Positions 1 through 56,722 of a stretch of 56,722 bases of DNA are shown one piece after another. Source of the stretch: Bacteroidota bacterium (lineage in GTDB: Bacteria; Bacteroidota; Ignavibacteria; UBA10030; BY39); the NCBI GenBank assembly GCA_030682385.1, contig JAUXOG010000133.1:1-56722 (forward strand). The letters run 5' to 3'. Every line of letters begins with the position of its first letter. The stretch's first letter is position 1. The notes under the pieces were generated by a model. It did no database searches and was not told the origin of the DNA. It was given only the letters and a program-made list of their open reading frames with translations. Made by a program: the position numbers and the translations under genes.

Positions 1-126
1 AGTCAAACAACTCAATTAGAAAATTTATTAGTTGCAACTAATCCATCGGCTTCATCTTTGCCTCCGCTTGGTTCATCTACTACTCAAACGGTTAGTTTAA
101 ATTTCACAAAGATTAGTTTTTCTTAA
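1..126 (+). pseudogene. Upstream piece of the FG-GAP/IPT secreted protein, cut by an in-frame TAA
   Basis: Frame 1 is open from the window edge to a TAA at 124-126 and stays open in the same frame from 127 to 5346. The residues just before the stop (FTKISFS) and just after it (DGG) line up with the FTEISLDGG motif repeated three times further down. In those copies the codon before DGG is a Leu codon, so one change of TTA to TAA would explain the break. There is no ATG, GTG or TTG in this frame between 127 and 168. I infer that this is the same gene interrupted by one nonsense change or a base-call error, not a separate gene. The true start lies left of the window. Confidence 0.6.
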
Positions 127-168
127 GATGGCGGTGTAACAAAAACTGATTATTCCGAAACCGGCGTA

Positions 169-3100
169 ATGCAGATTCGTCTTTCCCACGTTGCCGATGT
201 GGGTGGTACTCGCGGATTCGATACAGAAATGCTTATGATGAATCTTTCCGGCGGAACACTGCCGGGTGGGGTTATGGTTCGTGAAAGTCCGACAAGAGCA
301 TCGACAGGTCGCACTTCGGTAAGAACCACACCAAGCGGATATATGTTCAGCAGCTTCTTTGATATCTTTACTGAAATTAGTCTTGATGGCGGTGCCACAT
401 GGACACCGGCAAGCGAACCGGTCTCATTAGATTTTAGCAGTTCTCCTCCGAGTATTTCAGTAGCAACAAATAATTTCCCACCCGATGGAATGGATTTCAC
501 TCCGCCAAGCTACGGAGTAACAACATTCGAAAACGGCGCGATGATTAGAAATACAGTCCTACGTCGTATCGGCATTAGCGAACCAATGCCTGATGCACCG
601 CTTGGTGTTCGAAGTTCTGTCAGTTCATTCTTCGATATATTCACAGAAGTTTCATTAGACGGATCAACATGGAGTCCGAGTAGCAATGTTCAAAAGGCTT
701 GGTGTTTCCGAGTTAAAGTTCATGACGATGCCGCCAGCCGTTATTACGATACCGAAATGTATCAGTTTGATGCACCCAGCAGTAGTTCAGCTTCAGTCAT
801 GCTTCGTGAAAGTCCGACAAGAGCATCTACAGGAAGAGTATTCCCCACACTTATGTCTGACGGGAAATTTCAAGTTAGTAGCTTCTTTGATATTTTTACA
901 GAGATAAGTTTAGACGGCGGGGCTACATGGTCGCCCGCGACAACTCCAACACATATTGAGTTGACGACCGCAACGCCTTCACCACGTCCGGTTATTACTT
1001 CCATCTCACCGTCAACGGGACCAGTCGGTACTATCATAACAATTACAGGTTCTGGTTTTTCAACGGTGTCATCAGAAAATCTTGTAACACTCGGAGATAA
1101 CACTCCGATAATAAAAGGATCAACTTTAACTGAATTGAGAGTTGTTTTAACTCAGCCGATCAGTCCATTAACGGGCGGTGTTTTTCCGGTAAGTGTAAAA
1201 GTCGGTGGTTTATCGAATCTGCCTCCGGGGCATGAGTTTACAATATTACCAAACATTGTATCATATCTTCCAAATATCAGCGACTTGACTCCGTTGGATG
1301 TACAGACTGGTGATTTGGATGGCGACGGGCTAGACGAAATAATTATGCTTGGGAAAAAAGAAAATGACGGACATGTTACAGTTCTTAAACAACATGCCAA
1401 TGGTACACAAAGCATATCTTCCGTATTCTCATTCCCCGAGTTGAGTCTGGATTCCAAATTTACAGGTCTCCTCGATGCCGACTGCGATGATGATGGTATA
1501 GTTGATTACGTGGCACTCAACGTAACAGTACCAAAACAAACTCAGGGGGCAACATTCGGAGAGAAGATTTTGGCGGTATTCCAAAACGATCCAGCAAGCC
1601 GTGGAAGGTTGAAACCATACCGCAGAGTATTGCTTGAACAAGATCGTGTCTTAAGTGCGGTGGCTCTTGATGATGTAACCGGTGATGATTCTTTGGATGT
1701 TGTATGTGCCTATGAAGCCGGAGATGGATTACCTGCATCGCTTCAGGTGATAAAAAATATCCCTGGAGGAGGCGCTGCAACAGCAGCATATGCAGCAACT
1801 GGACTAACAATTCCACTCGGAAGCGGCGATTGTAACGATTTTGCATTCGCTGACCTCGATGGCGACGGTGATCTTGATATTGTTTGCGCAACAGATGCTG
1901 GTTTACAGATATTCCAGAATAACCAAGCAAGTTTTGAATTCCTTCGGACGCAGACGGTTGACGAAACACATCCATACTCGGGTGTAGCTACCGGAGATAT
2001 TGACGGCGATGGTCATGCGGATGTTGTGGCTTTGAGAAGCGACTCCGGGATTGTTAATGTATGCTTTGGCGATCCGTTAGCTCTCGGATCTGTTAAATCT
2101 CCACGAGAAGCCGGCTCCGGCATGGCAACCGGCAAGCGTCAGCATGAACCAATCAAGTTATCTAATGTTGATGGTGATGGTGATCTTGATATAATTTGTC
2201 CGAGCGGTGAATCAAATCAAACTGTCAGCGTTTTGTTACTCGGCGGTTCGTTACCCGGCGGAGCAATAATTTCAGCGCGTCTGAATATGGATGATTGTGA
2301 TGATCAGGATTCTGATGCTGACGGTATACCTGATGCAAAATTATTCGCAGTTGGTAAATTTGATACTGACCAGGATTGTGATTTCGCATTCACAAGCTGC
2401 CGTTCTACTACAATTAGTCCTCCGGTCGTTTCGAGTTTCTCGCCCGATATCAGTCCTGCGGGAGCTTTGGTAACTATCGAGGGTGATAATTTATCGGATG
2501 TTCAGTCGGTTCATATCGGCGATTATAATTGTGATTTCCGTCTTGTGGAAATGCCGCCCGGTCCCCCCGTCATAGTTGCTACAGTTCCGCTTGCGGCACG
2601 TACGTTTGCAGCACCCCATATTTTGGAAAAAGTAATGGTGACCAGCCCATCAGGTGCATGCGTTACATTAAAATCAATTACCGTGTCTCCGGCGCTCGTT
2701 CATATGCCGCCCCAACTTGATCCACTGCAAAGTCGATTTGTTCTCGGTGGCGATATGGATGGTGACGGAAAAGGAGATATAGTAGCGTTGAGTAAATATA
2801 GTAAAACCGGACATGTTACACTCATGAAGAGATCTGATAACGGTAGTTCTTCAAGAGCTATGGTTACCTCTTTCTTTGATGGAAAAGATGATGATTGCGA
2901 TGGTTTTGCTATTGGTGATCTTGATGGAGATGGGCTTTCGGATGTTTGCGTTGCTCTAACATCGAGAAGTACCGGCGCTACAAATTTCGAACTTTTATTT
3001 GGTGATTCATCGCGACCGGGAATGTTCCGTGAGAGTCCCACAAAAGTTCACAAACAATGGATGCCAGCAAATTTCCGTCTCCGCACAATGGCACCTGAGA

Positions 3101-5346
3101 TGAAAGATATAGATGGCGATGGTAAGCCAGACATCGTATTTGCGATACAGGGTACAACAGAAGATACTCTTGTGGTTATTACCAATCCCTTATCAGAAAC
3201 AGACAACACTATACGTAAAAGGCCGGGTCGTACTAAATATTCGAACATCACGCTGGAGCGTAGTGTTGCCGCCGGTTCCTCATTCTTTGATATTTTCGTT
3301 GCCGGTGATTCGCTTGTCGATCGCTACTCGTGGTCGGGTGGAGGTGGCGGTGCCGGTGGATCAATCCAGTTAGCAGCAAGAGGCACAGTTAAATTTTTCA
3401 ATACATCAAAAGGGTTTCGCCAGTTAGCCGTTGGTGATCTTGATGGTGATGGCAGTACAGATGCCGTTGTTTTTGATACAGATTCCAGCGTTGTAACGGT
3501 TTGTTTAGATAAAGGAGATGGTACTTTCCGCGTAGTAGTGCCAAGAGATCCCCCAAGTGGACAATCGACGGGGAAAAGATCGCACCTCGTTGTTACCGAT
3601 CTCGATGGTGATGGTCGGCTCGATATTGCAATTGATGAACCGGGTGCTCAGTTCGCGCCTGCAAAGTCTACAAAAACTATTTCTGATTTTACATACCAAA
3701 AAATTGAGTGGACTGTTTTATATAACAGAACAGAACTATTAGATACAACCGTAAGTTTTGAATCAAAAACCATGGCAATGGATGATTGGGATGCAGGCGA
3801 TAACAACGTAGCAGTTTGTGATCTCGATGGTGATGGTGTTCAGGATCTAGTAGTTACAGGCGCTTCTTCATCGGTTGTGAGACCGCCATTCATAGATGCT
3901 TTATCAGCAAGCCGTATAGTTGCCGGCAGATCAGTATGGGGTTTGGGTGGAAACTTAGATTTTACAACCAAAGTGGAAGTATGTGGACCGTGTGAAAACG
4001 TTCCAAGCTTTTCTGCAGTTTCAGATTCTGAACTTGCGTTCGTACTTCCACCAAGCTATGGAGATAAATTCCTTACTATTTCCAACGCTGACGGATCGGT
4101 TGGATTAGCATCTCCTATTACGATTCTTGCAGCCCCGGATATGTTTGTTTCAGTTCCACCGGAATCGTTGATGATCACCAATGCAAAAGGAGCATTTGTG
4201 AAGCCGGTAAAACGCGGTAAAAAATTATATCCTAATTGGGCAAATTTATTGGAAGAAGTTGTCGTTCAGGGTGGTTTTCAACCCAGTGCAACAGAAAGCG
4301 ACCAAGCCGGTGGATTGAGGGTCGGTATTTCTCATATTACACAAGTTGCACCTGGTAAATGGAAACCAATAAAAGATTCTGCCGCAGTTCGTGCTTGGGT
4401 TGTTGTCAGAGGATGGAACCCGAAGAAAAATGCCGGTAAGAATTGGTCAAATATCCAAAAGACATTGCGGAATAAAGATTTCACTCACACTGGTATCGGT
4501 CGTGGATTAGATTCGACGGGCTTACCCGGTGCTGCAAAACGAAAAATGTTAAAAGGGGAATTGAAAGTTCTCGATCCTAAGAAAACTCCAAATAAATTAT
4601 TTGCAGAATTAGTTGCACTCAAATTCAACATCGCAGCGAGTCAGTTGGGAAAAACACCGGTTGGCTTTGGCGAGTTAGTTTTTGATGATGATGCAAGTAT
4701 GTTAGACGAGATGTCGGTGCTTGATATTTCTAAAAAAGCTGACGTCGCGATGACATACACTTCAAATCCTCTTTACGACTATGGTGGGCATGACGGAGTC
4801 AACCCACTTTACGAAGGTTTGTATGAGGCGGTACATCAAATCAACCGTGCTTGTGTTGGTCCACTTGATACTGCTTCGTTTGAGGTTGGTAGGTCTTTAA
4901 CACTTGACGGCGCTATTGATTTGGCTACAGTTCCATTTCTAAAATTTCCTGTGGGTTTGTTTAAGCCGCGCATCTTACTGCCAACAACAAGTCTTACAGA
5001 AAGCATAGATGATATTGAAGGCATGGATGATGTCGAAACTCTACCGGTTGCAGCTAAGTTATATCAGAACTATCCTAATCCTTTCAATCCAACGACGTCG
5101 ATTAATTTTGGTTTGAAGGAAAACTCAATTGTATCATTAAAAATTTATAATACACTCGGTCAACAAGTCGCGACTTTATTAGATAATGAAACTGTGGACG
5201 CCGGTAATAAATCAGTTGAATTTGATGCCAGCCAACTCTCTTCGGGTGTGTATTTCTATCGCTTGAATGTAGAAGAGATTTCACAATCAGCAGATTTGAA
5301 CACCGGCTCATATACTGAACAGCGCAAAATGATCCTGCTGAAGTAA
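169..5346 (+). CDS. Large FG-GAP/IPT repeat protein with T9SS type A sorting domain
   Basis: A secreted, probably surface-attached protein of 1725 residues from the first ATG after the in-frame stop. That ATG has no Shine-Dalgarno site and no signal peptide follows, so it is an internal Met and not a credible start. Domains seen in order: about 270 residues with repeated SSFFDIFTE-SLDGG and RESPTRASTGR motifs; an IPT/TIG-like domain (about 272-360); a long run of FG-GAP/VCBS-like repeats with calcium-loop motifs such as DLDGDG and DIDGDG (about 380-1270); further IPT-like segments near 752-835 and 1238-1315; a less repetitive region; and a T9SS sorting domain (about 1631-1725) ending in MILLK. 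FG-GAP and IPT folds usually serve adhesion or ligand binding. No catalytic motif was recognised, so the exact role is unknown. No terminator follows. The next gene starts 29 bases downstream. Confidence 0.8.
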   Translation: MQIRLSHVADVGGTRGFDTEMLMMNLSGGTLPGGVMVRESPTRASTGRTSVRTTPSGYMFSSFFDIFTEISLDGGATWTPASEPVSLDFSSSPPSISVATNNFPPDGMDFTPPSYGVTTFENGAMIRNTVLRRIGISEPMPDAPLGVRSSVSSFFDIFTEVSLDGSTWSPSSNVQKAWCFRVKVHDDAASRYYDTEMYQFDAPSSSSASVMLRESPTRASTGRVFPTLMSDGKFQVSSFFDIFTEISLDGGATWSPATTPTHIELTTATPSPRPVITSISPSTGPVGTIITITGSGFSTVSSENLVTLGDNTPIIKGSTLTELRVVLTQPISPLTGGVFPVSVKVGGLSNLPPGHEFTILPNIVSYLPNISDLTPLDVQTGDLDGDGLDEIIMLGKKENDGHVTVLKQHANGTQSISSVFSFPELSLDSKFTGLLDADCDDDGIVDYVALNVTVPKQTQGATFGEKILAVFQNDPASRGRLKPYRRVLLEQDRVLSAVALDDVTGDDSLDVVCAYEAGDGLPASLQVIKNIPGGGAATAAYAATGLTIPLGSGDCNDFAFADLDGDGDLDIVCATDAGLQIFQNNQASFEFLRTQTVDETHPYSGVATGDIDGDGHADVVALRSDSGIVNVCFGDPLALGSVKSPREAGSGMATGKRQHEPIKLSNVDGDGDLDIICPSGESNQTVSVLLLGGSLPGGAIISARLNMDDCDDQDSDADGIPDAKLFAVGKFDTDQDCDFAFTSCRSTTISPPVVSSFSPDISPAGALVTIEGDNLSDVQSVHIGDYNCDFRLVEMPPGPPVIVATVPLAARTFAAPHILEKVMVTSPSGACVTLKSITVSPALVHMPPQLDPLQSRFVLGGDMDGDGKGDIVALSKYSKTGHVTLMKRSDNGSSSRAMVTSFFDGKDDDCDGFAIGDLDGDGLSDVCVALTSRSTGATNFELLFGDSSRPGMFRESPTKVHKQWMPANFRLRTMAPEMKDIDGDGKPDIVFAIQGTTEDTLVVITNPLSETDNTIRKRPGRTKYSNITLERSVAAGSSFFDIFVAGDSLVDRYSWSGGGGGAGGSIQLAARGTVKFFNTSKGFRQLAVGDLDGDGSTDAVVFDTDSSVVTVCLDKGDGTFRVVVPRDPPSGQSTGKRSHLVVTDLDGDGRLDIAIDEPGAQFAPAKSTKTISDFTYQKIEWTVLYNRTELLDTTVSFESKTMAMDDWDAGDNNVAVCDLDGDGVQDLVVTGASSSVVRPPFIDALSASRIVAGRSVWGLGGNLDFTTKVEVCGPCENVPSFSAVSDSELAFVLPPSYGDKFLTISNADGSVGLASPITILAAPDMFVSVPPESLMITNAKGAFVKPVKRGKKLYPNWANLLEEVVVQGGFQPSATESDQAGGLRVGISHITQVAPGKWKPIKDSAAVRAWVVVRGWNPKKNAGKNWSNIQKTLRNKDFTHTGIGRGLDSTGLPGAAKRKMLKGELKVLDPKKTPNKLFAELVALKFNIAASQLGKTPVGFGELVFDDDASMLDEMSVLDISKKADVAMTYTSNPLYDYGGHDGVNPLYEGLYEAVHQINRACVGPLDTASFEVGRSLTLDGAIDLATVPFLKFPVGLFKPRILLPTTSLTESIDDIEGMDDVETLPVAAKLYQNYPNPFNPTTSINFGLKENSIVSLKIYNTLGQQVATLLDNETVDAGNKSVEFDASQLSSGVYFYRLNVEEISQSADLNTGSYTEQRKMILLK

Positions 5347-5375
5347 TAACATCATCATCAATAACAATCAACAAA

Positions 5376-6038
5376 ATGAGAACAACAATCATGAGTAAAA
5401 AAATCGGCATCATCGGCTCGGGGATCGTCGGGCAGACACTTGCTAATGGTTTCATTAAACACGGCTACGAGGTGATGATTGGAACTAACACGGCAAGTAA
5501 GCACGCCGAGTTGAAAGAGAAAACCGGCGGCAAGGCAAGAGTCGGCTCATTTGAAGCGTCGGCGAAGTTTGGCGACATCGTTGTCCTTGCCGCAAAAGGA
5601 ACCGCGGCGGAAAACACCGTGAAGTTAGCAGGGATTACAAATTTAAAAGGCAAAACCGTTATCGACGCAACCAATCCGATTGCAGATACGCCACCCGTAA
5701 ACGGTGTGCTTCAGTATTTCACTTCCATGAACGATTCGTTGATGGAGCGTCTGCAAAGGATCGCGCCCGAAGCAAACTTTGTGAAGTCATTCAGTTGCGT
5801 GGGCAACCCGTTCATGGTCAATCCCGACTTCGGCGGTGTGAAGCCGACGATGTTCATCTGCGGAAACAATGACGGCGCGAAAAATGAAGTGAAAGCAATC
5901 CTCAATCAATTCGGTTGGGAAGTGGAAGATATGGGAAAAGTTGAAGGTGCACGCGCCATTGAGCCGCTTGCTATGCTCTGGTGCATCCCGGGACTTTCGC
6001 ATAATAGCTGGATGCACGCATTCAAGCTGTTGAAATAA
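5376..6038 (+). CDS. NADP-binding oxidoreductase, F420-dependent NADP reductase-like family
   Basis: A small Rossmann-fold protein of 220 residues. The N-terminus carries the dinucleotide-binding motif GIIGSGIVG, followed by a second strand ending in GTNTASK, where the NADP phosphate usually binds. A conserved-looking DATNP segment lies in the middle. Family members reduce or oxidise small substrates with NADP; many bacterial members do not use F420, and nothing else here points to F420. The second ATG at 5391 (MSKKIGIIG) fits the usual family N-terminus better than 5376, and neither has a clear Shine-Dalgarno site. The gene reads richer in G+C than its secreted-protein neighbours and is functionally unrelated to them, which may indicate separate acquisition. 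The substrate cannot be told. Confidence 0.75.
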   Translation: MRTTIMSKKIGIIGSGIVGQTLANGFIKHGYEVMIGTNTASKHAELKEKTGGKARVGSFEASAKFGDIVVLAAKGTAAENTVKLAGITNLKGKTVIDATNPIADTPPVNGVLQYFTSMNDSLMERLQRIAPEANFVKSFSCVGNPFMVNPDFGGVKPTMFICGNNDGAKNEVKAILNQFGWEVEDMGKVEGARAIEPLAMLWCIPGLSHNSWMHAFKLLK

Positions 6039-6148
6039 AATCATTTGGCAGCTTAAAAAATGTTTTAATTTACGAAAAATAGAATTAGCCGAAACACCCT
6101 TTAAGGGGTACGGCATAATCAACAAATAACAATCACAAGAGGTACAAT

Positions 6149-7477
6149 ATGCAACAGAGTTCTTCATACACTTTTCAAAGGTATATCATGCAAAAGCTCG
6201 TTACAAGGTCTTTCGTAGTATTATGTCTATATCTGTCTTCGTCTCATTTTGGGGTAGCGCAACAATGGACTGCTGTTAATAATGGTCTCTCCACTCTTCT
6301 TGCCCCCTCAATTGTTAGTAACGCCGAGACAGTATTTGTTTCCGTATACGGCGGAGGAGTTTACAAGTCGACTAATTTCGGCGACAACTGGACTTCAATC
6401 GACACAGGTTTATCTACTCTTCAGGTAAACGCTATTGAGATGGCTCCTTATGTACTTGCAGGTACCGATTCTGGTGTTTACAGAAGAGTGAGTGAAAGTA
6501 CCTGGGAACATCTCTCAACAGTCGGGATGGCGAATACGCATGTCCGGTTTCTCACCCTTACCCCCGGTACCCCCGATGACAGGTTAAGCGTTGGAACCCC
6601 GGGCGGTATATTCAGACAACTCCATAACTCGGATTGGGAATCCGCAAATAATGGGCTATCCGGTGCGGCACTCGATTTCCGTTCACTCACTCACTATCGA
6701 TCTGCTACCGTAAATTATGGCATTACGGGGACCGCCGGCGGCGTTTATATGACCTTCGATAATTTCGCTTCCTGGCAACGAAAAAGCAACGGGCTTACCG
6801 GAAGGTCATTGCTTATCAATAAGGTCCTGAATCTTGGAAGCCCTGCTGCGATAGCGGCTACGGACAGTGGACTATTTGCTACAACTGATGTTGGTGAGAA
6901 CTGGTTTACGGTGATTCCTTCGGAGAAATTTATGACGGCCGGTGGCGCCAACTATCCGGGGACGGGATTTGGCATTTATGCTTTTGGAGACAGGGGTTTT
7001 GTGACGACGGATTTCAGTTCCTGGCTTGAGATTAGTTTGGCCGGTACAAATGGCGGACATGTGTTAGACTTTGCCACAACCCAGAATTACCTATTTGTTA
7101 CCACTCAAAGTGGTGGGGTCTTTAGGAAAGCACTTGCTAATATCACCGGCGCTAATGAGGCCGTTGCCAACACACCTCATGTTTTTAACCTCTTCCAGAA
7201 CTATCCCAATCCATTTAACCCGGCGACGACGATTAGTTTCGATTTACCTGAACGTGCAATTGTATCATTGAAAGTTTTCAATGTTCTCGGTCAGGAAGTT
7301 GCTTCATTATTGGACAAGGCTAATTTGGATGAGGGGGGACACTCAGTCGAGTTTGATGCAAGTGCCTTATCTTCAAGTGTTTATTTCTATCGTTTGAATG
7401 TTGAAGGGATTTCAGAGTCAGCAGATTTGAACACCGGCTCATATACTGAACAGCGCAAAATGATCCTGCTGAAGTAA
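6149..7477 (+). CDS. BNR/YCF48-like repeat protein with T9SS sorting domain
   Basis: An exported protein of 442 residues. A signal peptide (MQKLVTRSF to about GVAQ) begins at the second ATG, 6188. The first ATG, 6149, has the better ribosome site (AAGAGG about 7 bases upstream), so the start is uncertain by 13 residues. The body repeats the pattern G-VYKS-D-G-NW-, typical of sortilin/BNR or YCF48-like beta-propeller proteins (about residues 30-330). From about residue 346 comes a T9SS type A sorting domain. The last 60 coding bases are identical to the last 60 of the gene ending at 5346. A small palindrome (GCCG at 6088-6091 with CGGC at 6111-6114) precedes the gene. No active site was seen, so the role is probably structural or binding at the cell surface. 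Confidence 0.8.
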   Translation: MQQSSSYTFQRYIMQKLVTRSFVVLCLYLSSSHFGVAQQWTAVNNGLSTLLAPSIVSNAETVFVSVYGGGVYKSTNFGDNWTSIDTGLSTLQVNAIEMAPYVLAGTDSGVYRRVSESTWEHLSTVGMANTHVRFLTLTPGTPDDRLSVGTPGGIFRQLHNSDWESANNGLSGAALDFRSLTHYRSATVNYGITGTAGGVYMTFDNFASWQRKSNGLTGRSLLINKVLNLGSPAAIAATDSGLFATTDVGENWFTVIPSEKFMTAGGANYPGTGFGIYAFGDRGFVTTDFSSWLEISLAGTNGGHVLDFATTQNYLFVTTQSGGVFRKALANITGANEAVANTPHVFNLFQNYPNPFNPATTISFDLPERAIVSLKVFNVLGQEVASLLDKANLDEGGHSVEFDASALSSSVYFYRLNVEGISESADLNTGSYTEQRKMILLK

Positions 7478-7500
7478 AGATTTGTTTCATCGTACTCCTT

Positions 7501-7533
7501 AAAAGCCCATGTGTTTATATTCCATGGGCTTTT
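7501..7533 (+). terminator. Rho-independent terminator
   Basis: An 11-bp perfect stem (7501-7511 with 7523-7533, AAAAGCCCATG arm) is followed by a T-rich tract. It ends the 442-residue gene. The 75 bases at 7467-7541, covering the end of that gene and this hairpin, are identical to 10156-10230. Confidence 0.85.
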
Positions 7534-7628
7534 TTATTTTTTCCCATTCATCAAGAAAAATTAAAGACAAAATCTCTGATTTTCATTAAAAAAGGCATTT
7601 CCCAGTATAAAAACCACATAAATATGTG

Positions 7629-7657
7629 TTGTGCATAACGTAATGATATTCTATATT
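7629..7657 (+). promoter_or_regulatory. Predicted sigma-70-type promoter of the multicopper oxidase gene
   Basis: TTGTGC at 7629-7634, a 17-base spacer, and TATATT at 7652-7657, which is 94 bases before the ATG. A 6-bp hairpin (AACAGC at 7658-7663 with GCTGTT at 7671-7676) lies in the expected leader. Apart from this, nothing coding was seen in 7542-7751. Confidence 0.4.
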
Positions 7658-7751
7658 AACAGCGTTACCTGCTGTTGAAAGCAGTCACACAACTAAATAA
7701 TAATTTCTAAATCTAAATTTTTCATAAACTTTTTAAGAAAGGGCTAATTTT

Positions 7752-10166
7752 ATGTTTATAAAAAGCAATCGCTTTTGGATCATTCTGTTGCTGTTGCTAA
7801 TAAGCTCAGAGCTTACTATGTCACAGTTACTTAATGGTCAAGTACCTATCGCCGGGAAAACTATCCCGAAGTACGTTACACCATTGCCGCACTTTGTCGG
7901 TGCGCGTGTCGATGCATCGGGGGGTGCGCTTACCATATCAATGAAGGAGTTAAGCGAACAAATACTTCCCGCTGCAAATCCAGCTCTGGGTATTATCGGG
8001 TATCCACAAACCAAATGTTGGGGTTATGAGGTAAATAACGGAACGATTACAGCTCCGGCGCATTATCCTGCCTTCACTATTGAGGCATGGAAAGATATTC
8101 CTGTAACTGTTACATATTACAACAAATTAGGGAACCAAACACTTTATACACCTGTATCTTCTACGCTTCCAGGTATTCTCCCTGTCGATCAGTCGCTGCA
8201 CTGGGCTAATCCGCTTGGCACTGGTCACGTTATGACTACATACAGCGGTCCTGTTCCTACAGTTCCACACCTTCATGGCGGCGAGGTAGCCTCGGCGTCC
8301 GATGGTGGACCGGATGCTTGGTTTACTCCGGATAACGATCCGAATTATCCTCAGATAACCGGACCCGCCTGGAGCCAAGGTGTATCGAATGTCTATTACT
8401 ATCCTAATAGCGTAGATGCGACGACACTCTGGTATCACGACCATGCCTTAGGTGCGACACGCTTGAACGTTTATGCTGGACTCGCTGGATTCTATTTTAT
8501 CCGTGATAATTTTGATAATGGTTTACTTAATAATCCACTCGGTTTACCTGCTGGTCCATACGAAATCGAACTTGCCATTCAGGATAAGATGTTCGACACT
8601 CAAGGACAACTATATTTTCCGAACCTCGGAATTAACCCTATGGATCATCCATTTTGGATTCCGGAATTCTTCGGTGATGTCATCGTTGTAAACGGAGCAA
8701 CATGGCCTTACCTGAACGTCGAACCACGAAGATATCGCTTACGTCTTCTCGATGGCTCTAACGCTCGTTTCTACGAATTGTTTTTAATGAATCTTGTAAC
8801 GGGTACCAAAGGACCTGCGATATACCAAATTGGAACGGACGGAGGTTTACTCGATGCCCCAGTGATGATCGATCAGAATGCTGCAAAAGCCCTTCTGAAG
8901 AAACTTCTCATGGCTCCGGGTGAACGCTGCGACGTTATCATCGACTTTGCAGGGTTTGCCGGACAGACATTGACCTTGATGAATAGCGCAAAAGCTCCAT
9001 ATCCGAACGGTAAACCGACTGACCCCAATACAGTCGGACAGATAATGCAATTCCGCGTAGGGACAACGATCACAGGTGGATTGGACAACAGTTACAATCC
9101 GGCAACACTTGCGCCGATTCGTCCGACACCGTTGGTTAAATTGGTAAACTTTGCAACTGGTACACCAGCAGTTACACCTGACGTTAAGAGACAGCTTACA
9201 TTAATGGAAATTATGGGCATGGCTGGTCCGTTAGAGGTGTTAGTCAATAATGCTAAGTGGATGGCTCCAACTACAGAAAATCCGACGGAGGGAAATTCAG
9301 AGATCTGGCAGATCATTAACATAACGGCTGACGCCCACCCGATGCACTTGCATCTCACACAGTTCCAATTGGTGAGCCGACAACCATTTGACGTTACTGG
9401 GTATACAAAAGCGTATAATGCGGCTTTCCCCGGTGGAGTTAGTCCAGTAGATGGTATCACGTATCCCCCTGGCGTATTCATTCCGGGTTTTGGTCCTCCG
9501 CTCGCTTATGGAACACCTGGTATCACACCTATTCTCGGAGGGAATCCAAACGTAACGCCGTTCCTGAAAGGGAAACCACGTCCAGCCGATGCCAACGAAC
9601 AAGGTTGGAAAGATACGTACAAGATGTATCCGGGAGAAGTTACCACAGTGCTTGTACGATATGCACCGCAAAATTTTTCCACATCAACGCCGAAAGCAAG
9701 TCTGCTTTATCCGTTTGATCCAAGCATCGGACCGGGGTATGTATGGCATTGCCACATCGTCGATCATGAGGACAACGAGATGATGCGTCGCCTTGCGGTC
9801 AATCCCAATCCGAGCCGTGCCTTGGGGAAAGCTGTTCCTATTGCAACTACAGAAAACACAAATCCCCAAAAGATTTCACTCGGACAGAACTATCCGAATC
9901 CTTTCAATCCAACGACGGCAATAAATTTTGGTTTGAAGGAAAATTCGATAGTATCGTTAAAAATTTATAACACACTTGGTCAACAGGTTGCAACCTTACT
10001 CGATAATCAACAAATAGACGCTGGTAATAAATCAGTTGAATTTGATGCGAGTAAACTCTCTTCGGGTGTTTATTTCTATCGCCTGAGTGTTGAAGGTATT
10101 TCACAATCAGCAGATTTGAACACAAGTTCATATATTGAACAGCGCAAAATGATATTGCTGAAGTAA
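7752..10166 (+). CDS. Secreted multicopper oxidase with T9SS sorting domain
   Basis: A three-cupredoxin multicopper oxidase of 804 residues. Members couple one-electron oxidation of phenols, metal ions or bilirubin-like compounds to four-electron reduction of oxygen. All four copper-binding motifs are present: HLHGG at 173-177, HDH at 229-231, HPMHLH at 529-534, and HCHIVDHEDNEM at 666-677, with Cys667 as type 1 ligand and Met677 as likely axial ligand. A signal peptide (to about residue 24) and a type A sorting domain (from about 710) place it outside the outer membrane. The overall layout suits the CotA/bilirubin oxidase branch, though the substrate cannot be told. The start is supported by an AGAAAGGG ribosome site. 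A terminator follows directly and the next gene is convergent. Confidence 0.92.
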   Translation: MFIKSNRFWIILLLLLISSELTMSQLLNGQVPIAGKTIPKYVTPLPHFVGARVDASGGALTISMKELSEQILPAANPALGIIGYPQTKCWGYEVNNGTITAPAHYPAFTIEAWKDIPVTVTYYNKLGNQTLYTPVSSTLPGILPVDQSLHWANPLGTGHVMTTYSGPVPTVPHLHGGEVASASDGGPDAWFTPDNDPNYPQITGPAWSQGVSNVYYYPNSVDATTLWYHDHALGATRLNVYAGLAGFYFIRDNFDNGLLNNPLGLPAGPYEIELAIQDKMFDTQGQLYFPNLGINPMDHPFWIPEFFGDVIVVNGATWPYLNVEPRRYRLRLLDGSNARFYELFLMNLVTGTKGPAIYQIGTDGGLLDAPVMIDQNAAKALLKKLLMAPGERCDVIIDFAGFAGQTLTLMNSAKAPYPNGKPTDPNTVGQIMQFRVGTTITGGLDNSYNPATLAPIRPTPLVKLVNFATGTPAVTPDVKRQLTLMEIMGMAGPLEVLVNNAKWMAPTTENPTEGNSEIWQIINITADAHPMHLHLTQFQLVSRQPFDVTGYTKAYNAAFPGGVSPVDGITYPPGVFIPGFGPPLAYGTPGITPILGGNPNVTPFLKGKPRPADANEQGWKDTYKMYPGEVTTVLVRYAPQNFSTSTPKASLLYPFDPSIGPGYVWHCHIVDHEDNEMMRRLAVNPNPSRALGKAVPIATTENTNPQKISLGQNYPNPFNPTTAINFGLKENSIVSLKIYNTLGQQVATLLDNQQIDAGNKSVEFDASKLSSGVYFYRLSVEGISQSADLNTSSYIEQRKMILLK

Positions 10167-10189
10167 AGATTTGTTTCATCGTACTCCTT

Positions 10190-10222
10190 AAAAGCCCATG
10201 TGTTTATATTCCATGGGCTTTT
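10190..10222 (+). terminator. Rho-independent terminator, duplicate of the one at 7501
   Basis: An 11-bp perfect stem (10190-10200 with 10212-10222) plus a T tract, identical to the terminator at 7501-7533. It lies between the convergent multicopper oxidase gene and the YIP1-like gene. Confidence 0.85.
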
Positions 10223-10238
10223 TTATTTTTGTACTCAA

Positions 10239-10982
10239 TTATCTCATTCCTAATCCAAAAATTACAGAAGCGAGTACCCACAAAATCCATAAGCCGTATG
10301 CAACTCCAAGTCCGGCGCCTAACGATTTATTAGAAATCTTCGAAATCCCAATTCCTAAAATTCCCATCTGCCAAATTGTAAAAACGTTTAATTGTGCAAG
10401 CAGCAGATGTAATTTACTATTCACATCAAAGTCCTGAAAAATTAAAATCGCGCCGCTCGGTGTGGCAACCATCGAGTCGAATGCATACATCATAATTACT
10501 GTAACGACCGAACCTAAAAATCCTATCATACTTGTCAGTCCTAACACCTCAAGCATTTTAGTGTAAGGTCCTGAAAATTTTAAACCAAATTTTGCTACTA
10601 ACCAAAAAATCAAAGTTACGGCAAAAAAAATGATTGCTGTCATTATTACTGCCGACCCTCCACCAATAGCAACGAACATCACTGGTCCGCTGTTTCTCAT
10701 CCCATCAACATATTGATCGACTTGTTCTTGAGTCATCTTTCCCTGCTCAACCGCCTCGTGCATTTTTTCTGCTTGTTTATCATAAATTTGAGAACGTAAT
10801 GAATCGTTGAAGTAAAGTGCAACGACTATTGATATTGCCATTAATATCGAAAGCACCAACGGCACAAGCCACGAACTTGTTTGGACTTTATTCGCTGCAA
10901 CTTCGTCGAATAGTTCAGAAGGTGAAGCGAATACATTTGTGATGCGATCCATTAATGATGTCGTTTGTTCGATGTGTTCCAT
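10239..10982 (-). CDS. YIP1-family integral membrane protein
   Basis: A protein of 247 residues with a short charged N-terminus (about 1-35), a membrane segment near 38-60, a charged stretch with EQVDQY (about 65-95), and then four further hydrophobic segments to the C-terminus. This pattern matches the bacterial YIP1 domain family, whose function is not established. No enzyme motif was seen. An AGGA ribosome site precedes the ATG. A weak promoter-like pair reads from the opposite strand (-35 near 11027-11032, -10 near 11004-11009). It is divergent from the esterase-like gene and convergent with the multicopper oxidase gene. Confidence 0.65.
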   Translation of the reverse strand: MEHIEQTTSLMDRITNVFASPSELFDEVAANKVQTSSWLVPLVLSILMAISIVVALYFNDSLRSQIYDKQAEKMHEAVEQGKMTQEQVDQYVDGMRNSGPVMFVAIGGGSAVIMTAIIFFAVTLIFWLVAKFGLKFSGPYTKMLEVLGLTSMIGFLGSVVTVIMMYAFDSMVATPSGAILIFQDFDVNSKLHLLLAQLNVFTIWQMGILGIGISKISNKSLGAGLGVAYGLWILWVLASVIFGLGMR

Positions 10983-11062
10983 TTTTAATCCTTTGTTTTG
11001 TTAATTATCACCGGTAAAATTACTAAACTAAAAGAATATTTCCAACACCTTTTTTAAAAAGC

Positions 11063-11091
11063 TTGTTAATTTTGCCGAAAAGCCCTATATT
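11063..11091 (+). promoter_or_regulatory. Predicted promoter of the esterase/debranching enzyme pair
   Basis: TTGTTA at 11063-11068, a 17-base spacer and TATATT at 11086-11091, ending 24 bases before the ATG at 11116. Confidence 0.5.
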
Positions 11092-11115
11092 TTTGAAAAT
11101 ATAAGGCATACAAAA

Positions 11116-12285
11116 ATGATAAATAAAGTAATACTCCTTCTATTCATCATAACTTCAACATCTTTAGGACAGCAAAAATTTACCGAACTAATAGACTTAC
11201 TTCACTCTGAAACCGACAGCGTTAATAAAGCGGCGATGATTTCAAACTATCTTTCGAGAAACAAAATTCCTGTCGTTGAAGAGATGTCTATTTATTTTAT
11301 CTATCGAGGCAATGCGAAAATTGCTGCAGCTCCCGGCGAGTTGAACGGATGGAACATTGATAAATCGTTAATGCAAAAAATTGATGGAACAAATTTATTT
11401 TTTCGTGTCGATACGCTGGATGCTGCCGGCCGTGCTGAATACAAAATATGGGTCGATAGTGTTTGGATGCTCGATCCTTTGAATCAGCGTAAGGCGCTTG
11501 GCGGGTTTGGGTTCAATTCAGATGTTTGGATGCCGCAGTATTCTCTCTCAACAGAAATCGAATTCGACGACGGAATACCTCACGGAAAGATTGATACGAT
11601 TTGGTTCGCGAGTAAAATTTTAAAACGCACTCATCCGGTTTTAATTTATCAGCCATTTACAAAACTGATGAAAAATTTAGCCACCATCTATGTGAACGAC
11701 GGCGGCGAGTATTTATCCATCGGAAAAATGAATAATGTGTTGGATAATCTGATTGCAAATAATGTTACCAGACCTGTCATCGGGGTATTCATCGACCCCC
11801 GCACCGACCCAGCCAATCCTGAATCAAATATGCGGATGGTTGATTATTCAGCCAGCGAAGATTATCTGAAATTTCTGACCGACGAACTAATTCCTTTTGT
11901 AGAAAAAAATTATCCTGTTTCAACTGAAGCGAGCGACAGGTTGATAATCGGCGCTTCGATGGGTGGATTGATTTCAACTTTTGCCTCATACTCGCGACCG
12001 GATGTTTTTAAAAATAGCGCCGCACAATCGCCCGCTTATATGCAAGCGAATATTTCTGTCATCGAAATGATTGCTGAAGGTGGATACAAAAACATCAACG
12101 TGTACATCGATACCGGAATTTTATACGATACAAAAATAGTTTCGCGTATCGCAAAGGCTTTATTAGTCGAACGGAAAATTAAACTAAACTACACCGAATA
12201 TCCTGAAGGGCATAACTGGACGAACTGGCAAGCACGCCTCGATGATATACTAAAATATTTTTTTGGAAAGGAAATTAAAAAATGA
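11116..12285 (+). CDS. Exported esterase D/enterochelin esterase-like alpha/beta hydrolase
   Basis: A protein of 389 residues with a signal peptide ending near GQQ (residue 19). An N-terminal E-set/CBM48-like domain (about 55-150, containing the pattern A-PGELNGWN) precedes an alpha/beta hydrolase domain. The likely catalytic triad is Ser281 in GASMGG, His366 in EGHNW and an Asp near 332 (YIDTG). The fold is that of enterochelin esterase-like and feruloyl/acetyl esterases, several of which act on sugar esters. The gene overlaps the next one by four bases (ATGA at 12282-12285), so the two are almost certainly co-translated. The partner suggests a substrate linked to alpha-glucans, but that is inference. 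Confidence 0.8.
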   Translation: MINKVILLLFIITSTSLGQQKFTELIDLLHSETDSVNKAAMISNYLSRNKIPVVEEMSIYFIYRGNAKIAAAPGELNGWNIDKSLMQKIDGTNLFFRVDTLDAAGRAEYKIWVDSVWMLDPLNQRKALGGFGFNSDVWMPQYSLSTEIEFDDGIPHGKIDTIWFASKILKRTHPVLIYQPFTKLMKNLATIYVNDGGEYLSIGKMNNVLDNLIANNVTRPVIGVFIDPRTDPANPESNMRMVDYSASEDYLKFLTDELIPFVEKNYPVSTEASDRLIIGASMGGLISTFASYSRPDVFKNSAAQSPAYMQANISVIEMIAEGGYKNINVYIDTGILYDTKIVSRIAKALLVERKIKLNYTEYPEGHNWTNWQARLDDILKYFFGKEIKK

Positions 12286-15200
12286 AAATATATAGCATCC
12301 TATTTTTTCTGTTGTTACCTCTTCTAGCTTTTGGCGGAGAAATTCCATTAGTAGAACAAATTGCGATCGAAGTTAAAAAGCAATCGCGAGAATTCAGTTT
12401 TACGAATAAAGAATCGGCATTTTATTACGGCGAAACGAACGATAGAAACAAATCGAGCTGGCAAGGGCTGAATGTGATGGCTCGCGAATTTTTAGATGAT
12501 TATTTAATTACCGCAGACGATTTACAATTGGATAAAAAGAATATTGCTACGACATTAGTTTATCCCCACCAACTTTTTAGAAAATATAAAAACGGTGCTG
12601 CCGAAATGGTTACATTGTTGGACAGTGTGCCGGTGTTATTAATCGACGTTGCCTTGCCGAATGCCTCTTTGGTAAATATCTTCCCGCTGCTATCCGATTT
12701 TAAAAGGCAAGCTGATTACGAAATTGATTTTGTTGATAACGTTCTTTTAATCGCCCGAAAAAATCACATGAAGCGGACTACGAAAGAAGACTATCCTGTT
12801 TGGTTGGGAATTACTTTGAACACTCAACTAAATTTTATCGCTGATGAATATAAAATTGAAAAAGATTACTCGCCATCGGGATTGGTAACAACCGAAGAAC
12901 AAAAAAGTTTTAAACTGACGATTGGTGTCGGTGATACAAAAAAAGAGACAATCGAATTACTAAAGCACTCACTCCAAAATTCAGATTTACTGATTGAAAA
13001 AAGGAAAAGTCGGATGGAAAAATTGCTGCGTGAAACGCGTATCAAAACGCAAAACGATCGTTTCAACCGTGCTTTAATGTGGGCAAAAATTTCGATGGAT
13101 GCGTTAATTATGAATCAGGTAACAAAAGGGATATTCGCAGGGCTTCCGTGGTTTAACAATTATTGGGGGCGCGATTCTTTCATATCGCTGCCGGGGGCTT
13201 CGCTCGTTACAGGAAACTTTGCAGAAGCCCGCAAAATTTTAACTTCGTTTGCAGCGTTTCAGGAAAAAGATAAAACCAACTCGAACTACGGCAGGATTCC
13301 AAACATTATAACAACCACACACAAATCGTACAACACTGCCGACGGTACACCTCGCTTTGTTATTGCTGCACTCGATTACTACAAATATTCCGGAGATAAA
13401 AATTTTGTAAAAGAAATTTTCCCAGTTATCGAGAGGTCAATCGAAGGAACATTAAAGTATCACTCCGACAAAAATATTTTTTTAGTTCACGGCGACGAGG
13501 AAACATGGATGGATGCAGTCGGACCTGAAGGCGCCTGGACACCGCGAGGCGATCGGGCGAATGATATTCAGTCGCTTTGGTATCAACAATTACTTGCAGG
13601 GGCTGAGTTTGCCAAGCTGTTGAAGAAAAATCAACTTGCAAATAAATGGATAAAACTTGCAGAGGAATTGAAAAATAATTTCAATCAAGTTTTCGTTTCA
13701 CCGGAAAATAATTCCATATACGACCATCTGAATGCCGATGGAACCGCTGATACCAAACTTCGTTCGAATCAAATCTTTTGCGTTCCAATTCTGAATGACG
13801 AAACGCGTGCAAAAATTTTAGCTAATGTTGTAACTAATCTTACATACGTTTATGGTGTCGGATCTCTTAATCAGTTCGATGAACAATTTCATCCGTATCA
13901 TCAGAATCTTCCTTACTACGTAAAAGATGCGGCGTATCACCAAGGTATAGTCTGGACTTGGTTGAGCGGGGAAGTGATTTCAGAGTTGTGCAGATTTGAA
14001 AAGCAGGAAAAAGCATTTCAGCTAACCGATAATTTAGTCCATCAAATAATTAACCGTGGTGCGGTTGGAACAATCTCAGAACTTTTAGATGCACATCCAC
14101 GTCCGGGTGCAATTGAGCCGGACGTTTCCGGAACATTCACGCAAGCATGGAGCTTAGCGGAATTTATCAGAAATGTGTATCAGGATTTTATCGGAGTGAA
14201 ATTTGATTTCGAGGATAAGCGTATCGTGTATATAAAACCGCGGTTGCCTGAGGTGCTTGGTAACATCGAAGCAACCATTAAATTCGGTGATGAATCGTTT
14301 GTGCTGTCGGTTTTTAAAAGGGATAAATATTCGGTGCAAATTTTAAGTGTGAATACTAATAAGCCGATAACAATAAACTTAGAGTTGCGAATGACTTCAA
14401 ATGAAGTTGCTAAAATTAATTCGGTGATTCAGCCCAAATCCGATTTTATTGCAACTGTTGACGAAGCAGGACAAACACTTGTAAAAGTAAATCCTGAAAC
14501 TACCAGACCGGCTATCGATATTTTATACCAGCCGGTTTCTTCTGAAAATATTTTTAACGAAATGGAATTTGCAACACCAATGATTTTAGACGAATATCCT
14601 GTGATGCGGGCGCCCGAATATTCGCTGCTCAATAATTCTGAAATCAAAAAATCAAACAGTTCAGCAAAAAATTTAGTTGATATTGAGGATGCGGTTGGCG
14701 ACGATAAAGGGAACGGAAATTATACTTATCCTCTCAATCCAAATTTTCATAAAGGAATTTTAGATATAATAAATTTCAAAGTTAGCTATGATGATGAAAA
14801 TATTTATTTTAAATTGAGGTTTAAGAAACTTGTTGATCCTGGCTGGCATCCGGAGTATGGCTTTCAGTTAACTTATGCAGCAATAGCAATCGATCAGGAT
14901 GGAATTACCAATTCAGGTAAAAGGGAGGTTGGGATGAACTCCAATTTTATACTTGAATCCGATTTAGCATTTGAAAAAATAATTTATGTTGGGGGTGGTC
15001 TTCGCGTTGATGATTCTGATGGGAAAATTTTAGCTCAATACATTCCTGTTGATAATGATGTGTTAAATCCTTTAGGAGATATTTCGACGGGGATTATCGA
15101 GTTTTCGATACCACACAAATATATTGGAATTCCCAACGAAAAATGGAGGTTCACAGTATTAATTGGTGGGCAAGATGACCACGGCGGTGCTGGAATGGGC

Positions 15201-15299
15201 GATTTCAGGGGTGTGGAAGGGAAAGCCGGCGAGTGGTCAGGCGGCGGTAAAACTGATCCCAAATTACCGAATGTATATGATGTTTTGAAGAGTTATTAA
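12282..15299 (+). CDS. Exported glycogen-debranching-type glucosidase with glucodextranase-like C-terminus
   Basis: A protein of 1005 residues with a signal peptide (MKIYSILFFLLLPLLAFGG). The central region (about 255-690) is an amylo-alpha-1,6-glucosidase/GDE C-terminal type (alpha/alpha)6 barrel, with WGRDSF at 295-300 and a DEETWMDA segment at 405-412 carrying likely catalytic acids. The N-terminal region (about 25-240) resembles the beta-sandwich usually found before this barrel. From about 800 to the end is a glucodextranase C-terminal, DOMON/CBM9-like domain. Typical debranching enzymes of this family are cytoplasmic and about 650-700 residues long, so the signal peptide and extra binding domain are unusual. 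It likely removes branches from external alpha-glucans in the periplasm or outside. No sorting domain was found. Confidence 0.85.
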   Translation: MKIYSILFFLLLPLLAFGGEIPLVEQIAIEVKKQSREFSFTNKESAFYYGETNDRNKSSWQGLNVMAREFLDDYLITADDLQLDKKNIATTLVYPHQLFRKYKNGAAEMVTLLDSVPVLLIDVALPNASLVNIFPLLSDFKRQADYEIDFVDNVLLIARKNHMKRTTKEDYPVWLGITLNTQLNFIADEYKIEKDYSPSGLVTTEEQKSFKLTIGVGDTKKETIELLKHSLQNSDLLIEKRKSRMEKLLRETRIKTQNDRFNRALMWAKISMDALIMNQVTKGIFAGLPWFNNYWGRDSFISLPGASLVTGNFAEARKILTSFAAFQEKDKTNSNYGRIPNIITTTHKSYNTADGTPRFVIAALDYYKYSGDKNFVKEIFPVIERSIEGTLKYHSDKNIFLVHGDEETWMDAVGPEGAWTPRGDRANDIQSLWYQQLLAGAEFAKLLKKNQLANKWIKLAEELKNNFNQVFVSPENNSIYDHLNADGTADTKLRSNQIFCVPILNDETRAKILANVVTNLTYVYGVGSLNQFDEQFHPYHQNLPYYVKDAAYHQGIVWTWLSGEVISELCRFEKQEKAFQLTDNLVHQIINRGAVGTISELLDAHPRPGAIEPDVSGTFTQAWSLAEFIRNVYQDFIGVKFDFEDKRIVYIKPRLPEVLGNIEATIKFGDESFVLSVFKRDKYSVQILSVNTNKPITINLELRMTSNEVAKINSVIQPKSDFIATVDEAGQTLVKVNPETTRPAIDILYQPVSSENIFNEMEFATPMILDEYPVMRAPEYSLLNNSEIKKSNSSAKNLVDIEDAVGDDKGNGNYTYPLNPNFHKGILDIINFKVSYDDENIYFKLRFKKLVDPGWHPEYGFQLTYAAIAIDQDGITNSGKREVGMNSNFILESDLAFEKIIYVGGGLRVDDSDGKILAQYIPVDNDVLNPLGDISTGIIEFSIPHKYIGIPNEKWRFTVLIGGQDDHGGAGMGDFRGVEGKAGEWSGGGKTDPKLPNVYDVLKSY

Positions 15300-15314
15300 A
15301 TAGGGAAAAATGTA

Positions 15315-15348
15315 TTGACATTATGATATCTATTTCGTATAATGTCAA
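15315..15348 (+). promoter_or_regulatory. Consensus promoter overlaid by a 10-bp inverted repeat
   Basis: TTGACA at 15315-15320, a 17-base spacer and TATAAT at 15338-15343 match the sigma-70 consensus exactly. The same stretch is a perfect inverted repeat: TTGACATTAT at 15315-15324 and ATAATGTCAA at 15339-15348, separated by 14 bases. One arm covers the -35 box and the other most of the -10 box, so a dimeric repressor could compete with polymerase. The next ATG is at 15464, leaving a leader of about 110 bases with a GAGGGAAAG ribosome site. Confidence 0.6.
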
Positions 15349-15463
15349 CGAAGGGTCAAGAATCAATTGTGTTTTGTAGCGGTTTTAGAAAATAACGTTT
15401 TAATAATATAAAGATTGACTTCATTTAATTTTAAAAAAAAATTTAACAATTGAGGGAAAGATT

Positions 15464-18400
15464 ATGTCTAAAATTAATTTTAATCTTATTAAATTTTTCT
15501 TCATAAGTATCATTAGTGTTATTTTCTGTGTGAATAGTTTTAGTTCGATCCCACCACACCCACGGGTTGATAGTTTGATACAGGAAGGGAAAATTGCTTT
15601 ACCGTATCATTTAGATAAAAAAGCTGAAGCTTCAGCAAGAGGAATTAACGGAACAACACCATTCGTCGAAGGATTTAGACCATACGAAGTTCCCAAAGGA
15701 AAGAAATCCACAACGTTCAAAGCAATAGCGATACTCGTACGGTTTTCTGATAACCCCTCACAAGTTGCTGAATCCTATTTCGATAATCTTCTTTATGGAA
15801 CAAGTGGTAACACTATGCGAACATACTTTACAGAAGTTTCGTATGGACAATTAGATATTGTTACTGTTAATTTACCAAGTTCAATCGGATGGTTGAATAT
15901 GCCGCAAACTTATAGTTATTATGTGAATGGAAATAATGGTTTTGGTAGTTACCCTCAAAATGCACAAAAGCTAACTGAAGATGCAGTTGCAGCCGCAAAT
16001 GCAACTGTCGATTTTTCTCAATATGATAACAACAGCGATGGTTATGTTGATGCATTATTTATTATTCATACAGGGCAAGGTGCTGAGTATACGGGAAATC
16101 CAAATCATATCTGGTCTCACAAATGGCAGACGAGTACACCTCAATTAGTTGACGGAGTTTACGCTTATGTTTATTCGATGGAACCGGAATATTGGGCAAC
16201 ACCAGGCGATATGACATGTGGAGTATATGCGCATGAAGCGGGTCATTCTATCTTCGGACTTCCTGACCTTTATGATTACGGACGCGACTCGCGGGGACTT
16301 GGTCGTTGGAGCTTAATGGCAAGTGGGAGCTGGAGTGGAACATTAGGGAGTTCACCCGCACATCCTGATGCTTGGTCTCGGTATGCAATGGGATTTGTAA
16401 CCCCGACTGTTGTGAGTACTAATGTAAACGACGTAAATATACCGGCGGTTAAAGACAATCCAACAATTTTTAAATTGTGGACTAATGGCTCGAGCAGCAC
16501 AGAATATTTCTTGGTAGAAAATCGTCAGAAAATTGGATTTGATACATACTTACGCGGAGATGGATTATGTATTTATCATATTGATGAAACGCAATGGGGG
16601 AATGATAATCAATGGTATCCGGGATATACTGATTATGGTCATTATAAAGTTGCTTTGGAACAAGCTGATGGTTTATGGGATCTCGAAAAAAATATAAACA
16701 CAGGCGATACAAGCGATACATATCCAGGTTCTACAAATAACACAATTTTTAGTAACTCTACTATTCCCAATAGTAAAGATTACAATTTCAATAATACATC
16801 GGTTTCTGTAACAAATATAAGTGCTTCCGGAATTACTATGACAGCAAACTTTTCTGTAGAGGTTTTACCACCGGAAATTGAGGTTACACCAGATTCGATG
16901 TTTGCAGATTTGTATTCGGGAGACGACACAACTCAAATCTTGACAATTAATAATAGTGGCCTTGGTGAATTAGCGTTTAATATAGTGGTAGAAGATATAA
17001 CAACTATAATGAAAAGATTATCTTCCAAGCCAAATAGTTCATTGTCAAGCTCTGCTCCAATTCCATTAATCAACATCAGTAAAGGTGATGTTGATACGCG
17101 GATTTATCCAGCTATGACGCTGGGCAGCGGAGGACCTGATCCATACGGGTACCGCTGGAAGGATAGTGATGAACCTGGCGGACCAGCATTTAATTGGATG
17201 GACGTAAGTTCAGGGACATCGATAAATCTATCAGATGATAGCTATATAACTGGAATACCGCTTGGTTTTAATTTTAACTATTATGGAACCGATTATACGA
17301 CGGTTAATATCATGTCGAATGGGTGGGTAAGTTTTAATGGTTATCATTTTTGGTACCCCCCTACCGTACCGTACATAGAAGTATTTGATCCGTATCTAGG
17401 CTGTATTGTTCCATTTGGTAAAGATTTATATCCACCGACAGGAAATTATATTAAATATAAAACCTTTGGAATATCTCCTAATCGATATTTTGTTGTTGAA
17501 TATAATAATATTCCTAATTTTGGTGGTGGTGAAAATAAAACATTCGAAATTATATTTTTTGAAGGTTCTAACCAAATTAAATTTCAATATTTAACAGCAC
17601 CCGATGATCCAAATAGCATAGGAATTGAAAGTCCAGATCAGACGATGGGTATGGGTAACGGAGGGACGGGAGATTTGTTTATTAGTCCAACGGTGGTAAA
17701 GAATAATTATGCGATAGAGTTCAGTTCCCAGCCGCCTTGGCTAACAGCTACTCCATCATCCGGGGTTGTCCCACCCAGTTCATCGGTGAATATTGATGTA
17801 AAATTCAGTGCTATTGGGAAGGATGGGGGAGAGTACGATGCCAATATCTTCATCATTAATAACGATCCTGATGAAGATACAGTACGAGTTCCGGCTCATA
17901 TGCATGTTACAGGTGCACCCAACATAACACTTTCAGATACCGCATTTGATTATGATACGGTATTTATCGGAGTTGCATCGCAAGAGACGCTGAGAGTATC
18001 TAATGTTGGGACGGATGTATTGAATGTAAGTAACATTACATCTGATCAAGCTGATTATACAGTCGATATTACTAATTTTGGTTTGAGCCCAGGACAAAGC
18101 CAGAATGTCGTTGTTACTTTCACACCGAGTGTAGTTGGAGAGCGAGTAGGGACATTAACAATTACAAGTGATGATCCTGATGAAGGAACAGTCACGGTTG
18201 ATTTAGTTGGTGTAGGAGCTGAACCGCCAAACATTGTTATTACACCAACAACAATGAGCTCTAATCTGTTCACGGGAGAAATGGAGACACAGACGCTGAC
18301 CATAAGTAACACAGGTGCCAGTAATCTTACGTATAATATTTCACTTGATTATTTTGGGTTAGCAAGTATTGATAAAGTGAATGTATCAGTGAAGCAGACA

Positions 18401-21400
18401 TTGAAGACACCACCAACGAATACAGGTTTTCAAGCAAAGGCTGAATACAAACCCAATCAGGTAATAGTAAAATTTAAGACAGAGATTCTATCCACCAAAG
18501 CATCATCAATACGATCTGATGCGAATGCAACTGTTGCGAAGAAATTTTCATTGACAAGAGCTGAGCTATGGAACCTATCGGGTGTAACAGTCGAGGATGC
18601 AATTTCGAGATATAAAGATGATCCGTCCATTGAATATATTGAACCCAATTACGTTGTTCATGCGATTGATAAAATTCCGAATGATCCATTTTTCACACAA
18701 TTGTGGGGAATGCAGAAGATCAGTGCACCGGCGGCGTGGGATAGAACCACCGGTACGAATATCGTCATTGGTGTATTGGATACAGGAGTCGATCCCAACC
18801 ATGAAGATTTATCGACAAACATTTGGACGAATCCGGGAGAAGTAGCGGGCAACGGAATTGATGATGACGGTAACGGGTACATAGATGATGTGTATGGATG
18901 GGATTTTTTTAATAATGATAACAATCCATATGATGATAACGGACATGGGACACATGTTTCCGGGACAATCGCTGCTATAGGTAACAACGGTAAAGGTGTG
19001 GTAGGAGTATGTTGGTCAGCCAAGATCATGGCGTTAAAGTTCTTAAGTGCCGGGGGTAGTGGTTATACAGATGGTGCAATCAGTGCGGTGGAATATGCAA
19101 CGATGATGAACGCACGACTAACAAGTAACAGTTGGGGCGGAGGTGGATACTCACAAGGGCTGTACGATGCGATCCAGGCGGCAGGAAACGCCGGAGTACT
19201 TTTTGTTGCCGCAGCCGGAAATAGTTCAATGAATACAGACATCAACCCCAATTACCCGTCGTGCTATGACCTAGGTAACATTATTTCTGTAGCATCAACA
19301 ACATCGGATGATCAGATGTCATCGTTCAGCAATTATGGTTTGCTTACTGTAGATTTAGGAGCGCCCGGTTCCAATATTTACAGTACATTACCGGGAAACA
19401 ACTACGGCAGTTACAGTGGAACATCTATGGCAACGCCTCATGTTGCTGGAGTTGCAGGTTTGGTCTTATCGCTTAATTCTCACCTAGGTGGGTCAGATGT
19501 TAAAAATATCATTTTATCATCTATCGATCCAATTTCAGCGCTTGCAGGAAAAACAGTTACTGGGGGTAGACTCAATGCTTTTCAAGCATTGCAAAACACT
19601 CAAACTTGGATTAATGTTGAACCGCTCAGTGGTGTTATCCCTCCGGGCAGTTCAGCCGACCTGACAGTAACGTTCGATGCTACAGGATTATATGGAGGCG
19701 ATTACAATGCAAATATTTTGATTATAAGTAACGATCCTGATGAAGATACAGTTTCAGTTCCTGCTCATCTGCACGTAACGGGTGCACCTGATATTGCTTT
19801 TTCTGATACTGTAATGGATTATGGTAATGTGTTCCTTGGAGGAGCTTCGAGGGATACTCTGATTGTTTCAAATGTAGGAACCGACGTATTGACGGTAAGT
19901 AACATCAGTAGCGATAACAGTGATTATACAGTTGATATCACTAGTTTCAGTCTGAATCCTAGACAGCAACAAAAAGTTATCGTAACATTTACACCAACTA
20001 ATGTAGGTTTAAGTGAAGGATCATTAACTATCACAGGTGATGACCCTGATGAACCGATTGTAACAGTTGGATTAAGAGGTGTCGGTATTCTACCTCCAGA
20101 TATTGATGTTAAACCTGAATCACTTTTTGCTGATTTATTAACTGGCCAGACAAGGGTAGATACTCTAACGATCTATAATAATGGATTTAGTAATTTGAAT
20201 TTTAATATTTCTATTAAAACAACAGAATTGCTACAAAAACATACGGCAATCAATACAGAAATAAATAATGGAAATGTTAATCAAGCAGATATTCGTACTG
20301 AACAAAAGGTAAATAGAGAACCTACATTAAATGAAACTTCGCCGACTTCGAGCACGAGTAGAGCCGCTGGTGTTTATAGTGGAGATTATTTACAATTTGG
20401 AATAAGCGACTATGGCGAGATTATGCCTTTCCGGTATCCAATCGGTAATGAACATTTGGCAGTTGGCGCATGGATATCTGGTTACACGATTGCTTACAGG
20501 ATTGGCGGTTATGATAATATCAGATACGCATCTTATGATTACCGAAGTGGTATTATTCCTCTGTCATATACAGAAATAGTGAATGATCCATATCAGGTAA
20601 TTGTAAAGGTTGAAGCGCGAACAAGCGATGGGTATTTAAAAATCACTCGATTGTTTACTTTCACACGAAGTGATAAATATATTAATGTTAAAACGACACT
20701 TGAAAATGTTTCTGGATTATTATTAGAAGATATTGTATTTAAAAGTTATGCTGATTGGGATGTGGATGGTGACTACGGGGATGACAATTGGAACTATGAT
20801 ATGTCCCGGAATATGATATACGCATACGATATTAAATACACAACTATAGCAAGCAAGCAAACACCCGATGCGATGGATATTGATGGTTGGGGTGATTTTC
20901 AATCTAGAACAACGATAGTTAATTATCCAACAGGACCCGTATATAATTATGACGGATTGGAATTATTGCATTATAATTTAGGAAATATAGGAGGTGGCAC
21001 ATCAAAAGAAATTATTAATGCCTTTGGGGCGGGTGAAAATTTAACTGATCTACAAAGTGTAATTGACAGGGGTTTAAGAATTTCAGATTGGTTAGCCGTC
21101 AATCCTTTAATCGGGTTTGTTTCTCCGCAGGATAGTTTAAAATTAATTGTTCAATTCGATGCCTCTGGATTAAATGGAGGAAATTATTATGCAAATATAT
21201 TGATTTCGAGTAATGATCCTGACGAAGACACAGTAATCGTTCCAGCACATTTACATGTAACAGGTGCATCTGATATTGCTCTTTCGGATACATCAATTGA
21301 TTTTGACACAGTTTTCGTTAGTGTTACTCACCGGGACACACTTACAGTATCGAATGTGGGGACGGATGTGTTGAATGTGAGCGACATTACATCAGATAAT

Positions 21401-24400
21401 AGTGATTATACAGTTGATATCACTAGTTTCATTCTGAATCCTAGGCAACAACAAAAAGTTGTTGTAACATTCACGCCAAATAATTTAGGTTTAAGTGAAG
21501 GATCATTAACTATCACAAGTGATGACCCTGATGAGCCAATAATAACAGTTGGGTTACGAGGTGTTGGAGTTGAACCACCTGATATTAATGTAACACCCGA
21601 TTCATTATTTGCAGACTTGTTGACAGGACAAACGGAAGCTCAAACATTAACCATTAGTAATGCTGGTGCAAGTAATCTTCACTTTAATATATCTATTGCG
21701 TCTGCGTCTGGGAATAAAGCATCTAATTGCGTTGCTTCATATACACTCCCTTCTATAAAGATAGATGCTTTGAAAATTTCTGGTATCGATAAGTCAGAGA
21801 ACGATAATAAATCGTTGTCCCATCAGGAACTCTACGCACAAAATATAACTGCTCAATTACAAGACATGACAGGTAAATACATAGGAATTACAAATTCCTA
21901 TTACTATTATGTCATCTCGAGTGATTTGAAAAATAGGGGTGCAACAATACGGAACGTGGTTTTTCCAATATCGACATTATTATTAGATAGTTTGGATGTC
22001 CTTTTTATTGATGATGCCATATCAGGTGCATCAACATCCGATTTAAGCAAGATTCGTAATTGGGTGCAAGCGGGAAATGCTTTAATTATCCAAGGTGATA
22101 ACAATTCATCAATGTCGAACATTAATGCTTTACTTTCAGGAACGGGTATTCAAGAAACAAGTTTGGGAACATTTTATGATGCAATACTGACAAATATATT
22201 ACCGCACGATATAACGCGAAATGTGGACACAATAGCTGCGTGGGCGTATGGTTCGTATTGCACAGTTACTTTACCTGCCCAAACTCTTGTATTTGATAAT
22301 GTCGGTCGTACGCATGTTGCTGTGTCGAATCTTGGCTTAGGTAAAGTCATTGCTGTTGGAAATGAATTCAGTGAGGATTGGAACCTGTCGGGTGGTGATA
22401 CCCGGTTGCTTGCAAACCAAATGGTTGACTGGTTAGTAGGTGGATGTGATTTTCTTAGTGTAGTGCCAACTTCAGGAACAATTGCGCCGGGTAATTTAAT
22501 GGATGTTTCAGCAACATTCGATGCAACAGGTATGGATGGGGGCAATTATTATTGTATGCTTGAAATTTACAGTAACGATCCTGATGAAGATACTGTTACA
22601 GTTCCAGTACACCTGCACGTAACTGGTGCACCTGATGTATCGATATCGGATACGGTTTTAAACTTTGATTCTTTATTTATTGGTTTATCAAAGCGTGATA
22701 CATTAATTGTTACCAATGTTGGCACAGATATCTTAAATGTATATTCTATAACTTTAGATAACACTGATTATGCATTAGATACTACACACTTCAGTTTAAT
22801 GCCAAGACAGAATCAGCCCATTATCGTAACTTTTACACCGAATAATGTAGGGATAAGCGAGGGAACTTTAACCATAACAAGTAATGATCCTGATGAAGAG
22901 ATATTGGAAGTGGATTTATTTGGTGCGGGAACTGAACCGCCTGATATTGCAGTGACGCCTGATTCGCTGAGTGCAGATTTGTTTACCGGAGCGACGACAA
23001 CTCAGACGTTGACGATCAGTAACACAGGCACGAGTGATCTACACTTTAATACTGAGATTAACTTTCGAATATTGATTGTATTAAGTCAGGAGAAAAAAGC
23101 GGCAATAGGCTTTTATGCTGATCAAAATAGAATAGGCTCAACTAATCAGCTTCCTCACTCGTTTATAATTCCAGATAAAAAGAGTGAGCGTAAATTAGCT
23201 ATAGGAGATGTTTTGGGAACATACTACAATTTCCCCTATGCTAATACAGGTATAGCATGGGTAGGTAATGATTTGTATGTGGTGGATTGGGGTGGAAGCA
23301 TGTTACGTCGTTATAATACTAATACTCAACAAGTTGTCGCAAGTTATAGTATTCACCCCTCACCGTATGGCATAGCGTGGGATGGACAGTACCTATGGAT
23401 TGGAAATGGTTCTGGAAACATCTATGGATACAATTTGAATGGGAATCTTGTCGGTTCCTTTAGTACACCGTTTTATGATTATCCTGCGTTGGCATGGGAT
23501 GGACAATATTTTATTGTTAATCGAGCGTTTAGTAATTCTCCAACATTTTATCGTATAAATTACTCTGGAGTGATTATTGAATCATTCTCTTCCTCATATT
23601 CAAGCATTATAGACCAGACTGTATGGGTGCCTTCTCATCTTGATGGTGAGTTGTGGGGAAACAATCCTAACAATGGAAGTATTCTTCAATTAAAGCTACA
23701 AAGTGGTATAGCTAGTGTTATTCAATCATTTCCATTTTATGACAACGATTTTTCATACACTCTTGGTCATAATGGGACAGATTTATGGTGGAGTGATTGG
23801 AATGGTCCATTATTTCAAATTGATGATGGCATTCAAGAGTTGCGTTGGTTGAGTGTGAATCCAATCAGCGGGACGGTTCCAGCAAGTTCTGCAGTGAATG
23901 TTGATGTTTCGTTTGACGCAACAGGTTTAATTGGTGGCGACTACTATGCCGACATCATAATAAAAAGTAACGATCCAGATGAAAATCCAGTAATAGTTCC
24001 TACTCATCTACATGTAACCGGCGTTCCAGATATTAGTATTTCGATTGATACTTTAAAGTTTGGTTCTGTATATGTTGGTACAACACAAACGCAATCATTA
24101 GATGTATTTAATCAAGGCACGGATACATTAATAGTTAGTGAGGTAACTTCAAATATAAGTAATTATTATTCACATCTGACTAATTTTAAAGTTTTACCGG
24201 GATCTCAGCGTGATATTTTGGTGTCATTTACACCGAACACTATCGGAAGTATTGATGGAATTCTTTCTTTTGCGAACAATGACCCTGATGAGCCTTTGGT
24301 GTATATTTATCTTGCTGGAAAAGGAATCACTCCTCCGGTTATTAATATAAGTCCCGATTCAATGTTCATAAAAATGAGTATTGACGATAGTTCAGCAAGG

Positions 24401-27229
24401 ATACTAACGATCGAAAATTCTGGAGGGAATTCTCTAAATTATTCTTTACTTATTTTGGCAGATGATTCAAATCTAAAATTTTCTTCACTATTCTCTCAAG
24501 CTTCTACTCAATACACAATTCCTTTGCGTATCGAAGACTATGTCGGGTATTCTGGCGTCGTCGAGTTTGGCATTCATCCTGCAGCCTCGTATGGTATTGA
24601 TCCTCATTTAGGTGAATCCGAAATATTCCCTCCATTTCCTTTAACATTTGATGCGAGATTAATTGATCTCCCCGGTAGAAACAATTTGGGTATGGGAACC
24701 TGGCGCGATTTGAGAACATCAATCACCACTACACAGGTTGATACATATCTTGTTAAGTATCAACCAAGTGAAAATAGTTTCCCAATGAAATTAACTTGGC
24801 AGAATAATCTTATTGATTATGTCGGTCGATCTAAGCTTATAGATACAAGAGGTGGGCAGATAGTTAATATCGATATGCTAAGCTCAACAAGTGTTACTAT
24901 CACGGATTCAGAAATAGATAGTTTGTACATTATTACAACAGGTAGAGGTATATTGCCTGATTGGATTAAAGTATCACCAACTTTTGGAACTTGTCCTCCA
25001 AGTGAAACTCACGAGGTTACCATAAGAGTAAACTCAAAGGGTCTTAATAGCGACATTTATTCTGCTTATCTAAAAATTAACAGTAACGATCCAGTTAGAC
25101 CAAGTATAACGTTTCCAGTTACTTTGGAAGTTAAATCGCCTATAGTAACCGTGGCTACAGATTCTATCGTCATCAACCTCGATCAAGGGATAAGTACAAC
25201 ACAGACTATTACACTTGGTAATGTCGGTGAGGGGGATTTATTATTTGAAGTAGTAAACACATTTTCTGTACCTGTACAAAAGGAAAAATTGACTGGAGAT
25301 AGAGATATTGATGCTCAAAATTTATTATCTCTAATCGAACCGCCACAACCCGGTACGCATGCGGAGCGTAATTTAAAAACTTTACAATTAATACGAAATT
25401 CAGGTGAGTTAATTTTCTCAGATGATATGGAAAGCGGTATAAATGGTTGGACTACAGTAGCTCTAACCGGTCAAGACCTCTGGCATTTAACTCAATCAAA
25501 CTATAACAGCCCGAACAAGAGCTGGTGGTGCGGTATTGCTTCACAAGGCAATTATTTTAACGGACAGCGAATAAATAATGCGCTTATTTCTCCTCCTATA
25601 GATTTACGTGGGCGGACATCCGCTACCCTCGAATTTTTTGAGTATTACCACACAGAGCATAATTATGATCGATGTATGGTCGACGTCTCTACTAATGATG
25701 GCGAAAGCTGGGAACAACTCAGAGGTGATTTCTGGAATGCACCATCCGGACTTAGTGGTGGTTGGGTTTTAAGTAGTTATCAATTAACGCCATACATCGG
25801 AAATATTGTCAAGCTCCGATTCTATTTTGATACTGGTGATCATTATAATAACAGATTTCCAGGTTGGTGGATCGATGATGTTCTTGTCCACGGTTTAGGT
25901 GGTTGGTTGACTGTAAATCCCACAAGTGGAAGAGTTTTACCAAATACTAGTATAGATATAACAGCTAATGTCGACGCTACTCGACTATATGATGGCGAAT
26001 ATTATGCGAACATCGTGATTAATAACAACGATCCCAATAACCGGAAAAAGACCATTCCATTACGTCTTACAGTTAATCCAGAAAAAGTTATCTCATTACG
26101 AGTAGCAAGTGGATGGAATTTGTTGTCCGTTCCGTTAACAGTTGAGGATTTCAGGGCGCGTATTCTCTTTCCTGATGCATCTTCCGCGGCATTTGGTTTT
26201 GAGGGACGTTATCGTGACTTTCAGACTCTCGAAAATGGGAAGGGTTACTGGATAAAATTTTTATCCGAACATACTGTTCCTATCAGAGGTATTCCTATTA
26301 TTGAAGATACGATTGACGTATTCGAAAAATGGAATATTATCGGAAGTAATACTTACCCTGTTGCGATAAGTGATTTAGTTACTGTACCTCCACTTACAAT
26401 ATTATCTAATTTCTTCGGATACAAAAACGTATCTGGATATTTTAATCCCGATACTCTGGTACCTGGCAATGGATATTGGGTAAAGTTTAGCCACGCGGGT
26501 CAGATTATATTGAGATCGTTTAGACCTCCAGGGTTATCATCTCCAGTCTTGACGAAATCAATCAATATAGAGGACATGAATTATCTGTTGATTGAGGATG
26601 CAGACGGTAGAAAGCAAAAATTGTATTTTGCAATGAAGTCTGATGACATCAATCTGGAACGATACGAACTTCCCCCCTTATCACCCGCAGCCGATTTTAG
26701 TGTTCGCTATAGTTCAAATCGTAATCTTGAATTATTAGATGGTAATGTCCCTCAATTTTTTCCAATCCTTATTTCTAATGCAAAATATCCGCTGAAAGTC
26801 TATTGGGACTTGCAAACGGAAATTAGCAATGTAGCGATCAAATTTGGCAACCAAGAAATTCTATTGGAACACAACGACTCAACCAACATTACTAATCCCG
26901 ATTTGGTTGTTAAGTTAATAGTTAGGGCGACAGTTGCTATTCCAAAAGAGTTTGCACTTGAGCAAAATTATCCAAACCCGTTCAACCCGACAACAACCAT
27001 TAAATATGCTCTACCCGATGAAGCAAAAGTAACTATCAACATATTTAATATATTAGGTCAGAAAGTTGAAACTCTTATCGACGACATCCAATCAGCTGGA
27101 TATAAGGACATCAAATGGAATACAAAATCACTTGCAAGTGGAATTTACTATTACCGTCTTGAAGCAACAAGTGTGAATAATCCAAGTCAGAGGTTTATTC
27201 AAATACGGAAAATGATCCTCTTGAGGTAA
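15464..27229 (+). CDS. Giant secreted protein with M6 metallopeptidase and S8 subtilase domains, repeated linker cassettes and T9SS sorting domain
   Basis: A protein of 3921 residues in one unbroken frame. Signal peptide: about 1-27. M6 (immune inhibitor A-like) metallopeptidase: about 60-460, zinc motif HEAGH at 257-261 followed by FGLPDLYD. Subtilase with an I9-like propeptide: about 990-1380, triad Asp1106 (LDTG), His1161 (GHGTH) and Ser1321 (GTSMATP). The remaining domains include one after M6 (about 530-755), a glutamine-amidotransferase/ThuA-like one (about 2110-2320), a propeller-like repeat region (about 2540-2790), a MAM/choice-of-anchor J-like region (about 3290-3480), and a GWNLLSVPL-type domain (about 3550-3690). 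Between them sits a cassette of about 200 residues with DATGL-GG-Y, SNDPDEDTV, HLHVTGAPDI, SNVGTDVLNV, VTFTP and LTIS, resembling ASH/choice-of-anchor D folds. The C-terminus is a sorting domain from about 3829. Likely a cell-surface protease. Processing into several chains is possible. Confidence 0.9.
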   Translation: MSKINFNLIKFFFISIISVIFCVNSFSSIPPHPRVDSLIQEGKIALPYHLDKKAEASARGINGTTPFVEGFRPYEVPKGKKSTTFKAIAILVRFSDNPSQVAESYFDNLLYGTSGNTMRTYFTEVSYGQLDIVTVNLPSSIGWLNMPQTYSYYVNGNNGFGSYPQNAQKLTEDAVAAANATVDFSQYDNNSDGYVDALFIIHTGQGAEYTGNPNHIWSHKWQTSTPQLVDGVYAYVYSMEPEYWATPGDMTCGVYAHEAGHSIFGLPDLYDYGRDSRGLGRWSLMASGSWSGTLGSSPAHPDAWSRYAMGFVTPTVVSTNVNDVNIPAVKDNPTIFKLWTNGSSSTEYFLVENRQKIGFDTYLRGDGLCIYHIDETQWGNDNQWYPGYTDYGHYKVALEQADGLWDLEKNINTGDTSDTYPGSTNNTIFSNSTIPNSKDYNFNNTSVSVTNISASGITMTANFSVEVLPPEIEVTPDSMFADLYSGDDTTQILTINNSGLGELAFNIVVEDITTIMKRLSSKPNSSLSSSAPIPLINISKGDVDTRIYPAMTLGSGGPDPYGYRWKDSDEPGGPAFNWMDVSSGTSINLSDDSYITGIPLGFNFNYYGTDYTTVNIMSNGWVSFNGYHFWYPPTVPYIEVFDPYLGCIVPFGKDLYPPTGNYIKYKTFGISPNRYFVVEYNNIPNFGGGENKTFEIIFFEGSNQIKFQYLTAPDDPNSIGIESPDQTMGMGNGGTGDLFISPTVVKNNYAIEFSSQPPWLTATPSSGVVPPSSSVNIDVKFSAIGKDGGEYDANIFIINNDPDEDTVRVPAHMHVTGAPNITLSDTAFDYDTVFIGVASQETLRVSNVGTDVLNVSNITSDQADYTVDITNFGLSPGQSQNVVVTFTPSVVGERVGTLTITSDDPDEGTVTVDLVGVGAEPPNIVITPTTMSSNLFTGEMETQTLTISNTGASNLTYNISLDYFGLASIDKVNVSVKQTLKTPPTNTGFQAKAEYKPNQVIVKFKTEILSTKASSIRSDANATVAKKFSLTRAELWNLSGVTVEDAISRYKDDPSIEYIEPNYVVHAIDKIPNDPFFTQLWGMQKISAPAAWDRTTGTNIVIGVLDTGVDPNHEDLSTNIWTNPGEVAGNGIDDDGNGYIDDVYGWDFFNNDNNPYDDNGHGTHVSGTIAAIGNNGKGVVGVCWSAKIMALKFLSAGGSGYTDGAISAVEYATMMNARLTSNSWGGGGYSQGLYDAIQAAGNAGVLFVAAAGNSSMNTDINPNYPSCYDLGNIISVASTTSDDQMSSFSNYGLLTVDLGAPGSNIYSTLPGNNYGSYSGTSMATPHVAGVAGLVLSLNSHLGGSDVKNIILSSIDPISALAGKTVTGGRLNAFQALQNTQTWINVEPLSGVIPPGSSADLTVTFDATGLYGGDYNANILIISNDPDEDTVSVPAHLHVTGAPDIAFSDTVMDYGNVFLGGASRDTLIVSNVGTDVLTVSNISSDNSDYTVDITSFSLNPRQQQKVIVTFTPTNVGLSEGSLTITGDDPDEPIVTVGLRGVGILPPDIDVKPESLFADLLTGQTRVDTLTIYNNGFSNLNFNISIKTTELLQKHTAINTEINNGNVNQADIRTEQKVNREPTLNETSPTSSTSRAAGVYSGDYLQFGISDYGEIMPFRYPIGNEHLAVGAWISGYTIAYRIGGYDNIRYASYDYRSGIIPLSYTEIVNDPYQVIVKVEARTSDGYLKITRLFTFTRSDKYINVKTTLENVSGLLLEDIVFKSYADWDVDGDYGDDNWNYDMSRNMIYAYDIKYTTIASKQTPDAMDIDGWGDFQSRTTIVNYPTGPVYNYDGLELLHYNLGNIGGGTSKEIINAFGAGENLTDLQSVIDRGLRISDWLAVNPLIGFVSPQDSLKLIVQFDASGLNGGNYYANILISSNDPDEDTVIVPAHLHVTGASDIALSDTSIDFDTVFVSVTHRDTLTVSNVGTDVLNVSDITSDNSDYTVDITSFILNPRQQQKVVVTFTPNNLGLSEGSLTITSDDPDEPIITVGLRGVGVEPPDINVTPDSLFADLLTGQTEAQTLTISNAGASNLHFNISIASASGNKASNCVASYTLPSIKIDALKISGIDKSENDNKSLSHQELYAQNITAQLQDMTGKYIGITNSYYYYVISSDLKNRGATIRNVVFPISTLLLDSLDVLFIDDAISGASTSDLSKIRNWVQAGNALIIQGDNNSSMSNINALLSGTGIQETSLGTFYDAILTNILPHDITRNVDTIAAWAYGSYCTVTLPAQTLVFDNVGRTHVAVSNLGLGKVIAVGNEFSEDWNLSGGDTRLLANQMVDWLVGGCDFLSVVPTSGTIAPGNLMDVSATFDATGMDGGNYYCMLEIYSNDPDEDTVTVPVHLHVTGAPDVSISDTVLNFDSLFIGLSKRDTLIVTNVGTDILNVYSITLDNTDYALDTTHFSLMPRQNQPIIVTFTPNNVGISEGTLTITSNDPDEEILEVDLFGAGTEPPDIAVTPDSLSADLFTGATTTQTLTISNTGTSDLHFNTEINFRILIVLSQEKKAAIGFYADQNRIGSTNQLPHSFIIPDKKSERKLAIGDVLGTYYNFPYANTGIAWVGNDLYVVDWGGSMLRRYNTNTQQVVASYSIHPSPYGIAWDGQYLWIGNGSGNIYGYNLNGNLVGSFSTPFYDYPALAWDGQYFIVNRAFSNSPTFYRINYSGVIIESFSSSYSSIIDQTVWVPSHLDGELWGNNPNNGSILQLKLQSGIASVIQSFPFYDNDFSYTLGHNGTDLWWSDWNGPLFQIDDGIQELRWLSVNPISGTVPASSAVNVDVSFDATGLIGGDYYADIIIKSNDPDENPVIVPTHLHVTGVPDISISIDTLKFGSVYVGTTQTQSLDVFNQGTDTLIVSEVTSNISNYYSHLTNFKVLPGSQRDILVSFTPNTIGSIDGILSFANNDPDEPLVYIYLAGKGITPPVINISPDSMFIKMSIDDSSARILTIENSGGNSLNYSLLILADDSNLKFSSLFSQASTQYTIPLRIEDYVGYSGVVEFGIHPAASYGIDPHLGESEIFPPFPLTFDARLIDLPGRNNLGMGTWRDLRTSITTTQVDTYLVKYQPSENSFPMKLTWQNNLIDYVGRSKLIDTRGGQIVNIDMLSSTSVTITDSEIDSLYIITTGRGILPDWIKVSPTFGTCPPSETHEVTIRVNSKGLNSDIYSAYLKINSNDPVRPSITFPVTLEVKSPIVTVATDSIVINLDQGISTTQTITLGNVGEGDLLFEVVNTFSVPVQKEKLTGDRDIDAQNLLSLIEPPQPGTHAERNLKTLQLIRNSGELIFSDDMESGINGWTTVALTGQDLWHLTQSNYNSPNKSWWCGIASQGNYFNGQRINNALISPPIDLRGRTSATLEFFEYYHTEHNYDRCMVDVSTNDGESWEQLRGDFWNAPSGLSGGWVLSSYQLTPYIGNIVKLRFYFDTGDHYNNRFPGWWIDDVLVHGLGGWLTVNPTSGRVLPNTSIDITANVDATRLYDGEYYANIVINNNDPNNRKKTIPLRLTVNPEKVISLRVASGWNLLSVPLTVEDFRARILFPDASSAAFGFEGRYRDFQTLENGKGYWIKFLSEHTVPIRGIPIIEDTIDVFEKWNIIGSNTYPVAISDLVTVPPLTILSNFFGYKNVSGYFNPDTLVPGNGYWVKFSHAGQIILRSFRPPGLSSPVLTKSINIEDMNYLLIEDADGRKQKLYFAMKSDDINLERYELPPLSPAADFSVRYSSNRNLELLDGNVPQFFPILISNAKYPLKVYWDLQTEISNVAIKFGNQEILLEHNDSTNITNPDLVVKLIVRATVAIPKEFALEQNYPNPFNPTTTIKYALPDEAKVTINIFNILGQKVETLIDDIQSAGYKDIKWNTKSLASGIYYYRLEATSVNNPSQRFIQIRKMILLR

Positions 27230-27277
27230 CTATTCGCTCTACTAACAACCATCTCCCGAGGTTGAGTGGGTTAATAA

Positions 27278-27304
27278 AAGCCCCGGCTAAAAAAGCTGGG
27301 GCTT
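27278..27304. terminator. Bidirectional hairpin terminator
   Basis: A 10-bp stem (27278-27287 with 27295-27304, one G-T pair) with CCCC/GGGG core, followed by CTTTTTC on the plus strand and preceded by TTAATA. It separates the giant gene from the convergent DUF5916 gene. Confidence 0.8.
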
Positions 27305-27310
27305 ACTTTT

Positions 27311-29953
27311 TCACATACTAAACCAATACGTTACTTTTATCATAAAAATATTATCAGCATTTGCATCAATAAGGTTTGCAATATCTCTTCCAAATTTCAT
27401 ACTCCCCGGGTCAGTATTGTCTTCCCGGCTTTGTGTCCATACAAAAAATAATGTTGAGCCCGGCAAATATTCCCATCTTAATACTGCATTGCCGCGCAGC
27501 GATTTGAAATTAAATCCTTTCTGAATAGTGAATGTTTTTAAAGGACCTGTCCCATCGGGGTCAATCATATAATCTCCGTTCTCATCCCTCGCTACTGTTG
27601 AGCCGTTCTCACCGTAGTTATTAAAATCAAATGTATTTGGTCGGGAAAGCTCTTTAATGTTGCTGTATTTTCCCATCGTGAAATACGGTTGGGCATACAA
27701 CTGTAAACTTAGTGTTGGTGTAAATGTCCAGTTTAATCTTATGCTTGCTGAAATTGTTGTCCGATCTAACTTTCCAAATATATACCTCTTCCCATAAGTT
27801 GCAATTACATTTTCGTCAGTTATTTCACCGAGATACTGAGCGATTGCGTGACTGAAGCTGTATTCTGGGGAGAAATTAAGATTTATATAAGAAGTCGGTT
27901 TCCAGCTTATACCAGTTCCGAAGTAAGTACCATTGCCTCCAAATTCGTTTTCGTTGTGTCCGGAATAAAGATTAAAAACAATTTGCTTTCTTGAGTCGGT
28001 AAAACCGGAAAGGCTAATATCATAACTCGAAGGTGCAAGCATTTTCGGCCCGCCGCGTGTTCGTTGATTATCTGTAGATAGTGTCGAGTAGAATACCTGT
28101 CCATTGACTCCCCAATAATTTAGAAAGGTACAATTATATCCCATAAAAAATAATTCCATAGTTTTGTCGCCACCGAAATCATAGCTTCGTGCGGTAGCAA
28201 CAAAAATCGATTTATATCTTGAAAAATTATCCGGTTCATACCATTGGTATCCAACGAGTATATGTCCGTTTATTTGGTCAGCTCTGTAAAGATATCCCAA
28301 ATCGTTTACATCGAAGGATGGAGATATAAATCCAAAAGCAGAATTGAACATCCAATTACCTTTTTGTTTGTTAAGGGCAAACCTGCCCGCCGAACCGGTG
28401 AGCGAGGTTGCATTGCTGTCCAACGTTATATAATTTGCATCGGGCCGCTGGAAGTAACGTTGCGGCGACTTTTGCAGAGATAAGATTCTATCTTTTGTCG
28501 CGGCTGCATGACTAAGTCCAACCCATCCGGTTGTTACCCAAGTTCTATCGTCGTCAAGGAAAACCCAGCCGTCGTTTGCCAGAGTATAGTGCCTGCGGTT
28601 TAATAATCCGGTTAAATCTTTATTTCGCAGGTCTCTCTCTACTGCAGTCAGTAAATAACCGATTCCATAATAACCGTCGTTAAATTCATACTGTGTTCTG
28701 CCAACTCCATAGAATGTACGCGGCTCAACTTCTTCTCTGCTTCGCACTCCGTTATTTTCTACATCAGCCATTTCTTTTTGAGTTACCGCTGCAAGAATTC
28801 CTAACGATTGTTCGTTATTAAGTTTCCCGCTAATTTTTGCCGCACCGAGAATTGTGGTTTGATTAGGTGAATTATTAAAACCGTTCAAATATCTCGCGGG
28901 TGCTTTCCCTATTCTGCGACTGTAAAAGAATTGTGGATTACTCCAGTTTAAATTCATATTGTTATTGGCGCCACCTCTTCCGAAATTAAAAATGTTCGAG
29001 CCTTCGATGAAGAAAGGTCGCTTCTCGCTGTAATAAGTTTCGAAAGCCGATAAGTTGACTTCAGCGGGGTCAACTTCAACCTGTCCGAAGTCGGGGTTGA
29101 TAGTTGCATCTACAGTAAGGTTGCTGCCGATGCCGATTTTAAAATCCGCACCGATATTTTTTGGATACTTTGTTCCGTCATTGAACGGATCACTCTTATC
29201 AAAATTTTTTATAAACTCGCCACCCGATACAACGTACGGTGTAATTTCAAATCGAGAGGGGGGCGAAATATTTTTTATCCCGTTCAGGTAAGCAAAGCGA
29301 GAAACAAATCCGCTTTCCTTCTTCGGGGTCATCACAAAAAAATCACTTTCATTGTTTCTGGCGATTTCTCTCAATACATTCAAACCCCAAACACACTCAT
29401 CTTTTTTTGTAAATCTGAGTTGGGAATATGGTATTCTTATTTCCACGCACCATCCTTGATCATCAATACTTACACCGCGTTCCCAGACTCCGTCCCACGT
29501 ATCATCGCTCCATGAATCGTTATAAAAAGTTCCATCACCTATTGAACCAACCGGATTTACAGCAAAGTAATATGCCGTTCGTCTGTCGAGGTAAGAATCT
29601 ATTGCAACGTATAACCAATCAGATTTTGGTGAATTGTCTCGGCGTGCTAATAGACCTGTTATCGAATCAGGTGAAGAGTCATACATTCTGGCACTGACAT
29701 ACAAAGCATTATCATCGTAACCAATCCAGAATTCTGTACGTTGAGTAGGTTTTGCTCCTTCGGTTGGTTCACTCTGTGTAAAATCATCCAATCCCTTTGT
29801 CTGATAAAGTTCTTCGGACAACTTTCCATCAATGATTAATGGATGATTCAATCGGGTCGCGGTAACTGACTTTGATTCTACCGGACTTTTATTAAAGCCG
29901 TGTGTTTGTAAAATAAAAAATAATAGAGTAATAAGAATAGTTACAATTTTCAT
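27311..29953 (-). CDS. DUF5916 outer-membrane protein with CBM9-like N-terminal domain
   Basis: A protein of 880 residues from the ATG at 29953, which begins a clear signal peptide (MKIVTILITLLFFILQTHG). The frame extends upstream to 30001, but those 16 residues would spoil the signal peptide. Residues about 25-230 form a CBM9/DOMON-like sandwich (LIIDGKLSEELY, then YDDNALYVSARM). After that comes the DUF5916 region with VDATINPDFGQVEVDPAEVNLSAFE-type sequence and many alternating beta strands to the end, consistent with an outer-membrane barrel. The family is common in Bacteroidota and often near carbohydrate or peptide degradation genes. No substrate is known. It is divergent from the gene at 30098. 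Confidence 0.85.
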   Translation of the reverse strand: MKIVTILITLLFFILQTHGFNKSPVESKSVTATRLNHPLIIDGKLSEELYQTKGLDDFTQSEPTEGAKPTQRTEFWIGYDDNALYVSARMYDSSPDSITGLLARRDNSPKSDWLYVAIDSYLDRRTAYYFAVNPVGSIGDGTFYNDSWSDDTWDGVWERGVSIDDQGWCVEIRIPYSQLRFTKKDECVWGLNVLREIARNNESDFFVMTPKKESGFVSRFAYLNGIKNISPPSRFEITPYVVSGGEFIKNFDKSDPFNDGTKYPKNIGADFKIGIGSNLTVDATINPDFGQVEVDPAEVNLSAFETYYSEKRPFFIEGSNIFNFGRGGANNNMNLNWSNPQFFYSRRIGKAPARYLNGFNNSPNQTTILGAAKISGKLNNEQSLGILAAVTQKEMADVENNGVRSREEVEPRTFYGVGRTQYEFNDGYYGIGYLLTAVERDLRNKDLTGLLNRRHYTLANDGWVFLDDDRTWVTTGWVGLSHAAATKDRILSLQKSPQRYFQRPDANYITLDSNATSLTGSAGRFALNKQKGNWMFNSAFGFISPSFDVNDLGYLYRADQINGHILVGYQWYEPDNFSRYKSIFVATARSYDFGGDKTMELFFMGYNCTFLNYWGVNGQVFYSTLSTDNQRTRGGPKMLAPSSYDISLSGFTDSRKQIVFNLYSGHNENEFGGNGTYFGTGISWKPTSYINLNFSPEYSFSHAIAQYLGEITDENVIATYGKRYIFGKLDRTTISASIRLNWTFTPTLSLQLYAQPYFTMGKYSNIKELSRPNTFDFNNYGENGSTVARDENGDYMIDPDGTGPLKTFTIQKGFNFKSLRGNAVLRWEYLPGSTLFFVWTQSREDNTDPGSMKFGRDIANLIDANADNIFMIKVTYWFSM

Positions 29954-30034
29954 ATTGGATATTCCGATTATGTTAAAATCTAAACTTACTACGATAGGCA
30001 TAATAATTAGTTACAAAATAAAGGAATAATTTGT

Positions 30035-30063
30035 TTGGAAAATTGGGCAGGTTTTGATATATT
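30035..30063 (+). promoter_or_regulatory. Predicted promoter of the 272-residue exported protein
   Basis: TTGGAA at 30035-30040, a 17-base spacer and TATATT at 30058-30063, 34 bases before the ATG. Confidence 0.45.
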
Positions 30064-30097
30064 CAACAAAAAATTATAAACAATTATTGGAGGGAAT

Positions 30098-30916
30098 ATG
30101 AAATTTATTTTTGTTCTTTTTTTCTTTTTGATGCAAGCGTCGTCGCAGGAAACGTTTAAATTGGAATATAAGTTTGAAAAAGGGAAGACGTACCGGTACA
30201 AGGATTTCGTTACATCAAAAGTTACACAAGAAATGATGGGCACCGAAACAAGGATTGATACTAAAAGCGAGTTCATTCATAAGATAGTTGTTGATTCGGT
30301 AGGTGATAACGGGGATGCTGTATTGATTGTTTCTTTCGATTCGGTACGCGTATCGATTCAGCAAAAAAAATTAGACACAACCATCATTGTGAATGAGATT
30401 ATCGGGAAGAGAAAAAAAAATGTTCTCTCTAAATTTGGCGAAGTGTTACAAAAAGCAGTGATCGACAAAATTAAAATGGGTAACCAGATGGGGGGAGATG
30501 TGAGTCAGGAAGTAATCTCATTTCCGATATTTACTGATAAAGAATTAAAAATTGGAGATAAGTGGAAATCAACTTCACTTGATACGATGGATTTGATGGG
30601 GAGTAAAATTGCGGTTAAAACCAATGCCTCATACAAAATAGTTAAGAAAGAAACAAAATTAGACCACGAGTGTTTGAAGATAGAATATGAAGCAGAAACC
30701 GAAAGCGAAGGTAAGTCAGATATGTTTGGTGTTGAGATGTATCTCGAAAGTTCCGGTGATATCGAAGGTGTTATCTATTTTGATCCTAAAACAGGGTTAG
30801 TTATTTATGAGGAAGCAGAAACCGATCAAACGATAACTTTGGCAACAACTGGTGCGCGGTCGATGATGATACCAATTACACAAACATCGAAATTAAAGAG
30901 GACGATTGTGGAGTAA
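30098..30916 (+). CDS. Exported protein of unknown function, DUF6263-like
   Basis: A protein of 272 residues with a short signal peptide (about 1-17, ending SSQ). The start is fixed by a strong TTGGAGGG ribosome site. The rest is soluble and rich in beta strand and charged residues. The pattern is an early LEYKFEKGKTY, a middle KIGDKWKSTS and a late YFDPKTGLVIYEE, resembling secreted DUF6263-type proteins. No catalytic residues were recognised. A hairpin (30917-30923 with 30933-30939) begins right after the stop codon and may protect the transcript end, though it lacks a T tract. Confidence 0.65.
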   Translation: MKFIFVLFFFLMQASSQETFKLEYKFEKGKTYRYKDFVTSKVTQEMMGTETRIDTKSEFIHKIVVDSVGDNGDAVLIVSFDSVRVSIQQKKLDTTIIVNEIIGKRKKNVLSKFGEVLQKAVIDKIKMGNQMGGDVSQEVISFPIFTDKELKIGDKWKSTSLDTMDLMGSKIAVKTNASYKIVKKETKLDHECLKIEYEAETESEGKSDMFGVEMYLESSGDIEGVIYFDPKTGLVIYEEAETDQTITLATTGARSMMIPITQTSKLKRTIVE

Positions 30917-31574
30917 ATCGGATGTGAACAAAATCCGATCTACACTAAACACAAAGCCGATTCCTTATCAGAACGTAAAAAACGTAAAACGTTTTAAAAC
31001 GTTCTAAAAAAATCGGCTCTTCCATACTAACGTACTTCATTACTCCTGTCTTCCGCAAGCCTACTTTAGCAAATAATTAATCCGGCTAAGGCGGAATTCT
31101 AAAATAATAGGTTAACGTCTAATAACTTATTAAACCGAGTGCTGCAATGCAGAAAACGGGAAACTATGTGGCTAAAGCCGATCTTGAGTTCGAATTCTTA
31201 ATCAGTTCACTAAAGTGAACTGCGATATATGCTCGCAAATTTCTATACAGCTATTTAAATTGATATTACAGTTGACTTTAGTCGACTGATAAAAATAATA
31301 AGAAAAATGAGTGGCTTCAGCCGCATTACTTTTGAACTCTGTTAATCTTTCACTATTAATCTAAAAATTTACTACACCAACTTATCTATTCCTGCCGTAA
31401 CTCATTGGTATTGGTAGTAGGTGTTTACATTACACACAAAAATTGAAAAAGTTATTAGGGTGCTGCATCGCGGAAAACAGGAAAGAGCCGACTTCCTTTT
31501 TCAAGAAATCGGCTCTTCCATAATAACATGTTCCACTACTCCAATTATCCAATACTCCAGTATTCTAATGATTC
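30917..31574. repeat. Non-coding patch of short palindromic repeats
   Basis: No convincing gene lies in these 658 bases. The patch holds at least six small palindromes: 30917-30939; 30955-31018 (outer arms AGCCGATT and AATCGGCT enclosing the 16-base palindrome at 30988-31003); 31203-31222 (CAGTTCACT with AGTGAACTG); 31269-31288 (CAGTTGACT with AGTCGACTG); and 31484-31516. Two elements occur twice: a GAGCCGA-to-TCGGCTCTTCCATA hairpin at 30955-31027 and 31485-31525, and a GTGCTGCA-GC-GAAAAC-GGAAA stretch near 31140 and 31460. This is the look of a landing ground for REP-like elements. The hairpin at 31484-31516 could also serve the end of the acetate kinase transcript, but it lacks a good T tract. 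Confidence 0.6.
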
Positions 31575-32822
31575 TTACCATCTTCTTGGAACATTTTTCA
31601 CACAGCGAACTGTATCGCGTGCAATAAGCAACTCTTCGTTAGTCGGGATTACATAAGCTTTTAATTTAGATTCGGGTTTTGTTATGAGCCCTTCTTTTCC
31701 AGCTACAATTTTGTTGTTTGCCTTTTCATCTAATTCTAAACCGAAAAACTCCAATCCTTTGCAAATGCGTTTCCGGATTTCGGAACTGTTTTCGCCAATA
31801 CCACCAGCGAAAACTATTGCATCAGCACCCTGCATACCGGCAAGGTAGGCGCCGATATATTTTCGAGCACGTCCACAAAAGATATCAACTGCGAGGCGCG
31901 CACGGCGGTCTTCGTGTTCTTTTTCTTCAGCTAACAAATCGCGCATATCGTTTGTAAGTCCGGATAGACCTAACAGTCCCGATTGCTTGTTTAATATAGC
32001 GTAGATTTCATTCATCGTCATTCCTTCCTTATGATGGAGGAATTCAATAATCGCAGGGTCCATATCGCCGCCGCGGGTTCCCATTACCAAACCTTCGAGA
32101 GGTGTAAGTCCCATTGACGTATCGAATGAATCACCGTTCTTGATAGCGCATGCTGAGCATCCGTTACCAAGATGAAGCGTGATGATATTAACTTTTTCTC
32201 TTTCGATGTTTGCTAATTGTCTGTAGCGGTATGCGATATACCGGTGAGAGGTTCCATGAAATCCGTATTTACGGATTTTATGCCTGCGGTATAATTGATA
32301 AGGAATTGCGTAAAGGTACGAAGTTTCGGGCATTGTGGAATGAAAAGCTGTATCGAATACGGCGACTTGCGGAACACCGGGACCTAACAGTTCGCGTGCT
32401 GCATTAATTCCTTTTAGATTTGCGGGGTTGTGCAAAGGTGCCAACTCGATGCAATCTTCGATTCCTTCAATTACTTCGTCGTTAATTAAAGTTGACATTG
32501 TAAATTTCTCAGCACCGTGAACTACACGATGCCCGACAGCATGAATATCGGCAAGCGAATTTATTCCGTTTAATTTCGATTCGGGTGAAATTATCCATCG
32601 TAAAATAAAATCTAACGCCGACCTATGATCGCGAAGAGGTATTGCCTGTTTTATTTTTGGCTGACCTTCGACTTGTAAAGTAATTAAAGCCTGGCTTCCG
32701 ATTCGTTCCAAGTAGCCGCTTGCTATTCTTTTATCCTGATTTTTTTCAATGAGCTCTAAATCTGTTTTGATGATTTGAAATTTTACTGATGATGATCCAC
32801 AGTTGATCACTAAAATATTCAT
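31575..32822 (-). CDS. ackA: Acetate kinase
   Basis: Converts acetyl phosphate and ADP to acetate and ATP, or the reverse, in the cytoplasm. The protein is 415 residues from the ATG at 32822, which has a GGAG ribosome site 7 bases upstream. A longer frame to 32834 lacks one. Family motifs are present: N-terminal NCGSSSVKFQ, VHGGEKF-type VVHGAEKF, FDTAFHSTMPE with the catalytic Asp, RYGFHGTSH-type KYGFHGTSHRY, the glycine-rich TRGGDMDPA segment, and FAGGIGENS near the end. Length matches the usual 395-415. No phosphotransacetylase gene adjoins it, so its partner must be elsewhere. The BamA-like gene lies 80 bases upstream on the same strand. Confidence 0.95.
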   Translation of the reverse strand: MNILVINCGSSSVKFQIIKTDLELIEKNQDKRIASGYLERIGSQALITLQVEGQPKIKQAIPLRDHRSALDFILRWIISPESKLNGINSLADIHAVGHRVVHGAEKFTMSTLINDEVIEGIEDCIELAPLHNPANLKGINAARELLGPGVPQVAVFDTAFHSTMPETSYLYAIPYQLYRRHKIRKYGFHGTSHRYIAYRYRQLANIEREKVNIITLHLGNGCSACAIKNGDSFDTSMGLTPLEGLVMGTRGGDMDPAIIEFLHHKEGMTMNEIYAILNKQSGLLGLSGLTNDMRDLLAEEKEHEDRRARLAVDIFCGRARKYIGAYLAGMQGADAIVFAGGIGENSSEIRKRICKGLEFFGLELDEKANNKIVAGKEGLITKPESKLKAYVIPTNEELLIARDTVRCVKNVPRRW

Positions 32823-32902
32823 TGTTTTCTCCATTTATAATTGTTTATCGAAAGGACTGTTGTAAGGTGATGGAGAAAGATAAGAAAATATTTTGAAGAA
32901 AG

Positions 32903-34348
32903 CTAAAAAGGTCTGCTCATTCTAAAAAATACACTTACCGGAGATTTTACATCCGTTTTCCATGCAAAACCCAAACGGTATTTTCCATCTCGTGAACCGA
33001 TTGCAAATCCCAAATCGCTTTTCAGTGAATTGAATTTAAAAGTATCAAACCCCTCATCAAAAGTTACGTCATCGGCTACGTTGTTAATATAACCGGCGTT
33101 GTAAAATAAAATTAAATTCAAATTACTCAGCATTGAAAATGGGAAACCCGTATCGTCGCTGAACATTTTTCCGTTGACTACATATTCTATATTTGCAAGT
33201 AATAACCGGTTACCTGTTAATTCTTTATACATATATGCGGGGAGCGTGCTTATTCCGCCAAGTTCGTATGCGCGTTGAACCGGTAAAATTCCATTCGATG
33301 TGGCTGCTCTGAACCGGAAATTTAGATTATCATATTTCCCGATTGGTTGATACCGGCGTGCATCAAAAACGTATCTATTAAATTCATAATCGCCTTTAAA
33401 AGATTTACCGGCAAATTCTGCTGTGAACGCTGTACTCCATCCAGCCATGTGTAGTTTGCGATCATCGATCTTGTGTAAATCAAGTGCGAGTATAATGCTG
33501 TGGATTTTTCCATCGTTTATTTCCGGATTAATTCTGAAAGATTTTTTGGTGCGGAATAAAGACCAGTTAACATTATTATTCAGTGAAGCGTATTCGTCGT
33601 TGGCAAACGAAATTTTAAGTTGCATATCGGCTAATTGGTTTCGTGTGTAATATCCAGCCCAAGTCGAAAAACCTGAACGCAAAAAGTAATCGCGGTAATC
33701 GTAGCGAAGTAATAAAGCATTAAGAGTGTTTTCCAAATTTCCAGTAAGCCACTGATCGCGTGTATCTACGAGACTGTGTCCTTCAATCCCAAATTCAAAA
33801 AGTCTATTATCGAATCCAAACTGCTGCGAGGCGCCGGCTTGGTATTCCCATTTGTGAACTCCGAATCCATAGCCGATCGACCCAAACAAAACAAATTTTC
33901 TTTCCCTGTCCCAGAAAAATTTGTGCGGCGATTGTATTCCGAGGAATAATCCTTCCGCACGATTATACCGGAAAAGAAATTTATCATTCAGGTTGTCCAA
34001 CGATATTTTAGTTGAATAATTACGTGGAATCCCGCGATCAGTTGGAAATGAATACAAACTGGATCTCTCTGACTGTGGAAATTCATACTCGAAGGTTTCA
34101 TTACCGTATTGGCAATTTTCAAATTCGATACTGTCGGCGTAACACTCCTCATCCTCTTCTGAATCATCGTCAAATATTTTGGTACCTAATTCCCGCTCAA
34201 CCTGTGCAAACACATCTTTTACTATGTTATCAACCCGCTTTTTAATACTTCTTTTTTTCGTTTCCGAAGTAGAGTCTTGTGCGAAACTTCCATTAATCGG
34301 AAAAGCAAAAATAAGTAATAAAGTCAATAAAGTTGTAGTTCTGATCAT
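32903..34348 (-). CDS. BamA/TamA-like outer-membrane beta-barrel protein
   Basis: A protein of 481 residues with a signal peptide (ends SFAQ, about residue 24), a charged linker with a short acidic run (DDDSEEDEE, about 60-68), and a long region of alternating beta strands. A surface-antigen-like stretch near residues 370-410 (RAYELGGISTLPAYMYKELTGNRLLLANIEYV) matches the C-terminal half of BamA/TamA and patatin-type barrels. The chain ends in Phe, typical of barrel proteins. POTRA domains are absent, so it is not the essential BamA. It lies 47 bases downstream of the four-repeat protein on the same strand and may be co-transcribed with it. Confidence 0.6.
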   Translation of the reverse strand: MIRTTTLLTLLLIFAFPINGSFAQDSTSETKKRSIKKRVDNIVKDVFAQVERELGTKIFDDDSEEDEECYADSIEFENCQYGNETFEYEFPQSERSSLYSFPTDRGIPRNYSTKISLDNLNDKFLFRYNRAEGLFLGIQSPHKFFWDRERKFVLFGSIGYGFGVHKWEYQAGASQQFGFDNRLFEFGIEGHSLVDTRDQWLTGNLENTLNALLLRYDYRDYFLRSGFSTWAGYYTRNQLADMQLKISFANDEYASLNNNVNWSLFRTKKSFRINPEINDGKIHSIILALDLHKIDDRKLHMAGWSTAFTAEFAGKSFKGDYEFNRYVFDARRYQPIGKYDNLNFRFRAATSNGILPVQRAYELGGISTLPAYMYKELTGNRLLLANIEYVVNGKMFSDDTGFPFSMLSNLNLILFYNAGYINNVADDVTFDEGFDTFKFNSLKSDLGFAIGSRDGKYRLGFAWKTDVKSPVSVFFRMSRPF

Positions 34349-34395
34349 AATTTCTCCTTCCGTTAGCTAACGGATTATTATTAAACAATTGTTAA

Positions 34396-36183
34396 TTATT
34401 TGTTATCATCTTCTTTGTAGAGTGTTATTCCCCAATATTGTGCATCTTCCGGTGGGGTATCGTTCCAGCTATTGTATGAGTGCGAATCATCGGTTCGATA
34501 CCGCAGGCGGTATTCCCCTTTATCGAGTAAAATTGTTGTGTTCACAATTCTGTTTTTACGGGCACCGCCGGCATGAAATGTCATTGAATAAGTCATCTCC
34601 CAGATTACTTTTCCGGTGCTGGCGTTTTCGATAAAGCCATAGTCGAACATCTGGTCCCGCTGCCCTTCACCAATCGAGTAGATTCGTATGCGGGTTGGTT
34701 CGTTAAGTTTAAAAGTTTCTAACTGATTTGCATTGTCGCGCACACGTACAATTTGAGCAATAATATTTTTGTCCCGTTCCGGTGTATATTTATCGACCGT
34801 ACTTTTGTCGAATTTATCATTATCAGTATAAATTGTAATTCCCCAATGCTCTTGATCGTATGGCGGCGAAACGTTCCAGTCGTTATAAGAATGAGAATCA
34901 TCGCTTTGAAAAGTAACTATGTAATTGCCTTTTACGAGATGAACAATTTCGTCGATCATTCTATTTTTTGTTCCGCCTCCTGCGTGAACAGTTTTATCTA
35001 CATTCATTTCCCAAACTTTTTCTCGCGTTTGTGCATTAATAATCCAGCCATAATCTGCCATTTGCCGCCGCGAGGAATATCTTTCGCCGATAGCATATAT
35101 CCGCACATCCATATCTTGTTTGAGTGTAAATCCTTCGCTGCGATTTTCGCTGTCGCCAACTTTCGTTATTGCAGTAATTACATTTTTATCGTCGCTGTAA
35201 GTAAAAAGATTGAACGCATTTCGGTCGGCTTCCGATTGTCCCATCAGCGTGATGCCGTAGTTTAATGGGTCGTAAGGTGGCGCCTCATTCCAATCGAGAT
35301 ATGAGTGCGAATCGTCAGTGAAATAATAAATGATATATTTACCCGGATTGAAATTAACAGTTCCATCGAATTTTAAATTTTTATCGGCACCGCCGGCTTT
35401 TGTTGTATTGCTTTGTTTCATTTCCCATATCCGTTTCCGCGATTTAGCATCAAGTATAAATCCGTAATCTGACAGGTCGTCGCCTCGCACTCCTTCGCAT
35501 AAAGCGTAAATATGAATTGCGACCGGTTTACTTAAAATAAAACCTTGTTGTATGTATTCATTTTCACCTATCCCAATTGATTTGTAGAGAACATTCGGAA
35601 AATCTTTTGGTGGATTAAATAATGATATTTCAGCCCGTTCGTCTGCTAATAACTCGATGCCCCAGTTTTTAGAATTTTTCATCCACTCTCTGAAGATATC
35701 AATACCGAACCAGTCTTCTATCCACGAGGCGATCCAATCGTGCCTGCCTCCAATACTTATAATATCACTGCTGTTCCTGTGGTCGATATTAGCCCGGATA
35801 TTTGTAAATGTCGATTGATAATCGAAATACGTTGCAGCGAAGTAAACCTCGAACGATCCTTTTGGCAGCGTAATAAAATCATCGTACTTCCTATCGCTGC
35901 CGGTTAAACTCGTGTTATCGCGCGTCATCAGCCAAACTTTTTCGCGTGTGTCCGAATTGATTATCCAGCCGTATGCGAACAACTTGTCGCGATAGTCGCG
36001 TTTTTTTTCTGAAGCGGCCCCCCTTGCTTTGATGTGAATTGTAGTTTGTTCATTAAGTTTAAAGCCGCCCGATTTTAATTCTGCGCGGCTAAAATCTTTT
36101 AATTCAATGAATGTTTTTTCACCACCGATTACAAAACCGGTTGTTAGCAGCGAAAAAAATGCTATAACAATAATTTTATTCAT
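34396..36183 (-). CDS. Exported protein with four copies of an unrecognised repeat
   Basis: A protein of 595 residues with a signal peptide (about 1-20, ending VIGG). The rest consists of four related units at about 41-130, 210-325, 345-455 and 480-590. Each has an opening F-L-----IHIYA or similar, then DYGWIINA-TREKVWEM, a T--AGG--KN turn, a GKY strand and, in units 2-4, SDDSHSY-DWN--PPYD followed by WGITLY. Unit 1 is the most divergent, has lost the DDSHSY part and carries an insert of about 70 residues. The Asp/His/Ser-rich signature could bind metal or sugar, but that is inference. I do not recognise the domain. Composition and strand suggest co-expression with the barrel gene downstream. 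Confidence 0.75.
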   Translation of the reverse strand: MNKIIVIAFFSLLTTGFVIGGEKTFIELKDFSRAELKSGGFKLNEQTTIHIKARGAASEKKRDYRDKLFAYGWIINSDTREKVWLMTRDNTSLTGSDRKYDDFITLPKGSFEVYFAATYFDYQSTFTNIRANIDHRNSSDIISIGGRHDWIASWIEDWFGIDIFREWMKNSKNWGIELLADERAEISLFNPPKDFPNVLYKSIGIGENEYIQQGFILSKPVAIHIYALCEGVRGDDLSDYGFILDAKSRKRIWEMKQSNTTKAGGADKNLKFDGTVNFNPGKYIIYYFTDDSHSYLDWNEAPPYDPLNYGITLMGQSEADRNAFNLFTYSDDKNVITAITKVGDSENRSEGFTLKQDMDVRIYAIGERYSSRRQMADYGWIINAQTREKVWEMNVDKTVHAGGGTKNRMIDEIVHLVKGNYIVTFQSDDSHSYNDWNVSPPYDQEHWGITIYTDNDKFDKSTVDKYTPERDKNIIAQIVRVRDNANQLETFKLNEPTRIRIYSIGEGQRDQMFDYGFIENASTGKVIWEMTYSMTFHAGGARKNRIVNTTILLDKGEYRLRYRTDDSHSYNSWNDTPPEDAQYWGITLYKEDDNK

Positions 36184-36362
36184 AATAGTACCCAGTCGTA
36201 ATTTCTTTATTGCTTTACGATAATTAGCAGATTTGGTTTCATCAAAATCAAAAATGTGAAATATATCACCACAAAGCGGTAGATTTAATATAAAATCTGC
36301 AACATTCGGTTGTTTAATTTGTAATAAACCGTATTTTTGTTATATTTTTACAACAAATTAGT

Positions 36363-39300
36363 ATGAAAATAAAAGCGGCAGAAAATATTTTAAATTTATT
36401 TGACGAAGCGGTTCTTGTTGCTGATTCATCGCGTTCAGTTATTTATTGTAATAACGCTTTTTTCGAGATGTTTAAAACTAAACATGCGGATGTTTTTGGG
36501 AAAAATGTGTATGAATGGAAAAACGGACAGTTAAAACAACTCGAAAGCATAGTCTCAAAAATACTACCACAGAAAATTATTGTTCAGGATTTCGAGTTAC
36601 AACTTCCGGATTTTACAAATAAAGTTATCAAAGTAAATATTCGTGAAGAATTGGATATTATTAAAAAGGGGAGTAATATTCTTTTTGTCTTTCGGGAAAA
36701 TGGGGATAAACAATGTAATGAGGAAAACCGGAAATTAGCTTCAGCTATTTCGAGCATTAATGATGCGGTATGCCTGACTGACCTAAATCACCATTTAACT
36801 TTTGTGAATGAAGCATTTTTGAAACTCTATGGATACACAGAGAGCGAAATAATTGGAAAGCACGTAAAATTTCTTCGCTCACCGAGAATGGATCAGGAGA
36901 CCATAAATGCAATAATGAGAACCGCATCGGAAAGCGGTTTTGTAGATGAGATATGGAATAAGAAAAAGGATGGGACAGAGTTTTTAGTTCAACTATCAAC
37001 CGGCGTTATTAAGAACGATAAAGGAGAAACCACTGCTTTTATTGGCGTTGCTAAAGATATAACAGAACGGAAAAATGCAGAAGAAAAACTCAACTCCCTT
37101 GCCGAACATAGAAAAAAATTAGTCGAAATTTCTGAATCTTTATTTTCAACATTATCCTTAAATGAATTACTTGAAAGAATTTTTAAATCTTTAGCCGAAG
37201 TAATCCAATACGAATTATCCGAGTTATATTGGTTGAACGAGGAGAAGCAACTGTTGGAATCAACCTTGATTCCCGGCTCAATGGATGCGAAATCCGGTTT
37301 TCAAAATTGGTCGATTCCTCTTGGGCAAGGGCTTACAAGTTTAGCAATCGAAAAACAAGAAGCTTTTTTATTTAACAACGCTCATCTTAATCCACGCTCG
37401 GTTTATCCACATAGTTTACATTTAGAAAGCGATCATCTAATATGCATCCCAATTTTATCGGATGAAAAAGTAATTGGTGTTTTTGATATTTCACGTTCCT
37501 TGCTCCCGTTTACAGCAGAAGAATTTGAATTAGTTAAACTGTTTATTGGTTATGCCTCGCTTGCCATACACAACGTCCAGTCGTTTGAAAAAGTAAAACT
37601 CTCGGAAGAAAGATACAGAAGTATTATTACGTGGGCGCCTGTCGGTATTTATCAATCTACACTTGAGGGTAAACTCCTCTCCGTTAATAAACGGTTTGCC
37701 GACATACTCGGTTACAGCACGATTGAAGAACTTTTAAATAAAAATCTAAACGATATATATTTTACCCCAGGTGAACGATCCAAGATAATTTCACAACATG
37801 AGGAGAAAGGTTCAATTGCAAACGTTGAAGTTCTGTGGAAGAAGAAAGACGGTTCACCAATTTGGATTGAATTAGCAGCTCATGCAACTAAAGATGACTC
37901 CGGAAAAACTATTTACTTTGAAGGTTTTATCACCGACATATCGGAAAGGAAAAAAGCACAAACCGATTTGCAGAAAAGCAAAAACCGCTATCAGGATTTA
38001 GTCGAAAATATAAATGAAATTTATTACACGATTGATGCGAAAGGTAAATTAATCTATGGCAGTCCTAACTTGTTTATTAAAACCGGCTACTCTCCTGAAG
38101 AAATTATTGGTAAAAATTATTTAATATTAATTTCGAAAGAGGATCGGCATAAAATTTATGAATATTATTTGGCTCGCACTAATGACGGAACTGTTGATAC
38201 AAAAATAGAGTTCCGTGTTCAATTAAAGAACGGTAATAATGTTTGGATCGAACAATCGACACGAATTTTGAGGGATGAGTTTGGTAATCTTGTAGAATAT
38301 CGGGGAATTGTTCGTGAAATTGATGACAGAAAAGAGGCAGAAGCCGCCCTTCACGAAAGCGAAGCGAAGTACAAAAAATTATTTGTTGATGATATAACGG
38401 CTGATTTTATAGTAACCCCCGATGGCAAACTGCTCGCCTGCAATCCTGCTTTGGTTAGAATGTTCGCCTTCGAATCAGAAGAAGAAGCATTAGCCACAAA
38501 TATATCGGAATTGTTTACCACTGTAGAAAGTGCTGTTGAAGTACTGAGTTTAGTAAAGAAGCACAAACGTCTTGAATATCACGAATTGGAAATGCGCCGC
38601 CGCGATGGCGATGCTGTGTTTATTATCGCAAATATCATAGGAGAATTCGATGAGAACAACAATCTCACTCAGATGACCGGTTATCTGTTCGATGATACGC
38701 TTCGGAAACAACTCGAACATCAGTTACGTCAATCTCAGAAGATGGAAAGCATTGGCACACTTGCAGGGGGTATTGCTCACGACTTCAATAATGTGCTCGG
38801 TGCAATTATGGGGTATGCTGAGCTTGCGATGGGAAAAATTTCGATCACCGATCCACTTTCCAAGTACTTACAGAATATTCATCTGCTAACCGAACGAGGT
38901 GCACGAATAACACGACAGCTTTTAGCATTTTCGCGCCGTCAAATTATCGATCCGAAAAATATCAATCTGAATATTCTGATTTCAGATTTGTTGGCATTGA
39001 TAGGCAAGACGATTGGTGAGGATATCGAAATTATTTTCAAACCGGAGAAAAATATAAAAACGGTCTATGCCGACTCGGCACAAATGGAACAAGTTATACT
39101 AAATCTCTGTGTTAATGCCCGCGATGCAATGCCATTAGGCGGGAAGCTAATTATCGAAACAAAAAACTTTTTAAAAGACGAAACGTACCTTCAAAATAAT
39201 CCCGGCTTAAAAGCGGGTGAGTATGTTTTATTAACCGTAACAGATACAGGGGTTGGAGTCCCTGAAGAAATCCGTGAACGGATTTTTGAACCGTTTTTCA

Positions 39301-39860
39301 CAACGAAAGAACAAGGAAAAGGCACCGGACTTGGGCTGTCGATGATTCATGGCATTATTGGTCAGCATAATGGGTTCATTGATTTAGATAGTGAAATTAG
39401 CAATGGAGCAACTTTTAAAATATATATACCAGCTATCGAGGTAAAGCCGGATGTTGCTAAAACAGAATTTGTAAAATCGAATCCTACAGGTAATGAAACT
39501 ATACTTGTCGTTGAAGACGATGCCGATATGCGTGAGATGATAAGCTCACTTTTAGGAATGATGGGTTACAAAATTATTTCGGCATCGGACGGAGAAGAGG
39601 GGATTGCTAAGTTTAATGAAAATATCACAAAAATTAATCTGATCGTGTCGGATGTAATTATGCCGAGAAAAGGGGGGAAAGAGTTATACGATTATGTGAA
39701 GAAGAAACTGCCCAGTATCGGTTTTCTGTTCATCAGCGGTTATACTGCCGATGCTCTACATAAGAATTTTATTTTGGATGAAAAAATTAACTTCTTATCC
39801 AAACCGTTCAGTCCGAATGAAATAATTAATAAAGTAAGAGAAATTTTGGACAGCGTTTAA
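36363..39860 (+). CDS. Soluble hybrid sensor histidine kinase with PAS and GAF domains and a receiver
   Basis: A protein of 1165 residues with no signal peptide or membrane segment, so a cytoplasmic sensor. Order: PAS-like (about 5-115), PAS with PAC tail (about 122-240), GAF (about 250-405), three more PAS (about 415-540, 545-665, 668-785), HisKA dimerisation domain with phospho-acceptor His806 in GGIAHDFNN, HATPase domain (about 900-1020; N box NLCVNARDA and GTGLGLS), and a receiver (about 1045-1165) with phospho-acceptor Asp1097 in SDVIMP. The H-box type matches hybrid kinases of the cell-cycle/CckA-like subclass. No cognate regulator adjoins it. No Shine-Dalgarno site is seen. A plausible promoter is TTGTAA-N16-TATATT at 36319-36346. 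Confidence 0.9.
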
Positions 39861-39865
39861 AGACA

Positions 39866-39901
39866 AAAAACCCCGATTTCAAATTTGAAAACGGGGTTTT
39901 T
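39866..39901. terminator. Bidirectional hairpin terminator
   Basis: Arms AAAAACCCCG (39866-39875) and CGGGGTTTTT (39892-39901) pair perfectly, and the loop holds a further TTTCAAATTTGAAA stem. It lies between the convergent kinase gene and isocitrate dehydrogenase gene and has A/T tracts on both sides. Confidence 0.9.
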
Positions 39902-39922
39902 TCATTTATAGCGTGTGGTACG

Positions 39923-41284
39923 TTACATATTATTTATAATCGCATCTCCAAACTCAGAACATTTTACTTCTTTTGCTCCTTCCATCAATCGTGCAAAATC
40001 GTATGTTACAACTTTCGATTTGATTGCGTTGTTGAGTCCTTTGAGAATTAAATCGGCAGCTTCATGCCAGCCCATGTAGCGCAACATCATCTCGCCGCTT
40101 AAGACTACTGAACCCGGATTTACTTTGTCGAGGTTGGCATACTTTGGCGCTGTACCGTGTGTTGCTTCGAATACAGCATGTCCCGTAACGTAGTTAATGT
40201 TTCCACCCGGAGCGATACCGATACCACCCACCTGTGCTGCGAGTGCGTCACTTAAATAATCTCCGTTCAGGTTTAGAGTTGCAATAACGTCGAAATCTTC
40301 CGGTCGGGTTAGAACTTGTTGTAAAGTAATATCTGCGATTGCGTCCTTAACTAAAACTTTGCCGGAGGCAAGTGCGGATTTTTGTTCGGCGTTTGCTGCG
40401 TCTTCGCCTTTGTCCTTCTTAGTTTTTTCCCACTGCATCCAAGTATAAACCTTATCGCCAAATTCTTTTTCAGCTAACGCGTAACCCCAATCGCGGAAAG
40501 CCCCTTCAGTGAATTTCATTATATTGCCCTTGTGAACAAAGGTGACGGATTTACGTTTCTGCTCGATTGCATACTTTATCGCGGCGCGTATGAGTCGTTC
40601 AGACCCGTAATTAGAAACCGGTTTGAATCCAACGCCAACTTGTATCGATGAATCGGTTTGCGATATACCGGCAAGCTTCTGCCAGTCCGCTATTTTTGCG
40701 TTCTTTCCGAAGCGAATTTTTTTGAACATGTCGGGAAATTCTTTTTCAATAAAGTCGAGGATCTTTTGCGATTCGGATGTACCGGCTGCGAACTCGATCC
40801 CCGCGTAAATATCTTCGGTGTTCTCGCGGAAGATTACCATGTTCACCAACTCAGGTCTTTTTACCGGCGAAGGAACACCTTGGAAATACTGTACAGGTCG
40901 CAAGCAGACATAAAGGTCGAGCATCTGTCTGAGAGCAACGTTTAATGAACGTATACCGCCGCCAATGGGTGTGGTTAAAGGTCCTTTAATGCCGATTAAA
41001 AATTCTCTGAATGCTTCCACAGTTTCATCGGGAAGCCAAGAGTTGAATTGCTTGAATGATTTTTCACCCGCGTACACTTCCATCCACGCGATTTTCTTTT
41101 TTCCGCCATAAGCTTTTTGGACCGCTGCATCGAATACACGCTGCGAAGCGCGCCAAATATCTGCACCGGTTCCATCTCCTTCTATAAATGGGAGGATCGG
41201 ATTGTCGGGCACGTTTAGTTTCCCATTTTGGATTGTTATCTTCTGACCCCTTTCAGGGACTTTTGATATTTGATATGTTGACAT
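39923..41284 (-). CDS. icd: Isocitrate dehydrogenase (NADP type)
   Basis: Oxidatively decarboxylates isocitrate to 2-oxoglutarate in the TCA cycle. The protein is 453 residues. Seen motifs: [12 protein letters not shown] near the N-terminus, the substrate loop SLNVALRQ whose Ser is the regulatory phosphorylation site in E. coli, [28 protein letters not shown], and the nucleotide site [19 protein letters not shown] followed by [10 protein letters not shown]. It is the prokaryotic homodimeric type with a slight internal extension. A GGAG ribosome site precedes the ATG. It lies downstream of aconitase on the same strand, the enzyme that makes its substrate, with a 289-base spacer holding a branched palindrome. 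Confidence 0.95.
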
Positions 41285-41357
41285 TTTTTTCTCCGTTGTT
41301 ATCTATAGTGTGAAAATTTTATTATTTGTCTTCTTTACAGCGGGGCGCTCAAAAAAC

Positions 41358-41466
41358 TTCTCTCGATACTCCCCGCCTCTGGCGGGGAACTCGAGGACAT
41401 TCAAAGTTAAGGCGGTTCTCGAGTGTCCCGTCACGACATTCGTCGCGACGGGATGTATCGAGAGAA
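41358..41466. repeat. Branched palindromic element between aconitase and isocitrate dehydrogenase genes
   Basis: A perfect 12-bp outer inverted repeat (TTCTCTCGATAC at 41358-41369 with 41455-41466) encloses three further stems: 8 bp at 41370-41377/41381-41388, 7 bp at 41389-41395/41418-41424, and 11 bp with one mismatch at 41427-41437/41442-41452. The fold is cloverleaf-like on either strand. It sits in the 289-base gap 41285-41573, in which I see no gene. A smaller GTCCC/GGGAC hairpin lies at 41516-41528. It is not a tRNA: there is no acceptor, anticodon or T-loop sequence. Confidence 0.7.
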
Positions 41467-41573
41467 CCAACTTATTGAACAACCCCTCATTTTTTTTTGT
41501 TACTACAAACATTTCGTCCCGATGGGACTTCAATAAAACACTCAAATACTAATTTACTCAACTACTTAACTGC

Positions 41574-43652
41574 TCATCTACTCCTTTTAGCCATATTCAG
41601 CATACCGCCGGCAAAGAGGATTTGCTTTTGTCTTTCCGTGAGGTCATAGCTGAGTTTTATTTCTTTATTTTTTGTTAGATTTTTCAGAACGACTTGCCCT
41701 TTTTGTCCGACTGCTTTCAGTTGTTCTCTGATATTCTCTAAAGCTAACTCGTCTGCGAAATCGATGGTGGCATAATCATTCGCATCGGCGAAAGTAAGTG
41801 GCAAAATTCCAAAGTTTATTAAATTTGCCCGATGAATACGGTTGAATATTTTAACAATAACAGCTTTCACTCCCAAAAATCTTGGGGATAATGCCGCATG
41901 TTCTCGGCTTGAGCCCTGTCCGTAATTGTCGCCGCCGATAACGAATCCGCCGCCCCACTCTCTGCATCGCTTTGGGAATTCTTGATCGATACGTGTGAAT
42001 GTGAATTCAGAAATTGCTGGAATATTTGACCTTAGTGGAAGCACCTTAGCGCCAGCCGGTGAAATGTGGTCGGTCGAAATATTGTCGCCCGCTTTTAAAA
42101 GAACTTTGCCTTTAATCGTTTCGGGCATCTCATCAAATTGTGGAATCGGTTTTATATTCGGTCCGCGGACGATTTCAACTTTTTCAGAATCTGTCGCAGG
42201 AGGAATAATCATCGAATCGTTGATTAAATATTTACCCGGTTCTTCGCGGTCGAGTGGAGCAATATTTAAATCTTTCGCAACCTCCCGCGGGTCGGCAATT
42301 TTTCCGACAAGGGCAGTTGCAGTTGCAGTTTCCGGCGAGGATAGGTATGCCTTTGCGTCCATCGTTCCGGTTCTTCCCTCGAAATTGCGATTGAATGAAC
42401 GAACAGTAACTCCTCCGCTGGGCGGCGCCTGACCCATTCCGATACAAGGTCCGCAAGCCGATTCAAGTATTCTTGCGCCCGATGATATTATATCCGCCAA
42501 CTCGTTGTTACGCGCAATCATCTCGAATACCTGCTTTGAGCCGGGTGTGAGTGTAAATGAAGTGTTTGGGTTTATTGAGTTTCCTTTTAACATATGAGCC
42601 GCTATACTTAAATCGTAGTAACTCGAGTTTGTGCAAGAACCGATACAAGCTTGGTCGGCTTTTATGTTTTGTTTTGCTAATTCACTAACTTTGATAACAT
42701 TATCGGGCGAGTGCGGCTGCGCAATAAGCGGCTCGAGTTTATTGAGGTCGATAGTGATTCCATCAAATTCAACATTAACAAAACCTGATTTGTCGGGTTG
42801 GCTGATTGTTAAGCTTATCGCACTGCCTTCTTTCAAAGCGGCAATTGCCCGCGCATCATTTTCAATATGTAAGCGTATATCGACGCGGTCATAAGCGGCA
42901 TCTTTATCTGCCGATAATTCCTTCCATGCGTTTCCTCTTCCTTGAGCTTCGAGATAACCTTTAGTAACTTTATCGCTTGGGAAAATCGAAGTTGTCGCAC
43001 CCAACTCGGCTCCCATATTTGTTATCGTAAATCTATCGCCGATTGAAAGTGTATCAACACCCTGACCGTGGTATTCAATAATCTTGTTGATTCCACCCTT
43101 GCAAGTTAGACGGCGAAGGAGTTCTAAAATAATATCTTTTCCGGAGACCCAAGGTTGAAGTGAACCAACGAGTTTTACGCCTAAAATTTTTGGCATCGAT
43201 ATCACGTAAGCTTCACCTCCCATAGCAAGTGCAATGTCTAACCCGCCGGCGCCGATTGCAATCATTCCTAAACCACCGCCGGTTGGCGTGTGTGAGTCGG
43301 AGCCGATCAAAGTTTCGCCCGGAACGCCGAATCGTTCGCGATGAACCTGATGACAGATTCCGTTGCCGGGTCGGGAAAAATAAATTCCAAATTTAGCAGC
43401 TACACTTTGCAAATATTGATGATCGTCGGCATTCATAAAATCCTGCTGAAGCATATTATGGTCAACGTAGCTTACTGAGAGTTTTGTTCGAACACGAGGA
43501 ACACCCATCGCTTCGAACTGCAGGTAAGCCATTGTACCGGTTGCATCTTGAGTGAGAGTTTGATCGATTCGAATTGAAATTTCAGAACCCGGTTCCATTT
43601 TTCCTGAAACGAGGTGATCTCGAAGAATTTTTTGAGAAAGGTTATGTGCCAT
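41574..43652 (-). CDS. acnA: Aconitate hydratase
   Basis: Interconverts citrate and isocitrate through a [4Fe-4S] cluster in the TCA cycle. The protein is 692 residues. The three cluster cysteines are Cys340 (in IGSCTNSS), Cys400 and Cys403 (in ACGPC). Further family motifs are SDSHTPTGGGLGM near residue 120, GDNISTDHISPAG and the C-terminal swivel motif GGDNYGQGSSREHAA. It is shorter than the usual 750-900-residue AcnA/B and matches the compact mitochondrial-like bacterial type. An AGGA ribosome site precedes the ATG. The next gene on the strand is isocitrate dehydrogenase, so the two probably form a TCA operon. Confidence 0.93.
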   Translation of the reverse strand: MAHNLSQKILRDHLVSGKMEPGSEISIRIDQTLTQDATGTMAYLQFEAMGVPRVRTKLSVSYVDHNMLQQDFMNADDHQYLQSVAAKFGIYFSRPGNGICHQVHRERFGVPGETLIGSDSHTPTGGGLGMIAIGAGGLDIALAMGGEAYVISMPKILGVKLVGSLQPWVSGKDIILELLRRLTCKGGINKIIEYHGQGVDTLSIGDRFTITNMGAELGATTSIFPSDKVTKGYLEAQGRGNAWKELSADKDAAYDRVDIRLHIENDARAIAALKEGSAISLTISQPDKSGFVNVEFDGITIDLNKLEPLIAQPHSPDNVIKVSELAKQNIKADQACIGSCTNSSYYDLSIAAHMLKGNSINPNTSFTLTPGSKQVFEMIARNNELADIISSGARILESACGPCIGMGQAPPSGGVTVRSFNRNFEGRTGTMDAKAYLSSPETATATALVGKIADPREVAKDLNIAPLDREEPGKYLINDSMIIPPATDSEKVEIVRGPNIKPIPQFDEMPETIKGKVLLKAGDNISTDHISPAGAKVLPLRSNIPAISEFTFTRIDQEFPKRCREWGGGFVIGGDNYGQGSSREHAALSPRFLGVKAVIVKIFNRIHRANLINFGILPLTFADANDYATIDFADELALENIREQLKAVGQKGQVVLKNLTKNKEIKLSYDLTERQKQILFAGGMLNMAKRSR

Positions 43653-43703
43653 AATGTTGTTTCCTGGTTAAGAACTAATAGATTATTGAAAAAAAACTGT
43701 AGA

Positions 43704-43732
43704 ATTATAGCAAAAATAAGGCTGAAATGCAA
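43704..43732 (-). promoter_or_regulatory. Predicted promoter of aconitase
   Basis: On the minus strand TTGCAT (43732-43727), a 17-base spacer and TATAAT (43709-43704), 51 bases before the aconitase ATG. Its -35 box lies two bases from the -35 box of the opposite promoter. Confidence 0.5.
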
Positions 43733-43734
43733 TC

Positions 43735-43763
43735 TTGATTATCATAACAATAATAACTATATT
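43735..43763 (+). promoter_or_regulatory. Predicted promoter of the TPR/DUF3467/GH57 genes
   Basis: TTGATT at 43735-43740, a 17-base spacer and TATATT at 43758-43763, 46 bases before the ATG at 43810. It stands back to back with the aconitase promoter. Confidence 0.5.
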
Positions 43764-43809
43764 TATAACAAATTTTAATCAATCATTCAATTTTTTTATA
43801 GGAGATTTA

Positions 43810-45009
43810 ATGAAAAAGACAATATTTTTTGTAATTTTAGCAGTTCTATTTGCTAACCTCATGTTCACCGGATATCAATGCGGTTCTGCCGAAATGACGA
43901 GCTCTAAACTTTACATGCAAAGATCGGAATGGGATAACGCAAAGGATCAACTTCAAAAAGAACTTGCAAAGCGTCCGGAAAATTATGAAGCATGGTACTG
44001 GCTTGGAAGAGTGAATCACGAAAAGAAGAACTATCCTGAGATGTTAAGTGCATTTAACAGTTCGTTAAAATTAAGCGGTCAGTTTAAAAAAGAAATCGAT
44101 GCTATCCGTATGAGCGTATGGGCACAAACTTTTAACAAAGGAGTCGAGTATTATAATTCAGCTCTCGGCAGCGAACCGGACAAAGCTCCTGAATTTTTCG
44201 ACAAAGCTATAACACAACTAAAGACTGCTATCACAGTTCAACCCGACAGCTTCCCGCCTTATCGTGTGTTAGCTTTAACTTATTATGGAATGAAAGATAG
44301 AAGTAACGCAGAAACTTATTTGAAAGAAGCAATTGCACGACAGAACGACGGGCAGCTTGGTCGTATTTTAGGAGGCATTTATTATGACCGCGCAATGTCG
44401 TTGAGAGCAGAAGCTTCAAAATTGGAAAGTCCTCAAAAAGAAGAAGCTATCGCTAAAGTAAATAATGTTTTTAATCAGGCGATACAAGCATTAGAACATG
44501 CATTAGTAGCTTCTCCGAATGACGCACCTATTTTAATCATCCTGAACGATTCATATATCGCAGCGGGTAGAACTGAAGACGCTATGAATTCGTATCGACG
44601 CGCTATCGTTGCCGACCCGAACAACAAACTTGTCCATTACAACTATGGTGTATTGTTACTGCGTGCTACAAACTTCGCAGAAGCTGCTGAACAATTTGAA
44701 ATAGCTTTAAACCTTGATAATAATTTTACCGACGCTTTGTATAACGTGAGCGCCACCTATATGCAGTGGGGTGCAAGGATGAAGGAAAAAGCGGAAGCAG
44801 AAATTAAAGACGATAAGAACAAGCAATTGGATAAATCGTTCGAAGAGAAATTTAGAAAAGCTAAAGGTTTTTTAGAAAGGCTAGTGAAGTTGTCCGAGAA
44901 TGATGTTGCTGCATGGGAAACCTTAGGAATGGCTAACACACTTTTAAATATCCCGAAAGATGCCAAAGCGGCATTCGATAAAGCCGATAGCTTGAGAAAA
45001 GCAAAATAA
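43810..45009 (+). CDS. Exported or lipid-anchored TPR-repeat protein
   Basis: A protein of 399 residues from the ATG at 43810, which has a GGAG ribosome site and starts a signal sequence (MKKTIFFVILAVLFANLMF). The frame reaches back to 43735, but that part overlaps the promoter. A Cys follows in GYQCGS, so lipid anchoring is possible, although the -3 to -1 residues are not a textbook lipobox. The rest is made of about six to eight TPR-type helical pairs with W/Y-LG--- and A-------P pattern, for example YEAWYWLGRVNHEKKNYPEM. TPR arrays bind partner proteins. The gene leads an operon-like row with a DUF3467 gene and a GH57 gene. Confidence 0.85.
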   Translation: MKKTIFFVILAVLFANLMFTGYQCGSAEMTSSKLYMQRSEWDNAKDQLQKELAKRPENYEAWYWLGRVNHEKKNYPEMLSAFNSSLKLSGQFKKEIDAIRMSVWAQTFNKGVEYYNSALGSEPDKAPEFFDKAITQLKTAITVQPDSFPPYRVLALTYYGMKDRSNAETYLKEAIARQNDGQLGRILGGIYYDRAMSLRAEASKLESPQKEEAIAKVNNVFNQAIQALEHALVASPNDAPILIILNDSYIAAGRTEDAMNSYRRAIVADPNNKLVHYNYGVLLLRATNFAEAAEQFEIALNLDNNFTDALYNVSATYMQWGARMKEKAEAEIKDDKNKQLDKSFEEKFRKAKGFLERLVKLSENDVAAWETLGMANTLLNIPKDAKAAFDKADSLRKAK

Positions 45010-45028
45010 TATAACAGAAAGTTTTTTT

Positions 45029-45355
45029 ATGACTAATCAACCGCAACAACCACAACAAATAAATATTGAACTTGGTGAAAAGGAAGCTGAAGGGATATAC
45101 TCCAATTTAGCGATTATTACTCACTCGCCCGCTGAGTTTGTAGTAGATTTTACGCGAGTTCTTCCCGGTGTCCCAAAAGCAAAAGTGCACGCACGAATAA
45201 TAATGACCCCGCAGCACGCAAAGTTATTGCAGAGAGCATTAGAAGATAACATCGACAAATTTGAAAAACGGTTCGGTGAAATAAAAATTCAAGGCGAGCC
45301 GAATGCCGGTGGTTTTGGTTTTCAACCGACAGACCCGCAAACCAGAGTTCATTAA
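45029..45355 (+). CDS. DUF3467 family protein
   Basis: A protein of 108 residues with the DUF3467 core: AEGIYSNLAIITHSPAEFVVDF, then PGVPKAKVHARIIMTPQHAK and a final helix. The family is small, soluble and widespread. Its role is unknown. The N-terminal tail is Gln/Pro rich. It lies 19 bases after the TPR gene and 2 bases before the GH57 gene, which argues for one transcript. Confidence 0.88.
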   Translation: MTNQPQQPQQINIELGEKEAEGIYSNLAIITHSPAEFVVDFTRVLPGVPKAKVHARIIMTPQHAKLLQRALEDNIDKFEKRFGEIKIQGEPNAGGFGFQPTDPQTRVH

Positions 45356-45357
45356 TA

Positions 45358-47085
45358 ATGGAAAAAGAATCGTTCGGAAATTTTTTATTTGTATTACACA
45401 CACATTTACCGTATGTAGTTACACACGGTAAATGGCCCCACGGTTCCGATTGGTTAAACGAAGCCGCCGCTGAAACTTACATACCGATTTTAAATATACT
45501 CGGCGAATTGTTGGATGAAGGTTATCATCCGAAGTTGTCGATGGGCATCAGCCCCGTGCTTGCCGAACAGTTGGCTGATCCGGTTTTCAAAGATTCATTC
45601 GTTCATTATCTCGACGAAAAAATTTCTGCTGCTAAGAAAGATGAAACATATTTTCAAACGAACGGCGACACCCACCTGAAGCAAACAGCAAAATTTTGGA
45701 TCGATTGGTACAGCGCAAGAAGAGACGACTTTGTTCACAAATACAATTCCGATTTAATTTCTGCTTTTCGAAAATTGTTAGAATCGGGTGTGCTGGATAT
45801 AATGACTTGCGGAGCTACGCACGGTTATTTCCCGTTATTAAGCCAGGACTCAAGCATCGATGCACAGGTAAAGGTTGCCATTGCAACACACAAGCGACAT
45901 TTTGGTGTAAAGCCACGGGGTATTTGGCTGCCCGAATGTGCTTATCGCCCAAGATACAAATGGAAACCTCCGGTAAAAGTTCAGGGGCTTGCCGCAGAGT
46001 ATGAGCGACAGGGCGTTGAAGAAATTTTAGCAGAGAATGGAATCGAATATTTTGTGATCGACTCGGCTATGTTATTGGGTGGAAAACCAATCGGAGTTTA
46101 TCTTGAAAGGTTTGGCGGGTTAAAGAAAATTTGGGAACAACACGAAAAACAAATTTCTATAAGAGAAGAAGAATTTGAAAAATCGGTTTACGATTTATAC
46201 TTGGTCGATTCGCCAGATAGCAAAGTCTCTCCTTCGGTTGCGGTTTTTACACGCGACCCGAAAACAAGTTTACAAGTTTGGAGCGGCGATTATGGTTATC
46301 CCGGCGACGGTGCATATTTAGAGTTTCACAAAAAGCATCATCTGAGCGGACATCGATATTGGCGTGTTACACACTCCGATGCCGACCTTGCGGATAAGCT
46401 TAAATACGAACCTGAAAATATCGAAGACAAACTTGAATCGCATTCGTCTCATTTTGTTGATATCGTTACCGAGACATTAAAGGAAAATTATGCGAAGACT
46501 AAAACTACCGGTGTACTTACTTCACCTTTCGATACTGAACTCTTTGGTCATTGGTGGTTCGAAGGTCCGCGCTTCTTGAAAAAAGTTTTAATGAAGTTGG
46601 AAAAATCAGCACACATCAATTTAACAAATGCCGCTACTGAACTTGATATGAGGCAGCCTGATAAAGTTGTTCAACTTCCGGAAGGATCGTGGGGCGAAGG
46701 CGGACACCATTTCATTTGGTTGAATGAGAATACAAGTTGGACCTGGAAAAATATATATCAGAATGAAATCCTGTTCAAACAAACAGTCCAAAAGTATATT
46801 ACTTCTGCTGACGACAAGATGCAATTTCTTTTAACTCAGGCTGCACGCGAGTTGCTGCTGCTACAAGCATCCGACTGGCAGTTTTTAATTTCAACACAAG
46901 CAGCTAAAAATTACGCCGAAGAACGTTTCTCGAATCACGACAGCGATTTTAACCGGTTACTTAAAACCGCCATCACTTATGCCGATACCGGAATTATTCC
47001 GGATGCCGATTGGGAATATGCAAACGAATGTTTGGAGAGGAATGTAATTTTTCCCGAAATAGACCTCAAAATTTGGCTAAAATAG
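45358..47085 (+). CDS. Glycoside hydrolase family 57 alpha-glucan enzyme, branching-enzyme type
   Basis: A cytoplasmic protein of 575 residues (no signal peptide). GH57 motifs: HTHLPYV near the N-terminus, SMGISPVL, GATHGYFPLL, GIWLPECAYRP with nucleophile Glu193, and FDTELFGHWWFEGP with likely acid Asp392. This set fits the 1,4-alpha-glucan branching enzyme/DUF1957 subgroup, which forms alpha-1,6 branches in glycogen. Some members only hydrolyse. Its length is near the usual 520-570. Branching here and exported debranching at 12282-15299 suggest active alpha-glucan metabolism. No Shine-Dalgarno site is seen, so translation may be coupled to the upstream gene. A weak hairpin (AGAGCA at about 47110, TGCTCT at about 47129) follows it. 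Confidence 0.88.
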   Translation: MEKESFGNFLFVLHTHLPYVVTHGKWPHGSDWLNEAAAETYIPILNILGELLDEGYHPKLSMGISPVLAEQLADPVFKDSFVHYLDEKISAAKKDETYFQTNGDTHLKQTAKFWIDWYSARRDDFVHKYNSDLISAFRKLLESGVLDIMTCGATHGYFPLLSQDSSIDAQVKVAIATHKRHFGVKPRGIWLPECAYRPRYKWKPPVKVQGLAAEYERQGVEEILAENGIEYFVIDSAMLLGGKPIGVYLERFGGLKKIWEQHEKQISIREEEFEKSVYDLYLVDSPDSKVSPSVAVFTRDPKTSLQVWSGDYGYPGDGAYLEFHKKHHLSGHRYWRVTHSDADLADKLKYEPENIEDKLESHSSHFVDIVTETLKENYAKTKTTGVLTSPFDTELFGHWWFEGPRFLKKVLMKLEKSAHINLTNAATELDMRQPDKVVQLPEGSWGEGGHHFIWLNENTSWTWKNIYQNEILFKQTVQKYITSADDKMQFLLTQAARELLLLQASDWQFLISTQAAKNYAEERFSNHDSDFNRLLKTAITYADTGIIPDADWEYANECLERNVIFPEIDLKIWLK

Positions 47086-47133
47086 CCTGTTTTCCTGTTT
47101 TCGTGATATAGAGCATCATTTTTTAAAGTGCTC

Positions 47134-47162
47134 TTGATATTAGAATACTTTCTATATATATT
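47134..47162 (+). promoter_or_regulatory. Predicted promoter of the lipoprotein/DUF5723 pair
   Basis: TTGATA at 47134-47139, a 17-base spacer and TATATT at 47157-47162, 24 bases before the ATG. Confidence 0.5.
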
Positions 47163-47186
47163 CAAGCCAGATGATAAAACAGAATT

Positions 47187-49229
47187 ATGGCAAATAAAAG
47201 AGTTAAATTTTTGTGTTGTAGTTTGGTGTTGTTCTTAGTGTTGATCGCAGTTAATTGTAACCTGCGAAAACCGGTTGCACCGGTTTGGGATGTTCAGGTC
47301 AACTTTCCAATTGTAAACCGTCCTTATGCAATTGATTCGCTTATCAAAAAAGACACTTCTCTTATTAAAATAAATCCAACAAACGGATTACTAACTTATT
47401 CATATTCGCAACCGGCGGCTTCCGATAGTGTAGGCGATAAAATCAATATGAAACCGGCACAGCCACCACAATTTAAAATTGCGGTTGGAACAATTCCATT
47501 CAGAGATTTTTCGTTTGGTGTCGATATCCCGAATCCCGGTATTCCCTCCGGAATAATTCCTCCGGGCGATCTTCCGCCGATTTCAATAGAGATGCCTTCA
47601 TCCGACCAATTCGATTATTTGGAATTTGAAAGCGGAGTTATCAGATTAACAGTAACCAATTCAACCCCGATCACTATTACTTTCGATTCAATCCGATTTA
47701 TAGACAGAGACAATCACAGATTCGTATTCGATATTGGATCGGTTCCGCCTTTGCAATCGCGTTTCGCACAGAGTATTTTGGATGGTAAAATAATTCGCCT
47801 TCCGCTAACGTTGGATACAGTTCGTTCCCGCACGCCGGGCAGCTCGACACCCGTTACAATTCCCGACCCAATATTGAGAATTCAATTAGATTTTTTAAAT
47901 CTAATTATAAATAGTGCGCGGGCAAAAATTCCTCCAACAGATGTTTATCGGATTGACAGCTCAAAATTTGTAATCGATTCTTCACCGTCGCCCACCAAAC
48001 TGAAAATCGCTCGTTTTAAAAGTGGTGCTGTTAATTTAAAATTAAGAAACGATTTCGATGTAGCAGCAAATGTGTTATTATCGCTCCCTCAACTTTATCA
48101 CAGGTCAACACAACAACCGTTTTCAATCAACAGAACAATTACCCGAAACGATTCATTGGTTATCCCTGTAAATTTATATAATTACGAATTCAGATCAGCC
48201 GCACCGACAGAGACCTTAACTTACACTGCATCGATCCGGCAGCTTGGTTCGGAAGGGGATACGATGCAGTTTAGAACTTTTTCTCGCACAGACGAACTTG
48301 TAGCTTCCCTGCAAATTCTTCCACCTCCGCAAGATGTGTTCATCCTCTCTTATGTCGAGGGCGTTTTAAAACCAACTCTGCTAGGTTTCGATACTTTGTT
48401 AAATATCAAATTAGGAGATGTGCCCACAATATTTTCGATCGACAGTTTACGTTTGCCTGATGCAACTTTTGTATTAAATCTCTCAACTCCTAATATTCCG
48501 ATACAAATTGGGGGAAGCATAAAGTTAGATGATTCTATTAAATATTCCATCACAATTCCGCAAACTAATCTTGCAGCGAGTTCAACAACACCGGTTACTA
48601 TTAGTGGGGCTGATGTTGTTTCTTCGCTTTCACGTTATGTTTCGGCAAATAAAACCCTGCCGAATTCATTCAAGTTAGGTACGAATGCAACCATCAATCC
48701 GTTTTATGTGGTCGGTTCAATTTCGAGTTCTGATAAAATCGGAGGGAATATTTCATTCGAAATCCCTTCGAACATCGGTATCAAGGGAGGAGTTTTTCGA
48801 GATACGCTGCAACTCGGAGATGAAAAGAATGATAACGGCGAAACAGTCGAGTTAGATTCACTTTTAATAAATCGTCTTCAATCCGGGTTTATCAATTTTA
48901 CATTGTCAAACGGAATACCATTAGGAACAAGAATATCGATAAAATTACTCGATGCTAACAGATTGTTTATCCAAAACTTACCAGGCACCGGTCCTGTTCA
49001 GGTAACTTCTGCTCTTGTTGGCGTTGATGGGTTTGCTTCGCAGGCAGTGCAATCAAAGTTTTCTGTTGCAATGAATAAAACTGAGTTGGATAATCTGAAC
49101 AAAGCAAAGTTCGCAGTGCTCGAAATTATTTTCAATACACCTGATTCATCCCCTTCCGTAAAATTCAGAAATTCAGATAAAATGAATGTTCGTGTTTTTG
49201 GAACATTTAATTATCGGGTGGAGGATTAA
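47187..49229 (+). CDS. Putative lipoprotein of unknown function
   Basis: A protein of 680 residues with a signal sequence ending in a probable lipobox (VLIAVNC, Cys near residue 24), so it is likely lipid anchored. After it comes WDVQVNFPIVNRPYAID, then long beta-rich stretches with Pro-rich loops. No enzyme motif or repeat array stands out. It is followed after 5 bases by a DUF5723 gene, and a GGAGG ribosome site for that gene lies within the stop region, so the two are translationally close. The pair may act together at the outer membrane. Confidence 0.7.
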   Translation: MANKRVKFLCCSLVLFLVLIAVNCNLRKPVAPVWDVQVNFPIVNRPYAIDSLIKKDTSLIKINPTNGLLTYSYSQPAASDSVGDKINMKPAQPPQFKIAVGTIPFRDFSFGVDIPNPGIPSGIIPPGDLPPISIEMPSSDQFDYLEFESGVIRLTVTNSTPITITFDSIRFIDRDNHRFVFDIGSVPPLQSRFAQSILDGKIIRLPLTLDTVRSRTPGSSTPVTIPDPILRIQLDFLNLIINSARAKIPPTDVYRIDSSKFVIDSSPSPTKLKIARFKSGAVNLKLRNDFDVAANVLLSLPQLYHRSTQQPFSINRTITRNDSLVIPVNLYNYEFRSAAPTETLTYTASIRQLGSEGDTMQFRTFSRTDELVASLQILPPPQDVFILSYVEGVLKPTLLGFDTLLNIKLGDVPTIFSIDSLRLPDATFVLNLSTPNIPIQIGGSIKLDDSIKYSITIPQTNLAASSTTPVTISGADVVSSLSRYVSANKTLPNSFKLGTNATINPFYVVGSISSSDKIGGNISFEIPSNIGIKGGVFRDTLQLGDEKNDNGETVELDSLLINRLQSGFINFTLSNGIPLGTRISIKLLDANRLFIQNLPGTGPVQVTSALVGVDGFASQAVQSKFSVAMNKTELDNLNKAKFAVLEIIFNTPDSSPSVKFRNSDKMNVRVFGTFNYRVED

Positions 49230-49234
49230 GGGAT

Positions 49235-50614
49235 ATGAGAGCGATATTTATATTTGCTGTTATTTTTTTGACTGTGTTCCAATCGGCAAATGCCGGAGGT
49301 GATCTTACAAATTTACAAGGTATCGGGATGGCGCGAACTTATACGGCGATTGCACGTGGAATAAATTCTGTCGGAATCAATCCAGCTAATCTTGGTTATC
49401 CCGATAAAGGAACAGTAACATTTAATTTGTTGAACTTCGGAACAAAGGTCGGGAGCGATTTAATAGATTTAGATTTATACGAGAAGTATTTCACTGGCGA
49501 CAAAAATGGTGATCCAGTTTTTCTTAAAGATGCTGATAAACGAAAAATACTGGAAGTTTATCCTTCAGGATTGGCGCAAACAGGATTTAATTTTGAATTT
49601 AAGTTATTATCGTTTTCATATCAACATTCAACGGTTGGCGGTTTTGTAGTTAGTGTTATCGAAAGAACAGGCGTCAATTTTTTGATGCCGAAAGATTATG
49701 TCCAATTTCTGCTCTACGGAAATCCGCTCGGCAGTCGTTACGATTTCAGTAAAACTTATTTTAATTCGATGTGGTATCGTGAATACTCGCTTTCGTATGG
49801 CAGAAGGATTCCGCGTTTTATTTTTATGAAGTCGATGACTGCGGGTTTTTCAATTAAGATGATACACGGATTTGGTTTTGCAGAGTTGAGTCGTAATAAC
49901 ACGCACTTTACAACCGATGCGAATGCTAAAATTGCCGGTCGGGTAGATTATCAGGCAAAATTTGCCGGCTTGGATTTGTTAAGAGAAGAAAGTGATGTAG
50001 AGTATTCGCCATTCCCAAAACCCGCAGGTTCAGGATACGGGATTGATCTTGGTATTTCGGGTTTTGTTAATAACGAATTGAGCATCGGAATCGCGCTGAC
50101 AGATGTTGGCGCAATTATGTGGAAACAAAATACGTATGAAAATTCAGGTAATGCAGCGTTTGATTTCGACGATCCTCGAACAGCTCAGGAACAATTAAAC
50201 AATTTGGATACATTGCTGAATGGAACTAATAAACCTATCAAAAATTTTTCATCCGGTTTGCCGACAGTATTGCGTATTGGTGCGGCATATCAGTTCGATA
50301 AAGCCCCGTTCATAAACAAGTTTCCGGGCGAATTACTTTTAGCGCTTGATTACAATCAGGGTTTTAATAATCTCGCAGGCAATACTACGAAACCCCGTTT
50401 TTCGTTGGGGGTTGAATATAAACCTTGGAAGTGGCTGCCTCTCCGTACAGGAGTTTCACTCGGTGGTGTTGATGGATTTAATATGGGATTTGGATTCGGA
50501 ATTCTATTCAGCTTTATGGACATTGAGTTTGCAACCGAAAATTTTGATGCGGCAATTTCGCCACGAAGTATAAGCAGAGCATCGTTTGCTTTCGGGATGA
50601 AAATTAGAATATAA
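49235..50614 (+). CDS. DUF5723-like outer-membrane protein
   Basis: A protein of 459 residues with a signal peptide (about 1-20, ending ANAG). The opening segment GIGMARTYTAIARGINSVGINPANLGYP matches the conserved start of DUF5723 and of FadL/PorV-like barrels of Bacteroidota. The rest alternates beta strands and turns and closes with ASFAFGMKIRI, a barrel-like end. The ligand is unknown. Its last 30 bases plus the palindrome after it recur at 51325-51401 (about 89% identical with flanks), left by the toxin-antitoxin insertion downstream. Confidence 0.75.
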   Translation: MRAIFIFAVIFLTVFQSANAGGDLTNLQGIGMARTYTAIARGINSVGINPANLGYPDKGTVTFNLLNFGTKVGSDLIDLDLYEKYFTGDKNGDPVFLKDADKRKILEVYPSGLAQTGFNFEFKLLSFSYQHSTVGGFVVSVIERTGVNFLMPKDYVQFLLYGNPLGSRYDFSKTYFNSMWYREYSLSYGRRIPRFIFMKSMTAGFSIKMIHGFGFAELSRNNTHFTTDANAKIAGRVDYQAKFAGLDLLREESDVEYSPFPKPAGSGYGIDLGISGFVNNELSIGIALTDVGAIMWKQNTYENSGNAAFDFDDPRTAQEQLNNLDTLLNGTNKPIKNFSSGLPTVLRIGAAYQFDKAPFINKFPGELLLALDYNQGFNNLAGNTTKPRFSLGVEYKPWKWLPLRTGVSLGGVDGFNMGFGFGILFSFMDIEFATENFDAAISPRSISRASFAFGMKIRI

Positions 50615-50628
50615 AACAATCTTTAAAT

Positions 50629-50655
50629 GTAGGTCGGAATTCAATTCCGACCTAC
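50629..50655. repeat. 27-base palindrome, copy 1
   Basis: A perfect 13-bp inverted repeat (arm GTAGGTCGGAATT) around one C, directly after the DUF5723 gene. The same palindrome occurs at 51375-51401 and, truncated, at 52221-52243. Confidence 0.9.
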
Positions 50656-50751
50656 TAGACGAAAGTCAACCATATGAGCGTTAAAGGGATAAAAGTGTGA
50701 GTTCGATGGTGGTTGGATGAGTTGAAGATTTATTGCACGTTGTGATTTTAC

Positions 50752-50780
50752 TTGACAATTATAAGTCCATTTTTTATATT
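50752..50780 (+). promoter_or_regulatory. Promoter of the first toxin-antitoxin module
   Basis: TTGACA at 50752-50757, a 17-base spacer and TATATT at 50775-50780, 36 bases before the antitoxin ATG. Confidence 0.6.
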
Positions 50781-50816
50781 AGCCACAGCTTGAACAATCA
50801 AGAAAGGTTACTTCTT

Positions 50817-51026
50817 ATGACGCAAACACTAAAACCTATGACGACAGACATTCTTGTAAAACAACTCAATAAGGAAATAAAAACACTTCGACGAGACGTA
50901 ACCGAAATGAAAACAGTTTTGTTACGTGTTCTTGCTATTCCTGAAGAAAGTCTTGAGGAATATCAGGATGTCTCTGCAATTCAGAAGGCGTTACGGAAAG
51001 CGCAGAAAACATTTCCTCGTTCATAG
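50817..51026 (+). CDS. Probable antitoxin of the first toxin-antitoxin module
   Basis: A protein of 69 residues from the ATG at 50817, supported by a GAAAGG site upstream and by the promoter. The longer frame from 50733 overlaps the promoter and is not used. The sequence is highly charged and mainly helical (LVKQLNKEIKTLRRDVTEMK), ending in a basic tail. This suits a small antitoxin that wraps a RelE-type toxin. The family was not recognised by name. It lies one base before the toxin gene. Confidence 0.65.
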   Translation: MTQTLKPMTTDILVKQLNKEIKTLRRDVTEMKTVLLRVLAIPEESLEEYQDVSAIQKALRKAQKTFPRS

Positions 51027-51027
51027 T

Positions 51028-51282
51028 ATGATAATTCATAAAACTGACGATTTTCTTGACAATACTGAACATTTGTCAAAAGATGCGCAACGTATCCTCA
51101 AAAGGCAAGAAGAACTTTTCAGAAACAATTGGCTTGACCCGCGGCTTCACATTAAAAAACTCAAAGAGGCAGATGGTGTTTATTCTTTTCGAATAACGCG
51201 GCGTTATAGAGCCCTTTTTTATTTTAGTAAGGGTGAAGCGGTATTGTTTGCTGTAGGACACCGAAAAGAAATTTACAAATAA
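51028..51282 (+). CDS. RelE/ParE-superfamily toxin
   Basis: A protein of 84 residues. The pattern LKRQEELFRNNWLDPRLHIKKL, then GVYSFRITRRYRALFYF and a C-terminal AVGHRKEIYK, matches RelE/ParE-fold toxins, most of which cut mRNA on the ribosome or block gyrase. The ATG at 51028 is chosen because it directly follows the antitoxin stop. An upstream frame (to 50926) overlaps the antitoxin. A 43-base non-coding stretch separates it from the duplicated gene tail at 51325. Confidence 0.75.
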   Translation: MIIHKTDDFLDNTEHLSKDAQRILKRQEELFRNNWLDPRLHIKKLKEADGVYSFRITRRYRALFYFSKGEAVLFAVGHRKEIYK

Positions 51283-51324
51283 ATATAATTCATCACAAAC
51301 ACAACGTTCATGGAGTATGCTATA

Positions 51325-51359
51325 ATCGGTTTGCTTTCAGTATGAAAATTAGAATATAA
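51325..51359 (+). pseudogene. Duplicated 3' tail of the DUF5723 gene
   Basis: The last 10 codons of the gene ending at 50614 recur here as FAFSMKIRI and a TAA stop, compared with FAFGMKIRI. The match continues through the palindrome to about 51418. Alignment of 50581-50672 with 51325-51418 by eye shows about eight substitutions and two single-base indels. It has no start codon and cannot be a gene. Confidence 0.85.
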
Positions 51360-51374
51360 AAACAATCTGTAAAT

Positions 51375-51401
51375 GTAGGTCGGAATTTAATTCCGACCTA
51401 C
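51375..51401. repeat. 27-base palindrome, copy 2
   Basis: A perfect 13-bp inverted repeat with a single central T. It sits between the duplicated tails of the DUF5723 gene and ilvE, the arrangement expected before the toxin-antitoxin insertions. Confidence 0.9.
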
Positions 51402-51544
51402 ATGATAAAAGTCAACCACCCGTGCGGGTCGTTTCCGTTTTTAACAATATCAAAATATTTTTCTTGCACTAAACGTGTAATTTTTCCCGGTTTGCCGTGG
51501 TCAACTGTTTGGTGGTTGATGCAGCAAACAGGTGTTATCTCGGC
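51398..51544 (-). pseudogene. Duplicated 3' tail of ilvE
   Basis: The 166 bases 51379-51544 match 52221-52386 without gaps and with three substitutions. On the minus strand they encode the last 48 residues and stop of ilvE, with Ser changed to Cys once and the final Lys to Met. No start is present. The match ends 8 bases before the stop codon of the YoeB-like toxin gene, so this point marks one edge of the inserted module. Confidence 0.9.
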
Positions 51545-51552
51545 GGTAAATT

Positions 51553-51816
51553 TTATTCGTAATGTGTCCACATCCGAATGACTTTCACAATGCGGCGGTT
51601 TTCGAGGACTTGATAGACGAGGCGATGTTGAATATTAATGCGGCGAGAATAGGCTCCGGTCAAATCACCGACAAGCTTCTCATAGTGTGGGGGATTTTGG
51701 AAGGGGTTTTGTTTAAGAATATTCAGAAGTTCTTCGGCTTTCGGTTTTAATCCGCTTGTCGCAAGTTTTTTAGCATCCTTTTGTGCTTGTTTAGCGTAGA
51801 CAAGCGTCCATTTCAC
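51553..51816 (-). CDS. Txe/YoeB family toxin
   Basis: A protein of 87 residues from a GTG at 51816, which overlaps the antitoxin stop as GTGA. The ATG at 51837 would add 7 residues not found in the family. Near-complete match to the YoeB pattern: KWTLVYAKQAQKDAKKL, LLNILKQNPFQNPPHYEKL, GDLTGAYSRRINIQHRLVY and a terminal RMWTHYE. YoeB cuts mRNA in the ribosomal A site and is held inactive by its YefM antitoxin. Key residues Glu, Arg, His and Tyr of the active site are visible. Confidence 0.9.
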   Translation of the reverse strand: MKWTLVYAKQAQKDAKKLATSGLKPKAEELLNILKQNPFQNPPHYEKLVGDLTGAYSRRINIQHRLVYQVLENRRIVKVIRMWTHYE

Positions 51817-52049
51817 CAAGAAAGCTCCCGAGAGCACTTTTCAATCGGTGTCTTCAAACCTCGAACAATCGACTCACGCATCTTTGGAATAGAGAGCAAA
51901 TACAATGTCTCTTCGATTGCCCGCCAGTCATCGACTGAGATGAGGACTGCCGCGTTCTTCTTCCCGACGATGTGGATCGGCTCGTGTGACTTCTCAGACT
52001 CGGCGAGAAGTTCAGTTACATTTGCTTTTCGTGCTTCTACTGTTCTCAT
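51813..52049 (-). CDS. YefM/Phd family antitoxin
   Basis: A protein of 78 residues. It opens with RTVEARKANVTELLAESEKSHEPI and has the VGKKNAAVLISVDDWRAIEETLYLL core of Phd/YefM. The C-terminal part normally folds over the toxin. An AGGAAA ribosome site precedes the ATG. YefM-type proteins repress their own promoter, and a GACTG/CAGTC inverted repeat in the spacer of that promoter (about 52090-52103) could be the operator. Confidence 0.9.
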   Translation of the reverse strand: MRTVEARKANVTELLAESEKSHEPIHIVGKKNAAVLISVDDWRAIEETLYLLSIPKMRESIVRGLKTPIEKCSRELSW

Positions 52050-52076
52050 AGGATTTCCTTTGTTTCAACTAGTTCA

Positions 52077-52105
52077 AATATACTCAAATGACTGACGACA
52101 GTCAA
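52077..52105 (-). promoter_or_regulatory. Promoter and possible operator of the YefM/YoeB module
   Basis: On the minus strand TTGACT (52105-52100), a 17-base spacer and TATATT (52082-52077), 27 bases before the antitoxin ATG. A short inverted repeat GACTG-TCGT-CAGTC lies partly inside the spacer and overlaps the -35 box, and an ACTAGT palindrome follows the -10 box. Confidence 0.6.
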
Positions 52106-52220
52106 TTGAGCCTTTCAGCTAATCCAGGGAGGAAAAAATCTGTGCAACATTCACGCAAGCCAACGGACACATAACAGAATCTATATTATCACATTACAAA
52201 AATCAACCAGATTAATCTAT

Positions 52221-52243
52221 GTCGGAATTTAATTCCGACCTAC
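52221..52243. repeat. 27-base palindrome, copy 3, truncated
   Basis: The right arm is complete (AATTCCGACCTAC), but the first four bases of the left arm are replaced (CTAT at 52217-52220). Identity with the second copy begins exactly at 52221, so the right edge of the inserted module lies inside this palindrome. Confidence 0.85.
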
Positions 52244-53160
52244 TTGATAAAAGTCAACCACCCGTGCGGGTCGTTTCCGTTTTTAACAATATCAAAATAT
52301 TTTTCTTGCACTAAACGTGTAATTTTTCCCGGTTTGCCGTGGTCAACTGTTTGGTGGTTGATGCTGCATACAGGTGTTATCTCGGCAGCAGTGCCTGTTA
52401 CGAAAACTTCGTTAGCAATCATCAAAAACTCACGTGGGATTGTCGTTTCGATAACTTCGATGCCTTCATCTTTCAAAATTTGAATAACACTTGCACGCGT
52501 TATTCCCGGTAAAATTGCATCGGCGATTGATGGAGTATAAACTTTTCCGTTTTTAACTAAGAAAATATTTTCGCCGCTCCCCTCGCTTACATTTCCGTAT
52601 GCATCGAGTGCTATACCTTCTGCGAAACCGTTTTCGAGAGCTTCAATTTTTATCAACTGCGAACTCAAATAATTTCCCCCCGCTTTCGACATAGTCGGAA
52701 TTGTGTTTGGCGCCAACCTCTGCCACGACGAGATACCAGCTTTAACACCGGTCTCTAACGACTCATCACCTAAATAGGAACTCCATTCCCAAACTGCTAT
52801 CGCTACTTCCACAGGATTTTTTAGCGGGTTCAAACCCATCTCACCGTAACCTCGATAAACAACAGGACGGATATAACAGCTTTTTAATTTGTTATTTTTG
52901 ATTAGTTTTATTGTAACATCTTCTAATGTTTCAATGGAATATGGAATTTTTGTATGATAAATTTTTGTTGAATCATACAGGCGTGCGAAGTGTGGTCGCA
53001 GTTGAAAAATTGCCGACCCCTTTTTCGTATTGTAGCAGCGTATGCCTTCGAACCAGCTCGAACCATAATGCACAACATGGGAGAGCACGTGAATTTTTGC
53101 AGCATCCCACTTTACAAATTTTCCGTTCATCCAAATTGTTCCCGATTTTTTCAAAGGCAT
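52240..53160 (-). CDS. ilvE: Branched-chain amino acid aminotransferase
   Basis: A cytoplasmic PLP enzyme of fold type IV that transfers amino groups between glutamate and the 2-oxo acids of leucine, isoleucine and valine. The protein is 306 residues. Seen: N-terminal IWMNGKFVKWDAAKIHVLSH, HYGSSWFEGIR, Arg in the phosphate site, PLP-binding Lys159 in MSKAGGNYL, EGSGENIFLV, and TGTAAEITPV near the end. Length is the usual 300-310. The 28-base gap to the GNAT gene upstream suggests a shared transcript. Its 3' end was duplicated when the toxin-antitoxin module inserted. Confidence 0.95.
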   Translation of the reverse strand: MPLKKSGTIWMNGKFVKWDAAKIHVLSHVVHYGSSWFEGIRCYNTKKGSAIFQLRPHFARLYDSTKIYHTKIPYSIETLEDVTIKLIKNNKLKSCYIRPVVYRGYGEMGLNPLKNPVEVAIAVWEWSSYLGDESLETGVKAGISSWQRLAPNTIPTMSKAGGNYLSSQLIKIEALENGFAEGIALDAYGNVSEGSGENIFLVKNGKVYTPSIADAILPGITRASVIQILKDEGIEVIETTIPREFLMIANEVFVTGTAAEITPVCSINHQTVDHGKPGKITRLVQEKYFDIVKNGNDPHGWLTFIK

Positions 53161-53188
53161 AAATATTCCTTCCTAAATATTATTCTGA

Positions 53189-54307
53189 TTAAAAATTGCA
53201 TTCATAAATTCTGTATGTTTTATAACGAACTGAATTCATTGTTTCGGCATTGCGGTTCATCATCACGTTGTCTTCGAGTACCCAGCTTGCTTCGCCCCAA
53301 TTGTAACCGAGTTTCAATGCACGTTCGGCTGTTTCAAAAAATAACACACCTGCCGCTCCGCTCTTTTGGTATTCTTTTAAAACTCCTAATGCGATTATAC
53401 GCACTCCATCAATTTTCTTTTTATGACGCATCAACCTGATAAGTCCGGGAATCAATCGTCCCTTTTTGTTGTATCTTAACGCGATGTTTATATCGGGCAG
53501 CGATAAAGCGAAGCCGATAGGTTTACCTTCTACTTCCGCGAATATAACGAGGTCTGGAACAGCCACAGGTTTTAGCGATTTTGCCAATGCTTTGAATTCG
53601 TCATCTGTCATTTTAACGGCGCCCCAGTTGTATTGCCATGCGTCGTTGTAAACTTTATGTATCTTCTTAACCTCTTCATCAAAATTTTTCATGTCGAGGC
53701 TTCGAAAAGTAATTTTATTCCGTTCTTTCACTAATTGTGAAACTCTCGAAAGTTTTTCGCGGTTTACTTTGTGTTGTTCCAAAAAGTGGGCATACAAATC
53801 TTTTGCTTTTTGAAATCCCGCTGCTTCAATCAACTTGCAGTAGTAAGGCGGGTTGTAAGGCATCATTACTGCCGGCGTTTTATCGAAGCCATCGATCAGC
53901 AGTCCGTATTCATCGTTCACCGATGGGTTCACAGGACCTCGCATCACTGAAAAGCCCTTATATTTCAACCACTTACGTGCAGTATTAAACAACTCGTTTG
54001 CAACTGATTGGTCGTCTATACACTCGAAGAAACCGAAAAATCCGATATTCTCGTTGTGTTCTGTGTTATGATTATGATTGATGATAGCAGCGATCCTGCC
54101 CACAACTTCATTATTTTTTAGTGCAAGAAAAAATTCAGCTTGAGCGTGTTTGTAGAACGGATTTTTTTTTCGATCTACTAAAAATCTTCTCTCAAATAAA
54201 AGGGGAGGAACCCAGTAATGATTATCCTCATAAATTTTCCAGGGGAATTTTACAAACTTATTAAACTCGTTTCTGGTTTTTACAACCGCAACTGTAATTT
54301 TACCCAT
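53189..54307 (-). CDS. GNAT-fold acyltransferase, candidate bacterial ceramide synthase
   Basis: A protein of 372 residues, soluble in appearance. Two GNAT-like halves are visible: an N-terminal one with AEFFLALKNNEVVGRIAAI (about 57-75) and a C-terminal one with DLVIFAEVEGKPIGFALSLPD and IALGVLKEYQKSGAAGVLF (about 235-330). Between them lies RGPVNPSVNDEYGLL and VMMPYNPPYY. Proteins of this type are generally annotated as N-acetyltransferases. In Caulobacter the ceramide synthase bCerS belongs to the GNAT family and works with serine palmitoyltransferase and an epimerase-like reductase. The same trio is present here, so N-acylation of a sphingoid base is my inference. Start and upstream stop share one base (TAATG), so translation is coupled. 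Confidence 0.6.
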   Translation of the reverse strand: MGKITVAVVKTRNEFNKFVKFPWKIYEDNHYWVPPLLFERRFLVDRKKNPFYKHAQAEFFLALKNNEVVGRIAAIINHNHNTEHNENIGFFGFFECIDDQSVANELFNTARKWLKYKGFSVMRGPVNPSVNDEYGLLIDGFDKTPAVMMPYNPPYYCKLIEAAGFQKAKDLYAHFLEQHKVNREKLSRVSQLVKERNKITFRSLDMKNFDEEVKKIHKVYNDAWQYNWGAVKMTDDEFKALAKSLKPVAVPDLVIFAEVEGKPIGFALSLPDINIALRYNKKGRLIPGLIRLMRHKKKIDGVRIIALGVLKEYQKSGAAGVLFFETAERALKLGYNWGEASWVLEDNVMMNRNAETMNSVRYKTYRIYECNF

Positions 54308-55674
54308 TAGTTTATCAAGCCGAGTTTTTTTCCTGCTTTAATGAACACTTCGAGAATTTGATCTAAATGCTCGTCTTCGTGTGTTGCCATGTAGCTTGTG
54401 CGCATCATCTGCATTCCGGGTGGAACGCCGGGACTGATGAATGTGTTCACAAAAACGCCGTTGTCGAATAATTCTTTCCACAATGTAAATGCGAGCATAT
54501 CATCCCCAATGATTACCGGTATGATAGCTGTTTGTCCATCGATAATTTTAAAGCCGGCTTTTTTGAAACCTTGTCGCATTTTGTTTGCGTTGCGTATAAG
54601 CTTGTCGATCCGTTCCGGTTCTTTCTCTAAAATATCGAGAGCTGCTAATGCCGCTGCAACCGACGCGGGTGTCGGGCTGGCGCTAAAAATCAATGCTGCT
54701 GAATGGTGCTTCAAATAATTTATAACCCGTTCCGAGCCGACAACAAAACCTCCAAGCGAAGCAAATGTTTTACTGAAAGTTCCGAATGTTAAATCGGTTT
54801 CTTCTACCAAATTGAAATGACTCGCAGTTCCTCTGCCCCCTTTTCCAATAACGCCGACTGAATGAGCGTCGTCAACTAAAGTTCGGGCGTTATATTTTTT
54901 AGCAATCGATACAAGTGCTGGTAACTCGACGATATTGCCCGACGTGCTGAAAACGCCATCGGTTACAATTAATTTTCCGGCTTCTAATGGAAGCCGTTTA
55001 ATTACACGCTCCAGATCGTTCATGTCGTTATGCTTGTAACGAACGAAGTCGGCAAACATTCCTTTTGCCATTACAACACCGGCTACGATACTTGCGTGAT
55101 TATCTTTGTCGGTAATTACATATTCGCCGCGTTGAACAAGTGTTGGAATTATTCCTTGCGCTGTTTGATAACCGGTGCTGAAAAGCAAGCAGGCTTCGGT
55201 TCCCATAAATTTAGCCATTCTCGACTCAAACTCGTTGTGTAAATCGAGGGTGCCGGTTAAGTATCTTGACCCCGAGCAACCGCTTCCATATTTTTCTACA
55301 GCTTTAATTGCTGCTTCTTTAACTTTCGGATGTGCAGTTAAACCCAAATAATTATTTGAACCAGCCATTATTACTTTGCGTCCTTCTATTTGAACAACAG
55401 GACCTTCGTTTTCCTCGATTGTTCTGAAATATGGATATAGACCTGCGGCTTTAACCTCGTCGGCGCGAGTGAAAGAAAAACATTTATCAAAAAGATCGAC
55501 CGGGATTTTAGGTCCACTTTCGTCAATAACAGTAACATCAGGTTTTGTTTCCACTTCTGCGGATGTTCCGTTTTTTGTTTTCCAGTTAAATTTCCCTTTA
55601 AATGATGTTGCCCAATCCGTCATGTTCTTTCGCCAATTGAAAAACGACGTCCTGTCCGAAAAACGAGCTGCCAT
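54307..55674 (-). CDS. Serine palmitoyltransferase-like alpha-oxoamine synthase
   Basis: A PLP-dependent fold type I enzyme of 455 residues that condenses an acyl thioester with an amino acid. Motifs: [56 protein letters not shown] and PLP-binding Lys302 in [11 protein letters not shown]. The family includes serine palmitoyltransferase, 2-amino-3-ketobutyrate ligase, BioF and 5-aminolevulinate synthase. The first is favoured by the neighbours (GNAT protein downstream, epimerase-like reductase divergent) and by the [15 protein letters not shown] type of sequence. There is an N-terminal extension of about 60 residues. The start is supported by AAGGAG 7 bases upstream. Confidence 0.75.
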
Positions 55675-55702
55675 TATTAAACTCCTTAAATAATCCTTAT
55701 AT

Positions 55703-55731
55703 TTGAATACAAATTTTATTTTTAATATACT
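55703..55731 (+). promoter_or_regulatory. Predicted promoter of the epimerase-like reductase gene
   Basis: TTGAAT at 55703-55708, a 17-base spacer and TATACT at 55726-55731, 40 bases before the ATG at 55772. The -10 box overlaps the -10 box of the opposite promoter. Confidence 0.45.
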
Positions 55732-55752
55732 TCATATAATTAAAAAAGTCAA
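55724..55752 (-). promoter_or_regulatory. Predicted promoter of the serine palmitoyltransferase-like operon
   Basis: On the minus strand TTGACT (55752-55747), a 17-base spacer and TATATT (55729-55724), 49 bases before the ATG. The two promoters face away from each other and overlap, so they cannot both be occupied at once. Confidence 0.55.
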
Positions 55753-55771
55753 TCAACCCAATTTATTCTAG

Positions 55772-56722
55772 ATGATAAAAATTTTTGTTACAGGTTCAAC
55801 CGGATTTATAGGCAGCCATTTGGTCAAATACCTTATTAATCAAGGACATCATGTAAAATGCTTGGTCCGAAAACACTCTAACAATAAGTGGCTGAAAGAG
55901 TTACCTGTTGAGTATGTTTACGGCGATTTGTTCGATGTTGAGGTCTTGCGAAAAGCAGTTTTAGATGTCGATTATATTTACCACATTGCAGGAGTTACTG
56001 CATCGAAAACCAAAAGTGGATATTTTCTTGGGAATCAAGAAGCAACTAAAAATTTGTTGCATGCTGCCGAAACTCATTCAAATTTAAAGCGGTTCGTTTT
56101 TGCAGGGAGTTTATCTGCGGTCGGTCCTTCAACCGATGGTAAACCGGTGAATGAAGAATCGAAGTTGCAGCCAATAACTACTTACGGAAAAAGTAAGATG
56201 GCGGCTGAAAAAGAAGTATTAAGTTTTCAGAATAAAATTCCGGTTACAATTGTTCGAATACCGGCAGTTTACGGTCCGCGCGATACGGCAACGTTAGATT
56301 TTTTTAAAACTGTTAATAATGGTATTATTCCGTTGGTAGGCTTTAAAAGTAAATATGTAAATATTTTGCATGTTGATGATGTTGTTGATGGACTTATTTT
56401 AGCGGGCGAGCATCCTGATGCTGTTGGAAAAACATATTTCATTGGAAGCGAGAAAGCATATACTTGGGAAGATATTGGAAAAGTTACACAAGAAATTATC
56501 CATCGCAAAACTATCAAAGTTCGGATTCCTGAATTTTTAGTTGTACTTGTTGCTGCATTGTACAATCTGATTGATCTTTTCAGTCGGAAGCCATCAGTAT
56601 TTAATTTTGAAAAAAGCAAAGATATGATTGCCGATGCTTGGATTTGCGATATATCGAAAGCCAAAAACGAGCTGGGATTTCAACAGAAGATTACTTTAGA
56701 AGAAGGTGTAAAAGAAACTTTT
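55772..56722 (+). CDS. NAD-dependent epimerase/reductase, candidate ceramide reductase (partial, runs off the window)
   Basis: An extended short-chain dehydrogenase of which 317 residues are visible; the frame is open to the right edge. The N-terminal dinucleotide site is TGSTGFIGSHLV and the catalytic YxxxK is YGKSK (about residue 142). The IPAVYGPRD and ILHVDDVVDGL segments match the 3-beta-HSD/UDP-sugar epimerase branch. Such a protein (CerR) reduces 3-oxo-ceramide in Caulobacter. Alternatives are nucleotide-sugar or sterol-type dehydrogenases. The genomic place, head to head with the serine palmitoyltransferase-like gene, favours the lipid role. Confidence 0.7.
   Translation, partial: MIKIFVTGSTGFIGSHLVKYLINQGHHVKCLVRKHSNNKWLKELPVEYVYGDLFDVEVLRKAVLDVDYIYHIAGVTASKTKSGYFLGNQEATKNLLHAAETHSNLKRFVFAGSLSAVGPSTDGKPVNEESKLQPITTYGKSKMAAEKEVLSFQNKIPVTIVRIPAVYGPRDTATLDFFKTVNNGIIPLVGFKSKYVNILHVDDVVDGLILAGEHPDAVGKTYFIGSEKAYTWEDIGKVTQEIIHRKTIKVRIPEFLVVLVAALYNLIDLFSRKPSVFNFEKSKDMIADAWICDISKAKNELGFQQKITLEEGVKETF

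Follow-up and report, generated by a model that had tools for sequence, protein, structure and literature searches.

The window analyzed here is a 56,722-nucleotide stretch of DNA from a Bacteroidota bacterium of the class Ignavibacteria (contig JAUXOG010000133.1 of assembly GCA_030682385.1). On its minus strand lies a gene for an exported protein of four tandem units (herein P0001), followed by genes for an outer-membrane barrel (herein P0002) and an acetate kinase. The features at the locus are listed below, with residues in P0001 numbering.

34396..36183, minus strand: gene for the exported four-unit protein P0001 (595 aa; open reading frame [ORF] with ATG start)
36124..36183, minus strand: signal peptide of P0001, residues 1-20 (hydrophobic N terminus, judged by eye)
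35605..36123, minus strand: unit 1 of P0001, residues 21-193, degenerate; framework residues (e.g., W84, G109) and strands kept, putative E, D, D, N, H site gone
35665..35832, minus strand: enlarged loop of unit 1, residues 118-173, with a predicted helix at 150-171 (BLASTP and model)
35194..35604, minus strand: unit 2 of P0001, residues 194-330; putative site E230, D239, K268, N269, D290, S292, H293, W298, N299
34786..35193, minus strand: unit 3 of P0001, residues 331-466; putative site E367, D377, K406, N407, D428, S430, H431, W436, N437
34399..34782, minus strand: unit 4 of P0001, residues 468-595, modeled alone; putative site E506, D514, K543, N544, D565, S567, H568, W573, N574
32903..34348, minus strand: Omp85-superfamily/DUF5686-like outer-membrane barrel P0002 (PF01103, 30.6 bits against a cut-off of 24)
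31575..32834, minus strand: acetate kinase gene, downstream of P0002
31481..31519, minus strand: terminator-like hairpin of 17 pairs after the acetate kinase gene (consensus scan only)

The P0002 gene lies 47 bp downstream of the P0001 gene. The order repeat, barrel, acetate kinase is the same in four other genomes examined of the window's family, and the hairpin is a possible end of this three-gene unit. Elsewhere in the window, a 3921-residue ORF (15464-27229) contains a peptidase M6 domain, a subtilase (S8) domain, many HYDIN/ASH-type Ig-like stretches, and a T9SS C-terminal sorting domain; a DUF5916 protein with a weak CBM9-like N terminus (27311-30001) is found near the repeat gene in another locus (L042) too. 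The PAS/GAF histidine kinase encoded upstream of P0001 (36363-39860) was considered as a conserved partner and rejected, a match of more than 400 residues being present in 1 of 40 relative loci (L041); matches of 400 residues or shorter fall outside this count.

P0001 comprises four tandem units of ∼130 residues apiece. Each of the six unit pairs gives a BLASTP match; units 2-4 match each other with E values of 1e-40 to 3e-34 or 1e-30, and unit 1 matches units 2-4 with E values of 3e-9 to 3e-15. An initial annotation, made from the letters of the DNA alone, had described a four-unit exported repeat protein at this position, and the exact ORF, the hydrophobic N terminus, and the matching of every unit pair agree with that description. 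The motifs that it listed (DYGWI, WEM, AGGxxKN, and DDSHSYxDWNxxPP) are also present, with many of their columns invariant across 71 aligned homologues. Its account of unit 1 holds as regards divergence and fails as regards a 70-residue insert, the extra loop being smaller: ∼56 residues compared with 20 for the DDSHS loop of unit 4, a net gain of ∼36 (37 gap columns in the BLASTP alignment). The enlarged loop takes the place of the DDSHS motif and is not an addition to it. As P0001 has a signal peptide and matched no sorting domain or other family, a periplasmic location is the simplest reading and the most likely one; the protein may instead be at the cell surface.

The repeat is an uncatalogued domain family, real and conserved, inside a known superfold. 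P0001 matched no family in Pfam (at E up to 1), NCBIfam, or PADLOC, and its matches in PHROGs were at chance level. Sequence searches of the Protein Data Bank (PDB) reached best E values of 0.05 (protein query) and 1.7 (unit-profile query) and gave no family. Unit 4 alone matched 0 Pfam families, CUB (PF00431) included; CUB and PPC are also absent among 25 of the 33 Pfam families listed for 131 units, among which weak matches to DUF6786 occur in 14 units (best E 0.0007) and to DUF5013 in 3 (best E 0.0018). The initial annotation had been unable to place the repeat in any family, and a profile search with a single unit likewise gives no confident known domain. We found no description of this domain in the open-access literature, in which a nameless domain is hard to search for.

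The family is widely spread. P0001 is present as a single copy in its own genome and has homologues in 46 of 60 relatives, two of the 46 matches being fragments (G011 and G031) scored as present. Matches occur in 37 of 197 genomes sampled from the class and in 51 of 296 phylum genomes; the unit profile again gives 51 of 296. Among GTDB genomes, 456 stretches fit a search pattern, 425 of which encode a relative. The best 80 of these 425 come from Ignavibacteria, Calditrichota, KSB1, Zixibacteria, Gemmatimonadota, Latescibacterota, and a few others, with four of the loci sitting on three chromosome records. Four units are present in all 80, a count biased by the selection of these loci for similarity to the full-length protein; among the phylum loci, L074 gives five unit hits, of which one is probably split, and L079 gives three. 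ORFs at fetched loci were subject to mechanical pruning or filtering; the repeat gene of L072 and that of L073 were masked by a longer ORF. Two four-unit genes (L133 and L139) lie on one Gemmatimonadota chromosome record, CP070758.1.

The domain is also used singly, in membrane sensors and on a hydrolase, which is a new observation. A single unit occurs in 14 sensor proteins of ∼1190-1320 residues from nine genomes (L061-L068 and L070). A Pfam scan of four sensors finds Reg_prop propeller stretches and Y_Y_Y in all four, with SpoIIE as the output in L061, HisKA_3 in L062, and HisKA with HATPase in L066 and L067. The other ten align with the L061 protein over almost all of the latter's length, SpoIIE end included, so that 11 of the 14 sensors appear to be SpoIIE-type. 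The L061 cluster also encodes HATPase_c_2, STAS, and one more SpoIIE protein, which we take to be the make-up of a partner-switching module. The unit is at residues 258-370 in L062 and at ∼530-690 in the other sensors; given this difference, either propellers acquired the unit on several occasions or the propeller underwent rearrangement. Sensor genes of this kind can be clustered: four lie in a row at L064:1978-17577 (1250-1261 aa, one unit each), and L065 and L068 contain pairs. The hydrolase (L069:4041-5603) is a 520-residue serine hydrolase of the beta-lactamase family that carries one unit as a C-terminal appendage.

The relationships among units were analyzed with FastTree on the sensor units and on units 2-4 from 34 four-unit proteins, which represent the phylum loci and one in three of the GTDB loci. 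A single clade contains every one of the 14 sensor units, with one outsider (support 0.94). Grouping by position in the protein prevails for unit 4 (29 of 34, two outsiders) and unit 2 (28 of 34, seven outsiders) and is weaker for unit 3 (17 of 34, one outsider).

Structure prediction, which the initial annotation had suggested as a check, gave confident jelly-roll models for both P0001 and unit 4. Whole P0001, modeled by AlphaFold2 with 71 sequences, has a pLDDT of 89 and a pTM of 0.83, with residues 4-12 forming a low-confidence helix; in preparing this 71-row alignment, 8 of the 80 loci were dropped (stop inside the joined match range), and L105 and L151 were also left out. Unit 4 alone, modeled with 131 units, has eight strands (pLDDT 92.3, pTM 0.86). 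In the unit model, strand 3 has E39 close to its end, strand 4 has D47 close to its start, and D98 comes just past strand 7 (unit-4 numbering; adding 467 gives the P0001 residue number). Foldseek comparison of the unit 4 model with the PDB returned no match at E 0.001 or better. The top VIA-align match is a Kremen CUB domain (Z 8.2, rmsd 2.6, 96 residues aligned), followed by the PPC structure 5sv5 (Z 7.9, rmsd 2.8, 91 aligned) and the collagenase collagen-binding domain 5iku (Z 7.8, rmsd 3.2, 97 aligned); further down are GOLD 5azy (Z 7.1, rmsd 3.8, 88 aligned), the C1s CUB domain 1nzi (Z 7.0, rmsd 2.9, 95 aligned), PliG 4dzg (Z 6.9, rmsd 3.2, 91 aligned), and MASP-1 CUB2 3pob (Z 6.8, rmsd 3.0, 94 aligned). 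Neighboring rows of this ranking tie, and Z values of 7 to 8 are common without a true relative. The superfold of these confidently modeled jelly-roll β-sandwiches is thus CUB/PPC-like; CUB, PPC, GOLD, and others tie on Z, and none is assigned as the family.

Conservation of polar residues was counted in 84 four-unit proteins, drawn from the 80 GTDB loci and 20 phylum loci. D47, N77, D98, and G118 are present in 84 of 84 proteins in each of units 2, 3, and 4; E39 is kept in 83, 84, and 84 proteins and H101 in 84, 84, and 83, respectively. The near-invariant set is thus E39, D47, N77, D98, and H101. The sensor units keep E39, D47, K76, N77, D98, H101, N107, and P111 in 14 of 14 cases, with S100 replaced by Gly in 5 and W106 by Phe or Tyr in 6. 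The initial annotation had pointed to conserved Asp, Ser, His, and Trp as a possible binding pocket; Asp and His are borne out, and Ser and Trp vary (to Gly and Phe in sensors).

Unit 1 provides an internal comparison. W61, G89, and Y91 are retained in its sequence in all 84 proteins; the E39 position is Ala or Gly in 59 and the D47 position is Ala in 65, and positions D98-H101 are mostly gaps or other residues. This joint loss, with framework residues intact, suggests that the site residues form one functional site that is dispensable for folding, and it is the best evidence for a single functional site in units 2-4. The suggested pocket thus stands to the extent that its residues behave as one site: units 2-4 and the sensors retain them, and unit 1 has lost them jointly.

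Near-identical charged residues in three copies, together with the use of the same domain in membrane sensors, indicate that the domain probably recognizes something at the cell envelope. Our preferred reading, on which we are evenly divided between acceptance and doubt, is that P0001 is a soluble exported protein, most likely periplasmic, of four CUB/PPC-type jelly-rolls with a putative cation-dependent site for an envelope ligand. The site would be formed by a Glu where strand 3 ends, an Asp where strand 4 starts, and the Asp-x-Ser-His following strand 7, together with the Lys-Asn and Trp-Asn loops. It would bind a divalent cation, probably calcium, and through this cation an envelope ligand, much as basic groups on partner proteins are bound by CUB domains of the calcium-binding type. 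P0001 would then have three connected binding sites, one in each of units 2-4, with unit 1 as a structural cap. The lone unit of a sensor would pass this type of recognition on to a kinase or SpoIIE-type phosphatase. A more specific version, which we hold only tentatively and regard as somewhat doubtful, is that a bacterial recognition module with a CUB-like cation site is shared between P0001, as a soluble multisite periplasmic receptor capturing a class of envelope or extracellular ligand, and the propeller sensors (kinase or SpoIIE), where it would be the insert that reads the ligand, so that the sensors would report the same class.

An alternative places the function of P0001 with the neighboring barrel: the two proteins would be a dedicated pair, with P0002 exporting P0001 to the surface or holding it at the outer membrane. 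The 47-bp gap in the window is consistent with this, as is the distribution in two families, the window's own and another (f1 and f2), in which the barrel is adjacent in 11 of 11 genomes having a close barrel (E below 1e-50). Among the best 80 of the 425 GTDB loci, a homologous barrel is near the repeat gene in 16: downstream in eight (L093 included, where the joined match range overruns the repeat gene), 4 kb away in one (L097), and upstream in Calditrichota/KSB1, where the order is reversed, directly in five and across one gene in two. Against a dedicated pair, presence of the two genes is uncorrelated over the 60 relatives (both genes in 27, repeat only in 19, barrel only in 11, neither in 3; Fisher p 0.22), 38 of which have a close barrel, and 16 of the 27 genomes with both have them apart, the 11 adjacent pairs all belonging to f1 and f2. 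The barrel is present in the window's own genome as one close copy and one remote one. P0002 showed no match to a POTRA family in a search with E values of up to 1, and other lineages have unrelated neighbors of the repeat gene, such as asparaginase_2, transketolase, and PrmA. We consider a dedicated pair unlikely.

Coupling to the barrel, which the initial annotation had put forward, thus lacks support as a general rule: 19 of 46 repeat-bearing relatives lack a close barrel. Two families keep the gene pair strictly, and Calditrichota/KSB1 show it again with the order reversed; in many other genomes the genes are apart or one is absent. The uncorrelated presence rules out the barrel as an obligate partner, and the pairing is one that recurs and is not required. 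Under our preferred reading of P0001 as a binding protein, it would probably work beside an Omp85-like barrel in the window's family and in Calditrichota/KSB1, and elsewhere without a neighboring barrel.

Other genes near the reversed pairs were also recorded. Scanned upstream barrels (L140, L142, L156, and L160) have a bactofilin match at the N terminus, weak in three, and a DUF4097 (toastrack) or LiaF-like protein adjoins the repeat gene in scanned L142, L150, L156, L149, and L160. A row of barrel, four-unit protein, and DUF4097 toastrack protein is found at L142:1813-5985, L150:4277-8549, and L156:1630-5814; the bactofilin-like N terminus of the barrel was matched in L142 and L156 of these, and the row resembles an envelope operon.

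Tandem β-sandwiches and calcium-stabilized loops are common in structural proteins, and the repeat could on these grounds be a periplasmic spacer or scaffold whose polar residues merely stabilize loops. We judge this improbable, since unit 1 keeps the fold without the site, so that the fold is independent of it, and the same site is retained in the sensors. That the unit is an enzyme, with E, D, D, H, K, and N, all invariant, as its catalytic site, is about as improbable: the strictly conserved polar set does include His and Lys, and one unit is fused to a beta-lactamase-family hydrolase, but most of the folds to which the unit was matched belong to binding domains and an insert in the propeller region of sensors fits binding better.

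For a nameless domain family that is spread across Ignavibacteria, Calditrichota, KSB1, Zixibacteria, Gemmatimonadota, and others, the analysis supplies a predicted fold, a defined candidate site, an internal control (unit 1, which lacks that site), and a connection to membrane signaling. The question of the ligand becomes testable on a single 128-residue domain.

Several known systems offer comparisons. Two-partner secretion (TpsA/TpsB) sets a POTRA-bearing barrel beside an exported partner, whereas P0002 shows an Omp85 match without POTRA. A closer likeness is to the Omp85/TpsB proteins without POTRA designated "noNterm" in PMC4104836 (section 10), P0002 likewise being a barrel without a recognized N-terminal domain; the homologous barrel of Calditrichota/KSB1 differs from both in its mostly weak bactofilin-like N terminus. 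The sensors resemble hybrid two-component systems (HTCS) with Reg_prop propellers and Y_Y_Y, similar sensors in related genomes bearing the unit, and the sensor domains of Bacteroides HTCS are described in PMC3243724 as binding oligosaccharides. Unlike in HTCS, the unit here comes as an extra insert, and most of the sensors (11 of 14) look SpoIIE-type; P0001 itself is also unlike HTCS, as propeller, Y_Y_Y, and output domain are all missing from its Pfam matches.

Among folds, PPC (the collagenase collagen-binding domain, PF04151) ties with CUB and shares a C-terminal accessory use, as on the L069 hydrolase. Membership of PPC by sequence was rejected, with hhalign probabilities of 0.8% (local) and 0.1% (global) against 25 of 30 PPC loci, and the acidic pattern described below fits just two of the 25 PPC sequences. 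Membership of CUB by sequence was rejected as well: comparison with 12 bacterial CUB sequences (12 of 13 loci, partial L168 left out) gave hhalign probabilities of 0.7% and 2.0%, with 21 columns aligned in a TD-x-S stretch only. As hhalign links the units to neither family, we propose a CUB-like cation site as the mechanism and do not claim CUB membership. CUB domains carry conserved cysteine pairs; units 2-4 have one Cys in total (C229) and so no pair, unlike CUB (PF00431). The units also differ from CUB in their extra AGGxxKN, His, and WNxxPP motifs and in having no Pfam match or profile homology to it. They are like the CUB domains of C1s, MASP-1, and Kremen in being, as predicted, jelly-rolls of comparable size used in tandem.

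The likeness to calcium-binding CUB domains extends, purely as a sequence pattern, to the order Glu, Asp, Asp-x-Ser, common to units 2-4 of P0001 (E230-D239-D290-x-S292, E367-D377-D428-x-S430, and E506-D514-D565-x-S567). PMC5300068 gives the calcium residues of MASP-1 CUB1 as Glu49, Asp57, Asp102, Ser104, and Asn105 and those of CUB2 as Glu216, Asp226, Asp263, and Ser265, and describes a partner Lys contacting such calcium-binding residues. By that numbering, Glu-Asp spacings of 9, 10, and 8 in units 2, 3, and 4 compare with 8 and 10 in MASP CUB, while the Asp-Asp stretch is 51 in the units as against 45 and 37. A pattern of this type is found in 125 of 131 units, in 15 of 15 sensor/hydrolase units, and in 9 of 12 bacterial CUBs. 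It was composed after the data were seen and also fits 17% of composition-shuffled units, which makes it a weak test. The metal could be other than calcium, since the invariant His, at the place of MASP-1 Asn105, is unusual for calcium. If calcium is bound as proposed, bacteria would have in this site an equivalent, whether through common descent or convergence, of the site with which complement CUB proteins recognize partners in a calcium-dependent way.
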